From Odontesthes bonariensis (taxonomy: Eukaryota; Chordata; Actinopteri; Atheriniformes; Atherinopsidae): a stretch of DNA of 64,000 bases. The first letter of the stretch is position 1. Every line of letters starts with the position of its first letter. The notes under the pieces were generated by a model. The model was not told where the DNA came from. It did no database searches and saw only the letters and a list, made by a program, of their open reading frames with translations. Location of the stretch: contig NC_134507.1 in NCBI RefSeq assembly GCF_027942865.1, positions 33,028,447 to 33,092,446 of the forward strand, given 5' to 3'. The position numbers and the translations under genes were made by a program. This document shows positions 1 to 64,000 of this stretch, one piece after another.

Positions 1-423
1 CCCACTTTTGTCTTCCTGATTTCTACCACATGTGGAAGATGCATTTTTCAAATTCCCTCGAGTGCAAAGCTACATGATCAATTTGCAAAATATTTTAACT
101 CCTTTGATTCAGATCACTTTCTATTAAACTAGCAATAGTTGGCACAAAACTTTCAAAGTACTCTCCCACAGTAAGCTCTCTTATACGGCCCTCTCAAAAG
201 TCTCCAAACAGTTCTAGCAGAGTCCCAGTGAATGGAAGTGTGGAAATTATTAGACCTTTTGCTGAGTGGACTGGAGAGCTGTCCAGGGTGTACCCTGACT
301 CTCTTTCAATTGGCAGCAGGGATAGGCTAAAGCAGAGCTACTCATTATGCAGCTCCTCAAACTTTAATTGGTGGCTCGCACTCGCATAGTAGCTTATAAC
401 AATATGGTAACAATAACATTTTT
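1..423. other. Intergenic; fragment of a common fish repeat
   Basis: No gene is seen. Around 270-330 the text (a 'ccagggtgtaccctg' core followed by 'gggataggct') is the reverse complement of the dispersed repeat read again at 62,360-62,570, where it runs 'ggctggagcctatccc' then 'tacaccctggacagg'. The rest is unrecognised. Confidence 0.45.
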
Positions 424-560
424 TCAAATCAAATCAAACTTTATTCATATAGCACCTTTCATACTAAAGAAAAAAGCAACACAAAGTGCTTTACATAATA
501 AAATCAGTAATAAAATCAATTCAATTCATAAACTCACACACAACATCACACCGACAACCA
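424..560. repeat. Teleost interspersed repeat tail
   Basis: The stretch contains 'tttattcatatagcacc' followed by 'cacaaagtgctttac', a signature of a very widespread fish interspersed repeat (the 3' end of a SINE or LINE family). It is A-rich after the core and no coding potential is seen. The family assignment is from memory. Confidence 0.5.
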
Positions 561-1109
561 CACTGCACACATACTACCCCCCCACCACCCCCAACATGAG
601 CAATATCAACAGCAATCAACAACAATCAACATTAAAATCAACATTAAAATCTGGCTTGACGCTGAAGCGTCAAATAACATATGGCGAATACTGCACAGCA
701 AGTATTTTTATTAAGTATTAATTAAGGCTTAATGGTGTTTCCTATAGGGTTAATCTCTTATCTTATCTGTTAAACCTAGCAACTCAGCCCACTTAAAGGG
801 ATATGCCACCCCCAGGCCAAATTAAGTGTATCCCCGCATTCCCGAGACATAAATAAGTGTGTGGGAGCGTTTTCCTGGCGAACCAGGCATTGTCCGAATC
901 TCACAGCACTGACCACTGCTTGGTTGCGCGTAATACATACATGCTAGCGTCGCCAGCGTTGCCAATCGAAATATTTCGCCCAACGTGAATTAATTTACTT
1001 GATTTACCTTCTAATTACTGTGTGAGTGGTGTACTTTCACATCGAGTGCAAATGACTGTGTAAATCTACACGGAAGGTTTGCTCATGTCGGTTTGGGAAC
1101 TAGTTTCCA
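561..1109. other. Intergenic, no gene seen
   Basis: A/T-rich spacer with no recognisable gene. The part near 790-960 is mixed-composition sequence with a transposon-like look but no clear termini. Confidence 0.4.
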
Positions 1110-1248
1110 GTGCGGAAAACACAGCCGAAGCACACTCCCCGCTACGTCATTGGGAATACCCCCCTTCACGCTGGTTTGTTTGAAGAAGTCGGGGGTGGGG
1201 ATTCCAAAAGACGTAGCGGGGAGTGTGCTTCGGCTGTGTTTTCTGCAC
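1110..1248. repeat. Long imperfect palindrome (hairpin)
   Basis: Two inverted arms of about 55 bp (1110-1164 and about 1191-1248) surround a spacer of about 26 bp. Both arms hold 'aacacagccgaagcacactc' in opposite orientation followed by 'cccgctacgtc'. They differ at only a few bases near the spacer. This is typical of a fold-back MITE or a recent inverted duplication, and a transcript would form a strong hairpin. Small ORFs across it are shadows of the symmetry. Confidence 0.75.
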
Positions 1249-2900
1249 TGCACAGAGGCAGCTTTTCATGTTGTCGGCGAGTTTGGACCCTATCAGAAGC
1301 GAGCCGTGGCTGTCCTTGTCCTGGCACAGGTTGTTAAATTTAAAAGTGAATGTTTTATAAGAGGGGAAACTAGTTTGTCAACCAGGGGAGTGACAGGTGG
1401 TGCAGCAGCCATTCTTCTCTCCTGCTCCTCTCAGTTGTATCCTAGTTACAACGCGATGTTACGTGATGAATTTCCCGCGTTGTTGCAAGTACCGGTACTT
1501 TCCAAATCCCGTACCGTACCGTTTTAAATGCCTCAGTACCGCGATACTTCGTCAGTACCGGTATACCGTGCAACACTACCATGTACACTTCCAACTGTAC
1601 AAGGACTGGATAAAGCTTACCCAGGATACCAACTAGGAAATTTGACTTCCCATTTAGAAGTTGTAAATTCAGAGGATGCAACATCAATAGGCATGTTCTG
1701 GCACAGCTTGAGAACCTGACATTACAGAGTGGAAAGGCAACAAGTTGCCTATTAAAGCACAATAGTAGAGTGGTACAGGGTAGGGTTGTCAAAGAATATT
1801 CTAAATTTGAATAGGTTTTAAAAACAGACATTTGAAGGTGAAAATTAATATTCGAATGTGGAAAAACACATCTGTGCAGCCGCCGTCTGCCTTGAGTCGG
1901 CACACTGCATGACGGGGTCATGGACAGGTCACAGGAGTCGCACTGTCTGGCACAGCGTCACTGCTGAAAGTTGATTCACATGAAGATGGCAGAAAGTTCA
2001 GAACCCAACCACAGGCACAAAGAAAGTGATTTTAACCCCCAAAAATATATAAAGCCCCATCTGGAAGTACTTCAGATTTTTGTCAGTTGATGGAAAAATT
2101 TTGGAGCCGAGACAAACTTGTATACAAGCTACAGTGAGCTTATGAGCTCGACCACCAGCAACATGAGGTTAATTCTTGAAAATGTTCACCCAAATGGACT
2201 TGGTATAACATGAAACAAATTGTTATGTTTAAACTACCTAGACAAGTAGTGAAGTCGGTTTGTCCCGTTATTGACGCAAAGCTGCCGTTGCCTGGCAGTT
2301 TGAAAGCCCCCCCGATGTGCATGCGTGTCATTGACAACGCGCCAATACAGATGTATGAATAAATTGTTTTAAAAGGAATAGTCAATCATTTGACAGCGCT
2401 AGTATAGGGATACCCAGAGAAAAAAAAAAAAAAAAAAAAAAGTGTTCATCATCCACTGGCTAGCCATTACTTCAGCATTCCATCTGCAGGGTTTGGGGGG
2501 AAAAAAAAAACCCAGACAAGGTCATCATGACAAGACTGCCAAAGACATAGCACTGGCTGTGGCTTAACTGCAGAAGAATATACAAGGAGTATCCAGCCAA
2601 GTATTTCAAGCACAATGTTTGGCAAGCCTTCAGGTTTGCTACCGTGCACTCAGCAATCTATAGAAGGGGTTGTGTCTGGCTGCCATGTACAGGTGTAGAG
2701 AAATGGCTGTAAAGGATGCTGTAGTCAATTGAGCAAAGGGTGCAACTATTTAACCCCTTCATAGCAATTCCTCTCAAGATGCAGAGCTTTGAGAAGCTAT
2801 GTTTGAAACCAAAAGCAGAACATCCGAGTCAAATATGACAAGTGATGCCTGCCATTTGCCTTGAACCCAGATGGTGTACACAGGACATTGTTTCCCTTAA
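1249..2900. other. Repeat-rich intergenic region
   Basis: No gene is recognised. At 1490-1580 there is a run of 'gtaccggta'-type words ending 'ccgtgcaacactac', which looks like the terminus of a fish hAT-type element. At about 1783 'agggttgtcaaagaatattc' resembles another transposon end. A run of about 20 A lies near 2420-2441 and a shorter one near 2500. The ORFs are short and carry no domain I know. Confidence 0.4.
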
Positions 2901-2930
2901 TCATTCTGAAGCGAGATCATTTCATAAGAT

Positions 2931-2936
2931 TTTATT
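2931..2936 (-). promoter_or_regulatory. Polyadenylation signal of gene A
   Basis: AATAAA on the minus strand, within TTGAATAAAATC. It lies about 140 bp past the stop codon of gene A. It sits just after a probable 3'UTR splice acceptor (ctgtttcag near 2985), with a matching donor (GTATGTTG) near 3052. Gene C has the same arrangement. Confidence 0.55.
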
Positions 2937-3073
2937 CAAAGACTAAAAAGAATCTTCTTAGAACGTTGGATTCAGCCTTCCAATCTGAAACAGAACCAGA
3001 TTAGTTCAAGCATTGAGATAAAGACATTTGCAGGTACCACTCTCAACATACCCTCTGCACATCATGTTCAGCT

Positions 3074-4446
3074 CTAGCGGGCACTTGGGAAGAACTTTTT
3101 CTGCTGCCCAGAACCATGGCTGTCAGTAATATGCTCCTTCAAGTAGTGGACATCCTGAAAGTAGTCTTTGCCCTTCTCATGCTGCTGGCTGAAGGTGCTG
3201 TAGGTTCCAGAGGGGTACAAGCCGTACAAAAGCCTGTAGTCAAAGTTAGGAGATCCACCCACACCAAAGCGTGGCACCAGTACGGTTGCGGATCCCGGTC
3301 CAGACCCTTGGCGGTCATCCGGGTAGCCGAATTCCTCCGTCTGCTGCTGGTAATTCCCGAGTTCAGCTTCCTTCGTGACACTGGAGGTCTCCCCTGACTG
3401 GAGGACAGGGCCAGGTGGTGACAGAGGGGCTGCAGGGAGAACGTCAGTGAGGCTGAGGGCTTGGGCTGACGCATCCTCAAAGACTGAGGGAGCAATAGCC
3501 CACTGGGTTTCTGTGTGGAGACATTTCACAATTAATCCTTTTCACAGCAGAAGCTCTGCTAGCACAGAGTCTTGACATCGAAACACGGCAGGTTTCTGCT
3601 TCATAATAGAGAGCGGCAAGATTTGGTAGTGGCAACATGAAAATGCATAGACACCTTTAGGCTTCCAAACATATTTTGGGCCATCTACACTCCAAGCAGA
3701 AGTTTTACCTTGTGGTCCAGGTTGGGCAGCTCCAGGTTGCAGAGCGTCAGATCCTACGTCAACAGGCACATAAGTGACAGTAGAGTATCCTGTTGCAGGC
3801 AGGCCAGAGCTCAAGCTGCTCAATGCTGGACCCGTCTGAACAGCCTGTGGGACACCAGAAGCTTGCACAGCCATTTGCACGGGCATAACGGAGCCAGAGC
3901 TGCCGAATCTTGAGTCTGCCTGAAGAGCACCTTGGACAAGGCCAGGAGCTTGGACAAAACCGGGAGCTTGGACAACCAGTTGAGTTGGCACAAATGAGCC
4001 ATAGCTGCTGAGTCTTGGGTCAGCCTGAAGAACAGGTTGACTTTGACCAGAGACCAGCACAGGTGTTGCCATATAAGTGTTACTGGAAGCAGTGTTGGGC
4101 ACGGTCACCGGGCGGCCAGCGGCTGCTCCCTGGTAAGAGCCAAAATGACCTGCAGCTCTTGTGCCGCTGCTGCTCTGGCCTGCTGATTTTGAACCTGGGT
4201 GCATGACAACAAGTTTAGCAGAAGCTGATTCAAGCAAGCATGTAATGTTTTACCACAACAGATGATAGCACACCTTTAGTGGGAAAACCCCATGTAGCAG
4301 CAGTCAACAAGGCAAAGAGAGAAACCCTGAAATTATGTACAACAAAGAGTAAGAATGCAATATTAACCACTGTTTCCAATCAATCAAACAAAAACTGTAA
4401 AAGGCAGCTTGTGCTTATACCTCAGGAAGAACCCAGCAGCTGTCAT
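3074..4446 (-). CDS. Gene A: secreted low-complexity protein, 343 aa, four coding exons
   Basis: Function not recognised. The coding exons are complement(3074..3510, 3709..4224, 4274..4326, 4421..4446), summing to 1032 nt with all GT-AG junctions and the frame intact. Exon 1 encodes MTAAGFFLR and ends in phase 2. Exon 2 encodes a hydrophobic signal peptide (VSLFALLTAATWGFPTK) and ends in phase 1. The large exon 3 is rich in Ser, Gly, Gln, Val and Pro and holds two copies of a VQAPGF/L hexapeptide. Exon 4 encodes an acidic, Tyr/Gln/Ser-rich tail ending in FFPSAR. A TATA box lies about 40 bp upstream of the ATG, and a spliced 3'UTR with AATAAA follows. There are no transmembrane segments and few cysteines. 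Gene B (20.9 kb) is a truncated copy and gene C (50 kb) shares the exon plan. The product is probably an extracellular structural or egg-coat-like protein, but that is a guess. Confidence 0.72.
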
Positions 4447-4990
4447 GGTGAAAACAAGCTATGAGAGGAAACAGCAAGGGTGAAGGTTTATAAATAATGC
4501 CACAGACCAGCCCAGACCAATCAAAGCTTAACGAGCTAAACAACAGACAGCTGCTTGTGAGGGACTATCAGGACAGGTGGACGCTGGAGGCTCATCTGGT
4601 TGGTCTGGTATCAGCCTCATTGTCTCCTCTCACCTCCACCCTCCTGTCTGTGCTAAAGGAACTTAGTCACTGCCAAATATTTTACTGCCGTAAAATAGCT
4701 CTACCCAAATTGTCGTAATTCTCAGATTTTCTATTTCAGTTAAACGTAGAAGCTGGAAATAACATCCTAGATGTTGAGTTTTCACACCGACCCACTCACA
4801 CATTTAACAAGTTAACTGAGGCCTGCAGAGTCTGAGATGTAGCTCTTATTGGTCCTTTAAAGGAGACATGTTTTGCCCTTTTTGGTACAATTTTCCGAGG
4901 TCTTACTGAAATGTATGAGACAGGTCAGGAGCTCCTGGTCTTATTGGCCAAGTTTTTTCCCCCAAAAGTGTATTTTATTTCATAAACAAG
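3930..4990 (-). repeat. Segmental duplication block G, left copy
   Basis: Read on the minus strand, this stretch (gene A promoter, exons 1-2 and the first part of exon 3) is nearly identical to 20,472-21,510 on the plus strand. The homology starts at 'gaaataaaatacacttttgg' in both copies. On the left it abuts the broken TRIM gene; on the right it abuts unrelated DNA. Confidence 0.8.
4486..4495 (-). promoter_or_regulatory. TATA box of gene A
   Basis: The minus strand reads TATTTATAAA about 40 nt before the gene A ATG, implying a very short 5'UTR. The same motif at the same spacing precedes gene B (20,954-20,963), and about 500 bp of upstream sequence is shared by both copies. Confidence 0.6.
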
Positions 4991-6034
4991 TTTATCTCTG
5001 AGCTCTGACACAGCTGCTGTCACATCCTCAAAGTGCCTCAGAGGACGGATATGGATGCTGGGTGAGTGTGTAGACTCACTGAGTGCTGACACTGAGGGGT
5101 AGTTGTGCAGAAACTGGCTGTGATCCTCTGTGTGTGAGAGCTGCTTCAGCTCAGCATCTTTCCTCTTCAGCTCAGTGATCTCCTGCTCCAGCTTCTCCTG
5201 AAGCTCTTTGACTCGACTCCCTTCAGCTTCCTGCTGGGATCTGATCTGCTGCTTCACATCAGAGTTTCTTTTCTGGAGGAGACGGATCAGCTCAGTGAAG
5301 ATCTTCTGGCTGTCCTCCACTGTTTTATCAGCAGACTGATTGATGGCCTCCACCTCCTGCTGAAGCAGCTTCACATCTTTCTCTCTGTCCTGGATTCTCT
5401 GCTGGATCTGTTGTCGACTCCCCTCCAGCTCTCTCTGCCTCTCAGTCCTTTCTGCTGCAGCTGACACTGTGTCGTGGCCTTTATGTTCATCCACAGAGCA
5501 GAGATAACAGATAGACTTCTGATCAGTACGGCAGAACATCTTCATCACCTCATCATGAACAGAGCAGATGTTCTCCTGGAGCTTCTTGGAGGGCTCCACC
5601 AGCTTGTGTTTCTTGAATGGAGCCACATCATAATGAGGCTGAAGGTGTTCCTTACAGTAAGAGGCCAGACAGAATAAACAGGACTTGATGGCTTTCAGCT
5701 TTCTTCCAGAGCAGAAATCACAGGCCACATCTTCAGCTCCAGCATAGCAGAGATCAGCAGGAGCAGCTTGGAGTCCAGTCTTCTTCAGCTGCTCCACTAA
5801 ATCAGCTAACATGGTGCTTTTCTCCAGAATAGGTCTTGGTGTGAAAGTATTCATGCATTGAGGGCAGCTGTGAATTCCCTTCTTATTCTTTCCATTCCAG
5901 TAGCCTTTAATACAGTTCATGCAGTAGCTGTGTCCACAGGGAATAGTCACCGGCTCCTTTAGCACATCCAGACAGATCGAACAAGAGAAGCTTTCCAGGT
6001 CCAGTTTAACCATTTTATTTGCCATTTCCTCCAT
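4925..6034 (-). pseudogene. finTRIM/TRIM16-like E3 ligase, truncated copy (369 aa)
   Basis: TRIM proteins are RING-type E3 ubiquitin ligases, and the fish finTRIM/TRIM16-like expansions are mostly linked to antiviral and innate immunity. This copy keeps a full C3HC4 RING (CSIC near residue 18, CGHSYCMNC, CPQC), a B-box 1-like cysteine/histidine cluster (about 105-135), a B-box 2 (157-187) and a coiled coil (about 190-300). It breaks off after SELRDKL. The last 20 residues (VYEIKYTFGG onward) are not TRIM: they read into the upstream flank of gene A. The whole PRY-SPRY recognition domain is missing. The copy at 11,821 is about 95% identical by eye and extends further. The ORF could still express a RING/B-box/coiled-coil protein, possibly dominant-negative, but a decayed duplicate is the simpler reading. 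Confidence 0.8.
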
Positions 6035-6565
6035 TTGGCAGAGCAGTGTGTGACTCTCAGAGCAGAAACACCGTCTGTGCTGTCTTACAAAAGAAATTCC
6101 ACCTCCTTTTATTGCAGCTGATCTTCACTAAAGACCTCCTTTACTGTCACACAATGGTTTCACACATCCTCCCACCTTCAGATCAGTTTGGGGAGGGAAC
6201 AAGGAAGTTTCCTTCTCTGAAAGGGACAGTGCTGGTTTCACCTCAATCCTGCAGTTAAATCAGGATTGTTCAAGGGTTTGTTGCATTATTCTTATTTGTT
6301 TTCTGTTGAAGGGAAAGATTCATTCATTAACCGTCCACTGAAAGTTGAACATGAAGAAAATCTGTTTTCTCTGCATCTATCAGACCAACATTGTTAGATA
6401 TGTTTAGCAGGCAGCTGTACAGGAAATGTAAATGTTTCTGAATATTTTCATGCTTTTCATTTATATTTATATAATCAGCCCTGCTCTGCGGAGGTTGATA
6501 TTTATAAATCATGATCTTGTGCTGAGAGGCTCACCTAAATCTTCTGACTGATGCATTCAAGTGCA
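4991..6565 (-). repeat. Segmental duplication block T, left copy
   Basis: The minus strand matches 11,290-12,866 on the plus strand: about 500 bp of 5' flank plus the TRIM coding sequence down to the coiled coil. The homology ends abruptly after 'gagctcagagataaac'. The 5' flank holds a conserved 61-codon open frame (6327-6512) with no recognisable domain, probably conserved only because the duplication is recent. Confidence 0.8.
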
Positions 6566-6940
6566 TGACATGAAACATGAACTGTCGTATGTAGATGTAG
6601 ATATTACTGATTAAAGGTTCCTTAAGACTGCATCAAACATGTTTGATCATCATCTATCTTTCGAGCTCTGTATACTGACTGGAGTCTTCAGGTTGAGCCT
6701 GATAGAAACCCTCTTTGTCTCTTTGTCACTGTGTATAAAAGAAGCTGCTTCTTAAGATGGAGTTCCTTTGGTGTTCTGTCCACTCTTGTTCACACTGAAA
6801 ACACAAACAACATAAACAGCAGAATAATGTGACGGTACTCTGACAACATCAGGGTCCATCTGATGCCAAAAAAACCTGAACTCTAAACCACCGCAGGGAT
6901 TTCAGTATATTTATAATGGAGGAGTGGGAGATCATTTCAG
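6566..6940. other. Spacer between duplication blocks
   Basis: No gene is seen. It contains 'tgacatgaaacatgaactgt', with a similar phrase near 8695-8715, so it is part of the local repeat patchwork. Confidence 0.35.
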
Positions 6941-8165
6941 AACTTCTATCTTTGATCAGTATCTGAAGCAGAAGATGTTTCACAGCTCAGATGGTTGAGG
7001 TTTGAAATGGAACTTGTGTGGGGACAGACAAAGGTGTAGAAGACAAAAAGTGGTGATAGAAGATAAACAGCTGTACTCTGAGGAACATCTCTGCTAACGA
7101 CTGTTTCTTTCAACTGAGGCTTCACACAGATCACAAACTGACCTGCAGACTCCTGCATGATAATCACATCCATGCAGCCAAAGACCTGAATCAGTTGCAC
7201 TGATCTGAAAGACAAAAGGACGCTGATGTCACCATCCATCCCCCATGTTTTCAGACATTAACTCAAGCCCAAACTTGGACAAACTCCTTCCCCACAGCAA
7301 TGACTCCTCACGATGAACATTAAAAACAACCATTTCTAATAATCTAACAATTTCTTTCTAAACTATAAATAATTTTAGGGACTTTAATCTCATTCTCAAC
7401 AGTGACAGTTAAGGAGTGTCATCAGATGAATGAGATCAGCTCAGTCATGAAAACCCAGTTTAAACTATATAGAATCAGTGGTTTACACAAGCCTCAGTGA
7501 AAATAAATACAATTATTATGGGTGCCAATACCAAAGTCATCAAGGCACACATATTTCTATTGTGCAAACTTATTATTCTCCTGTTTCCGTCAGGAATTTG
7601 GCAAAGAACTAGTCCCGCGCGGTCGGTCCGACCGGGATAAATAGCATATCCCAACGTGTCCACCGATAGGGATTAGTGTGCTATGACTTTTCTCTCTCAT
7701 TACTCAAACAGATTCCCGGAAAATTGGGAAATACTATGAATTTTGGCCCATTGGAATGCATTAAAATTCATATATAATGCAACAAAAGTAGCCTTATTTG
7801 GAGGCCTCATAACTCAGCCATAATTTATCATAGAGATATCATTCAAAGTTTAAACAGGCCAAGAAAGACTCAACTTTAATTGAACTAAGGGGTTTGTTGA
7901 TATATTTTATAGCTTTGACACAATGGCAGTTTAAATTTTAGGAAAAATCAGGACTCCTCTCACTCTGCTGTCATGGGGTCTCACACTCTTCTTTGACAAG
8001 CTCAAAATGAATACCTAAACAATTCAAACAAACTTCTCTCACATCCAAAATTTCTGCTGTACCTTGACAAATAATACTTCAAAATGTAGGTATTTTTGTC
8101 CTCTTTCACCCAATGTCACCTTTATTGTGCTTGGCCTCACAGTTTCCCCTCAAATGACCTCAGAG
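6941..8165 (-). repeat. Repeat block X, left copy
   Basis: Read on the minus strand it aligns with about 14,486-15,610 plus, sharing the 'ggacaaaaatacctacattt', 'ataaaatatatcaacaaacc' and 'aacatgggggatggatggt' landmarks in the same order. A third partial copy lies at 9,180-9,520. Divergence is higher than for block T, so X may be an older transposon-like repeat. No coding gene is recognised. Confidence 0.65.
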
Positions 8166-8176
8166 CAGAGTAACGG

Positions 8177-8684
8177 TAGGCGTCCACTATTCCGGCACGT
8201 CAAGCCGTATCCAACGCATTCAATTCATTTTCAATGAAATCCGGCCGATCGTTGTCGCCATGCTCGCAAAGCATGCTGGGATTCCGGCACGGCGAGCGGC
8301 GGACCCGCGGCACGTCAAAAAGTTGGGCTCGGCCGGACTTTATGCAAATTTGCCACGGCAGACGGAGTGCGTTATCCAATGACAGTAGATCATGTGATCT
8401 CCTGTGTCGCAGCAGCAGCAGCAGCACAGCAGCTCTCCTCGCTCGCAGATCCGGATCCATGGTACAATATGAAATAATGTTCCATTGGTGACGATTCATA
8501 CACATTAATTTCCCTCCAAAACTCAAATTTTTAGAGGGAGAAACTTCGGTTGGTTAAAATCACAAGTTATTTACTTTCCCCCGGAGCCATACACGCCCCA
8601 CACACCCAGTGTAGTAGCAACACGGCGACAACTACGCATCCAATCCGGCGAGTTACGTTGACGTGCCGGAATAGTGGACGCCTA
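8177..8684. mobile_element. Non-autonomous DNA transposon (MITE), about 508 bp
   Basis: It begins TAGGCGTCCACTATTCCGGC and ends with the perfect reverse complement, giving terminal inverted repeats of about 27 bp. The flanks suggest a TA target duplication if the element proper starts GGCGTCC. The interior is GC-rich with a CAG run (8410-8425). The ORFs on both strands are shadows. The superfamily is uncertain. The element interrupts the X-block region. Confidence 0.75.
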
Positions 8685-9179
8685 GCCTAAGTATATGACA
8701 TGAGACATGAACTCTCGTACAGCTGTTGGACTTCAGAAGAGGTAAAAAACCTGCAGAGTTGAGCTGTCTGAAAACTAAATCTGCCTCCTGTTAGATCGAT
8801 TCTTTCAATGGCAGCTCTATAACAAGCCGGAGGAATCTCAAGTTAAATAAAGTGTTTATTGATAGTCACATGTCAAGCATATCAGCGCTGGGCTCAGTGG
8901 AACAGAGCTCCCGCAGGAAGTCTGTCAGACTGAGCCTCGATTTCCGGGTATCATTTGTATTTATAGCCTCATAGGTTGGACTCACACTCGACCGAGTATG
9001 ATTGGACATGAGTAGGTTCAACATGCTTCGTCATATTCTCTGGATCAGCCAAACAATGTGTGTGTGTGAATCTGGCCTTGCTTTCCCAGGCTTTCCCAAT
9101 TGTTTTGTCTTCCCATTCCTGGATCACTTTAGGTCATCATGGAAAAGTACAGAGACTTTTTCATTTATAATGTCTAAGA

Positions 9180-9525
9180 ACAAAGCCAATTTTTTCACAA
9201 GCTCGAAATTAATACCAAAATAACTCAAATAAACTTCTCTCACATCCAAAATGTCTGCTGCACCTAGACAAAATATACTTCACAATGTAGGTATTTTTGT
9301 CCTCTTTCACCAAATATTCCCCTCATTGTGCTTGGCCTCACGGTTTTCTCTCAAATGAACTTTGTTCATCTGTTTTAACAGGTTTATGCCAGCCACTGTG
9401 TTATGTCTACTCACAATACAACATGACAATAAAATGACAGCCTCTGTCTCTCAGCGGGTAGTAGCTTCATTGGCATCCATCAAAATTTCTACAGAAATTT
9501 TGTAGTTCTTTCTATCACTGCCCAG
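9180..9525 (-). repeat. Repeat block X, third partial copy
   Basis: Inverted relative to 14,115-14,640. Both contain 'gatgggtgccaatg'-type and 'ggacaaaaatacctacattt'-type landmarks. It also shares the 'gtgcttggcctcac' segment with 8,130-8,165. Confidence 0.55.
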
Positions 9526-9697
9526 TTTGTGACCATATGTATATGGCAGAAACTTTTATCCAAAGCAACTTACAGGTAGGGTAAGGGGGTCTTTCCTAAG
9601 GACCCCAACTGGAGGTATTACCTTTCATGTAGGGGATTTGAGCCCAGGTCACCTACAATAAAGGAGGGAGGGACTGAATGGCTTTTAACATTGTGTG

Positions 9698-10102
9698 AGG
9701 CTGCGGCTACACGAAAACGTTTTTCACTGTAAACGATACTTTTTCTTATCGTTTCGCTGTCGCGGCCACACAGAGCCGGCGTTCCCACTACCCCAAAACG
9801 ATAGTTTTTGAAAACGGGTTCCAGAGTGGGAAAGTTTGAAAACGGCCTCGTTTCGTTTCCATTGTTACAGCTAAAACGTTTTTGCATCAGTCACACGTTG
9901 ACGCTGTGAGCCAATTTTAACACTTCTCTATTGTCTCACAGCGTGGCGTGACACAGTGGCGTGTGTACTGCATCGTTTCATCGTTTTCATCCGTTTTCGT
10001 CTGGACCTGAGTCTTTACAGCAGCACGTTTCCGTGTGGTCGCAAGAATTTTCGTACCCGTTTTCAAAAAAAACCTTGTTTCGTTTTCGTGTAGCCGTAGC
10101 CT
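9698..10102. mobile_element. MITE with 'ggctacacgaaaacg' termini, about 405 bp
   Basis: The left end AGGCTGCGGCTACACGAAAA and right end TTTTCGTGTAGCCGTAGCCT form terminal inverted repeats with one mismatch. If the termini are GGCT/AGCC, both sides are flanked by TGA, a 3-bp duplication compatible with PIF/Harbinger. The interior is made of repeated 'cgttttc' words and its ORF is meaningless. The classification is inferred. Confidence 0.7.
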
Positions 10103-10254
10103 GAGTTACACCATCTTCTTTTGTCTGAACTACATGTATAAGCTTATACGCAGAGGGTCGTTACCGTCACATGTGTCACTGAATACCCACCAATCTGCAT
10201 GTCGTTAGTGTCTTTATCACCTCCGAATTGTCTACCTGCCTGACAGAGTGAGTT

Positions 10255-10640
10255 TTGGTCACAGAATCCAAGGTGAGAATGATTGTCAAACTGCCTCTGG
10301 AGGAGAGACAATGCTGCATTGTAGGTGCTGGGAAGGTGAAACCTGAGACCACCTCCTCTGTTCAACAATGTTTTTCCCAGTTTTACATTGATTGGCTTCT
10401 TTGATTCCTCTCTCAAACTACCTGTCTTCTCTGTCTAGAATGTGGACATTACTGTCCTCCAAAGAGTGTCCCTTCTACTTGAGATGAAGGTGCACTGCTG
10501 AGTCTTGACCTGAAGAGGTGGCTCTCCTGTGTTGTGCCATATGCTTGTGGAGCTGTTGTTTGGTCTCTCCTATAAAGAGGTCTGCACAGTCTTTGCTGCA
10601 CTGCATACACAACACCACCCAGTTTGTGTTTGGGTGTTTA
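10255..10640 (-). pseudogene. Decayed GIY-YIG end of a Penelope-like retroelement
   Basis: Conceptual translation of the minus strand gives a cysteine-containing lead, then CADLFIGETKQQLHKHMAQH, RRATSSGQDSAVHLHLK, EDSNVHILDRED, and LNRGGGLRFHLPSTYNAALS. This is the pattern I associate with the C-terminal GIY-YIG-like endonuclease region of reverse-transcriptase proteins in fish genomes. At least two in-frame stops interrupt it (after HLHLK and after LDREDR). No reverse transcriptase domain is nearby. It is a fossil fragment; the superfamily call is from memory. Confidence 0.6.
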
Positions 10641-11289
10641 ATCCTTTGGGTGAAGCATTCTCTGTCTGAGGGTGTTCTTGGGTTTACTGAAATTAGTTGT
10701 ATGAACTCAGGTCAATGAGGCCCACAAGGCATTAATACTTGAAAGACACTTTAGGTAATATTTATGTATTACGGATTTAAAATAAACTAGGACGTTCTGG
10801 GTCAAAGTGGCCAGAACACAGACAGAGTTCAGTGTAAATGAACAGAACAGGAGCTTTGACCTCCTCTGCATCCCAGTGAGCAGGATGAAAGCGCCCTCTT
10901 GTGTTAGTTTTCAGATTTCAGCTTTGAAACTGCAGGGAGACATGAGAAAGCTTCACTGAGGCTTTGGCAGATTCAACAACATGAGGAAAGAGAAGTTTAA
11001 ATATGTGTAACATAACACTGTGTCAATTTGTTCACAGGACTCACAACCTGTAACACTGATGCCGCTTTCAGGGAACTTCTTCCTTTTATTATTATTTTTT
11101 TGTAAACTTTAACTTTATCAATAAGTGGCAGATTAAACAGCACAGTTACCTCTCCATCTGCAGCCTCCAAAGCCGAAACTGAGGAGTCAGCTGGAAACTC
11201 CACCTTACTGTTACCTGCTCCACCCAAACTCGTACCTATGACGACCCTTAAACAATACGTGGAACAGAACAACGAGAGTTCATGTTTCA
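10641..11289. other. Intergenic, no gene seen
   Basis: Spacer between the Penelope-like fragment and the right TRIM block. A 100-codon minus-strand ORF at 10,997-11,299 has no recognisable domain and is not supported as a gene. Confidence 0.35.
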
Positions 11290-12866
11290 TTTCATGCACT
11301 TGAATGCATCAGTCAGAAGATTTAGGTGAGCTTATCAGCAGAAGATTATGATTTATAAATATCAACCTCTGCAGATTGGAGCTGATTATATAAATATAAA
11401 TGAAAAGCATGAAAATATTCAGAAACATTTACATTTCCTGTACAGCTGCCTGCTAAACGTATCTAACAACGTTGGTCTGATAGACAAAGAGAAAACAGAT
11501 TTTCTTCATGTTCAACTTTCAGTGGAAGGTTATTCTTATTTGTTTTCAACAGAAAACAAATAAGAATAATGCAACAAACCCTTGAACAATCCTGACTTTA
11601 CTGCAGGATTGAGGTGAAACCAGCACTGTCCCTTTCAGTGAAGGAAACTTCCTTGTTCCCTCCCCAAACTGATCTGAAGGTGGGAGGATGTGTGAAACCA
11701 TTGTGTGACAGTAGAGGAGCTCTTAAGTGAAGATCAGCTGCAATAAAAGGAGGTGGAATTTGTTTTGTAAGACAGCACAGACGGTGTTTCTGCTCTGAGA
11801 GTCACACACTGCTCTGCCAAATGGAGGAAATGGCAAATAAAATGGTTAAACTGGACCTGGAAAGCTTCTCTTGTTCGATCTGTCTGGATGTGCTGAAGGA
11901 GCCGGTGACTATTCCCTGTGGACACAGCTACTGCATGAACTGTATTAAAGGCTACTGGAATGGAAAGAATAAGAAGGGAATTCACAGCTGCCCTCAATGC
12001 ATGAATACTTTCACACCAAGACCTATTCTGGAGAAAAGCACCATGTTAGCTGATTTAGTGGAGCAGCTGAAGAAGACTGGACTCCAAGCTGCTTCTGCTG
12101 ATCACTGCTATGCTGGAGCTGAAGATGTGGCCTGTGATTTCTGCTCTGGAAGAAAGCTGAAAGCCATCAAGTCCTGTTTATTCTGTCTGGCCTCTTACTG
12201 TGAGGAACACCTTCAGCCTCATTATGATGTGACTCCATTCAGGAAACACAAGCTGGTGGAGCCCTCCAAGAAGCTCCAGGAGAACATCTGCTCTGTTCAT
12301 GATGAGGTGATGAAGATGTTCTGCCGTACTGATCAGAAGTCTATCTGTTATCTCTGCTCTGTGGATGAACATAAAGGCCACGACACAGTGTCAGCTGCAG
12401 CAGAAAGGACTGAGAGGCAGAGAGAGCTGGAGGGGAGTCGACAACAGATCCAGCAGAGAATCCAGGACAGAGAGAAAGATGTGAAGCTGCTTCAGCAGGA
12501 GGTGGAGGCCATCAATCAGTCTGCTGATAAAACAGTGGAGGACAGCCAGAAGATCTTCACTGAGCTGATCCGTCTCATCCAGAAAAGAAGCTCTGATGTG
12601 AAGCAGCAGATCAGATCCCAGCAGGAAGCTGAAGGGAGTCGAGTCAAAGAGCTTCAGGAGAAGCTGGAGCAGGAGATCACTGAGCTGAAGAGGAAAGATG
12701 CTGAGCTGAAGCAGCTCTCACACACAGAGGATCACAGCCAGTTTCTGCACAACTACCCCTCAGTGTCAGCACTCAGTGAGTCTACACACTCACCCAGCAT
12801 CAATATCCGTCCTCTGAGGCACTTTGAGGATGTGACAGCAGCTGTGTCAGAGCTCAGAGATAAACT
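11290..12866 (+). repeat. Segmental duplication block T, right copy
   Basis: Plus-strand counterpart of 4,991-6,565. It carries a local feature absent from the left copy: a near-perfect hairpin at about 11,528-11,567, with 'ttcttatttgttttc' and its complement around a 4-nt loop. Confidence 0.8.
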
Positions 12867-13503
12867 ACAGGACATCCTGAGAGAGGAATGGAAAAACACC
12901 TCACTGACAGTTACTGTTGTGGATGTTTTACTGTCAGAACAAGAACCAGAACCAAAGAGCAGAGCTGACTTCTTAAAATATTCATGTGAAATCACACTGG
13001 ATCCAAACACAGCAAACACATATCTGTTACTGTCAGAGGGGAACAGAAAAGTGACATTAATGACACAACCTCAGTCTTACTCTGATCATCCAGACAGATT
13101 CAGAGATCGGTTTCAGGTCCTGAGCAGAGAGAGTCTGACTGGACGTTGTTACTGGGAGGTGTAGATGAGAGGGGGAGGAGCTGATGTGGCAGTCGCATAC
13201 AAGAACATCAGTAGAGCAGGGGATGAAGGTGGATTTGGATTTAATGACAAATCTTGGGCATTAGATTGTTATCAAAACAGTTGTGAACTTTGGTTCAACA
13301 ACATGAAAACCTCCATCTCAGGTCCTCAGTCCTCCAGAGTAGGAGTGTACCTGGATCACAGAGCAGGTGTTCTGTCCTTCTACAGCGTCTCTGAAACCAT
13401 GACTCTCCTCCACAGAGTCCAGACCACATTCACTCAGCCGCTCTATGCTGGAGTTTATGTTTATGATACTGGAGACACAGCTGAGTTTTGTGAAGTGAAT
13501 TAA
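11821..13503 (+). pseudogene. finTRIM/TRIM16-like E3 ligase with one internal stop
   Basis: A single-exon TRIM of 560 codons, interrupted once by an in-frame TAG at 13,162-13,164. Residues 18-60 form a C3HC4 RING (C18, C21, C33, H35, C38, C41, C57, C60). Residues 105-135 are a B-box 1-like cluster and 157-187 a B-box 2, followed by a coiled coil to about 300. PRY begins near 385 (DVLLSEQEPEPKSRADFLKY, ITLDPNTA) and reaches GRCYWEV, where the stop falls. The SPRY half then continues in the same frame for 112 codons (DVAVAYKNISRAG, GVYLDHRAGVLSFYSV, PLYAGVYV), ending at a natural TAA. Everything on both sides is open, so the lesion is recent or polymorphic. As read, the product lacks most of SPRY, the ligand-recognition part of this family. 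Confidence 0.85.
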
Positions 13504-14099
13504 AGGTATTTTGTTGCTGGGAGTTCATTGCTGTGATGTGTCTGCACTGCTGTTCTGTTCTTTATTTGATGTTGTTTATTTGCTGCTTTTTCCTGTGTCT
13601 GTGCAGCCATGGAGGATATCACTGCTAATGATAAGTTTGATTCACAGAAATATTTCTCTATTCTCTAAATAGAGATAGATTCTCTAAAATATTAACTTCT
13701 CTGAGCTATAAATATCAGTTGGATCCTTGTGTTGATGTATTTTTTTGTTGTTGTTTCTCTTCCACATCATGGAGCAGAACATAGAAATCAACAGACCTTC
13801 CTTTATTACAGATTCTTTTCAATTCATCACTTTGCAAATGTGAAAATAATTCTGGACTTACAATTTGATTTGTTTCAGAGATCAAATGTTTTTGTTGTTT
13901 TCTAAATCAACCAAGAAATGATAAAGTTTGTTATGAGGTGTTCAGAAATTAATTTCTAGGATCAGGAGATCAGTTATCATGTTTATTGTGAGAGCAAATG
14001 AAAGTTTTTATAAGAAATACCATTTTATTGTTCTGACATTAATTCTTTAAAAGTGAGGAACTATTTGTATATGACTCATTAGAAAAAACAGCAGGGACA
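13504..14099. other. 3' flank of TRIM, no gene seen
   Basis: A/T-rich sequence after the TRIM stop with no recognisable feature beyond a possible 3'UTR. Confidence 0.4.
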
Positions 14100-15620
14100 T
14101 TATGAACAAGAAAATTTCTGAAGAAATTTTGATGGGTGCCAATGGAGCTTCTGCCGCTGAGAGACAGACGCTGTCATGCTATAGTCATGTTGTATTGGGA
14201 GCAGACATGACACAGTGGCTGGCATAAACCTGTTATAACAGGTCAGCCATCTTGGCTGTGCCCTCAGAAGGAATATCAGCTGTGTGATCAGAGTGGGTAA
14301 GAGGAGAGTGCCAGAAGGGACGGCAAAAGCCACTGGTGTAAGTTTTATTCTGCACCTATGTATGGTATTTTTTTATTGCCAGTTTTAAAAACAGTCTTCA
14401 CATTGATTTGATAAGGAGATGAGGTTACCTGGCTATAATGGCCGTCAATGGCAGCCCGAGTGGTCGTTCTCTCCGCTCGGAGGTCATTTGAGAGAAAACC
14501 GTGAGGCCAAGCACAATGACAGGTACATTGGGTGAAAGAGGACAAAAATACCTACATTTTGAAGTATAATTTGTCTAGGTGCAGCAGACATTTTGGATGT
14601 GAGATAAGTTTATTTAAGTTATTTTGGTATTAATTTCGAGCTTGTCAAGATAGAGTGTGAGGCCCTAGGACAGCAGAGTGAGAGAAGTCCTGATTTTTCC
14701 TGAAACTTAAACTGCCATTATGTCAAAGCTATAAAATATATCAACAAACCATTTAGTTCAGTTAAAGCCGAGTCTTTCCTGTCCTGTTTAAACTTTGAAT
14801 GATGTCACTATGATTAACTACGGCTGAGTTGTGAGGCCTCCAAATAGGGCTACCTTTGTCCCATTATATATGAATTCTAATGCATTTCCAATGGGGCAAA
14901 ATTCACAGTATTTCCCAATTTTCGGGAATCTGTTTGAGTAATGAGAGAGAAAAGTCATAGCACTCCAGTCCCTATCGGTGGACATGTGGGGATATGCTTT
15001 TTATCCCGGTCGGATCAACTTTGAGGGAGTAGTTCCTTGCCGAAATTCGTGACGGAAACGGGAGAACAATAAGTATGCACATTGTAATATGTCTGCCTTG
15101 ATGCCTTTGGCATTGGCACCCATGATAATTGTATTTATTTTCACTGAGGTTTGTGTAAACCACAGACTGTATATAGTTTAAACTGTGTTTTCATGACTGA
15201 GCTGATCTCATTCATCTGATGACACTCCTGTCACGATTGAGAATGAGATTAAAATCCCTAAAATTATTTTTAGTTTAGATAGAAATTGTTAGATTATTAG
15301 AAATGGTTGTTTTTAATGTTCCTCCTGAGGATGTAGCGTCATTGCTGTGGTGAAGGAGTTTGTCCAAGTTTGGGCTTGAGTTAATGTCTGAAAACATGGG
15401 GGATGGATGGTAACATTCCTGTCCCTTTGTCTTTCAAATCAGTGCAACTGATTCAGGTCTTTGGCTGCATGGATGTGATCATCATGCAGGAGTCTGTAGG
15501 TCAGTTATGATCTGTCTAAAGCTTCAGTTGAAAGAAACAGAGTCGTAAGCAGAGCTGTTTCTAAGAGTACAGCTGTTTATCTTCTATCACCATCTGGAAC
15601 CTCCACTTTTTGTCTCTAAA
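14100..15620 (+). repeat. Repeat block X, right copy
   Basis: The longest copy of block X. The first 540 bp match the partial copy at 9,180-9,525 (inverted), and 14,486-15,610 match 8,165-6,941 (inverted). The order relative to TRIM is opposite on the two sides (X then T on the left, T then X on the right, each read in its own direction). The arrangement is therefore not one clean palindrome. Confidence 0.65.
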
Positions 15621-16210
15621 CATTATAGTTCTATTTTAGAAGTCAGAATGCAATAACAGATTCTGTTTCAGAATCTATAAAAAGCTGATTGAGAGGCTGA
15701 TGTTGAGCCTGCACATTGACTTCCCTGATGTGATTGTTCTCTGCAGCTGAAAATGGGACTCTCAGATAACTTAGTGTCTGTCAAGCTCCTCTGTTCCCTG
15801 TGTGTAGTTTTGTGTTTGTTGTCATATAGAGAAACCAGGGAAGCTCAATCCCACGACATGCTCATAAGTTGCATCTTTTCTAAACAGTATAAGTACGTGT
15901 TGTTTTTCAGGCGCTTTGTCTTTCAGGCTTTTAGAAACTACAGTGATGTCATGTCCTTTGATGACATGTTTCCACTTTGATGTCATGCAAAACTGTGAGG
16001 ATACCCTCTCTTTTCCAGCTTTATGATCTGAACTGTAAATAATATGCAGCACATGTTCATAGAGCCCAGGCAATGGTGGCAAACATGGGTTGTATGAATG
16101 CTGTATGAGATGTAAATGAAAACAGAAGCAGGGATCCTTTTTATATATGTGATTAAAAATGGGTAGTAACTGAACCTGAATGCATCATTGTCCATGTCAG
16201 TAATAATGTA
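15621..16210. other. Intergenic, no gene seen
   Basis: Short ORFs on both strands have no domain I know. Nothing else is recognised. Confidence 0.35.
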
Positions 16211-16214
16211 TTTA

Positions 16215-17400
16215 GAGTACTGGGACTTTTCCCGGTGGGTCAGTGGGCCTGTAGAGTTTTAATGTAGTTGGGCTGGCCTTTGATGTGATAACCAATGTTA
16301 ACAGTTCCTCTAGTGTCTGGCTAATCAACATTGGAGGGCCCAGGGTATAGGCCCCTCCTCCTCTTCATCTGTCAATTCATCAATCAATCAGCGGTGCAAA
16401 AATGGAGAAGAAACGTAAAGGAGGAGGTCAAAAATTGAGAGAAAAGAAATGGCACGCACTACAAGCAGATGTGGCCAAGTGTCAGAAAATGACGTGACAG
16501 GGAGGAGGATGCTAGTCAGCTGTAATGTGATGACGGGCGCTGAATGGCTGCCCACCGCTCCAGGTTGGCATCTGTCTCTGAGTGTGTGACCCTGTGCATG
16601 TGCATGTGTGTGTCAACAGGTGCCAACCTGGACGGGTTAAAAGCGGAGGACAAATTTCGTGTGTATGCATGTATGCATGACCAATAAATCGGATCTTAAT
16701 CTTAATCTTAATTATTTTCTAGCTTGCTAACTTTCAGCACAACGCATTTCGGATAGTTTGGCTGTAAAAACGTCATTATCGTGTGTGGACTAGGCCCAGG
16801 CGTGAAACATAGATATCAAACAACACGATGTAGGAGAATGTTCAATACATTTAAAGGCATGGTGGGTAATCCAGGAGAGCTAGCAAGATTTGAAAGTAGC
16901 ACCTCCGCTAAGCGGGATGGATCAGTGCTCCATGGAAAGCCACGCCCCCACAAACTTGAACGCGCATCTGACGGTGGGACTCATGTCTCATTTACCTGTA
17001 CATATTTCATGAATATAACAAATCCCCCCAAAGCAAAAAAAAGAATTACCTGCCCAACAGGTTTTATGTGCTCGGCCAGAGGAGTTTGGATTGGTCAGCT
17101 TTTTGTCAGTCCTGCAGCTGTCTTCACACTATTAAGCAACTATTGCAGACTATTCTAAGTAACTATGAAAACTATTATATATTAATTCTAATCAAGGCCT
17201 CAGATGGAATTATGTGTCATTATCTCTTCAATAATGTTTACATGCATATTTTTTTGTCTCCCACAATCAACATATTTGTTCCACCTTCCATCATCCGCCT
17301 CCAGTATTCGCCACCATGCTCTGCTGCCCCGGCCCCTGAGTGGGCCAGTCAGGTAGTAAATTCCCGGGCCACTTTTTTGCCCCAGTCCGCCCCTGATTGT
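16215..17400 (+). mobile_element. Decayed hAT-type element (zinc-finger/TTF family)
   Basis: A 31-codon ORF (16,402-16,497) reads MEKKRKGGGQKLREKKWHAL and onward, the basic N-terminal leader I associate with fish hAT/ZMYM1-like transposases; it then hits a stop. The right edge (17,300-17,400) reads, in reverse, 'gggcggactggggcaaaaaa' followed by 'gtggcccggg', a typical fish hAT end. The left edge (16,220-16,250) has a related 'gggacttttcccggtgggtc'. Internally, 16,560-16,715 is a LINE/SINE tail ending 'gaccaataaatcgg' plus ATCTTA repeats. The transposase core is gone. Confidence 0.5.
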
Positions 17401-18186
17401 ATGTTACGGTGCTCACAGCTGCTTTCTTCACGCCTCACCTGGAAGTATCTTTGAAGCTGTTTTGTATGTTGTCTCCACTGACTGTGAAGCAAAAGTAACA
17501 CAACAGCCACATCTGCAGCTTGTTCTCAGTGTTTACAGCACAATCATTCAGCTGTTTTCATGCATCAACATAATACAGTAATAACAGTGGAGTCATGCTG
17601 GTTTCTATTAAGAGCTGCTTACAAGCAGAATGGGATTATTTCTACGTGTCAGCATACAGTGTATAACATGGATTCTAGTAAGAATCTGACTTTGAAAGGC
17701 AGAATCAACATGTAAATGATAAAGTGTCTTCCTGTGGATGTTCTCAGATGTGTACAGTATGAACACTGTGATCCTTTCCCACATGTCCCAGTATGTCTGA
17801 TTGTGTTCCAAGTGAGGGTCAGACTGGAGAAAGTGTCATGAAGCTGCCAGCCTTAAAGAATCAATAAAAGCTCTGAATACCAAAGCATCTCAGTGTCATT
17901 CCAGTGTCATCTCTCTAAGTAATGATGGAAGAAGCAGAAGCTTCAGCGGCTCCTCCTGAGCTCTACTTTCCATATTGTCCACACTGACTGTGAATCAGAA
18001 GCAGCACAACAGCCACATCTGCAGCTTGTTGCTGAAAAGTTGCTCTGACAACATTCACAGCCCAATAAGCAGCACAGTGACAGCAATGTTGTTGTGTTTG
18101 TGAGTCAGAGGAAATCTCATGTTCCCACCATGTGAGTGAAGGACAGACTGCAGCACTGATAAAAATGAATTCCCAGCATCAGTGTG
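17401..18186. other. Intergenic with a short internal duplication
   Basis: 'cacaacagccacatctgcag' and its flanks occur at about 17,500-17,520 and again at about 18,005-18,025, marking a local duplication of about 70 bp. No gene is seen. Confidence 0.4.
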
Positions 18187-18984
18187 TCAGTGGAAATGAA
18201 GGTGAACTGTCTGAGAGCTGAACACTGACAGCACTTTGTTCTCTTCTGGCTCGATGATGACGGATAGAAATAAAGCCTTCATGAGATCTGCCACCTTCTT
18301 TCCTTGTGTCTTTGTTGCCTCCTCCTGTGCTGTTAGTCTGGAGGCCAGATTAATATCGGCGGCAGTCTTTTCTTTCAGTTGCTCTTTCCAGCTCTCTGCC
18401 TCTTTCAGAACTGACTGATATTCAGTTTCTGCTGCTGCTGCTTTCAGAGTTTCACACAATCCTGCAGGGACTCGGTTGCACTGCTTGAGCTCCTGCTCAC
18501 ACTTTTGACGGAGATGACGCTCACGCGTCAAACAGTTTTCCACCTTCTTTAGTTTTTCCTCAGTCATGGAGCAGCCGCTCTCTGCTGCCACTCTTCTGTC
18601 TTTTTCTCCTGTCAGAAAGAAATGTTTCTTCAGCAGCTTTGTCCTGAGAATATCCATCCCATGCTATAAATAGCTGATCTAGTCATTCTTCTGTGGGTAA
18701 GAGTTCTGTCATTTCTCTGATCCATAATCTCGGTCGGCAGCAGAGGCGTTAGAGGGAATCCCCTCGGTTTGTGAAACTGGAAACTTCCACTTGACTGGAG
18801 GAACTACGGAGGCCTGGAGATGATCCTGCAGGAGCTGGACATCCTCTGAGTGAGGAGTCCCAGCTGGAGCAGAGACCTGGGATTGTTCTTTTTCCAACAG
18901 GTTGGTGGGTTCCTCATAACTTTCCTTACTGCCAAAAGTAATGGGACACGTGTAGAAACCCTCGGGCAAATCGTCGTCTGCCAT
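18187..18984 (-). CDS. Two adjacent unrecognised ORFs (91 and 156 codons)
   Basis: On the minus strand, the upstream ORF (18,984-18,709) begins MADDDLPEGFYTCPITFGSK and is acidic and Glu/Ser-rich. 51 bp later a second ORF (18,657-18,187) begins MDILRTKLLKKHFF and becomes a Lys/Glu/Gln-rich probable coiled coil (EEKLKKVENCLTRERHLRQK). I do not recognise either. They may be two exons, one frameshifted gene, or decayed parts of a coiled-coil gene. A candidate acceptor (tttctgacag, about 18,612) lies within the start of the second ORF. Both frames look codon-like, which argues against pure chance, but no start or splice is secure. Confidence 0.35.
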
Positions 18985-18989
18985 GTCAC

Positions 18990-19834
18990 ACCACTGAAGT
19001 GGAGGAGATGATTTCTTGGTTGAACACTGGACGTGTTTCTTCAGATAAACTCCTGACCAACTGTGAAAAAGCAGTGAAAATGTCTGGCCTGTATAAACTT
19101 TGTGATGTCAAACAAGATCAGAGAGACATCGATTGTGATGTCACCACAGTGATGACATCACAACTTTGTGAAGGCTTCTGTTCTGTCTCTTCTGGTCTGT
19201 GGTTCCAACCACAGATTCTGGATGGAACTGAAGTCCGGATTCCAGAATGTTGATTTGTGTTCTCTGTTAATCTCTGGACGACTTCAGCTGATTACTTCCT
19301 GTCACTGTCACGTTGGAAGGTCCACTTCTGCCAGTTTTTCAGCAGCCAGTATCATGTTTTCCACCAGCAGTGTTTTCCAAGACAGAATAATGTCAGTTTG
19401 TTTAAAATGTTGCCAAAATAAACTATTACAATTACAACAAATGTCATCTCAGGGCACTTCAGTAATAAAGTCCAATTCAGACCAATTGGAGTTCAATTCA
19501 TTGAAATTATAGCATTATTCAGAATGAATCCAATTAATTCATACAGAGCAATTGAAAAACTATTTCCTAGCTAAGGAAACCAACAGATGGCACCGAACTG
19601 GAACTATTTCTAATTAGATATAACTTTTTAATAGTTCTAAGATCATATCTTTCTGGTTTTATTTGCATTTTGCAAAGAGTCCCAAGTAATTATGAAAGTG
19701 GGGTTTTAATTAGAAGAAAAAGCCTCAAAATAAAGTGATTTTTAGGAGTATGCAGGGATTCATTTCCATCTAATGAACAGGTCAGTTATATTAAACAGTG
19801 GGCCGTGTGAGCAGCAATCAGGGGAGTAAGGAGT
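18990..19834. other. Intergenic with interspersed repeat
   Basis: No gene is seen. 19,460-19,610 ('caattcagaccaattggagt' and 'cctagctaaggaaaccaaca') is related in inverted orientation to 34,590-34,700, a common fish repeat. Confidence 0.4.
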
Positions 19835-20092
19835 TCACAGATCATAGACAGAGGCAACCGTCCAACTATTCAGAGCTTTTAGAATGAGTAATAAAATCTG
19901 ACAGGTAACCAGGGAAGGAAGTTCTTTAATCCTGGAAATATTCTCCAGGTGATAGTCGGCTGACTTCCTAACTGAGCTGATCTGGCTGCTGAAGTTCAGC
20001 TCTGAGTCCATAATAACAGCCAGATTCCTGCTTGGTTTGTGCTTTTTAACATCACAGCCTGAAGCTGAGCTCAGATTTTTAACAGCTGACAA
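19835..20092 (-). pseudogene. LINE reverse-transcriptase C-terminal fragment
   Basis: The minus-strand frame reads KPSRNLAVIMDSELNFSSQI and then SSVRKSADYHLENISRIKEL, the segment just after the catalytic core in fish L2/CR1-like LINEs (usually NLGVxFDSxLxFxxHI then a YxLRNIxRIRxxL-type motif). The YxDD core is absent. The neighbouring sequence to 19,800 ('ggccgtgtgagcagcaatca') fits the same LINE family's downstream part. Confidence 0.6.
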
Positions 20093-20471
20093 TGACCTCT
20101 GTTTTATCTTTGTTTAGCTGCAGGAAGTTCTGGATCATCCGGTTGGTTATTTGTTGGAGGCTCTTTGCTGGGCCAGTTATTCCTCTGTGCCAGCAGCTGA
20201 GCACCAGTTCTGCCAAAACTAACAGGAAACATCATCCTGCACCGCTGGATTATCAACAAGTAATACTGACCAAGTCAGGAGATTAAAAAGGATGCAGAGG
20301 ATAGTCAGCCATCTCCTAAACACGGGACTTGTGTTTGACACCAGTCTTTGAACTGCTGTGAGACCGTTGTTTCCTTCATTCGTTTTTCACCTTTTTTTCC
20401 AAAACTACTTGGTCGAAAGGTGTAAAACATTAAAGGTACTGGGTTAAAGTTAGAAAAACATCATGTTTAGG
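20093..20471. other. Spacer, LINE-derived in part
   Basis: Probably more of the same LINE remnant at its start. No gene. Ends at the sharp start of duplication block G. Confidence 0.35.
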
Positions 20472-21510
20472 AAATAAAATACACTTTTGGGGGAAAAACT
20501 TGGCCAATAAGACCAGGAGCTCCTGACCTGTCTCATACATTTCAGTAAGACCTCGGGAAATTGTACCAAAAAGGGCAAAACATGTCTCCTTTAAAGGACC
20601 AATAAGAGCAACATCTCAGACTCTACAGGCCTCAGCTAACTTGTTAAATGTGTCAGTGGGTCAGTGTGAAAACTCAACATCTAGGATGTTATTTCCAGCT
20701 TCTACGTTTAACTGAAATAGAAAATCTGAGAATTACGACAATTTGGGTAGAGCTATTTTACGACAGTAAAATATTTGGCAGTGACTAAGTTCCTTTAGCA
20801 CAGACAGGAGGGTGGAGGTGAGAGGAGACAATGAGGCTGATATCAGACTAACCAGATGAGCCTCCAGCGTCCACCTGTCCTGATAGTCCCTCACAAGCAG
20901 CTGTCTGTTGTTAGCACGTTAAGCTTTGATTGGTCTGGGCTGCTCTGTGGCATTATTTATAAACCTTCACCCTTGCTGTTTCCTCTCATAGCTTGTTTTC
21001 ACCATGACAGCTGCTGGGTTCTTCCTGAGGTATAAGCACAAGCTGCCTTTTACAGTTTTTGATTGATTGGAAACATTGGTTAATATTGCATTCTTACTCT
21101 TTGTTGTACATAATTTCAGGGTTTCCCTCTTTGCCTTGTTGACTGCTGCTACATGGGGTTTTCCCACTAAAGGTGTGCTATCATCTGTTGTGGTAAAACA
21201 TTACATGCTTGCTTGAATCAGCTTCTGCTAAACTTGTTCTCATGCACCCAGGTTCAAAATCAGCAAGCCAGAGCAGCAGCGGCACAAGAGCTGCAGGTCA
21301 TTTTGGCTCTTACCAGGGAGCAGCCGCTGGCCGCCCGGTGACCGTGCCCAACACTGCTTCCAGTAACACTTATATGGTGACACCTGTGCTGGTCTCTGGT
21401 CAAAGTCAACCTGTTCTTCAGGCAGACCCAAGACTCAGCAGCTATGGCTCACTTGTGCCAACGCAACTGGTTGTCCAAGCTCCCGGTTTTGTCCAAGCTC
21501 CCGGTTTTGT
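20472..21510 (+). repeat. Segmental duplication block G, right copy
   Basis: Plus-strand copy of 3,930-4,990: the promoter, exons 1-2 and the start of exon 3 of the gene A family. Identity is high, with small indels upstream. The homology to gene A stops inside the hexapeptide repeat. Confidence 0.8.
20954..20963 (+). promoter_or_regulatory. TATA box of gene B
   Basis: TATTTATAAA, 41 bp before the gene B ATG, as in gene A. Confidence 0.55.
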
Positions 21511-21829
21511 CCAAGCTCCCGGTTTTGTCCAAGCTCCCGGCCTTGTCCAAGCTCCTGGCCTTGTCCAAGCTCCTGGCCTTGTCCAAGCTCCTGGCCTTGT
21601 CCAAGCTCCTGGCCTTGTCCAAGCTCCTGGCCTTGTCCAAGCTCCTGGCCTTGTCCAAGCTCCTGGCCTTGTCCAAGCTCCTGGCCTTGTCCAAGCTCCT
21701 GGCCTTAAAAAAATCTGGGTTATTGTAATTTTGATTTTTTTTGTCGTAAAGTGGGTGTTACTGACGTCATCGTCGTGCTACTGCCACAGACAGCCCACAG
21801 ACCTGCTGCCTATTTATTCATTCGGCTAA
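21004..21829 (+). CDS. Gene B: truncated, repeat-expanded copy of gene A (228 aa)
   Basis: Coding exons 21004..21029, 21120..21172 and 21222..21829 give 687 nt in frame, with the same phases as gene A. The N-terminus (MTAAGFFLR plus a VSLFALLTAATWG signal peptide) and the first part of exon 3 match gene A closely. Where gene A has two VQAPGx hexapeptides, gene B has 13 in a row (three ending in F, ten in L; 21,473-21,706). It then runs directly into a MITE, which contributes KKIWVIVILIFFVVKWVLL and a stop. The rest of exon 3 and the terminal exon of gene A are missing. If expressed, the protein would have a collagen-like periodic middle and a new hydrophobic C-terminal segment. It may equally be a non-functional duplicate; no 3' polyadenylation signal was identified. 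Confidence 0.55.
21473..21706 (+). repeat. 18-bp coding minisatellite, 13 units
   Basis: Thirteen perfect-length copies of an 18-bp unit (gtccaagctcctggcctt and variants) encode VQAPGL or VQAPGF. The first three copies carry the F codon with 'cccggtttt', the fourth is intermediate ('cccggcctt'), and the last nine are identical, suggesting outward growth from one end. Confidence 0.92.
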
Positions 21830-21860
21830 AATTCAAAATTAGTAACCCGGATTTTTTTAA
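21705..21860. mobile_element. Short MITE with TTAA target duplication
   Basis: Starts TTAA then AAAAATCTGGGTTATTGTAA, and ends with the approximate reverse complement followed by TTAA. The inverted repeats are about 23 bp and the interior is short. TTAA flanks point to a piggyBac-type non-autonomous element. It sits directly at the end of the gene B hexapeptide array and supplies the gene B stop codon. Confidence 0.7.
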
Positions 21861-21964
21861 GTAAGCGACGCACCTCCACGTTATCAGTGCTAGTGTAGAG
21901 TAATTAATAAATTATAAACAGCATAGTTTGTGCCTGTATAAGCTTGCCCATAGGAAACCGTTTC

Positions 21965-22045
21965 ATGGCCGAATATCTCAAGAGAGCAGCCAGACGCCTC
22001 GCGAATATCTTTGGAACAGCTCCAAATGACCAACAACAAGCAGGG
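21965..22045 (+). CDS. Possible 5' coding exon, 27 codons
   Basis: An ATG at 21,965 opens MAEYLKRAARRLANIFGTAP and ends at 22,045, directly followed by the good donor GTGAGTAG. The translation is amphipathic and looks protein-like, but I found no continuation and recognise no family. It may belong to a transposon or a lost gene. Confidence 0.2.
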
Positions 22046-22558
22046 GTGAGTAGAACATCATGTTATAATGTGAAATCAAGGGCCCAATGTCAAAAAACCG
22101 GTCTTATCCTTTAAAGTGTCCTCGAGTGTTGAAAGGGTTTTTTTTTTTTTTTGTACAAAGATTCAGGTAAGTCTTTTCTTTTGTTCTAAGATTTAGTTTT
22201 TAAGTATTTAGCCGGAATGGCATGTTAAAGTTTAAATGGAAGATCACTTGTGTGGTGGCAGAAAGCGTTTTCAGTTCATTGTGACACTCCAGATGTTATG
22301 CCCTTCCATATCCTGGAAAATTTTTTTTTTTCAATCCTCTTGACATACTTTCTATTGGATTTGACCTCGACAAGATGCGAGGGGTCTTCCGTTAGAAGGG
22401 GTGATTTTTGTCCATGTCCTTTATGGCAAGATATTTCTCAGTGTCCATCAGCTTTAGCCTTTCCTAAGCCTGCTTCTTTCCTTTGCGGGATGTTTAGTTT
22501 TCAACTTTTGTTGCATGTTTATTACTGACAGTTGTAACCTTTCTGTCACCTTAAGTGC
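22046..22558. other. Intergenic, T-runs, no gene
   Basis: Holds two T-homopolymers (about 22,138-22,153 and about 22,320). No recognisable gene. Confidence 0.4.
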
Positions 22559-22949
22559 TCATTTCAAGTTTGTACTGGATGTTCCGTTCATACTTAGACT
22601 TTCCGTGGCTGTTGCATAACACTCGACTGTTGCTTTCTCTAGCTGGGACTCCATGTTTGTGTGTGCTCGGCTTACATTGAAGCCGTGAGCAAGGTGTTTT
22701 ATTGTTATAAAGTGATGACCAAGCGCTTCGCTTGGCGTGATCCTTTTCCTTGGATTTATATGCAGCATCTGCTTGAGGCTAATGAAAACGTGAGTGTCAT
22801 TGTCCTCGGTGAGATCTTCAACTCCAAAGTGCAGTTTTGGCAGCTCATCTAGAGTCCTTATCTTATCACAAAGGCCCAGATGTGCTTTTTCCCCCGTTGT
22901 TTTAACATATTCCGCCGGTGTATTCAGCCTCCAAGAGTTCTGGGCAGTA

Positions 22950-23110
22950 GCGAACCGTGAGCACTATGGCTGGGCCTTCACCTCAGCCCTCATTGCTGAA
23001 GAAGAAAAATCATTGCGGGAAAAAAGGCTATCCAAGCTAGCCACAACATTGGTCTCGTCTTCCGACAAAATTTAATTTCCTTCGGGATTAATAAAGTATC
23101 TCCAATCTAA
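22950..23110 (+). repeat. Retroelement tail
   Basis: Ends in 'cttcgggattaataaagtat' followed by a short low-complexity tail, a common 3' end of fish retroposons. It interrupts the kinase remnant. Confidence 0.45.
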
Positions 23111-24000
23111 TTAAATAAAAAACGAGCACAGACCGCTCATACAGTCAATGGCACGCACCCATAGAAAAAATACACTCACACACATCACACAACCTGACTA
23201 CCATGATCAGTAACCTACACAAACCCAGACACATAATGGCTCGGCGGCCAGCAATCGGATAAACCAATGAAGTGATCAATCCTGTGAAATAATGAAAACA
23301 AGTGAATGGAACCTGCACTCACCCATTATGAAGTTAACTCTGCCAGCCACTCCATAATCTTGCCCCTGCTCAGCCAACTCCTTGACGTCGGGTATGGTTG
23401 GTAACGTTACTGCGGCTAGCATTAGCAACTAGGCTGCTAGGCTTGCTAAATCGGTAAGCATTAGGCTACTGAAGAAAGCTAGTCTTTTTAGCTACGTTAC
23501 ATTATCTTTCTTCTAGGCTATAAGTTAACCTTTGTTTACGGCCACTGGCCCTAACCTGACGCTAGCTGTCAAATCACCGGAAGTACTGGCACACACACAA
23601 AAGTTTGAACGTCAACCGCTCCACTCTGCACGCTTTTCGGACTTCACGAAGGCCTACGATCTTTTTTTTTTTGTCCCGCCCACTTCAAATCAAACCGTGA
23701 TTGGTCAATTTTCCCATCACTCTCCAAACCAAAACACATAGCTTGGCCTTCCCCGAGATGCATGAAGTCCTAACCAATTAATGAGCCGGTTAATCTTGCT
23801 TCGATAGAGATGGACGATTCTGATTGGATAGTATGTTTCAGGACAGTAACCCTTTCATTGCCGATGTGAATTTGACAGTAAACTTAACTTTGGAACATAG
23901 ATTAGCGAGAATGTAGTATTAAATGTATTGTATTAAATTAAATGAGAGTGATTGAGTTTTTTTTATGTATACATATATTATTATTTAATACTAATATGTT
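23111..24000. other. Intronic or intergenic sequence inside the kinase remnant
   Basis: Mixed spacer with 'gctagcattagcaacta' style repeats near 23,415 and a T-run at about 23,661-23,671. No gene. Confidence 0.35.
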
Positions 24001-24805
24001 TTTGTTCTGAATTTTTTAAGGCCTTCTCTGAAGGCGTAGAAGGCCCTGAGGGTTCCCCTCTGGTTCTGGGTAAGAGTAAAAAAGAGTTCTTTGTCCAATG
24101 CTTCATTCAGAAAATCCTTGAGGCATCCCTAGCCACTGCACAATAGCTCTAATGGAACCATATGTGTTCCCAGGAAACAAGTTTTGGCCAATGAACAAGA
24201 AGGCCAAAACACAGCCAACAGACCACAAGTCAATACCTTCGTCCATTGGGAGGCCCAGGATGACTTCTGGGGCCCTGTAACCAAGAGCCTGAATGTTAGT
24301 TCCCATAACAAGTTTTGATGTATTCCTTGCCAAACCAAAATCAATCAGCTTCACATGTAATGGTTGTGACTGATGGTTGACCAGCATTACATTGTCTGGC
24401 TTTATATCTCCGTGAACCATTTGAATTCTTTTCAGTTCCTTTAAGGCCGCCAGCATCTGCTGAGCAATAACGCTGATCTCAGACACATTCAGTGGCATGA
24501 AATCCCTTCCGTAGAGTAGGTCCAATAAGCTTTTGTCAAGCTTTTCAAAAACTAAGCAAACGTGACCCATGTATTTGAAATGTTCATGAAAGGTAACCAA
24601 GTTCTTTTCAAGATCAAGCTCTCTGACTTAAGATTTTATGTTCTCTTCTTCCTATGTCGCGTCTGTCTCTTCTCACTATTTTGACTGCCACAACTTCTTG
24701 TGTGTGCAGATTTCTACACTTGGCCACTTTCTCATAAACACCCTCACCCAAGAATTCGTCTGACATAACCACCGCTTTCAGTGGGCATAAACATGTTTTT
24801 CTCAA

Positions 24806-25259
24806 CGTGGTTTTTTTTTTTTTTTTTTTTTTTTAAACGGGGCATTAAATGATAAATTGAACATTCCGGTCGCCATTTCTGTTCAATGTTGTACGTCTCC
24901 AAAAAAAAATGGATTCAGTATAATCAAATTTAAAGGGGAACTAGGTAGCATTTTCACCTAAAATTATAGCCTTCAAATTATAGCTGTAGTTGTAGGCTAT
25001 GTGTTCGCTTGTGTTGAAGAGCCAACACCAAGCGTTTCCTATTCTGCCTTTCACAGACTGAATATGAAACGTTCGATGTTGGCACTTCCCATTTTTGTGA
25101 AATTTCTCCAAGCGTGATCTTGTTCATCTACCATAGTGATCTGCGTTTTTTAGATCTTAAAGAGACAGGTGATGATGGTGCTTTCCTGTAAGTGTCTGCT
25201 AATACAAAGGAATCACTCCACGAATACACCATGATGAGGGAAGAATCCCATTCAAAATC
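24806..25259. other. Intergenic, no gene
   Basis: Begins with a T-homopolymer of about 24 bp (24,811-24,834). Nothing else is recognised. Confidence 0.4.
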
Positions 25260-25372
25260 AGCAACAGTCCATCCATCCATCCATCATTTTCCGCTTCTCC
25301 GGGGATCGGGTCGCGGGGGCAGCAGCCTGAGCAGAGAAACCCAGACGTCTCCGTCCCCGGCCACTTCCTCCA
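25260..25372. repeat. LINE-derived 'CATCCATC' fragment
   Basis: 'catccatccatcatttt' is followed by 'cgggtcgcgggggcagcagc', a widespread fish retroposon end. Confidence 0.55.
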
Positions 25373-26135
25373 GCAACAGTATTATAGCATATTATCTTGA
25401 GTTCTCTCTACAGAAAATCTCTGATTATAGTATCTTACGTGGGCAGTCTACACTTGTGAATCAGATGACCTAACTGCACTGACTAAATAACACAACGACA
25501 GCATTCGCCCCGATTTTTAGTTAGTGGATGTGTATAATACAAACATGCAAAACAACCAAATTATCATAGGGAAAACGGACAACCCCTCTCCCTCTGTGGA
25601 CGAGGATTGTGCACGTGAGTTCACACCAGTGTGAGCGCACACAAGCTGGGGCAGACTCACGCTCAGCAGCGTGTGCACAAGCTGTGATTGACAGGTAGGA
25701 TTCCTCCACCCTAACTTGATTGGTTAAAAACAGCCGGGAGCGCTCGGTTTTTGCAAGCATGATTACAGGCTTCAGAGGGAGCTACAGATTTCGTTATTTT
25801 TCCTAAACAGCCTATTTAATATTCTACTTCCAGAATCCCATGACAGTTCAAGCTAATATGACTAAAAAAAAGTTGCTGCCAATTTCCGCTAAATCTTCTC
25901 CAAAAAAAGTTCGAGAACAAACTGAAACAGGACACACAGAAATCAAAGTGACACCTCTGAGAAGGGCGTTCCTACCAATGACGTCACCCTCTTACACACG
26001 TGTTCTGCCTCTGATCTCATTGAAAAAGAAAAAGAAGTCGAATTCGAAGGTGGATTATAAGGCACAGAGCACGCAACTTTTCAATATCATCTCTGGTCTT
26101 AGAAAATCAAGCAGCCAAAAGCTTGGCTTTTCAAA
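25373..26135 (+). repeat. Dispersed repeat R, copy 1
   Basis: The outer parts (25,373-25,580 and 25,890-26,135) are almost identical to 63,338-63,545 and 63,718-63,947, in the same orientation. The middle parts differ completely. It includes a 100-codon ORF (25,840-26,142, start MTVQANMTKKKLLPISAKSS) that is basic and unrecognised; the copy at 63.7 kb disrupts it. Likely a non-autonomous transposable element. Confidence 0.65.
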
Positions 26136-28189
26136 TCCTTGACAGGATCAAAAAGCTCATTTGTTACTAACAAAATGCCCCATTCCAACTTTGTGTCTAT
26201 CTGTACTGTTATTCTCTTATCGGTTATCCTCGGTTATTGTAAAGATGTTTGCGCATGTTGCATGTAATTTATTAGATATTCGGATCAAGGGCGTAGGGTT
26301 TCAGCAGAACCACGGACAGCGCTGTTTGTTTGCGCTGTCCATAGTACTGAAAGCTGAACTTGAATAACCTCTCAGAACGCCGCTCTGAAGCTGCTTTTAA
26401 AGACTTCCCACATATCTCTTTGTTCTGTTAAGTACTGTGTTAAGGCACGTATTGTATGGCATATGTGGTGTAAAGTTGGCTAAGCATTTGGGTGAAGTTC
26501 TTTTGATGGGAAAACTCAGTAGTACTGAGTCTGCACTACTGTGTGGTTGTCGCTTGGGTTTGTCATTGTCACAATTCATGCAACACAACTCTTTATCAGC
26601 AGTGCATTTCTGATATCTGCTTTACAGTAGCTCTTCTGTCAGCTCAGTGAAATACTAAAAATATTGAACTAAAATACAATCATGACTAGCATTTGTAGTC
26701 ATAAAGATCCGGCTAACTTCATTGCAATGCCAATTCATCATCACGCTTCAATCAGTCTGGCTGAGGGGCTGGGAATAGTAGCTTAGTTACATGATCATAC
26801 AGTATATAACACTTCACATGTAGAAGAACAAGAATAACTCTTTGCTCTGTTAGTTCTCAACCAGCTGACATCTTGCAGTTGTCTCAGTTTACAGCACCAT
26901 GTCTGCACATATTCAGTGTCCGTATCTGCAGGCTCCATCTTGGCAGGTGATATTTATGTCATTTAAACATTGAGCATATTCATCCTGGATGCTTGAGAGG
27001 AGGGCATGCAGAGAGGTGTCTCCCATTTTGTCTCTGTTTATGTGTAAACTCAACAAACAAAGAAAAACTGAAACCCACAACTCATGAAAAATTTCCTTTT
27101 AGTGACTGTGATGCATCAAAAAAACTATATGTTACATATACAAAATGATATGCACCATTTTATTTCAGTGCGAAACTCAAATTTACCACAAAATTATCTT
27201 AAACTTTGCCTCTCTGGGGGAATAGTTGCATTTTTTTTTTTTTTTACTCAACCACATCATCTAAACGATGCATTTCATATATAATGGAGATGTGAGAAAA
27301 CATGTTTTGTTTATGTTGAACACTGTTGAATGGATTGTAAAAGAGTGAAAGGGTGTGACAGAATTATTGGTGTAGGAGCAGAAAAAGAACTAAACACAGC
27401 TGCTTTTATACTTGTTCAACAGATTAAGTCCCTGTTTTCTTCAACAGAGGGCAGTGTACGCCCAGAGTTAAATGTTGGGCAGCACCATAAGCTGTCCAAC
27501 ATGAGCTGCTCAGAGGACAGTGGGATTTGAGATCCTCATGTTTCACATGAGCGACAAGATAGGATTTTGCTAAACCTTCAACTAAAGGTTGAAACATGAA
27601 ATCAAGAGCGGATCGATTTTTGTATATCTTTGCAGGCTGGATGTCACTATTTTAGCATTGTGTAAATGATACACTCCAAACTGTATCAAGAGATATAAAT
27701 CACATGGCCGCAAAGACAGACGTGACATGATCATTCATTTGATAAATACTTTTGTTCTGCACCGTCTGTAATTGTATCAGCATCATTAACAGATGATTTT
27801 TATTTTTTCTAATAGCATAAACTGAAGAATGATCTTTTTGCGGGTGTGAGCAGTGGTCCTTGTTATGGTCAAATGTTTTATTACATTCTGTATTTGTGTG
27901 TCTCTGTACAGATCCAAAACCAAGGAGTCCGCCATACTTTTGTGGTCCAATATTTTTTGTGGGGATCCACATGTTAAAGGATTTTTGAGGATTAAAGCTA
28001 GGTTTAATGGTTTGGGTTAGAATCAGGTTATCGTTGTGTGTTCTAGAATCCAGGCACTTGTGACATAATTGGATTGGACCACCTTTGGAACACTAGAATT
28101 CCATTTGGTTAAGCACATAATCAATGTTGGACTTGAACAGGACACATCTGACACGAGTAGACCACTCTTCAGACGAATCAAGCAGCAAG
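26136..28189. other. Intergenic, no gene seen
   Basis: A/T-rich. Contains a T-run at about 27,231-27,245. Short ORFs on both strands show no domain. It may hold the promoter of the gene starting at 28,190, but no TATA box is evident. Confidence 0.4.
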
Positions 28190-31100
28190 ATGGAAGAAAT
28201 ATACTTAAAAGGAGAGGGGACCTCCGGAACTGAGAATGAAGTTGACAGCGTGTAAGTGTCTCAGGGCCAAATCTAGATGATTTTTTTCCCTCAGTTTTAA
28301 ATTGAGAATGTCTGGTAGAGAAAGCTGATAGAATAACTTTCTTATTTTTGGCGTGTGTCTGCAGACAAATGGAAGAAATCAAAGCAAGATTTGAACATGC
28401 TTTAACATGCAGCTACAAAGAGAAGGAGATAAATGAGAAGCTGTATGAGCATGAACGGGTAATTGAAGAGCTGATTAATGACTTGGAGAAAGAAAATAAG
28501 GACATGGTCAACAGAATCAAAGGGTAAGATACCAAACCAACTAGATTTAACATTTTGCTTTATGTTAGGAGTCATGATGAGACTGTGAATGTATGTGCCT
28601 ACAGAGAAAGAAAGTACACACTCTTTCAATTCTCAAATTTTATGTATCAGGATGTTAAAATAATAATAGTCTTTACCAGATCGTAGTTGAATACAACCTC
28701 TAGATGAACAAAAACACATGATATATTACACTGTATCATTATGTAGTTAATACAATAATTAGCACACTAGTTTGTAGAATCATCTTTAACACCAATAACA
28801 GTAATCGAGACGTTATCAGTTTCTCTCATCACTCTAGAGGCATTTTTGCCTACTGTTCGTTGCAACATCGCCTCAGTTCATTAAGGTTTGCAGGCGTCTG
28901 TTTATTCACAGCTCCTTAAGCCCCCACAACAGCATTTCAACCAAGCTGAGGGTCAGATTTTAGGGCAAGTGGGCGTGAACACCTTTATTTGTTTCTTTTT
29001 CGGCCGTTTTGTAAATTTGCCGGAAATTATTGTCACAATCTCTTGAATTAACACAAGTTATGCAAAGTTATGTTCCTCAAATGTTTGAAAAAAATCCTCC
29101 ACTTTACAATGTCTTCATTAAAACCTTTTCATTTTCGTCTAACTTTCACATAAAAAGATCATTTGTGTGAAAAGAAACCCCCATAGATCCATTGCCATTG
29201 ACCTTTCAGTGCTTACATGGCCCAACAAAATTAAAAGCAAATCAAATGTAATGGAACATGCAGGGCATACCAGACAAATATTAGCCCTGTAATTCGCTGA
29301 TGTTATCTTATTTGCTCATAGGCCATTTGAAGTCAGCAAGCTGAATAGAAGTTCACATGTTTAAACAGTTTTTTATTGCTTTTTCAAATTACCAGCTCAG
29401 ACAATCAATTTTACGACCGGTGGATTTAAAGCCAGGTGAACACTCTCCTACCCCAGCTGTTACTGAACTGCATCTTTGCGAACTTACTGGAGTTGCTATA
29501 CTGAATTACTTTTATTTCCAGCCAGTAGCACCAAGGTCCGATGTTTCCCGAATAATTACAGTCAACAGGTCTCAGTGAATTGAATGATAGAGAGTTAAAG
29601 GTTACCAGCAACACCAACCTCTTTCTTTACCTAGCAGTTTACAAGCTTTTATTGGACATAGCTGAGACTAATGGACGAACTGATGCACTACATGAGTTAC
29701 TGGACTGAGTCTCTCACTCCCCAGTAACATGCTCACACTACACTGATGTATATCAACTGAATCCTCTGCAGGTTAACAATGTTGATAACTTAGTCCAAAG
29801 CTGGGAGGCAACCTAAAGATCTAATATCTGCAGCTTGAATTTGTGATTTCACATCTAAGTGGCTTGCTTCAGTTAAAAGTAGCTCCGTTTGATCAGTTAG
29901 TCTTCATTTGAGCTGATCTGAGATCAGCTAATCAGGGTGTTCAGTGTTGAGTGGACTACTCAAGCACTATTTCCTCATGATTGTGAGAGCTAGTTTGAGG
30001 TAATTGGCAATTGTTTTAGTCTTCCATATTTGGCTGAGTGGTTACTAACATTTGTTTGTGATGTAACAAATTCAGATTTGTTTCTGCTTTATTCAGACTT
30101 TTAACATTCAACATACGAACTGAGGCCTGTAGAGTCTGAGATCATCAAATGTTCTATTTACCTAATTCTAAGACCTGGATAACTTCTCTGTAGGTCTGTA
30201 GGGTGATAAGTAACACCCATTTTCACATGACTGTCTGTGTGGAGTCCAGAATTGACCTTCTTTACAGTCTTGTTAATCTAAATGGTTTATCTACATTAAC
30301 GCATCTGTACACCTCTCTAAAAATGACATTTAATTCCTGCAAGTATCTTTTCTAAAAAAAAAAATGTATATTATAGCTTTTGGATTCTTGATGATTGGTT
30401 TTGTTTTCAGCTTACGGCAAGAAATTGCTAAAGAAAAACAACTGTTTGAGGAGCAGGCAGAACGAGCCCTGCAGCATGAACTTATGGAACAACAACAACG
30501 ACAACAAAGATATAATTTAATCTGGATAAGAAAAGTGGTAAGTGATGAGTCTAACGTGTAGCAGGGAGCCAGTAATTAGTTTCTATCTAAAGTAGATCCT
30601 GATTTTTTACTTTGATTTCATTTTGAAAGGAAAAAGAGAAACAGAGGCTGGAAGAAGAAAATGAACACCTCACTGCTGAGGTACAGTATGAACCAACCAG
30701 CTCTTGATAAGTATCAGTTTGCCTACACTGAGAACCGCAGCACAGGAGATGCCATAGCAACAATAATGCATCTGGTGCTTAAACATCTTGAAAACCCTGC
30801 AGGTTATGCCAGACTTCTTTTTGTTGATTTTAGTTCCGCTTTTAATCTTATCCAGCCACACATTCTTCTTGAAAAATTAACTCAGCTGAATATTAACCCG
30901 TTTTTAATTAGGTGGTATTATTCTTTTTTATCAAATAGGCCACAACAGGTTAAGTTCAATTCTGCTTTGTCTGATATAACCTCCTGCAGTATTGGCGCGC
31001 CCCAAGGTTGCGTCAGCTCACCATTTTTGTTTACGCTATACACTAACGACTGTGTCAGTTCTGGGCCAAATCAATACATTGTCAAATTCTCAGATGACAC

Positions 31101-33654
31101 TGTTATTCTTAGCCTGCTTACTAAACATGATGATTTGAACATTCACCAAACAGCAATAGATACGTTTGTTAATTGGTGCGATTCACACTTTTTACATATT
31201 AACACAAAAAAAACAGTAGAGATGGTGTTCGATCCTAAATCCCTCCGAGGCCAGGGCACAGTGGCTGTACATGGCCAGGCTATTGATCAGGTGAACACTT
31301 TTAAGTACCTGGGGGTGCACATAGACAGCGATCTCAGCTGGCGTACCCAGGTGACCAATGTCTGTGCCAGAATACACCAGCGTCTACATTTTCTGCGCAG
31401 ACTTAGAGTCTTTGGAGTATGTAAAAACATCATGTTAATCTTCTACAGAGCCACGATAGAGTCTGTTCTCCGTTATGGGATTACCTGCTGGTTTGGCAAT
31501 CTCACGGTAAAACACAGGGCAGAAATCTCAAGCCTCATTAGAACAGCAGGCAGGATTATGGGGGTGATGTCCCCCCTTAACCCACAGGAGCTCTTTGAGC
31601 AGGCCACTATCAGTCAGGCGAATGTCATTGCATCAGATGGTGACCATGTACTAAATGGGGAATATATTCTTTTAAACTCTGGGAGGAGGTTTAGACTCCC
31701 TCTGTATAAACACAATCGCTACAAACATTCTTTTATACCTCAGTCTATTAAGATACTGAATAAACTGGGATTGATTGGGACAAAAAGGGACCTCTGCAAT
31801 TAGTGTTTGTACTGTAGGTGGTGATGGAATGGAGAAATGACGAATGACGATGGGGGGGGGGGGGGGGGGGGTATGGACTGGATGGGACAGGGGCAGTGGG
31901 TTAGGAAATTCAATGTTTCTGAGCCTGTACTTTACAATTTTATGGTTGTCTGTTGGTGTTGTCCTCTATGTGTTTTATGGTGCTGTAACCTCCCTGTCTC
32001 CGAGACAAATTTCTCCCTTGTGGAGACTAATAAAGAAACCTAACCTAACCTAACCTAACTTTAAGCTTTGAAATAACAAAAAAAAGGGAAATATATACAT
32101 GCCAAAGCAGCTGTCTGAAATGCAGACAAGACATAGAAAATAATCCCAAATAAAATAATTTAAGTTCATTTAATAGAGTCCTCTTCTTAAACCCACTCTC
32201 ACTCCGAGGCGCTTCTCTTTCAGCTGGAAAAACTCACAAAATATTCTCAGGAAGAAAAGCAGCAAATAACAACAGCTGAGCAGGAAATAAAGGTAACCTT
32301 TTTCTTCATCTAAAGTGATGCGAGGGACAAACTGTCCCAATATCATATTCAGATAGATGAATAACTTTTCATGTGTTTTATAGTGCCAGATGAAGGAGAT
32401 TCCGAAGATCTTCTATGAAAAAGACAATGAAATAAAGATGGTAGGAACATCCATATGGAAAGTTTCAGAGATAATGTCTCTGAATCGTCTCTTAGCTTCA
32501 CTTCCAACATCATAGGTTTTGCTGAATTGATGAAAATGTTAATCTTAACGTATTTCTGTCTGGCAGCTAACAAGTACTGAGACTCAAAAAATGAACATGA
32601 TAGAGGAGAAGTATAAAGTAATTGAGGTATGTACAATGTTCAGTATATTGTGTATCTGTGTGTTTGAATGCTCCTGCTGGTGTTCTGATATTTATTTATC
32701 TTTTTTCTGCAGGATCTCAAAAAAGAAAACAGAGAACTGCGGAAACAGATGAGTGACATGGATTCAGAGATGGAGGAGATGGATTTTATGCAGCCAGAGA
32801 CACAAGATTCAACAGTAAATATCCAACCATAAATACTTTATGGGCAACATTATGCAACACATAGAAAATTAATTCACTTCACTGAATCAAGTTCAGTACT
32901 TAAGGGAATATACCCGTTTGCCTTTTTGTTGAGACGACTTCACTGAAATTGCATCACTTATTTTTGTGATATACATCTTTAAAGCATATTCACTTGTCAT
33001 GTCTCTGTATCATGGGTGGGACCATTTCTTATTTTAAAGAATGAATTCAATTTAACAGGTGCTTAAAGGCAGATGTTCTTACTTTTAGATAGAATCAGGA
33101 TAACTGTCCAAAGTTTTTAAGGCCTTGTGCTAACATATAAAAGAAATTTTGATGGCCATCTGTAGCTTTGTATTCAGCACACAAGTAAGACAGTGGTGTT
33201 GATCCCTTCATCTCACTCAAAGCAAGGAAGTAAATTAGCATTTTTTTTCTAAACTGGCAAGCTATCCTGCTTTGCAACGAGGAAGATCAAATCCTAAACT
33301 GCGTGCTGAAACTTTCTTTTGTCTTTGTAGGAGCCAGAAGCCCCAAGGACTGAGAGCTGGTGCGTGTCTTTCATACAACAACATAACAAAACAACAAGTT
33401 CTCACACTCATTTTTTCAATTTGACTTTCTTTGTTTTCAGCCTGTCAAAATTTGGAGAGAAGATCCTTTGTGTCATCCTGGTTGCAATTATGGTTTTATG
33501 TCTAGATTTCTACAGCGTTCATGTTACCAATTTTATTGATAGTATTTGGATCACTGTTTTCGAACAGATCGAGGCCTACGGAGAGAGAAGTTACCTTGTA
33601 CCCCCTGTTTATCAACTTAGAACTAAACTTAGGATACTGAACCTTACAATATGA
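28190..33654 (+). CDS. Tail-anchored coiled-coil membrane protein, 309 aa, ten exons
   Basis: I assembled ten coding exons: 28190..28251, 28365..28523, 30411..30537, 30630..30680, 32224..32292, 32384..32440, 32567..32626, 32713..32814, 33331..33359, 33441..33654. They sum to 930 nt, all with GT-AG borders and compatible phases. The protein opens MEEIYLKGEGTSGTENEVDS, then is almost entirely charged coiled coil (KEINEKLYEHERVIEELIND, EKEKQRLEEENEHLTAE, DLKKENRELRKQMSDMDSEM) to about residue 235. A single hydrophobic segment (ILCVILVAIMVLCLDFYSV) follows, then a tail of about 50 residues with PPVYQLRTKLRI. This is the layout of a tail-anchored ER or nuclear-envelope protein. It recalls TMCO5-type or JAW1/LRMP-type proteins in architecture only; I could not establish homology. 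Intron 4 carries a LINE. The intact reading frame over ten exons argues for a functional gene. Confidence 0.75.
28524..30410 (+). other. Intron 2 of the coiled-coil gene
   Basis: A 1.9-kb intron (GGTAAG to TTTTCAG), by far the longest after the LINE-bearing intron 4. No gene or clear repeat is seen inside it. Confidence 0.5.
30681..32065 (+). mobile_element. 5'-truncated LINE (L2/CR1-like) in intron 4
   Basis: Starting within a few bases of the exon 4 donor, an open frame of about 370 codons encodes the C-terminal two thirds of a non-LTR reverse transcriptase. Its motifs are LDKYQFAYTENRSTGDAI, LLFVDFSSAFNLIQP, GAPQGCVSSPFLFTLYTND, a catalytic FSDDTVIL (usually FADDT), NTKKTVEMVFDP and FKYLGVHIDSDLSW. 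It ends at 31,803. The 3' end includes a G-homopolymer (about 31,852-31,870) and a tail of CTAAC repeats after 'taataaagaaacctaacc'. The N-terminal endonuclease is absent. The long open frame suggests a young insertion. It is on the same strand as the host gene. Confidence 0.8.
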
Positions 33655-34440
33655 GACAAAGTAAAAATAATCCGATGAGAGGGACTAAAGGGACTAAAAT
33701 AAGAAGCAAACCCCCCTTCCAAAAATATATATATAAAACAAGAATTGAACTAAAATAACATACATACAAAAAGAAACATACAAAAAGGAAACATGAGAAT
33801 ATAAAGAATATATAAGCAGGCAATAACTTCCAACAGAAATAAAATATGAAAATATTAAATGCAATTAAAATGTTTCAGCTGTCAGTGGATAAAGCACATT
33901 TAATTGACAGTACAAGGCTGTTCCACAGCTTTGTAGCTGCCACTGCAAAGGTGCAATATTCCTTAAACTAAAAACTAATTTATAAAAACTAACACTTAAA
34001 AACTAAACTCAACAGGGAACAGCTTAAATGGGTTCCTCAGTGGATCCAAGAGGTCTGGAGTTAGAGTAAGGGTAGAAGGGTTCAGAAATACAGTCAGGTG
34101 TCAACCAACATAAAGCCATACAAACTAGTTTTAGAATCAATTCTGTATTTAAGTGGGAGCAAGGAGGGGGTCAAGGTGACTTTGTCTTTTTCTGATACAA
34201 GTTAGGAATCTGTATTTTTGTATTCTTGTTTATATTTTTGAATTTGAGTATGTAGTGTTGCATGTACATATTTTTGTATTCTTTTTGTATATTCCTTTGT
34301 ATTATCCAACATATCTTTTTTTATTCTGTATATATGTACTGTTATATTCTTGTTTGTATGTATTTTTGTATTGTCATGTTATTGTATGTATTTTGTATAT
34401 ATGTATTTTTGTATTCTTGTATGTATCCCCTTTCTGTCTT
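33655..34440. other. Low-complexity AT-rich spacer
   Basis: A/T-rich, with a cryptic TATTCTTGTATGTATTTTTG-like periodic stretch at 34,205-34,430. The open frames here are low-complexity artefacts. Confidence 0.45.
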
Positions 34441-34442
34441 CT

Positions 34443-34790
34443 CAAACCCCAGCTGGTGGAGGCGGATGGCCACCCTTCCTGAGTCTGGTTCTGCCAGAGG
34501 TTTCTTCCTGTTCAAAGGGAGTCGTTTCACTCCACAGTCGCCTCAGGCACGCTCAGGCCGGGAGATTGGACTGAAAAACAAAAAGTTTTCAGTGCAATCT
34601 GTTGGTTTCCTTAGCTAGGAAATTGTTTTTGAATTGGCCCTATATGAACGAATTGGATTATGTTATGAATAATTATGATTACAATGAACTGAATTCCAAT
34701 TGGCTTGAATTGGGTTTATTATCTAACTGCCTTGAGATGACATTTGTTGTATTTGGCGCTATATAAATAAAAATTAATTGAATTGATTCA
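34443..34790 (+). repeat. Common teleost interspersed repeat
   Basis: 'ggtggaggcggatggccacc' through 'ggtttcttcctgttcaaagg' and the terminal 'tttggcgctatataaataaa' form a very widespread fish repeat. It often creates false ORFs ending in VEADGHPS. It is followed by a short (AATTG)-rich tail. Confidence 0.65.
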
Positions 34791-35187
34791 AAGCAACTAC
34801 ATGAGTCTCATTTCTCTTCAGTTCTGACATCACTGCTGAGCTGCACAGCTGATCCAGGTTAGCTGGGATCAAGGTTTTATCACCATTAAGATGTTTGAAC
34901 TCTTTATCAGTGACTTCAGCAGGAACCTGTGATATGAAAGAGATGGAATAATGAATAAGTGAATCCAGCTTTTTGCTCCTCATGTCAGCGCTCACAGCTG
35001 GTGTGACGGTGAGTCCCAGCAGCTCTCAGCTGTCTGAAGGAGACTCTTTGTCTCTGAGCTGTGAGGAGGACCACAGCTCTGCTGGATGGACTCTGAGGAG
35101 GAACACAAGCAGAGGAAACAGGACTCAGTGTGGATCAGGATGGGGCAAAGCAGCCGGTTCCTCCTGTAGCATCAGCTCCACATAGCC

Positions 35188-38100
35188 ATCAGACTGTGGA
35201 GTTTACTGGTGTGAGCCCAGAGAGGGAGCAGCCAGTAACAGCATCAGCCTCCCTGTCTCTGGTGAGATCAGACTGTGGAGTTTACTGGTGTGAGCCCAGA
35301 GAGGGAGCAGCCAGTAACAGCATCAGCCTCCCTGTCTCTGGTGAGATCAGACTGTGGAGTTTACTGGTGTGAGCCCAGAGAGGGAGCAGCCAGTAACAGC
35401 ATCAGCCTCCCTGTCTCTGGTGAGATCAGACTGTGGAGTTTACTGGTGTGAGCCCAGAGAGGGAGCAGCCAGTAACAGCATCAGCCTCCCTGTCTCTGGT
35501 GAGATCAGACTGTGGAGTTTACTGGTGTGAGCCCAGAGAGGGAGAAGCCAGTAACAGCATCAGCCTCCCTGTCTCTGGTGAGATCAGACTGTGGAGTTTA
35601 CTGGTGTGAGTCAGAGAGGGAGCAGCCAGTAACAGCATCAGCCTCCCTGTCTCTGGTGAGATCAGACTGTGGAGTTTACTGGTGTGAGCCCAGAGAGGGA
35701 GCAGCCAGTAACAGCACCAGCCTCCCTGTCTCTGGTGAGATCAGACTTTAGAGTTTACTGGTGTGAGCCCAGAGAGGGAGCAGCCAGTAACAGCATCAGC
35801 CTCCCTGTCTCTGGTGAGATCAGACTGTGGAGTTTACTGGTGTGAGCCCAGAGAGGGAGCAGCCAGTAACAGCATCAGCCTCCCTGTCTCTGGTGAGATC
35901 AGACTGTGGAGTTTCCTGGTGTGAGTCCAGAGAGGGAGCAGCCAGTAACAGCATCAGCCTCCCTGTCTCTGGTGAGATCAGACTGTGGAGTTTACTGGTG
36001 TGAGCCCAGAGAGGGAGCAGCCAGTAACAGCATCAGCCTCTCTGTCTCTGGTGAGATCAGACTGTGGAGTTTACTGGTGTGAGTCCAGAGAGGGAGCAGC
36101 CAGTAACAGCATCAGCCTCCCTGTCTCTGGTGAGATCAGACTGTGGAGTTTACTGGTGTGAGCCCAGAGAGGGAGCAGCCAGTAACAGCATCAGCCTCCC
36201 TGTCTCTGGTGAGATCAGACTGTGGAGTTTACTGGTGTGAGCCCAGAGAGGGAGCAGCCAGTAACAGCATCAGCCTCCCTGTCTCTGGTGAGATCAGACT
36301 GTGGAGTTTACTGGTGTGAGCCCAGAGAGGGAGCAGCCAGTAACAGCATCAGCCTCCCTGTCTCTGGTGAGATCAGACTGTGGAGTTTACTGGTGTGAGC
36401 CCAGAGAGGGAGCAGCCAGTAACAGCATCAGCCTCCCTGTCTCTGGTGAGATCAGACTGTGGAGTTTCCTGGTGTGAGTCCAGAGAGGGAGCAGCCAGGA
36501 ACAGCATCAGCCTCCCTGTCTCTGGTGAGATCAGACTGTGGAGTTTACTGGTGTGAGCTCAGAGAGGGAGAAGCCAGTAACAGCATCAGCCTCCCTGTCT
36601 CTGGTGAGATCAGACTGTGGAGTTTACTGGTGTGAGCCCAGAGAGGGAGAAGCCAGTAACAGCATCAGCCTCCCTGTCTCTGGTGAGATCAGACTGTGGA
36701 GTTTACTGGTGTGAGTCAGAGAGGGAGCAGCCAGTAACAGCATCAGCCTCCCTGTCTCTGGTGAGATCAGACTGTGGAGTTTACTGGTGTGAGCCCAGAG
36801 AGGGAGCAGCCAGTAACAGCACCAGCCTCCCTGTCTCTGGTGAGATCAGACTTTAGAGTTTACTGGTGTGAGCCCAGAGAGGGAGCAGCCAGTAACAGCA
36901 TCAGCCTCCCTGTCTCTGGTGAGATCAGACTGTGGAGTTTACTGGTGTGAGCCCAGAGAGGGAGCAGCCAGTAACAGCATCAGCCTCCCTGTCTCTGGTG
37001 AGATCAGACTGTGGAGTTTCCTGGTGTGAGTCCAGAGAGGGAGCAGCCAGTAACAGCATCAGCCTCCCTGTCTCTGGTGAGATCAGACTGTGGAGTTTAC
37101 TGGTGTGAGCCCAGAGAGGGAGCAGCCAGTAACAGCATCAGCCTCTCTGTCTCTGGTGAGATCAGACTGTGGAGTTTACTGGTGTGAGCCCAGAGAGGGA
37201 GCAGCCAGTAACAGCATCAGCCTCCCTGTCTCTGGTGAGATCAGACTGTGGAGTTTCCTGGTGTGAGTCCAGAGAGGGAGCAGCCAGTAACAGCATCAGC
37301 CTCCCTGTCTCTGGTGAGATCAGACTGTGGAGTTTACTGGTGTGAGCCCAGAGAGGGAGCAGCCAGTAACAGCATCAGCCTCTCTGTCTCTGGTGAGATC
37401 AGACTGTGGAGTTTACTGGTGTGAGTCCAGAGAGGGAGCAGCCAGTAACAGCATCAGCCTCCCTGTCTCTGGTGAGATCAGACTGTGGAGTTTACTGGTG
37501 TGAGCCCAGAGAGGGAGCAGCCAGTAACAGCATCAGCCTCCCTGTCTCTGGTGAGATCAGACTGTGGAGTTTACTGGTGTGAGCCCAGAGAGGGAGCAGC
37601 CAGTAACAGCATCAGCCTCCCTGTCTCTGGTGAGATCAGACTGTGGAGTTTACTGGTGTGAGCCCAGAGAGGGAGCAGCCAGTAACAGCATCAGCCTCCC
37701 TGTCTCTGGTGAGATCAGACTGTGGAGTTTACTGGTGTGAGCCCAGAGAGGGAGCAGCCAGTAACAGCATCAGCCTCCCTGTCTCTGGTGAGATCAGACT
37801 GTGGAGTTTCCTGGTGTGAGTCCAGAGAGGGAGCAGCCAGGAACAGCATCAGCCTCCCTGTCTCTGGTGAGATCAGACTGTGGAGTTTACTGGTGTGAGC
37901 TCAGAGAGGGAGAAGCCAGTAACAGCATCAGCCTCCCTGTCTCTGGTGAGATCAGACTGTGGAGTTTACTGGTGTGAGCCCAGAGAGGGAGAAGCCAGTA
38001 ACAGCATCAGCCTCCCTGTCTCTGGTGAGATCAGACTGTGGAGTTTACTGGTGTGAGTCAGAGAGGGAGCAGCCAGTAACAGCATCAGCCTCCCTGTCTC

Positions 38101-41100
38101 TGGTGAGATCAGACTGTGGAGTTTACTGGTGTGAGTCAGAGAGGGAGCAGCCAGTAACAGCACCAGCCTCCCTGTCTCTGGTGAGATCAGACTGTGGAGT
38201 TTACTGGTGTGAGTCCAGAGAGGGAGCAGCCAGTAACAGCATCAGCCTCCCTGTCTCTGGTGAGATCAGACTGTGGAGTTTACTGGTGTGAGTCCAGAGA
38301 GGGAGCAGCCAGTAACAGCATCAGCCTCCCTGTCTCTGGTGAGATCAGACTGTGGAGTTTACTGGTGTGAGTCAGAGAGGGAGCAGCCAGTAACAGCATC
38401 AGCCTCCCTGTCTCTGGTGAGATCAGACTGTGGAGTTTACTGGTGTGAGCCCAGAGAGGGAGCAGCCAGTAACAGCACCAGCCTCCCTGTCTCTGGTGAG
38501 ATCAGACTTTAGAGTTTACTGGTGTGAGCCCAGAGAGGGAGCAGCCAGTAACAGCATCAGCCTCCCTGTCTCTGGTGAGATCAGACTGTGGAGTTTACTG
38601 GTGTGAGCCCAGAGAGGGAGCAGCCAGTAACAGCATCAGCCTCCCTGTCTCTGGTGAGATCAGACTGTGGAGTTTCCTGGTGTGAGTCCAGAGAGGGAGC
38701 AGCCAGTAACAGCATCAGCCTCCCTGTCTCTGGTGAGATCAGACTGTGGAGTTTACTGGTGTGAGCCCAGAGAGGGAGCAGCCAGTAACAGCATCAGCCT
38801 CTCTGTCTCTGGTGAGATCAGACTGTGGAGTTTACTGGTGTGAGTCCAGAGAGGGAGCAGCCAGTAACAGCACCAGCCTCCCTGTCTCTGGTGAGATCAG
38901 ACTGTGGAGTTTACTGGTGTGAGTCCAGAGAGGGAGCAGCCAGTAACAGCATCAGCCTCCCTGTCTCTGGTGAGATCAGACTGTGGAGTTTACTGGTGTG
39001 AGTCAGAGAGGGAGCAGCCAGTAACAGCACCAGCCTCCCTGTCTCTGGTGAGATCAGACTGTGGAGTTTACTGGTGTGAGTCCAGAGAGGGAGCAGCCAG
39101 TAACAGCACCAGCCTCCCTGTCTCTGGTGAGATCAGACTGTGGAGTTTACTGGTGTGAGTCCAGAGAGGGAGCAGCCAGTAACAGCATCAGCCTCCCTGT
39201 CTCTGGTGAGATCAGACTGTGGAGTTTACTGGTGTGAGTCAGAGAGGGAGCAGCCAGTAACAGCACCAGCCTCCCTGTCTCTGGTGAGATCAGACTGTGG
39301 AGTTTACTGGTGTGAGTCCAGAGAGGGAGCAGCCAGTAACAGCATCAGCCTCCCTGTCTCTGGTGAGATCAGACTGTGGAGTTTACTGGTGTGAGTCAGA
39401 GAGGGAGCAGCCAGTAACAGCATCAGCCTCCCTGTCTCTGGTGAGATCAGACTGTGGAGTTTACTGGTGTGAGCCCAGAGAGGGAGAAGCCAGTAACAGC
39501 ATCAGCCTCCCTGTCTCTGGTGAGATCAGACTGTGGAGTTTACTGGTGTGAGTCAGAGAGGGAGCAGCCAGTAAAAGCATCAGCCTCCCTGTCTCTGGTG
39601 AGATCAGACTGTGGAGTTTACTGGTGTGAGCCCAGAGAGGGAGCAGCCAGTAACAGCACCAGCCTCCCTGTCTCTGGTGAGATCAGACTGTGGAGTTTAC
39701 TGGTGTGAGTCCAGAGAGGGAGCAGCCAGTAACAGCATCAGCCTCCCTGTCTCTGGTGAGATCAGACTGTGGAGTTTACTGGTGTGAGCCCAGAGAGGGA
39801 GCAGCCAGTAACAGCATCAGCCTCCCTGTCTCTGGTGAGATCAGACTGTGGAGTTTCCTGGTGTGAGTCCAGAGAGGGAGCAGCCAGTAACAGCATCAGC
39901 CTCCCTGTCTCTGGTGAGATCAGACTGTGGAGTTTACTGGTGTGAGCCCAGAGAGGGAGCAGCCAGTAACAGCACCAGCCTCCCTGTCTCTGGTGAGATC
40001 AGACTTTAGAGTTTACTGGTGTGAGCCCAGAGAGGGAGCAGCCAGTAACAGCATCAGCCTCCCTGTCTCTGGTGAGATCAGACTGTGGAGTTTACTGGTG
40101 TGAGCCCAGAGAGGGAGCAGCCAGTAACAGCATCAGCCTCCCTGTCTCTGGTGAGATCAGACTGTGGAGTTTCCTGGTGTGAGTCCAGAGAGGGAGCAGC
40201 CAGTAACAGCATCAGCCTCTCTGTCTCTGGTGAGATCAGACTGTGGAGTTTACTGGTGTGAGTCCAGAGGGGGAGCAGCCAGTAACAGCACCAGCCTCCC
40301 TGTCTCTGGTGAGATCAGACTGTGGAGTTTACTGGTGTGAGTCAGAGAGGGAGCAGCCAGTAACAGCATCAGCCTCCCTGTCTCTGGTGAGATCAGACTG
40401 TGGAGTTTACTGGTGTGAGTCCAGAGAGGGAGCAGCCAGTAACAGCATCAGCCTCCCTGTCTCTGGTGAGATCAGACTGTGGAGTTTACTGGTGTGAGTC
40501 AGAGAGGGAGCAGCCAGTAACAGCATCAGCCTCCCTGTCTCTGGTGAGATCAGACTGTGTAGTTTACTGGTGTGAGTCCAGAGAGGGAGCAGCCAGTAAC
40601 AGCATCAGCCTCCCTGTCTCTGGTGAGATCAGACTGTGGAGTTTACTGGTGTGAGCCCAGAGAGGGAGCAGCCAGTAACAGCATCAGCCTCCCTGTCTCT
40701 GGTGAGATCAGACTGTGGAGTTTACTGGTGTGAGCCCAGAGAGGGAGCAGCCAGTAACAGCACCAGCCTCCCTGTCTCTGGTGAGATCAGACTGTGGAGT
40801 TTACTGGTGTGAGTCCAGAGAGGGAGCAGCCAGTAACAGCATCAGCCTCCCTGTCTCTGGTGAGATCAGACTGTGGAGTTTACTGGTGTGAGCCCAGAGA
40901 GGGAGCAGCCAGTAACAGCATCAGCCTCCCTGTCTCTGGTGAGATCAGACTGTGGAGTTTACTGGTGTGAGCCCAGAGAGGGAGCAGCCAGTAACAGCAT
41001 CAGCCTCCCTGTCTCTGGTGAGATCAGACTGTGGAGTTTACTGGTGTGAGCCCAGAGAGGGAGCAGCCAGTAACAGCATCAGCCTCCCTGTCTCTGGTGA

Positions 41101-44100
41101 GATCAGACTGTGGAGTTTACTGGTGTGAGCCCAGAGAGGGAGCAGCCAGTAACAGCATCAGCCTCCCTGTCCCTGGTGAGATCAGACTGTGGAGTTTACT
41201 GGTGTGAGCCCAGAGAGGGAGCAGCCAGTAACAGCATCAGCCTCCCTGTCCCTGGTGAGATCAGACTGTGGAGTTTACCGGTGTGAGTCCAGAGAGGGAG
41301 CAGCCAGTAACAGCATCAGCCTCCCTGTCTCTGGTGAGATCAGACTGTGGAGTTTACTGGTGTGAGCCCAGAGAGGGAGCAGCCAGTAACAGCATCAGCC
41401 TCCCTGTCTCTGGTGAGATCAGACTGTGGAGTTTACTGGTGTGAGCCCAGAGAGGGAGCAGCCAGTAACAGCACCAGCCTCCCTGTCTCTGGTGAGATCA
41501 GACTGTGGAGTTTACTGGTGTGAGTCCAGAGAGGGAGCAGCCAGTAACAGCATCAGCCTCCCTGTCTCTGGTGAGATCAGACTGTGGAGTTTACTGGTGT
41601 GAGCCCAGAGAGGGAGCAGCCAGTAACAGCATCAGCCTCCCTGTCTCTGGTGAGATCAGACTGTGGAGTTTACTGGTGTGAGCCCAGAGAGGGAGCAGCC
41701 AGTAACAGCATCAGCCTCCCTGTCTCTGGTGAGATCAGACTGTAGAGTTTACTGGTGTGAGCCCAGAGAGGGAGCAGCCAGTAACAGCATCAGCCTCCCT
41801 GTCTCTGGTGAGATCAGACTGTGGAGTTTACTGGTGTGAGCCCAGAGAGGGAGCAGCCAGTAACAGCATCAGCCTCCCTGTCTCTGGTGAGATCAGACTG
41901 TGGAGTTTACTGGTGTGAGCCCAGAGAGGGAGCAGCCAGTAACAGCATCAGCCTCCCTGTCCCTGGTGAGATCAGACTGTGGAGTTTACTGGTGTGAGCC
42001 CAGAGAGGGAGCAGCCAGTAACAGCATCAGCCTCCCTGTCTCTGGTGAGATCAGACTGTGGAGTTTACCGGTGTGAGCCCAGAGAGGGAGCAGCCAGTAA
42101 CAGCACCAGCCTCCCTGTCTCTGGTGAGATCAGACTGTGGAGTTTACCGGTGTGAGCCCAGAGAGGGAGCAGCCAGTAACAGCACCAGCCTCCCTGTCCC
42201 TGGTGAGATCAGACTGTGGAGTTTACTGGTGTGAGTCCAGAGAGGGAGCAGCCAGTAACAGCATCAGCCTCCCTGTCTCTGGTGAGATCAGACTGTGGAG
42301 TTTACTGGTGTGAGCCCAGAGAGGGAGCAGCCAGTAACAGCATCAGCCTCCCTGTCTCTGGTGAGATCAGACTGTGGAGTTTACTGGTGTGAGCCCAGAG
42401 AGGGAGCAGCCAGTAACAGCATCAGCCTCCCTGTCTCTGGTGAGATCAGACTGTGGAATTTACTGGTGTGAGTCCAGAGAGGGAGCAGCCAGTAACAGCA
42501 TCAGCCTCCCTGTCTCTGGTGAGATCAGACTGTGGAATTTACTGGTGTGAGTCCAGAGAGGGAGCAGCCAGTAACAGCATCAGCCTCCCTGTCTCTGGTG
42601 AGATCAGATTGTGGAGTTTACTGGTGTGAGCCCAGAGAGGGAGCAGCCAGTAACAGCATCAGCCTCCCTGTCTCTGGTGAGATCAGACTGTGGAGTTTAC
42701 TGGTGTGAGCCCAGAGAGGGAGCAGCCAGTAACAGCACCAGCCTCCCTGTCTCTGGTGAGATCAGACTGTGGAGTTTACTGGTGTGAGCCCAGAGAGGGA
42801 GCAGCCAGTAACAGCATCAGCCTCCCTGTCTCTGGTGAGATCAGACTGTGGAGTTTACTGGTGTGAGCCCAGAGAGGGAGCAGCCAGTAACAGCATCAGC
42901 CTCCCTGTCTCTGGTGAGATCAGACTGTGGAGTTTACTGGTGTGAGCCCAGAGAGGGAGCAGCCAGTAACAGCATCAGCCTCCCTGTCTCTGGTGAGATC
43001 AGACTGTGGAGTTTACTGGTGTGAGCCCAGAGAGGGAGCAGCCAGTAACAGCATCAACCTCCCTGTCTCTGGTGAGATCAGACTGTGGAGTTTACTGGTG
43101 TGAGCCCAGAGAGGGAGCAGCCAGTAACAGCATCAGCCTCCCTGTCTCTGGTGAGATCAGACTGTGGAGTTTACTGGTGTAAGCCCAGAGAGGGAGCAGC
43201 CAGTAACAGCATCAGCCTCCCTGTCTCTGGTGAGATCAGACTTTAGAGTTTACTGGTGTGAGCCCAGAGAGGGAGCAGCCAGTAACAGCATCAGCCTCCC
43301 TGTCTCTGGTGAGATCAGACTTTAGAGTTTACTGGTGTGAGTCCAGAGAGGGAGCAGCCAGTAACAGCATCAGCCTCCCTGTCTCTGGTGAGATCAGACT
43401 GTGTAGTTTACTGGTGTGAGCCCAGAGAGGGAGCAGCCAGTAACAGCATCAGCCTCCCTGTCTCTGGTGAGATCAGACTGTGGAGTTTACTGGTGTGAGC
43501 CCAGAGAGGGAGCAGCCAGTAACAGCATCAGCCTCCCTGTGTCTGGTGAGATCAGACTGTGGAGTTTACTGGTGTGAGCCCAGAGAGGGAGCAGCCAGTA
43601 ACAGCATCAGCCTCCCTGTCTCTGGTGAGATCAGACTGTGGAGTTTACTGGTGTGAGTCCAGAGAGGGAGCAGCCAGTAACAGCACCAGCCTCCCTGTCT
43701 CTGGTGAGATCAGACTGTGGAGTTTACTGGTGTGAGCCCAGAGAGGGAGCAGCCAGTAACAGCACCAGCCTCCCTGTCTCTGGTGAGATCAGACTGTGGA
43801 GTTTACTGGTGTGAGCCCAGAGAGGGAGCAGCCAGTAACAGCATCAGCCTCCCTGTCTCTGGTGAGATCAGACTGTGGAGTTTACTGGTGTGAGCCCAGA
43901 GAGGGAGCAGCCAGTAACAGCATCAGCCTCCCTGTCTCTGGTGAGATCAGACTGTGGAGTTTACTGGTGTGAGTCAGAGAGGGAGCAGCCAGTAACAGCA
44001 TCAGCCTCCCTGTCTCTGGTGAGATCAGACTGTGGAGTTTACTGGTGTGAGCCCAGAGAGGGAGCAGCCAGTAACAGCATCAGCCTCCCTGTCTCTGGTG

Positions 44101-45535
44101 AGATCAGACTGTGGAGTTTACTGGTGTGAGCCCAGAGAGGGAGCAGCCAGTAACAGCATCAGCCTCCCTGTCTCTGGTGAGATCAGACTGTGGAGTTTAC
44201 TGGTGTGAGCCCAGAGAGGGAGCAGCCAGTAACAGCATCAGCCTCCCTGTCTCTGGTGAGATCAGACTGTGGAGTTTACTGGTGTGAGCCCAGAGAGGGA
44301 GCAGCCAGTAACAGCATCAGCCTCCCTGTCTCTGGTGAGATCAGACTGTGGAGTTTACTGGTGTGAGCCCAGAGAGGGAGCAGCCAGTAACAGCATCAGC
44401 CTCCCTGTCTCTGGTGAGATCAGACTGTGGAGTTTACTGGTGTGAGCCCAGAGAGGGAGCAGCCAGTAACAGCATCAGCCTCCCTGTCTCTGGTGAGATC
44501 AGACTGTGGAGTTTACTGGTGTGAGCCCAGAGAGGGAGCAGCTAGTAACAGCATCAGCCTCCCTGTCTCTGGTGAGATCAGACTGTGGAGTTTACTGGTG
44601 TGAGTCAGAGAGGGAGCAGCCAGTAACAGCATCAGCCTCCCTGTCTCTGGTGAGATCAGACTGTGGAGTTTCCTGGTGTGAGTCCAGAGAGGGAGCAGCC
44701 AGTAACAGCATCAGCCTCCCTGTCTCTGGTGAGATCAGACTGTGGAGTTTACTGGTGTGAGCCCAGAGAGGGAGCAGCCAGTAACAGCATCAGCCTCCCT
44801 GTCTCTGGTGAGATCAGACTGTGGAGTTTACTGGTGTAAGCCCAGAGAGGGAGCAGCCAGTAACAGCATCAGCCTCCCTGTCTCTGGTGAGATCAGACTG
44901 TGGAGTTTACTGGTGTGAGCCCAGAGAGGGAGCAGCCAGTAACAGCATCAGCCTCCCTGTCTCTGGTGAGATCAGACTGTGGAGTTTACTGGTGTGAGCC
45001 CAGAGAGGGAGCAGCCAGTAACAGCATCAGCCTCCCTGTCTCTGGTGAGATCAGACTGTGGAGTTTACTGGTGTGAGCCCAGAGAGGGAGCAGCCAGTAA
45101 CAGCATCAGCCTCCCTGTCTCTGGTGAGATCAGACTGTGGAGTTTACTGGTGTGAGCCCAGAGAGGGAGCAGCCAGTAACAGCATCAGCCTCCCTGTCTC
45201 TGGTGAGATCAGACTGTGTAGTTTACTGGTGTGAGCCCAGAGAGGGAGCAGCCAGTAACAGCATCAGCCTCCCTGTCTCTGGTGAGATCAGACTGTGGAG
45301 TTTACTGGTGTGAGCCCAGAGAGGGAGCAGCCAGTAACAGCATCAGCCTCCCTGTCTCTGGTGAGATCAGACTGTGGAGTTTACTGGTGTGAGCCCAGAG
45401 AGGGAGCAGCCAGTAACAGCATCAGCCTCCCTGTCTCTGGTGAGATCAGATTGTGGAGTTTACTGGTGTGAGTCCAGAGAGGGAGCAGCCAGTAACAGCA
45501 TCAGCCTCCCTGTCTCTGGTGAGATCAGACTGTGG
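35188..45535 (+). repeat. 79-bp tandem array, 130 periods, spanning an exon-intron border
   Basis: The unit starts GTGAGATCAGACTGTGGAGT and ends CAGCCTCCCTGTCTCTG. From the first GTGAGATCAG (35,262) to the last (45,519) is 10,257 bp, exactly 117 units of 79 bp plus 13 of 78 bp; I can locate 13 shorter units (GTGAGTCAGAG in place of GTGAGTCCAGAG). Each unit is the last part of the Ig exon plus the first bases of its intron, so each carries the CTG|GTGAGA splice donor. Single-base variants (CTTTAGAGT at 35,745, 36,850, 38,508, 40,008, 43,244 and 43,322; TTTCCTGG; CACCAGC) recur in blocks. This shows higher-order duplication of about 14 and 17 units (for example 35,512 to 36,617 and on to 37,959). 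Because 79 is not a multiple of three, no frame stays open beyond about three units; the many ORFs of about 84 codons are artefacts. Confidence 0.97.
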
Positions 45536-45928
45536 AGTCAGTGCTGATGAAGCTGTGTGGAAATGGATGAAATGCTGCAGTTTGTCTCTGTGCTGAGGTG
45601 GATCAGTGATCCTGCAGAGTCCTGTCCTCGCTGTGATGGAGGGAGGTGACGTCACTGAGCTGTCAAACAAAGACCCACCAGCTGCTTTCTATAAAGATGG
45701 CTCCCTCATCAGGGCGGAGCCTACAGGTCACATGACCCTCCAGCCTGTTCCCAGCTCTGATGAAGGCCTCTGCAGGTGCAGCATCAGCAGTCATGGAGAT
45801 TCTCCACCCAGCTGGATCTCTGCCACAGGTGAGGGTTACTCAGGGGACTCTCTCTTATTCCTGAGCTGAGTTTAAAGAGTTTAAACATTCATAATGTGAC
45901 AGTGATGTGATAAATATCTTTATTTCAG

Positions 45929-46122
45929 ATAAAGCCACCATCTCACCCCTCCTACATCCATCTCTCCTGGTTCCTCTCCTCTTCTCTCCCTGGTGTTGCC
46001 TCATGTTTCTGCCTGTGTTGTGGTTCTTCTGCTGTTTCTGCTGGTTCTGCTGTTTCTACTGGTTCTACTGGTTCTGCTGTTTCTGTTCCTTGTACTGTGG
46101 AGGCTTTAGCAGCCATCAGTGA
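45929..46122 (+). CDS. Transmembrane/tail exon of the FcRL-like gene
   Basis: In the frame set by the Ig exons (phase 1 acceptor TTTCAG|AT), this exon encodes DKATISPLLHPSLLVPLLFS, then a Cys/Phe/Trp-rich run ending at TGA. The +1 frame reads a clean Leu/Val-rich hydrophobic stretch (SACVVVLLLFLLVLLFLLVL) until TAG. The normal family exon encodes a Leu/Val-rich membrane segment, so a small indel upstream has probably shifted the frame. The 'ctgctgtttctgctggtt' repetition suggests local slippage. Confidence 0.5.
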
Positions 46123-48560
46123 GGTGGAACTGTACTGAAAATACACTGAAGTTAAAGTTACATTTTTAACTCATTTAAAGGGAAAATGCGTCTATTTGAA
46201 TAATGCTCTTTTATAATATGGGTCTCAGTTTCTGAGAAAGTCTTTTCTTACTGTAAAATGTTGACTGTCACACCTGAACTTCATATTTATTCATGAAAAT
46301 GAGAATATTTATATCCCCAGGTTGTTTTAATTCTGAAAACTAACATTTGTTACAGTAGTTCACATCATCTGTCCTCATAATTACTTTCATAAAATCCAAC
46401 AAAGACCAAACTTTATCATGTTTATATTTAAATTGCAACCTGCAGGTTTACAATGTGAGTGACTTAAAGTGCGGAAACAAGTCCACAGAAGCTTTTCTTT
46501 TAATTATTAATTTTAATATGTCAATATATGTCGACTATTACCAAGTATTCCCCACAGGCAGTGTCCTTGCTGTAGGGACGACCAGGTAAGACATCTGATT
46601 CTCACATATAGATGGAACATTTGCTTTTGCATCATGCCCAGTATTAATCACACATGTTTGTTCATGTTCCAGACAGGATAGTGAATGCTTTTGTGCACAG
46701 TCCACTGTGTGATTGTACAGCTCACGACTTAACTGAATATATTCCAACACCTGGCTCGTCTTCTTGCATCCAAATGTAGAACAAAATAGATGTTTGATCT
46801 GTAAAATCTGATGTAATGGACAGAATCCATGAGAGTTGTTGGATTTATTCAAACCCTCCCCGGGCTCTGGTGTACCGTTACCGGGTATTTATATACATAT
46901 TAAATATAAGGATTTATGAGATGTTCTTACAGTCTCAAATAAACCTTACCTTGAATTCAGGGCACCACCTACCTAGGTTTTGACTTAATTTAAGTCACAG
47001 TCAGGTAGGAAAACTGTTCGAAATCTTACGATCCAGGTGTTAAATTAATCTTTCGATTAATATTCAATTAATATTCAGTCTCATATCTCGCTACTTTCGT
47101 GAAGTTCTCGTTTGGTTGGACAGACATTACGTAAAGAAAGCATACGACACAATCTGTGATTATAACATATATATATATATAGATATATTAACTGTTTATT
47201 ACAATGATATGATCTTAGACATGAACCTTTAAACAAACAGGAGATGCATGGAATATGGGTGATTATATAAAACACTTAGTGAATATAAAATAAAATATGG
47301 GAATGGAGAGATACTGGATGTATTCAAATAGTTTGGGTTGGCTGACTATTTGAAGCTAAATACTGACATTTCGGATTAATTTATCATTCTGTGAAAGCCT
47401 CGAGACATCCATCAAACCCACTTTAAGGTGAAAACGGGTCGGTCTTACTGTGCTGAAGTTCTGTTTAGTCGGTTTGGAACACGGCAGCGGCCACGCGGGG
47501 TCCGAGGGGATTTCTCTTCCGCTCTCTGGGCCTTCCTGGCTGTGGTGGCTGACTTTAGCGGACTTCTCAGTTGCTTCTTTGATGAAGTGAACTTAAGTTC
47601 ACAGAAGATTAATAAAAGGTTGCTTGGAGTTGGCTTTCTTGGTAGGAAAAGGTGATGATGGCGTGAAACAGCGGAGGTTAGGACGTGCGACGTAGAAGGA
47701 CGTGGATGGCGAGGGACGAACAAAAACACGTAAAACGTGCATCTTCAGAGTATTTCAATCTGTTTCTTTGTTCGGGTCTTTCTTTCTCGTCTCCGGGGTC
47801 TCACTGGGTTCTGGAGGGTCTCCTCCGGTCGTCCGCTGCATCGTTATCCACACGTCCTTCCGTTCTCTTGAGATTATGGGAAAACTCCCAAACTCCGGCG
47901 AGCTCTTCTCTTCTGCTTAAACCATCTCCAAAACTCTCTGAGCAGCTGTTCTCTGCTCAAATCTCCTTCTGAAACTCTGGGTTGGAACCCTTCTGGAACA
48001 AGAGGCAAGAAGCAAGAGAGCAGACGCCTGAAGCGAGCCAGCAAACGAGAGAACTAGAGAGCACTAGAGAGCCTGTGTTTTCCGCGGGTTCCGGGTTTTG
48101 ACTCTCGGAGGCGGTGCTTACACTACTTTTTCAGCCAATGACATGCTTGAACTGTGTGCATGTCTGTGTAAGGTGATTTGTGCTATATGGGGATTTCTGG
48201 ATTTAGACAAAGAAAACTCTTATTTCTCCATTACTCCCATCTCATAGAACATTTGTCTCGGTGATTCTGAAAACACCACATCTTGTTAAGATATGCAGAT
48301 TAAAGATATAACATAGACTTGTAATATAAAGACATCAAAATAACACACGTGATAAAGACAATTATGACTTTCAAAATTCAGATGAATATCTATGAAATCG
48401 TGACATATGAATAGTGAGCCACACAATGTTCATTTTCTGTGTTAACAATGGGGACACTAAACAAATACCAAATAGATACCGAAGGGACATCGTTAGAAGT
48501 TACTTGTTGCATATATTGTCCATTTTACTGAGTCCTCTGGGATTTAAATGTTCAACTAAT
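46123..48560. other. Intergenic, no recognised gene
   Basis: A minus-strand ORF of 104 codons (46,852-46,538; cysteine- and histidine-rich, start MNKSNNSHGFCPLHQILQIK) and a basic minus-strand ORF at 47,729-47,445 are unrecognised and unsupported. A short (TA)n lies near 47,168. The GC-richer 47,440-48,120 stretch looks like a retroelement end or CpG-rich promoter but shows no diagnostic termini. Confidence 0.35.
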
Positions 48561-48572
48561 CAACACTGCAGA

Positions 48573-48585
48573 CCACTAGGGGGCA
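48573..48585 (+). promoter_or_regulatory. CTCF-like motif
   Basis: CCACTAGGGGGCA matches the core of the vertebrate CTCF consensus very well. Whether it is bound cannot be told from sequence. Confidence 0.35.
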
Positions 48586-49420
48586 ATGTGGTTCCATCAG
48601 GCAGGTTGGGCATTTTCCACCAAAATCAGTTCTTTGTCAATATTTAAGCCAGAATCGTACAAATTGTCTCTATATGAGTCTTGTGATCAAGCTGGAAACC
48701 TGAAAGAAATTGTACACGGTTATCAAACACATGACCCAAACTCAATGGTAATGTACATTTAATAAAAATACTCAGCTTTGTGTTTCAGATGTCATGAATA
48801 GGGTCCTCTACTAGATGTTTGTCCCCACCACCTGATCCAACTTACTTCCAGGTAGTGACAACATTGAGCCAATACATTTTGTTCCCAAGCCACTAAAAGT
48901 AGCTGCCACATTTTGATTTGTATAGCACAAGCTTCATTACAAGTATTCAGAGTACAAGACCTTTGCAACCACAGACGATATTATGAGGCCATCCTCAGTC
49001 ATGGACTGCAGAAGCTACTGTCCAGGTTTCACATGGCCCCAGCATCTGATGGGTCTGCCCTTACCCAGAGCTGTAGGGTGAGGACTGCTACATAGTGTAA
49101 AGGTTTCCCCCTCAGCACAATATGCAGCAGTGGAATCTTCTGATAGAGCTCAAGGCCACACCTTTACCCACTGCTGTCAGAGAGCTGCAGTTGGCTTTTC
49201 AGCCATTTTTAGTTGGGAATGCATTCCAAGCTGAAGCCGTCAAGACCTTCATAAGCTCACCTTTGATCAGATACTGTCCTTAAGTTAATGCCAACACCTT
49301 ATTTATAGGATTAAGTCATGTCAACCTGTCAGACCCTCAACTATCCCCTCCAACCCACAACTGGATGACCCAGAGACAGCTAGGAGCCATTTGATGGAGC
49401 AACAAGGTATTCAAGTTAAA
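48586..49420. other. Intergenic, no gene seen
   Basis: No recognisable gene or repeat. This is the downstream flank of gene C. Confidence 0.35.
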
Positions 49421-49424
49421 GCCA

Positions 49425-49430
49425 TTTATT
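49425..49430 (-). promoter_or_regulatory. Polyadenylation signal of gene C
   Basis: AATAAA on the minus strand (context GCTTGAATAAATGG), about 40 nt after a probable 3'UTR splice acceptor (TTTGTCTTGCAG). The layout parallels gene A. Confidence 0.55.
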
Positions 49431-49553
49431 CAAGCGGTAGCAGCAGCGATGCCTCTAGAATATGCAGATCTGCAAGACAAAGAAAGTCAGTCACCTACCA
49501 GCAGCTACAGAGAGCACACATGCAGAGTAAAATGAGCCTCACCAGAAAGATCC

Positions 49554-50249
49554 TCAGAAGCCGCTCTGAACTTGAACCTTGTGCTGAGATGTTTTGCCGT
49601 GGTCTGGCTCAGATTCTGTTGGGGTGTAGCGGAACTGGCTGAACAGCACACGCTTCTTGTTGTAGCGGGACCGAGATTTGTAAGCGTAGACTTGATCCTC
49701 GTCGGCCACAGGAGTGAAGACTGGCTCGTCCTCGCCGCTGGTGTCAGATGAAAGGCTCCAGCTCCCATCTTCAAACTGGTAATTGCTGCCAGGAGCTCCA
49801 GAACCACTGGTTCCAGTTTGTTTCTGATATGTTGGCTTAGATAGATCTTGTCCATAAACTGAATACATGGGTGAGGAAACAGAGAATTAAGATCAGCCTT
49901 CCATTTACACCCCGAGTCAATTTAAACTGTTTTTAGTTGCTGAGCTGTGATTGGGATCAGCTTACCGCTTTGTGCAGGAATGCAGGCGATGCTTCCAATC
50001 AGCACACAAGAAATCCACAAAACCCTGCAGAAACAGGGACATCATATGATGTCCTGAGTACATTTAGAGACCAGTGGGGTCCAACCACCACCCCCCCTTA
50101 ACATGCCCAGTCCTGTTGAGCTTAACTGCATATTTATAGTGTAATGCTGCGACCAAATGAGGTTCCGCTTGCCTCAGACATTTAAGGCAGCAGAGGTTCA
50201 GTGCCACCACTTAGAAGCACTGGGATAGACTAGAAGTTACTCACCTCAT
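49554..50249 (-). CDS. Gene C: small secreted Ser/Gly/Tyr-rich protein, 122 aa
   Basis: Coding exons are complement(49554..49858, 49966..50024, 50245..50249), 369 nt with perfect GT-AG borders. Exon 1 contributes only ATG AG and ends in phase 2. Exon 2 supplies the signal peptide (VLWISCVLIGSIACIPAQS) and ends in phase 1. Exon 3 encodes VYGQDLSKPTYQKQTGTSGS through EDGSWSLSSDTSGEDEPVF and a basic tail (YKSRSRYNKKRVLFSQFRY) to the stop. The exon phases, the signal-peptide exon and the probable spliced 3'UTR match gene A, so I infer common ancestry despite little sequence identity. The function is not recognised; a secreted, cysteine-poor, extracellular-matrix-like protein is the safest description. 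No TATA box is obvious upstream. Confidence 0.72.
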
Positions 50250-50482
50250 TCTGGTGCAATATAATTAAAGCTTGCCTGGGACCTGCTCCTGCCAAACTGC
50301 ACTAACACAAAGTTCAGAGCCCTGTGACACTAACCTGAAGCTGCAGGAGCTGCTTTCATATGATCCTCAGTGCAGAGGGAACTGATTGCTCTGCGGTAAC
50401 AGCTGCTGCTGAAAGGTGCAAGGCTCCAGTTAACTGGCAACAATGGACTAACAAAGTTGTCCACAAGTTGACACGTAGTCTT

Positions 50483-51045
50483 AGGCCACATTTACACATA
50501 GCCGGGTATTTAGAGAAACGATTGCAAGCCAATCAAAATCTTCAGAGGACTTTCCTTATTTGAAGGAGGAGATAACGCAAGCAAATATCACAACAAAACT
50601 GAAGACAATAAGAGGGAAATATAGACAGTCAGTGGATACTGGGCGCAGGAGCGGCCAGGGAAGAGTGGTGCTCCTCTATTTTGAACTGTGCGAGCAGGTT
50701 TGGGGTGGCAAATGCATTAAGGCCAGAATCATTTGCACAAACGTAAAAATTAGGAGAACTTTAACATCATCCATGATAATCCTGATCAGTAGCCAAACAA
50801 ACTGTAAACATAAGGCGCTCGCATGACGTTAAGCATTTTCTGGCACATAATGTGACGTTTAAGAACCTAAAACGCCGTTTCTCCAAGTTGACACGGCAAC
50901 ACATAACCAGCGTTATCAGAAATCTCCACTTTGGCCGGAGGTTTTAGAAATAATCATTTTCTGGGATAAAAACAGGGTTTTGGTGTAAATGAGAGGCCAA
51001 ACCGCAGGAAAATATCTGCGTCTTCCTATCGTGTAAACGGGGCCT
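50483..51045. mobile_element. Non-autonomous element carrying a MADF-domain relic
   Basis: The ends AGGCCACATTTACACATAGC and (reverse) AGGCCCCGTTTACACGATAG form imperfect inverted repeats. The interior translates to SLFEGGDNASKYHNKTEDNK-like frames and, in one frame, ITQANITTKLKTIRGKYRQS and LLYFELCEQVWGG. The latter resembles the MADF/Myb-like DNA-binding protein encoded by PIF/Harbinger-type transposons. No transposase is present. The domain call is from memory and fragmentary. Confidence 0.5.
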
Positions 51046-51110
51046 CAGGCCTTAGGTCATGCGTAGATTTCAAAGCAAACCAGAGATACAAGGCCAAAAT
51101 ACCAGGAAAG

Positions 51111-51181
51111 GGCTCGTCTGGGATTTGAACCCTGGACCTCTCGCACCTTAAGCAAGAATCACACCCCTAGCCCAACGAGCT
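51111..51181 (-). tRNA. tRNA-Pro-like gene with AAG anticodon (probable pseudogene)
   Basis: 71 nt on the minus strand, same body as the tRNA-Pro at 51,764. The anticodon loop reads TTAAGGT instead of TTTGGGT, giving anticodon AAG (Leu) in a proline-type body. The anticodon stem still pairs (with one wobble). Acceptor pair 1-72 is A/C and one T-stem pair is A/A. It is either a pseudogene or an anticodon-switched chimera. Confidence 0.6.
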
Positions 51182-51559
51182 AGGGTTTGCAACTTTAGAC
51201 GTCATGCAAGGGCCCGGGGCCACAGATAGTAAAACGATACCCTCGGAAGGTACGTTCGATCATCGAATAGAAACATCCTACAACTTTCAGTTCAGCTCAC
51301 TCAATGTCAGTGTTTCTTCCATCTTTTTTTTATTTCAAATTTCTCTTTTTCTAACGTGGAGATTAGTTGCCAAAAGTATGTGTAAATGAATCTGTAACAC
51401 TACAAATCCTAGCTGTGAGTGTAAACTCGTGGAGGGTCAACGTAAACTCCAAGTAAAAGCCGGGATAACGGTTTGTCTAGCTAAACATCGCATTGTAAAA
51501 AAAAGAAGAGTTGTTCACTTAACTGTCAGTGGCTTTAATGTTGGGGATGTTCAGTCTAT

Positions 51560-52008
51560 GTCCTCAATAACTTCACTCATGTTGAGTGAAGGGAGAGCCA
51601 ACTGCTACAGCTCCAAACAATATAGTAAGACAGGACATTTTTGCAGTTGTTATCAGCACTCTTAATTAACAATTTGGGGCAGCAAAGAGAGACGCATTTG
51701 AGATCAAGGAAGGTACCCAAAGTTAACCATCAAGCTTTCCGTATAGGTTTGTTAAAGTAGAAGTGCTCGTCTGGGATTCGAACCCGGGACCTCTCGCACC
51801 CAAAGCGAGAATCATACCCCTAGACCAACGAGCCAAAAGGTGGTCTTTTTGCGTTTCGTGAGAGCATGCGAACCGCTGACGTAGCCATGGAATCCTGGGA
51901 ATTTGTGATTGCTTTCTTTCTTCTTTGACTTTTCCAGAGCAATGAGCCTATATTGTTTGGAGTTGGCTCACCCTTCACTCAACATGAGTAAAGTTATTAG
52001 GCACATAT
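51560..52008. repeat. Inverted repeats flanking a tRNA
   Basis: 51,560-51,620 ('aacttcactcatgttgagtg' ... 'ccaaacaatata') and 51,949-52,008 ('tatattgtttgg' ... 'ccttcactcaacatgagtaa') are inverted copies about 60 bp long. They bracket the intact tRNA-Pro. Each arm also contains its own small palindrome (ctcaacatgag). Confidence 0.6.
51764..51834 (-). tRNA. tRNA-Pro (TGG)
   Basis: The minus strand reads GGCTCGTTGGTCTAGGGGTA through the anticodon loop TTTGGGT and the T-arm GGGTTCGAATCCC. This is the standard vertebrate cytosolic proline tRNA body with anticodon TGG. Internal A and B boxes are intact. Two weak points are a G/A at acceptor pair 1-72 and one C/A in the T-stem. It is one of three related genes spaced about 650-680 bp apart on the same strand. 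It decodes CCN proline codons. Confidence 0.85.
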
Positions 52009-52501
52009 ACTGAACAGCCCACAAAAACTCCGGAGACCAATGAGTCAATACTCACCGCCAGGTTCCACCAATTCACATCACATTTTATGAAGAAGCCCAA
52101 CTTTAAGACAGAACAGGCCTATATCTCCATTTCTCTACCATTGACTTGAAGCGTTTCAATCTGGATTTATAGAACAAATACCAAAACTGCTTTAGATAAT
52201 ACTGCAGAGGGTGTGCTTACATGGTACAGGTATTTATGCGTGGATCTGTCTTTCAAATTCCAGATAAGAAATTCATTTAAGAAGGACTCCAAGCAACTTC
52301 AGAATGAGTGGTGGAGGGTTGAGCTGTGTTTCCCTATTTATGGCTTTGATTCCAAATGCATTCAATGTTATAGTCATAGACTCAATCATTCTCTGATTTC
52401 ACAGCAAAGCAGAGACACAAGGCCAGTAGACCAGGGAAGGGCTCTTCCGGGATTTGAACCCGGGACCTCTCACACCCAAAGCGAGAATCAAACCCCTAGA
52501 C

Positions 52502-54144
52502 CAGTGCTTCTCAAAGTGTGGGGCGCGCCCCACTGGTGGGGAACGGAGACATGGCAAGTGGGGCGCGACAAACGGGAGGAAATTTTAAATTTTATGCCCA
52601 TCTTAAATGCTTTTCTTTATTGACAATAAAGATGATATTTGTGGCTCGGACCAAAAAGGAGCCAGCACCATCACAAACACTATCTTGGTCGAGGATTCAC
52701 GGTTGCAATGGTCGGTGCAGAGGACAGACCGATGTGTGCTCTGTGTCTGAAGCCGTTAGCAGCGGACAGCATGAGGCCAAACAAATTAAGGAGACACCTG
52801 GAGATAACACGCTAGTGATGTGCGATTCGTGAGTCAATCGTTCAAAACTCGAGATTCTTTTTACTGACTCAGGAGTTATGAGTCATTGTCTCCATTAACT
52901 CGTTCACTGACTCACCGCTGCTACTGTCAGCTAACTGTAAAGAGGAGACATGCCACACAACTATTATTCTAACTGCAATTGCGTAAATGTATAAAGCTAA
53001 TTGCTGTATTAGCTCCGTGGCTGAAGCGGCGCTAATACAGCTCACAGCTCGCGCTCCCTCCCAGCTCGTAGAGCCCCTCCCATACCCGAGAAACTCGCCA
53101 GCTCTCTGCTCCACACAGTTCAGGACTCATGATTTACACTCGACTCACAGTTCACAGGCAGCTCACAGCTCCCTCTCCCTTCCGGCTTTATTTTGAAGGA
53201 AGCGGGAGTTCATTCAGTCTGTACATAATTATTTTATTCTAATGGTGCAGTGTTGAATGTTAGAATATTATTATTCTTGCACTGTTGTTTAGGTTATTTA
53301 AATGTTCTATTCGTGCACAGTTTCATACATTTTATTATAATTTTGCACTGTTTTGCAATGAATGTTAATTTATTGGCTATTTGGGTTATTTGAATTTTTT
53401 TTAGAGAGAAAGAAAGAAAAATAAATGTTTGGCCTTGGAAACTTCTTGATTTTTAGCCTTCTTCACAATGATTTGGGACGTGGTTTGGAACTTGTTTGTA
53501 CCTTCCGTGGCGCACACTCTGGGTGATTGATTCAAGTGACTCGAAAACCCGATTCATTTTAGTGAGTGACTCATACAAACTCGAGTATCCCATCACTATA
53601 ACACACCCCTGTCACGTTAACAAGCCACTGGATTTCTTTAAAAGAAAATCGACAGCAGGAGCAACGCCTGAAGGCTTCGTCGGTTAACAGTCAAGCACAA
53701 ATGGCCTCATATAAAGTTACATACAGAATCCCGAAATGCAACCACATGCTTCTCAGCTTTGGCATCTCTGAAAACAAAATACAGATCTCAGCTCAACATT
53801 GAGCATGACTTGAGAGTGGCAGTTTCAAGCCTGCAACCACGTTTTGAGAAGTTGTGCAGTGCAAAACAGGCTAATTGCAGCCACTAATGCAGGGATAAAT
53901 TTTAGTTGTTTTTGTTTTTTGCACAGATTGCAAATTAAACGCTTTTATTTTCTCTTTTTGAACTTTGTGTTATTTGATGTTATTGATTTTGATTCATTAT
54001 AAAATATGATGTTACTTGGTGTTAGTTCAATCGAGTTGAAATGTAATTTATCAATATTTTTGTTGGGGCGACCGGGGCAGGTGGGGCTTGGAAATCCCCA
54101 CTTGTTCAAAGTGGGGAATGACCAAAAAAGTTTGAGAACCACTG
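52502..54144 (+). mobile_element. hAT (ZBED-type) element inside tRNA-Pro
   Basis: The ends CAGTGCTTCTCAAAG and (reverse) CAGTGGTTCTCAAAC are hAT-type termini. The flanking 8-bp direct repeat CCCTAGAC is perfect (52,494-52,501 and 54,145-54,152). The interior keeps a BED zinc-finger remnant (CALCLKPLAADSMRPNKLRR, about 52,737-52,800) and the C-terminal hAT dimerisation segment (LASLKTKYRSQLNIEHDLRV, then PRFEKLCSAKQANCSH and a stop, about 53,755-53,888). The catalytic middle is missing, so it is non-autonomous. A second element is nested inside it. Confidence 0.88.
52813..53598. mobile_element. Nested hAT-like MITE, 786 bp
   Basis: The termini TAGTGATGTGCGATTCGTGA and (reverse) TAGTGATGGGATACTCGAG share the first 8 bases and then similar 'gagtca' words. 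The flanking 8-mers are TAACACGC (52,805-52,812) and TAACACAC (53,599-53,606), a target duplication with one difference. The interior is full of 'actcatgagtc'-like words and has no real ORF. It splits the BED-finger side of the outer hAT element from its C-terminal side. Confidence 0.82.
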
Positions 54145-54169
54145 CCCTAGACCAACGAGCCAAAGAGTA

Positions 54170-54420
54170 GCAAGCTGGTTTTTGTGATTTATTTCCCAAA
54201 TTCATGTGATCTCTGCATAAAACAGAGCTGGATGTCATTCAAATAATCTGTAAATGTGAAAACATTGGATTTAGTCCCAGTTCAATCTTCTGTTCCTCAA
54301 GAATAGTTTAAGCCATGAGATGAAGTGCCTCCAAGGACAGACTGTTTTGGAAGTCCAGCACTCCTGAAGCTCTGCTGTAAACAGTTATGGCACCATGTTG
54401 ATATAAATAATAACATCTTA
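54170..54420 (+). repeat. tRNA-flank duplication, copy 1
   Basis: 'gatttatttcccaaattcat' through 'aacatctta' is repeated almost exactly at 56,103-56,339. Here it leads directly into the tRNA-Thr at 54,421. At the second copy it leads instead into the inverted repeat at 56,340. Confidence 0.75.
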
Positions 54421-54494
54421 AGGCACTGCTGGGATTTGAAGCCAGGATCTCCTGTTTACTAGACAGGCACTTTGACCAACTAAGCCACAGCACC
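54421..54494 (-). tRNA. tRNA-Thr (AGT), slightly degenerate
   Basis: The minus strand reads GGTGCTGTGGCTTAGTTGGT, then CCTGTCTAGTAAACAGG (anticodon AGT), then a T-arm and AGCAGTGCC. The acceptor stem pairs with two wobbles. The T-arm base before TTCAAAT is C instead of G, breaking the last T-stem pair and altering the B box, so activity is uncertain. Confidence 0.75.
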
Positions 54495-54925
54495 ACATGG
54501 TTTGGACAACTGATGAAAGAATAAAGAGCAGGAACTGGATCCACCTCAGGAAGTGGTTTTTGTGATTCTGTACCTCAAGAAAAGTTAAAGCCATGAGTAG
54601 AAGTGCCTCCAATTGGTTCAAAACTTCATCGTATCTTGCAGATATTGTTGGGTTTTCAACTCAGACCCTGGTGTTCATGAGGAAGTCACTTTCACCAGTT
54701 ACAGCCTGATCTCATGAAGCGGTGTACTTATTACACGCCAAGTCATTTACCCTGTTTTTACAAGACTTTTTTATGCTTTTACTTATTATTTTACACTTCA
54801 TATTTTAAGGAAATGACGTCCTGCCCTCAGCTTTTACGCTAACTCTGACTATTTCACGGTTTCTACGTTCATTCTGATGTTATGTAGTGTGACAGGAGGA
54901 GAACCTCCACCTTACTGTACCATAA
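54495..54925. other. Intergenic, no gene
   Basis: The first 90 bp repeat the flank seen at 56,035-56,115 ('agcaggaactggatccacct'). The rest, starting near 54,710 ('gaagcggtgtacttattaca'), looks like the left part of a larger element whose right part may be at about 55,790-55,915. Confidence 0.4.
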
Positions 54926-54929
54926 CCAT

Positions 54930-55770
54930 CGGCGTTGCGAGACCCTTTTCACGGGGGCACGTGCCCCCCTGTAGATCTGAGGTGCCCCGGTATCAGTGAC
55001 GTGCACAGGAGAAAAAAATAATATAGGCAAATATGATTTCATATTTCAACATGATTTTCTGTATAATGCGTCATTTTGATTGAAGTTTTCTAAAAATAAA
55101 GTCTTCAGAGTCAATCATTCAGATTCACCAGACACCTGGAGATTTAGGCAAAAGGGAGGGGCGCGGGCGTTGCGGGGGGCAAGCAGCACGCTTCACTAGA
55201 AAAAAAAACAAGCGCGCACGCGACCGGGCGGCAGAGACACTGTGGGAGTAGAGCAACTGCCCTGACTGCCTGGAAAGGTGAGCTTGAAATGTGTACACAG
55301 TGCCTAGGCTACAAGACATGATCACAATCAACTTCTCTCGAATCCAATGTCGAGTTTAGGACGTTTAGTGACCATAAATAATCTGACAGCCAGCTACTGT
55401 TTAGGTAGCAAAAAAACACCGACAGCTAGCTTGCAGTAAACGTTGTACATGGCTCAGGTTGTTTTGTGGTAGGCTACCAAACTAAGTTACAGGCAGCTGA
55501 TGACATTTCGTTTTATCAAGCAAGATGAATGATGGAAATAAAGCACAAAACCTCTCAACTTAAGGAGACAGCTAATTTAGCTGCCTCCTTAAGTTGAGAG
55601 GTCCTTCTCAAAGCTCAAGATTGTGAAAACCAGGCTTAGAAACCAATGTGAGCAAGAACGGCTGTCCGACCTCCTCCAAAGAAATAACTGCAAAAAATTT
55701 TTTGCATCCATCATATTTCTGTGCCCCTGTTGTGCCCCTGTATAGTATTGGGTCAGCTGACACCCCTGAC
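54930..55770 (+). mobile_element. Decayed hAT element (ZMYM1-like transposase end)
   Basis: The left edge has 'ggcgttgcgagacccttttc' and the right edge 'gtattgggtcagctgacacc', both typical of fish hAT ends. Near 55,605-55,700 one frame reads SFSKLKIVKTRLRNQCEQER followed by LSDLLQRNN, the C-terminal dimerisation motif of ZMYM1-like hAT transposases. The remainder is lost. A short perfect hairpin lies just upstream of this motif. Confidence 0.6.
55550..55602. repeat. Near-perfect palindrome
   Basis: 'acctctcaacttaaggag' followed by 'acagcta', then its reverse complement almost immediately. The arms are 26 bp with one mismatch and essentially no loop. Confidence 0.85.
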
Positions 55771-55959
55771 CCTAACCAATTGACTTGTTATGTTAACGGA
55801 GTAAAATTACACTAAGCATAAAATAGGCATAAATGACGCTTTAAAAGCTGTGGGCTATTTATATGCCCTTTTATTAAGTGGACCAGTGAGATGCATTTAG
55901 TAGAACCCTGATAATAAGCTGTTTTATATGCTAAGTCATAGTTAGCTCTGAAGGACCAC

Positions 55960-56034
55960 AGGCACTGCTGGGATTTGAACCCAGGATCTCCTGTTTACAA
56001 GACAGGCAACTAAGACCAACTAAGCCACAGCGCC
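55960..56034 (-). tRNA. tRNA-Thr (TGT), degenerate D-arm
   Basis: The minus strand has the acceptor GGCGCTG/CAGTGCC (one wobble), anticodon stem-loop CCTGTCTTGTAAACAGG (anticodon TGT) and an intact T-arm GGGTTCAAATCCC. The D-arm is one base longer than expected and its 3' side (CTTAGTTG) does not pair with GCTT. It is likely a pseudogene or weak copy. It shares flanks with the tRNA at 54,421. Confidence 0.65.
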
Positions 56035-56102
56035 ACATGGTTCATAACACTAATGAAGGAATAAAGAGCAGGAACTGGATCCACCTCAGGAAGTGGTTTT
56101 TG

Positions 56103-56339
56103 TGATTTATTTCCCAAATTCATGTGATCTCTGCATAAAACAGGGCATGATGTTATTCAAATTATCTCTATATGTGAAAACATCGGATTAAGTCCCAGTT
56201 TAATCTTCTGTACCTCAAGAATAACTAAAGCCATGAGATGAAGTGCCTCCAAGTACAGACTGTTTTGGAAGTCCAGCACTCCTGAAGCTCTGCTGTAAAC
56301 AGTTATGGCACCATGTTGACGTAAATAATAACATCTTAA
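56103..56339 (+). repeat. tRNA-flank duplication, copy 2
   Basis: Copy of 54,170-54,420 with few differences. The homology ends at 'catcttaag', the very base where the tRNA starts in copy 1. Confidence 0.75.
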
Positions 56340-56488
56340 GGCGACAGCGCGAGGTCCCGCTGTTGAGAAAACACTTCTTTTCTGTCCATGAGCGAAGTGG
56401 TGAACCCATCCACGCAGTGAACATGTGGAAGCCTGCCGGGGGACCAAGGCTCGCCTTCAGCTCAGCGGGACCTCGCGCTGCTGTCGCC
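56340..56488. repeat. GC-rich inverted repeat
   Basis: Arm 1 (56,340-56,362, GGCGACAGCGCGAGGTCCCG) recurs inverted at 56,463-56,488 with an extra 3 nt. The spacer is about 100 bp. It lies directly upstream of the orphan fringe-like exon. Confidence 0.75.
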
Positions 56489-56591
56489 GCGGTCACCTGT
56501 CGGCTGGTGGCCGGGATGCTCTGCTCACTGGCGGACACCAGAAGGAGCTGCCGGCTGCAGGGGGCGCGGATGTTTTCTCAACTTATTTTAG

Positions 56592-56729
56592 GCGGCTGGC
56601 CCGGGAGAGGAGAGCGGTGAGCGGCTCACACAGGCTGACCTGTTCGTGGCTGTGAAAACCACCGGGAGGTATCACCGGCAGAGACTGGAGCTGCTGCTGG
56701 ACACCTGGGTCTCCAGAAACGCACCACAG
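56592..56729 (+). CDS. Orphan exon of a fringe-type glycosyltransferase
   Basis: After a good acceptor (TTCTCAACTTATTTTAG), 46 codons are open and end at the donor GTGAGT. The translation includes [20 protein letters not shown] followed by [12 protein letters not shown]. This is the conserved start of the catalytic domain of Fringe proteins (lunatic, manic or radical), the Golgi beta-1,3-GlcNAc transferases that modify O-fucose on Notch. I found no following exon (the FTD-containing segment) anywhere downstream and no signal-anchor exon clearly upstream. The exon may instead continue 5' as a first exon: the adjacent GC-rich ORF reads another frame. It is best seen as a duplicated exon fragment, though a gene truncated by assembly is possible. 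Confidence 0.6.
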
Positions 56730-57410
56730 GTGAGTCAGGCTGGAGACTGCAGAAGCTCTGCACTGAAAACAAATGAACCCTTAATTCACAGCTTATTTGC
56801 ATAAAAGTGACAGAGCCCTTTAAACGGCTCAATTTGGGAGAGACTGAAACTGGCAAGAATAGAGCTGGTGAAATCTCTTTATGTGAGAGTGATTTTGTGC
56901 AAAGAACTTCATGAACATGTTTTGTATAGCCCATAGACCAATTCTAACTTGTTTAAAGAGGTAAAATATGTCTCCTTTAACAAAGCAAACTTTGAATATT
57001 TGGCACTGAAAATGCTCCTATCTGTGTATTTAAACAGCGTGTTTCAATGTGATAAAGATGATTCCCATAAGAAGAGAACTACTTTCCTACATGACTGAGA
57101 ACAGGCTAATGTGTGTAACATCTGAAATAAAACTGTAGAAAAAGGAGACACCTGATGGAGGACATTTAGAGGCATTCCTTTTTAAATGTTTGGTGAGCTG
57201 ATCTGTCAGTGTTAAAGAAGCAGAAATGAGAAACTCCTCTGAAGCTGATCAGAAATTGAGGTTTTACGGAGCACCAAAGAAAAATGTTTCATCGATATCA
57301 AACGTCAAACTTGATCAGTCAGTCATATTTTGTCAAAATGTTTCATCACTGATCAGCCTTTAACATTTAAAAGATGCTTTATTTCGTTCCTCGACAGCAA
57401 ATTAGCTCGC
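56730..57410. other. Spacer before the 7SL gene
   Basis: A/T-rich sequence with no gene. It would be the fringe intron if that exon belonged to a real gene. Confidence 0.35.
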
Positions 57411-57413
57411 TGA

Positions 57414-57421
57414 TGACGTCA
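57414..57421 (+). promoter_or_regulatory. CRE/ATF site of the 7SL promoter
   Basis: TGACGTCA lies 50 to 43 bp upstream of the inferred 7SL start. Human 7SL genes depend on an ATF/CRE site at about this position, so its presence supports an active gene. Confidence 0.7.
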
Positions 57422-57463
57422 GGATCAAAAAGCCCAAAACCTGCTTGAATGAGAGCACCTGTC

Positions 57464-57758
57464 GCCGGGAGCGACGGCGCGCCTGTAATCCAAGCTACCG
57501 GGAGGCTGAGGCTGGTGGATCGCTTGAACTCAGGAGTTCTGAGCTGCAGAGGACTATGTCCATCGGGTGTCCGCACTAAGTTGGGTATGGATATGGTGCG
57601 CCTGGGGTAGCCCGGGAACACCAGGTTGTCTAAGGAGGGGTGCAACGGCCCAGGTGGGAAACGGAGCAGGGCAAAGCCCCCGTGCTGCTCAGTAGTGGGA
57701 TCGTGCATGTGAATAGATGCTGTAGTGCAGCCTGAGTAATACAGCAGGACTCAGTCTT
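57464..57758 (+). ncRNA. 7SL RNA (signal recognition particle RNA)
   Basis: About 295 nt that read as a vertebrate 7SL RNA: a start similar to GCCGGG, then CCTGTAATCCAAGCTACCGG, GGAGGCTGAGGCTGGTGGAT, CATCGGGTGTCCGCACTAAG, ACCAGGTTGTCTAAGGAGGG, GGGAAACGGAGCAGG, GTGCTGCTCAGTAGTGGGAT, and the 3' strand ending CAGGACTCAGTCT. The Alu domain (5' and 3' ends) and the S domain with its SRP54-binding asymmetric loop are both represented. 7SL scaffolds the signal recognition particle, which targets secretory proteins to the ER. A CRE site sits at -50 and a T-run terminates transcription, both expected for an RNA polymerase III gene. Full length and promoter argue against a processed pseudogene. The minus-strand ORFs here are shadows. 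Confidence 0.93.
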
Positions 57759-57761
57759 TTT
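57757..57761 (+). terminator. Pol III terminator of 7SL
   Basis: A run of five T directly after the RNA 3' end (CAGTC followed by TTTTT). Confidence 0.75.
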
Positions 57762-57916
57762 ACACTCTTTCTGCTCTTCCACACACACACACACTGCACG
57801 TGCGCTACAACAACACGCTTTGGCATCTTTTAGCAGCTTCCTCGCTGCTTCTCTGGCTTCTCTTTCCCTTACAAAGCACAGCTGTTTCATGCTCCTGCAG
57901 TATGGGATCAAATAAG

Positions 57917-57990
57917 GGTCAGGAAGATTTTGTACTTGTACAATGATGTGTGCCTCCCCTGGAGGCGTGGGTTCAAATCCCACTTCTGAC
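57917..57990 (+). pseudogene. tRNA-Leu pseudogene
   Basis: The 3' third (CTGGAGGCGTGGGTTCAAAT through CCCACTTCTGACA) is the variable arm, T-arm and acceptor 3' strand of a vertebrate leucine tRNA. The matching GTCAGGA acceptor 5' strand appears at 57,917. The D-arm and anticodon region between them is replaced by unrelated sequence. Not functional. Confidence 0.7.
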
Positions 57991-58485
57991 ATTGCAGACT
58001 TCTCCTAGAGAACCATTTTCACTGGCAAGGCAACCCAAGTTTACTCCTTGCTTTGCAATGCCATGTCGTATTGCTATTTTGGCACTGCATCATCTAGTTT
58101 AAAGATTATTACGGCCGCTTTACCTCCAAAGAGTTCTTGCTTCCAAATGCTATGCCTACTATTTGTTTGCTTCAGGAGCCCTGTTAAACAACAGCCAAGA
58201 CACTTGTTGCATGAGAATCTTCTGACCACAGCTCAACTAGCTGTGTTGTCACAACCTTCTACAGTGCTTTGGGCAGGACAGAATCATTAGCAAAAGGCAC
58301 ATTATTGATTATAAGGTCTTGGTTTGCACTCAACACCACAGTGAACGGGAAAGGGCTTTTGACCGAAGCAACCTGGCCTCATGTTAGGCCATTTGAAGGG
58401 GGCTATTGACATTTAGGCCGAAGATGGGTGAGAGTATCAAAGCAATCATCACTTGGTGGCAGGCAGCTGATAAAAGACCGAGCTC
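57991..58485. other. Intergenic, no gene
   Basis: No recognisable gene or repeat. Confidence 0.35.
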
Positions 58486-58556
58486 TCCTCGTCAGGTAAT
58501 CGATCCCCGATCTTCCGCGTGTCAGGCAGAGTTACTGTCCATTATACTAACGAGGA
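58486..58556 (-). tRNA. tRNA-Asp-like pseudogene (anticodon reads GAC)
   Basis: 71 nt on the minus strand with the aspartate-tRNA body (TCCTCGTTAGTATAATGG start, ACGAGGA end, perfect 7-bp acceptor stem). The anticodon loop is CTGACAC rather than CTGTCAC, so the anticodon reads GAC (Val) instead of GTC (Asp). The T-arm has a mismatch and a changed loop (GGGGATCGATT). Probably decayed. Confidence 0.65.
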
Positions 58557-59241
58557 ACTTCTGTGTGGCAGATACAGTCGTCAGATGAAAAGACAACTAT
58601 CGCCAAGGAGTGAAATAAGATTTCCGTGTCCCGTTTCAAGGTCTTGCTTGTTAGTATAAATTCAGATAAAGGAGAATTCCGTGTTGTGAACTGTATTTAA
58701 TTCTGTTTTCTCTCCACAGCTTGAGAAACATGTAATAATAATTAAACAATTCAACACAACTTGAACTCAAACTTGTCATTATTGTACGGTTCATGCAAAG
58801 TGTTAGAAATGTGTTTTTACATTTATATTCACAGTGGGGTGCCATGACCTAAACGTGTGGAAAGTTATAAATCATCTCTGTATATTTAGCCTTCTTACTC
58901 TTGCTCTGACTTAAACTGCTACTGTGTCAATGCTAAATTATGAAAAGAAGTTCTAACTCAAAGGTCACAACAATAAGGATCAAAGGAAATATGGGTCCCT
59001 GTATAGGTCCCTCACTGTGTCAGGAGAAACCGAGTCCTTTCAGGCACTACAACCTGCAGGGAATCAAGGAGGAAAGACTTGAGCCTGAAAAGTTGTCCAC
59101 AAGACAAAATGTATAAAATATGAAGTATACTATTAATTTAAGATGGCTCTGTCAGAAGTCAGCCATGGTGCCTGAGAACTTTAAGCAATGAACCTGTATT
59201 TAATTTGGCCAAAGGTCATTTCTATCCGTGCCCTTGTTTTA
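58557..59241. other. Intergenic, no gene
   Basis: A/T-rich, nothing recognised. Confidence 0.35.
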
Positions 59242-59330
59242 GCATGTGCATGTGCATGTGCATGTGCATGTGCATGTGCATGTGCATGTGCATGTGCATG
59301 TGCATGTGCATGTGCATGTGCATGTGCATG
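59242..59330 (+). repeat. (GCATGT)n microsatellite, about 15 units
   Basis: A perfect hexanucleotide run flanked on both sides by 'gcccttgtt', suggesting expansion between short direct repeats. It abuts the Harbinger transposase remnant and creates false Cys/Ala/His-rich ORFs. Confidence 0.95.
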
Positions 59331-59333
59331 CCC

Positions 59334-59847
59334 TTGTTCCTGGATCAGGATATGGCGTGAAGAGGTACGGCCAGCATGCATAGCCTCTGTCCCCAAGCAG
59401 GACACCATTGAACTCTCCTGCAGAATAAGAGAAATGTTGGATGGATATACATGTGTTAAGACTTGGCAATTTGATGCAAAATGTGCCTTATATGGCTATC
59501 TATAATAAAGTATGACAGCACTTTAAATTCCTTAAGATGACCTCTACACCTGACCTCTCATTACATCACCAAAATTCTGCCTATGCTACACCTTACTTCA
59601 AAAGTACACTCCTTCGGGTAAGTACAATTCTTGCGCCTTGTGCAAACCTCTGTGCCAGTGAGGATGCTCGGAAGATCCTAGAATCATGAACTGATCCCGG
59701 CCATTTAGCCTCAATGTTGGAAATGAAATGAGCTCCATCACAGATCATCTGTATGCACGGAGGAAAGGAGTCAATGATGAGGTTCCACAGGGCATAAATG
59801 TAACATTGCTCAGCATTACTCAAAGGGGTTGATGTGGTATTTTTCAA
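59334..59847 (-). pseudogene. Harbinger-type DDE transposase fragment
   Basis: The minus strand reads CIQMICDGAHFISNIEAKWP, then GSVHDSRIFRASSLAQRF (59,760-59,640). Further on, after a splice-like CTGCAG (about 59,421), it reads GEFNGVLLGDRGYACWPYLF followed by TPYPDPG. These are the two aspartate-containing blocks of the PIF/Harbinger nuclease (DDE_Tnp_4 type). The reading then falls into the (GCATGT)n repeat. N-terminal and C-terminal parts are missing. Confidence 0.75.
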
Positions 59848-60679
59848 AATGAGAAATCCAGTTCAGAGTCTATGGACAATTATCCCCAAGTGTACCTGTA
59901 CATTTAGGATATGGAAAAATGTTCGGTTTAGATAGTCAGCCTCCACGGGTCCAGCAGGGGCCTGGACAATGTGACAATGTTTAAATCCAGACTGAAAACA
60001 GTTCTATTTAGATGTGCATATGACACCTGAAAGTATTTTATCTGCACTCTTCACTTTTAAATTAATTAATTAATGATTTTTTTTGTTTTTTGGAATGATT
60101 TTATTGCCTTCCTGTGATTTTATGTAGCTGTAAAGCACATAGAATTGCCTTGTGTACAAATTGTGCTCTACAAATTGCCTTGCCTTGGATGCGTACATGG
60201 GCACAGTGTAGTGCACCGATAACATTAGGGAAGCCTGAGGGAGATGATGAACTTAATGCAAATACTTCAGCCAGTAGCTTGTTTTACATTATCGGCTACT
60301 GTAAATGTGGAGCAGCAGCCTGAAAGGACAGAGGTCATATTTTTAATATGGTAAGATGTTTTAATTCCTGCGTTTTATCTAATATCTGGTTTGTACAGTC
60401 CTTGACTGTACAAATAATTTGTATCATTAACATTATTACCTGTCCCCCATTTTTCTGAGTCTGGTCCTACGTGGGTGTAGATCGGATGTTTGTTAGGTAT
60501 TGATTAGTTTTAATGAATACCATGTTCTCTCTCATTTAATGTCATGCTCAATACGTGTGTATAGTTGCGTTTCTTTAGTTTCACTGGCACCGACTGATTG
60601 ATTTTTCGAGACAGTGAAAGTGGTGATATGATAACCACAGTTTTTGTTTCATTTTTTAGACAAGACATGAGTTGCAGGA
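59848..60679. other. Repeat-rich intergenic
   Basis: 59,930-60,190 ends 'gctctacaaattgccttgcc', the typical 3' tail of a fish retroposon whose coding end reads FKSRLKTVLFRCAYDT. The rest is unrecognised. Confidence 0.45.
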
Positions 60680-61128
60680 GCGCAGAATTCTAGGTGAACA
60701 TTTCTTTCCGGAGTCTGTTTCAGCTGGTCGGACATTTTTTGAGTTGCAGCTAAGCTAAGCTTCAACTTTAGCCTGCCCGGGACCAGGCTAGTTCAGCAGC
60801 ATAAGTTACCATGGTTACTCAGCGGGCGTTCAAATAAGCTACCTTTATGGAACGGAACTCTCGCTAAATTTAGCCAGAAGTAGCGAAATAAGCCAGGCTT
60901 TCCGCTAAGCCAGCTTCTAGGAATACCCCCCAGGTTAGGTTCAGAGAGTCTGTTACTACGGTAACTGACCGAGAGCTTAAGTTACTTCTCTTTGTGAAAC
61001 AGGCTAGAGTTACCCCTCTTACTCGGGGTTGAGTTACCTCCCTTTGTGAAACAGAAAACTCAGGGTTTCCCTCATTTCAGGGTTAATCTAATCAGAGTTT
61101 TCACTAAACCTGCTTCGTGAAACGGACC
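60680..61128. mobile_element. Ends of two DNA elements, side by side
   Basis: 60,840-60,930 ends in 'cttctaggaataccccccag', the right terminus of one MITE-like element. 60,933-61,128 is a copy of the right end of a Harbinger-type element, nearly identical to 63,133-63,328 and ending GTGAAACGGACC. Confidence 0.6.
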
Positions 61129-61137
61129 TCAAAAAGA

Positions 61138-61726
61138 CTTGTAGGTAAACAACAACATACCTAAACAACCTGCAGGTAAACAACAACATACCCAAACAAC
61201 CTGCAGGTAAACAACAACATACCCACACAATCTGCAGGTAAACAACAACAACATACCCACACAATCTGCAGGTAAACAACAACAACATACCCAAACAACC
61301 TGCAGGTAAACAACAACAACAACATACCCAAACAATCTGCAGGTAAACAACAACAACATACCCAAACAACCTGCAGGTAAACAACAACAACATACCCAAA
61401 CAACCTGCAGGTAAACAACAACAACAACATACCCAAACAACCTGCAGGTAAACAACAACAACATACCCACACAATCTGCAGGTAAATAACAACAACATAC
61501 CTAAACAACCTGCAGTTAAACAACAACAACATACCCACACAATTTGCAGGTAAACAACAACAACATACCCAAACAACCTGCAGGTAAACAACAACAACAA
61601 CAACATACCCACACAATCTGCAGGTAAACAACAACAACATACCTAAACAACCTGCAGGTAAACAACAACAACAACATACCCACAAAACCTGCAGGTAAAC
61701 AACAACAACATAACCAGACAACCTGG
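61138..61726. repeat. Minisatellite, about 17 units of 31-40 bp
   Basis: The unit is CTGCAGGTAAACAACAACAA plus CATACCCAAACAAC, varying mainly in the number of AAC triplets (two to five) and a few substitutions. It fills exactly the gap between two Harbinger ends. All three minus-strand frames stay open (Val/Cys/Leu-rich), an artefact of composition. Confidence 0.93.
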
Positions 61727-61912
61727 GGTCCGTTTCACGTAGCAGGTTCAACCAACTCTGAGTCTATTCCTGATCTCTGAGTTGATCTACTCTGAGATAG
61801 AAAACTCTGAGTTTTCGGTTCCAGAAACGCTGATTTGAGTGAGGTTGATCAACTCTGAGTAAGTTCACCTTGAGTTTAGTGCGTGCACCACAACTTTAAA
61901 AAGCCAGCATCA

Positions 61913-62220
61913 ATGGAGCCCCGATTCGACGAGTCACCTTGGCAACGGGGAAGAGGAGGGGCTACGTTTTTCACCAACCTCGAATTGGAAATCTTAATGC
62001 GCTCATACGGCGAGTTTCAACACGTTTTTAGAAATAAGTGCAACACCTCTGCAGCAGCAAAAGTGTAAGTTTAAATGTAGTCCTTTGCAATCACAATAAT
62101 ATTACAGGGAAACTGCTTGAATGGTAGCCCATTCATTTATTTCATTTAGGTGCAATCCCGCAGGGGAGAAGCGCTCTTGGCAGCAGTTTAAGATGAAATA
62201 TAAAAACATTGTTCAAACAG
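61913..62220 (+). CDS. Myb/SANT-like DNA-binding protein of a Harbinger element (N-terminal part)
   Basis: Exons 61913..62064 and 62150..62220 join in frame (donor GTAAGT, acceptor TTTCATTTAG). The protein starts MEPRFDESPWQRGRGGATFF, followed by TNLELEILMRSYGEFQHVF and, in exon 2, GEKRSWQQFKMKYKNIVQT, then another donor. This is the tri-helical Myb/SANT-like domain of the accessory protein that carries Harbinger transposase to the nucleus and the transposon ends. The remaining exons are not recognisable. The frame is intact here. Confidence 0.65.
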
Positions 62221-62359
62221 GTGAGACCTCGGCATGGAGGCACCTCATTTTGATCATGTTTTACACTGTAAAATAAATATTAAGTGGCTATTTGACTGTG
62301 CAGTTATTTTATTCCCAACATAATGTTGTTTTCACACACATAAACTATGTCTTCTCATC

Positions 62360-62570
62360 TATATCATCCATCCATCCATTATCTATACACCGCTGAATCC
62401 GTCAGTCGGGTCGCGGGGGGGCTGGAGCCTATCCCAGCGGTCAATGGGCAAGAGGCGGGGTACACCCTGGACAGGCCGCCAGTCCATCACAGGGCCACAT
62501 AGAGACAAACGAGACAAACAACCATACACACTCACAGTCACTCAGAAGGAAAATTTAGAGTCATCATCTA
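62360..62570 (+). repeat. Widespread fish retroposon fragment
   Basis: 'catccatccattatctatac' followed by 'ggctggagcctatccc', 'gtacaccctggacaggccgc' and 'atttagagtcatc', the consensus-like order of a very common fish repeat. Nested inside the Harbinger element. A related piece lies at 270-330 in reverse. Confidence 0.7.
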
Positions 62571-63337
62571 TATCATGTTATGTTAAATAATTAAGCCTAT
62601 TTAAACTAACACAGACTTCTACTGAGCCAACAGAAAGAAGGCAGATGCCCGTAAAACGGGTGCTGCCCAGCACCACCACCTCTAACGGAAGGGAAGTGGC
62701 TGAGGGAATCCACCCCCAAGACACGAGTGGCTTTATAAAATATAATAGGCCTATATATGTCTTTTTTAAGCCTATTCATACAAATATTTATTTGTCTTTT
62801 TTTTTCTTTTGTCCCAACACATTCTGATGGTGCCGCTCAAAAAGATAATTGTCTGTAAATGCAAAAATCTATGCGCGGTCTGATAACCATCTCCGACGAA
62901 TATTTATTTCTCTGCGCAATAATGCTGCATCTTCATCCACGGGATCGTTGTCAAAAGGACATGCCATGTTTGTGAAAAAAGTCGCCTCCTACTGTGCCTA
63001 ATGGACTTCTAGAAGTAGAAGAACTCGCTCTGCCTACTGAATGAATGAGGAAATCAGATGGCGTGTGTGGCTGAAAGAGGGCGGAGACAGAGAGAAACTC
63101 AAGGTTTCTTGAATAAAACCTGGTCCCGACCAGGTTAGGTTCAGAGAGTCTGTTACTACGGTAACTGACCGTGAGGTTAAGTTACCTCTCTTTGTGAAAC
63201 AGGCTAGAGTTACCCCTCTTTCTCGGGGTTGAGTTACCTCCCTTTGTGAAACGGAAAACTCAGAGTTTCCCTCATTTCAGGGTTAACCTACTCAGAGTTT
63301 TCACTAAACCTGCTACGTGAAACGGACCTCTGCAGGT

Positions 63338-63947
63338 CAACAGTATTATAGCATATTATCTTGAGTTCTCTCTTTAGAAAATCTCTGATTATAGTATCTT
63401 ACATGGGCAGTCTACACTTGTGAATCAGATGACCTAACTGCACTGACTAAATAACACAACGGCAGCATTTGCCACGATGTTTAGTTAGTGGGTGTGTATA
63501 ATACAAACATGCAAAACAACCAAATTATCATAGGGAAAACGGACAATGTACCTCAGAAGACATGGTCGCTGTCGTTTATCTGCCAGGTTGCACGAATATG
63601 TCAGAGGTCTCATACATTCATTGCACTATGGGGGGGGGGGGATTTTTACGACAGTGTAGAATTTCAGGTTGACCAGTAGAGATCGCTATACTGCCGCTAA
63701 ATTACCTTGTATCCCTTTAAATCTTCTCCAAAAAAGGTCGAGAACAAACTGAAACAGGACACACAGAAATCAAAGTGACACCTCTGAGAAGGGCGTTCCT
63801 ACCAATGACGTCACCCTCTTACGCACGTGTTCTGCCTCTGATCTCAATTGAAAAAAAAAACTAATTCGAAGGTGGATTATAAGGCACAGAGCACGCAACT
63901 TTTCAATATCATCTCTGGTCTTAGAAAATCAAGCAGCCAAAAGCTTG
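63338..63947 (+). repeat. Dispersed repeat R, copy 2
   Basis: The outer segments match 25,373-25,580 and 25,890-26,135. The middle 170 bp differ and include a G-homopolymer (about 63,630). It begins 10 bp after the Harbinger end. Confidence 0.65.
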
Positions 63948-64000
63948 AGCTATTGTTGATGAAATTTGGGAATTTATGATGAGGAATTAGAGGGAAAAAT

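Follow-up and report, generated by a model that had tools for sequence, protein, structure and literature searches.

Background

The minisatellite of the human IFI6 (6-16) gene, the original report of which is said to be that of Turri et al. in 1995, consists of 12-bp units in about 26 copies. Its repeat units are described as alternative splice donors (PMC4526556). In amphioxus, the so-called 'mirage' minisatellites are tandem repeats placed across the border between an exon and an intron, where they multiply the signals for splicing; they are described in the globin genes BflGb6 (on the acceptor side) and BflGb9 (on the donor side), in Adh3 and in TnC, with similar repeats in PGBD5, and their unit sizes are given as 10-72 bp in Adh3 and 150-160 bp in BflGb6 (PMC3087553, PMC3902484). 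BflGb6 has haplotypes of 6 and 3 units, and mirages seem, according to their authors, not to disturb regular splicing (PMC3087553). Variable internal tandem repeats, on average of 30-bp units in 4 copies, are likewise described in human segmental-duplication genes (PMC2812944), and intron gain through tandem duplication across an intron-exon border is described for the potato RdRp gene (PMC4974935). Boundary-spanning tandem repeats are proposed sources of new introns and isoforms, and the compared examples are small.

Here, we describe a 10-kb array at such a border in the fish Odontesthes bonariensis, based on a computational analysis of the window, i.e., the whole 64,000-nt stretch of contig NC_134507.1 presented above. 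Our results suggest that the array is likely to be a boundary-spanning minisatellite, neutral or nearly so, which was seeded by a 15-mer of the intron in a decayed teleost FcRL-like gene. The coordinates of all features are collected in Table 1.

Table 1. Features of the array and its host gene (positions within the window)
Feature	Coordinates	Strand	Remarks
Mini-exon, 36 nt, end of signal peptide (LTSLLSCTADP)	34822..34857	+	AG before, GT at 34858
D1 Ig exon, FcRL-like	34998..35261	+	aligned with FcRL-like proteins; one stop
In-frame TAG stop in D1	35183..35185	+	two bases 5' of the array
Tandem array	35188..45538	+	118 and 13 units of 79 and 78 bp, plus 15 bp; GTGAG donor after the D1 exon end in each full unit
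First donor GTGAGA (predicted)	35262..35267	+	
131st donor GTGAGA (predicted)	45519..45524	+	
Intron remaining past the last donor (79 nt)	45519..45597	+	ends GCTGAG/GTGG (slash, intron-exon border); acceptor by homology
Intronic 15-mer, inferred ancestral seed copy	45524..45538	+	reads IRLWS
D2 Ig exon, first canonical cysteine missing	45598..45828	+	aligned with FcRL-like proteins
Putative transmembrane/tail exon ending in TGA	45929..46122	+	hydrophobic translation, weak homology

Results

Structure of the array

The tandem array claimed in a sequence-only reading of this DNA proved to be real with small corrections, since a wrap-around parse and Tandem Repeats Finder agree on it. The parse divides 35188-45538 into 132 pieces, of which 118 are 79 bp long, 13 are 78 bp long and the last is a partial unit of 15 bp; this preserves the previously claimed total of 131 donors and corrects the split of 117 and 13 units, while Tandem Repeats Finder gave a period of 79 with 131.2 copies, 97% matches and a score of 19771. 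The unit is composed of 74 nt from the 3' end of the D1 exon followed by GTGAG, the boundary between them being set by homology. An intergenic satellite that later met an exon was rejected, as the unit itself is made of the D1 exon end and the intron start. The 15-mer ATCAGACTGTGGAGT starts the array and also forms the final partial unit, after which the intron continues with CAGTGCTGATGAAG.

The 131 units fall into 30 types with a mean pairwise divergence of 2.3%. All 13 units of 78 bp share one deletion, which falls on position 29 of the unit and is accompanied in each by C>T at position 30; an equivalent reading is that the frequent 29C>T variant has lost one C. In addition, whole blocks of units recur along the array: the 12-unit pattern of units 9-20 is found again at units 26-37, the 7-unit pattern of units 5-11 at units 19-25, and units 6-11 once more at units 41-46. 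Because of these recurring blocks, the array probably grew in part through multi-unit exchange, barring the case in which the blocks are assembly errors. Mis-joined reads could likewise produce blocks that recur exactly at the unit level, in which case all or some of the array length (for instance the repeated blocks) would be an assembly artefact; however, the thirty unit types stand in a non-trivial order, the window contains no N, and neither flank (34780-35187, 45539-46600) is duplicated in the rest of the window apart from the array (E 1e-3), which makes such an artefact very unlikely in our view.

A coding role of the array sequence was rejected, as the longest stop-free stretch over the six frames is 113 codons. 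RNA structure was also rejected, since the fold of three units is ordinary (z -0.69, with 50 of 200 shuffles folding as well).

Host gene

Judging by homology, the array lies in a teleost gene of the Fc-receptor-like (FcRL) type. D1 and D2 are similar to FcRL-like proteins, with 993 matches, the best 120 of which are listed. Among these best 120, the top E-values belong to P0001 (Channa argus, 67% identity) and P0002 (Perca flavescens, 63%), and the highest identity among the matches listed (84% over 100% of the query) is that of P0008 of O. bonariensis itself, a protein annotated LOW QUALITY that is 88% identical to the window gene in the alignment. Moreover, the window protein matches FCRL5 chain E in the PDB (5.7e-9). 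The D1 domain reaches 23.2 bits with the Pfam 'ig' model (cut-off 21.8) and stays below the respective cut-offs of Ig_3, Ig_2 and V-set; a start of its exon at 34989 is a possible alternative. The translation of the mini-exon (LTSLLSCTADP) matches P0009 and P0242. For the comparisons below, the relatives examined were 132 FcRL-like proteins (the best 120 of the 993 matches and all 12 of a second search), in which a pattern identified 133 D1-like sites.

A repeat at 34588-34755, with an inverted copy at 19429-19597 (83%), lies just upstream of the mini-exon; should this repeat be a mobile element, the first exon that was not found might have been replaced by it or cut off from the rest of the gene.

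Decay of the gene

This gene is probably a pseudogene, regardless of any effect of the array, because it combines an in-frame TAG, a missing D2 cysteine and the lack of a recognisable first exon in the 15 kb searched. The TAG interrupts D1, and D2 is without its first Ig cysteine at a place where relatives read, for example, GDVTLSC, so that the gene offers neither an uninterrupted reading frame nor a cysteine pair in each of its two Ig domains. At the TAG position, the 133 D1-like sites of the relatives carry F, Y, D, L, V and others, with Q once (in P0008), and these stop-free relatives provide no control for the rarity of the TAG since predicted proteins cannot show stops. No signal-peptide start exon was found by ATG listing in 32001-34830, nor by alignment to the leaders of two relatives in the three + frames of 20001-35000, this search covering 15 kb of the + strand; a more distant or diverged exon may exist.

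When compared to the columns that are invariant in 11 relatives, the window gene differs in 10 of 96, four of these being gaps (one of them the absent leader Met), and the same test applied to relatives gave 9 of 105 for P0014 and 10 of 106 for P0008. Apart from the stop, conservation therefore appears fairly good, suggesting that the decay is recent or partial. Note that D2 of P0242, a related protein from O. bonariensis, is likewise unlike that of the family and ends in a differing tail, so decay may be more widespread in this branch. The earlier proposal that the array could have killed the gene cannot be upheld for the array in particular, given that the TAG lies upstream of it, that D2 is without its first Ig cysteine and that no start exon was found on the + strand of 20001-35000.

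Acceptor and candidate donors

Across the D1-D2 junction, the relatives read GGSVILQ or GGPVILQ, which by homology puts the beginning of the D2 exon at 45598, with GAG as the acceptor. With this acceptor, the intron measures 10,336 nt from the first donor and 79 nt from the last one, and not the 88 bp proposed earlier. The acceptor at 45607, on the other hand, is possible and in frame, but its use loses three conserved residues, and we rejected it in favour of 45598.

The candidate donor CTG/GTGAGATC (slash, exon-intron border) occurs in 131 of the 131 full units, where it is identical over 11 nt, and each unit accordingly holds a plausible donor, which is the property of IFI6-type multiple-donor repeats. 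Outside the array, the 11-mer CTGGTGAGATC is absent from the + strand of the window, and CTGGTGAG is likewise absent from the + strand and occurs once on the - strand. The array donor has a U1 pairing energy of -8.1 kcal/mol, within the strongest 5% of the + strand GT sites in the window, which is weaker than that of the donor of the next intron at 45829 (-11.6) and stronger than that of the mini-exon donor at 34858 (-7.1). Overall, 131 identical candidate donors are opposed to one likely acceptor.

If the array were transcribed and its donors functional, U1 binding along 10 kb or competition among donors would regulate the transcript or make many isoforms; the splicing sink of the sequence-only reading would be a hypothetical outcome of the same sort. 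The identity of all donors over 11 nt and their pairing energy are in line with this, as are the models of relatives that run into the same intron, so that donor use may be naturally incomplete. However, the invariance of the donors is not beyond chance (zero variable unit positions in the 9-nt donor window, with a probability of about 0.06) and is no proof of selection, although some selection on them is conceivable; protein isoforms would have no meaning past the TAG, which precedes the array, and the three-unit RNA fold mentioned above is not unusual; we thus regard functional donors as highly doubtful. With the D1 frame closed ahead of the array, the protein encoded upstream of the TAG would be the same for every donor, and protein output is independent of which donor is chosen.

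Seed 15-mer and origin of the unit

The 15-mer is exact between its exon and intron copies. Their local alignment scores 32, a value reached by 0 of 500 base shuffles, although by a small margin (best shuffle 31). Past the 15-mer, the exon-intron similarity scores 16 and is reached by 93 of 500 shuffles, and an older, longer duplication behind the seed was rejected on this ground.

According to a second pattern, 126 of the 133 D1-like sites run on into D2 and 7 do not. Six of these 7 continue with a peptide like the intron start of the window, namely GKIRLWSQY in P0247 (Perca flavescens), GKIRLWSQC in P0250 (Epinephelus lanceolatus), CKIRLWSH in P0002 (Perca flavescens), GKTRLGGQ in P0248 (Etheostoma), GKLSVWS in P0249 (Oreochromis aureus) and GKLSVWT in P0004 (Pundamilia), while the seventh, P0252 (Menidia), carries an unrelated peptide. 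Proteins of Perca and Epinephelus therefore also have, after the end of D1, the IRLWS peptide that the 15-mer encodes, and the seed peptide is clear in perch and grouper and diverged in the darter and cichlid models. P0002 and P0004 have two D1-like copies each and hence differ from simple models with a single copy. The continuations of P0247 and P0250 correspond to read-through of the last donor of the window, unlike read-through of the first donor, which lies inside the array, and both proteins look like the array-free form.

As the read-through peptides of the relatives match the intron start of the window, the intronic 15-mer appears to be older than the array, and this intron start, with the 15-mer and the sequence that follows it, appears to be common to percomorphs, the comparison being one of predicted proteins in which synonymous differences are invisible and the identity of the DNA 15-mer is deduced from codons. 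The earlier duplication model, in which the unit joins the exon end, the donor and the first intron bases, is retained in this respect, and its origin from two 15-mers gains independent support at the peptide level. The last 15-bp partial unit could otherwise be the leftover of a deletion at the 3' edge of the array, the first duplication having had other break points: GAG precedes TCAGTG in the final partial unit and also closes the full unit, and a microhomology deletion could mimic the observed structure. However, the Perca and Epinephelus read-through peptides match the intron start through the 15-mer and beyond, a match that a deletion private to the array would not produce, and this alternative consequently seems quite improbable to us.

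At the exon side, the window D1 has a Cys before GVYWC, where the 133 sites of the relatives have Ser in 120 and Cys in 1. The base in this Cys codon is that of the intron copy, and since such a codon would come with the intron copy, homogenisation of the first unit seems to have proceeded from the intron side.

It should be noticed that the six percomorph FcRL-like models (P0247, P0248, P0249, P0250, P0002 and P0004) terminate within the intron that follows D1 or extend into it. Such D1 read-through models, some of them D1-only proteins, possibly represent a natural intron-retention isoform of the FcRL family.

Other features of the window

The window also contains a second minisatellite (61148-61725, about 34 bp in 17 copies) and a perfect array of the GCATGT hexamer (59242-59330, 14.8 copies). 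Inverted duplications with 89-97% identity link 4989-6588 with 12866-11272, 7051-8170 with 15592-14471, and 3931-4988 with 21515-20464. TRIM16-like reading frames lie within one of them, the + copy having RING, B-box, coiled coil and PRY domains. A TRIM16-like reading frame at 11821-13161 is 95% identical to the O. bonariensis protein P0125, which stands for a cluster of 34. An 18-bp repeat in a reading frame has 13.1 copies at 21471-21706 as compared to 2.5 in its opposite-strand relative (3931-3975), and the number of repeats is thus unequal between these two inverted copies. Finally, a reverse-transcriptase reading frame (30616-31803, Pfam RVT_1) is probably LINE-like.

Discussion

We propose that, in percomorph FcRL-like genes, the intron start after D1 would carry 15 nt nearly identical to an exon stretch located 79 bp upstream, the array-free intron reading GT(A/G)AGATCAGACTGTGGAGTCAGTGC under this seed model. 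A misaligned exchange or a replication slip between the two 15-nt copies would then have duplicated the exon-to-intron piece, and further unequal exchange would have enlarged the array, including block duplications of many units, as the repeated unit patterns suggest. Every duplication step would have copied the donor and never the acceptor, which would explain why 131 identical donors face a single acceptor. The seed evidence also suggests how border duplications may start, i.e., from an intron that happens to resemble the preceding exon.

At the protein level, the array most likely has no role, and it would be neutral, or almost so, within a pseudogene. In the case of transcription, the RNAs of the locus would differ in exonic array length, each with a premature stop, and 131 donors with one acceptor would amount to an almost ideal experiment of nature on the choice of donor. 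It is rather unlikely, though less so than the alternatives weighed above, that the locus is transcribed with the spliceosome choosing among the 131 donors and that, in addition, this exon border is a recurrent array site in percomorph FcRL genes; if true, the locus would offer a natural measure of the part played by distance, first-come order or exon length in donor choice.

The potato RdRp case resembles the array in that a tandem duplication crosses an intron-exon border, but there one duplication gave a new spliced intron, whereas here the acceptor was not copied and no new intron results directly. The human segmental-duplication genes are like the host gene in belonging to recently duplicated families, in which boundary minisatellites can alter gene structure (PMC2812944), and their average repeat of 30 bp in 4 copies contrasts with 79 bp in 131 copies. 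The IFI6 minisatellite has the same layout, with a donor in every unit; however, IFI6 is an expressed gene with reported donor use, whereas the 79-bp unit is repeated 131 times here and its donors are candidates. As in the amphioxus mirages, the repeats span a boundary, multiply splice signals and have a similar unit size, and the tandem copies show concerted turnover (131 units, 30 types, recurring blocks). In contrast to the mirages, the array reaches 131 units (6 and 3 in BflGb6), its host is a vertebrate and the gene looks broken. The 'rare architecture' of the sequence-only reading is therefore an extreme example, though not an unprecedented one, since amphioxus mirages and human IFI6 are known. 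Altogether, the array belongs to a kind of repeat that is rare but already known, and within it represents an extreme; it resembles the IFI6 type in layout and fits the mirage definition, the differences lying in its size, its vertebrate host and its broken gene.
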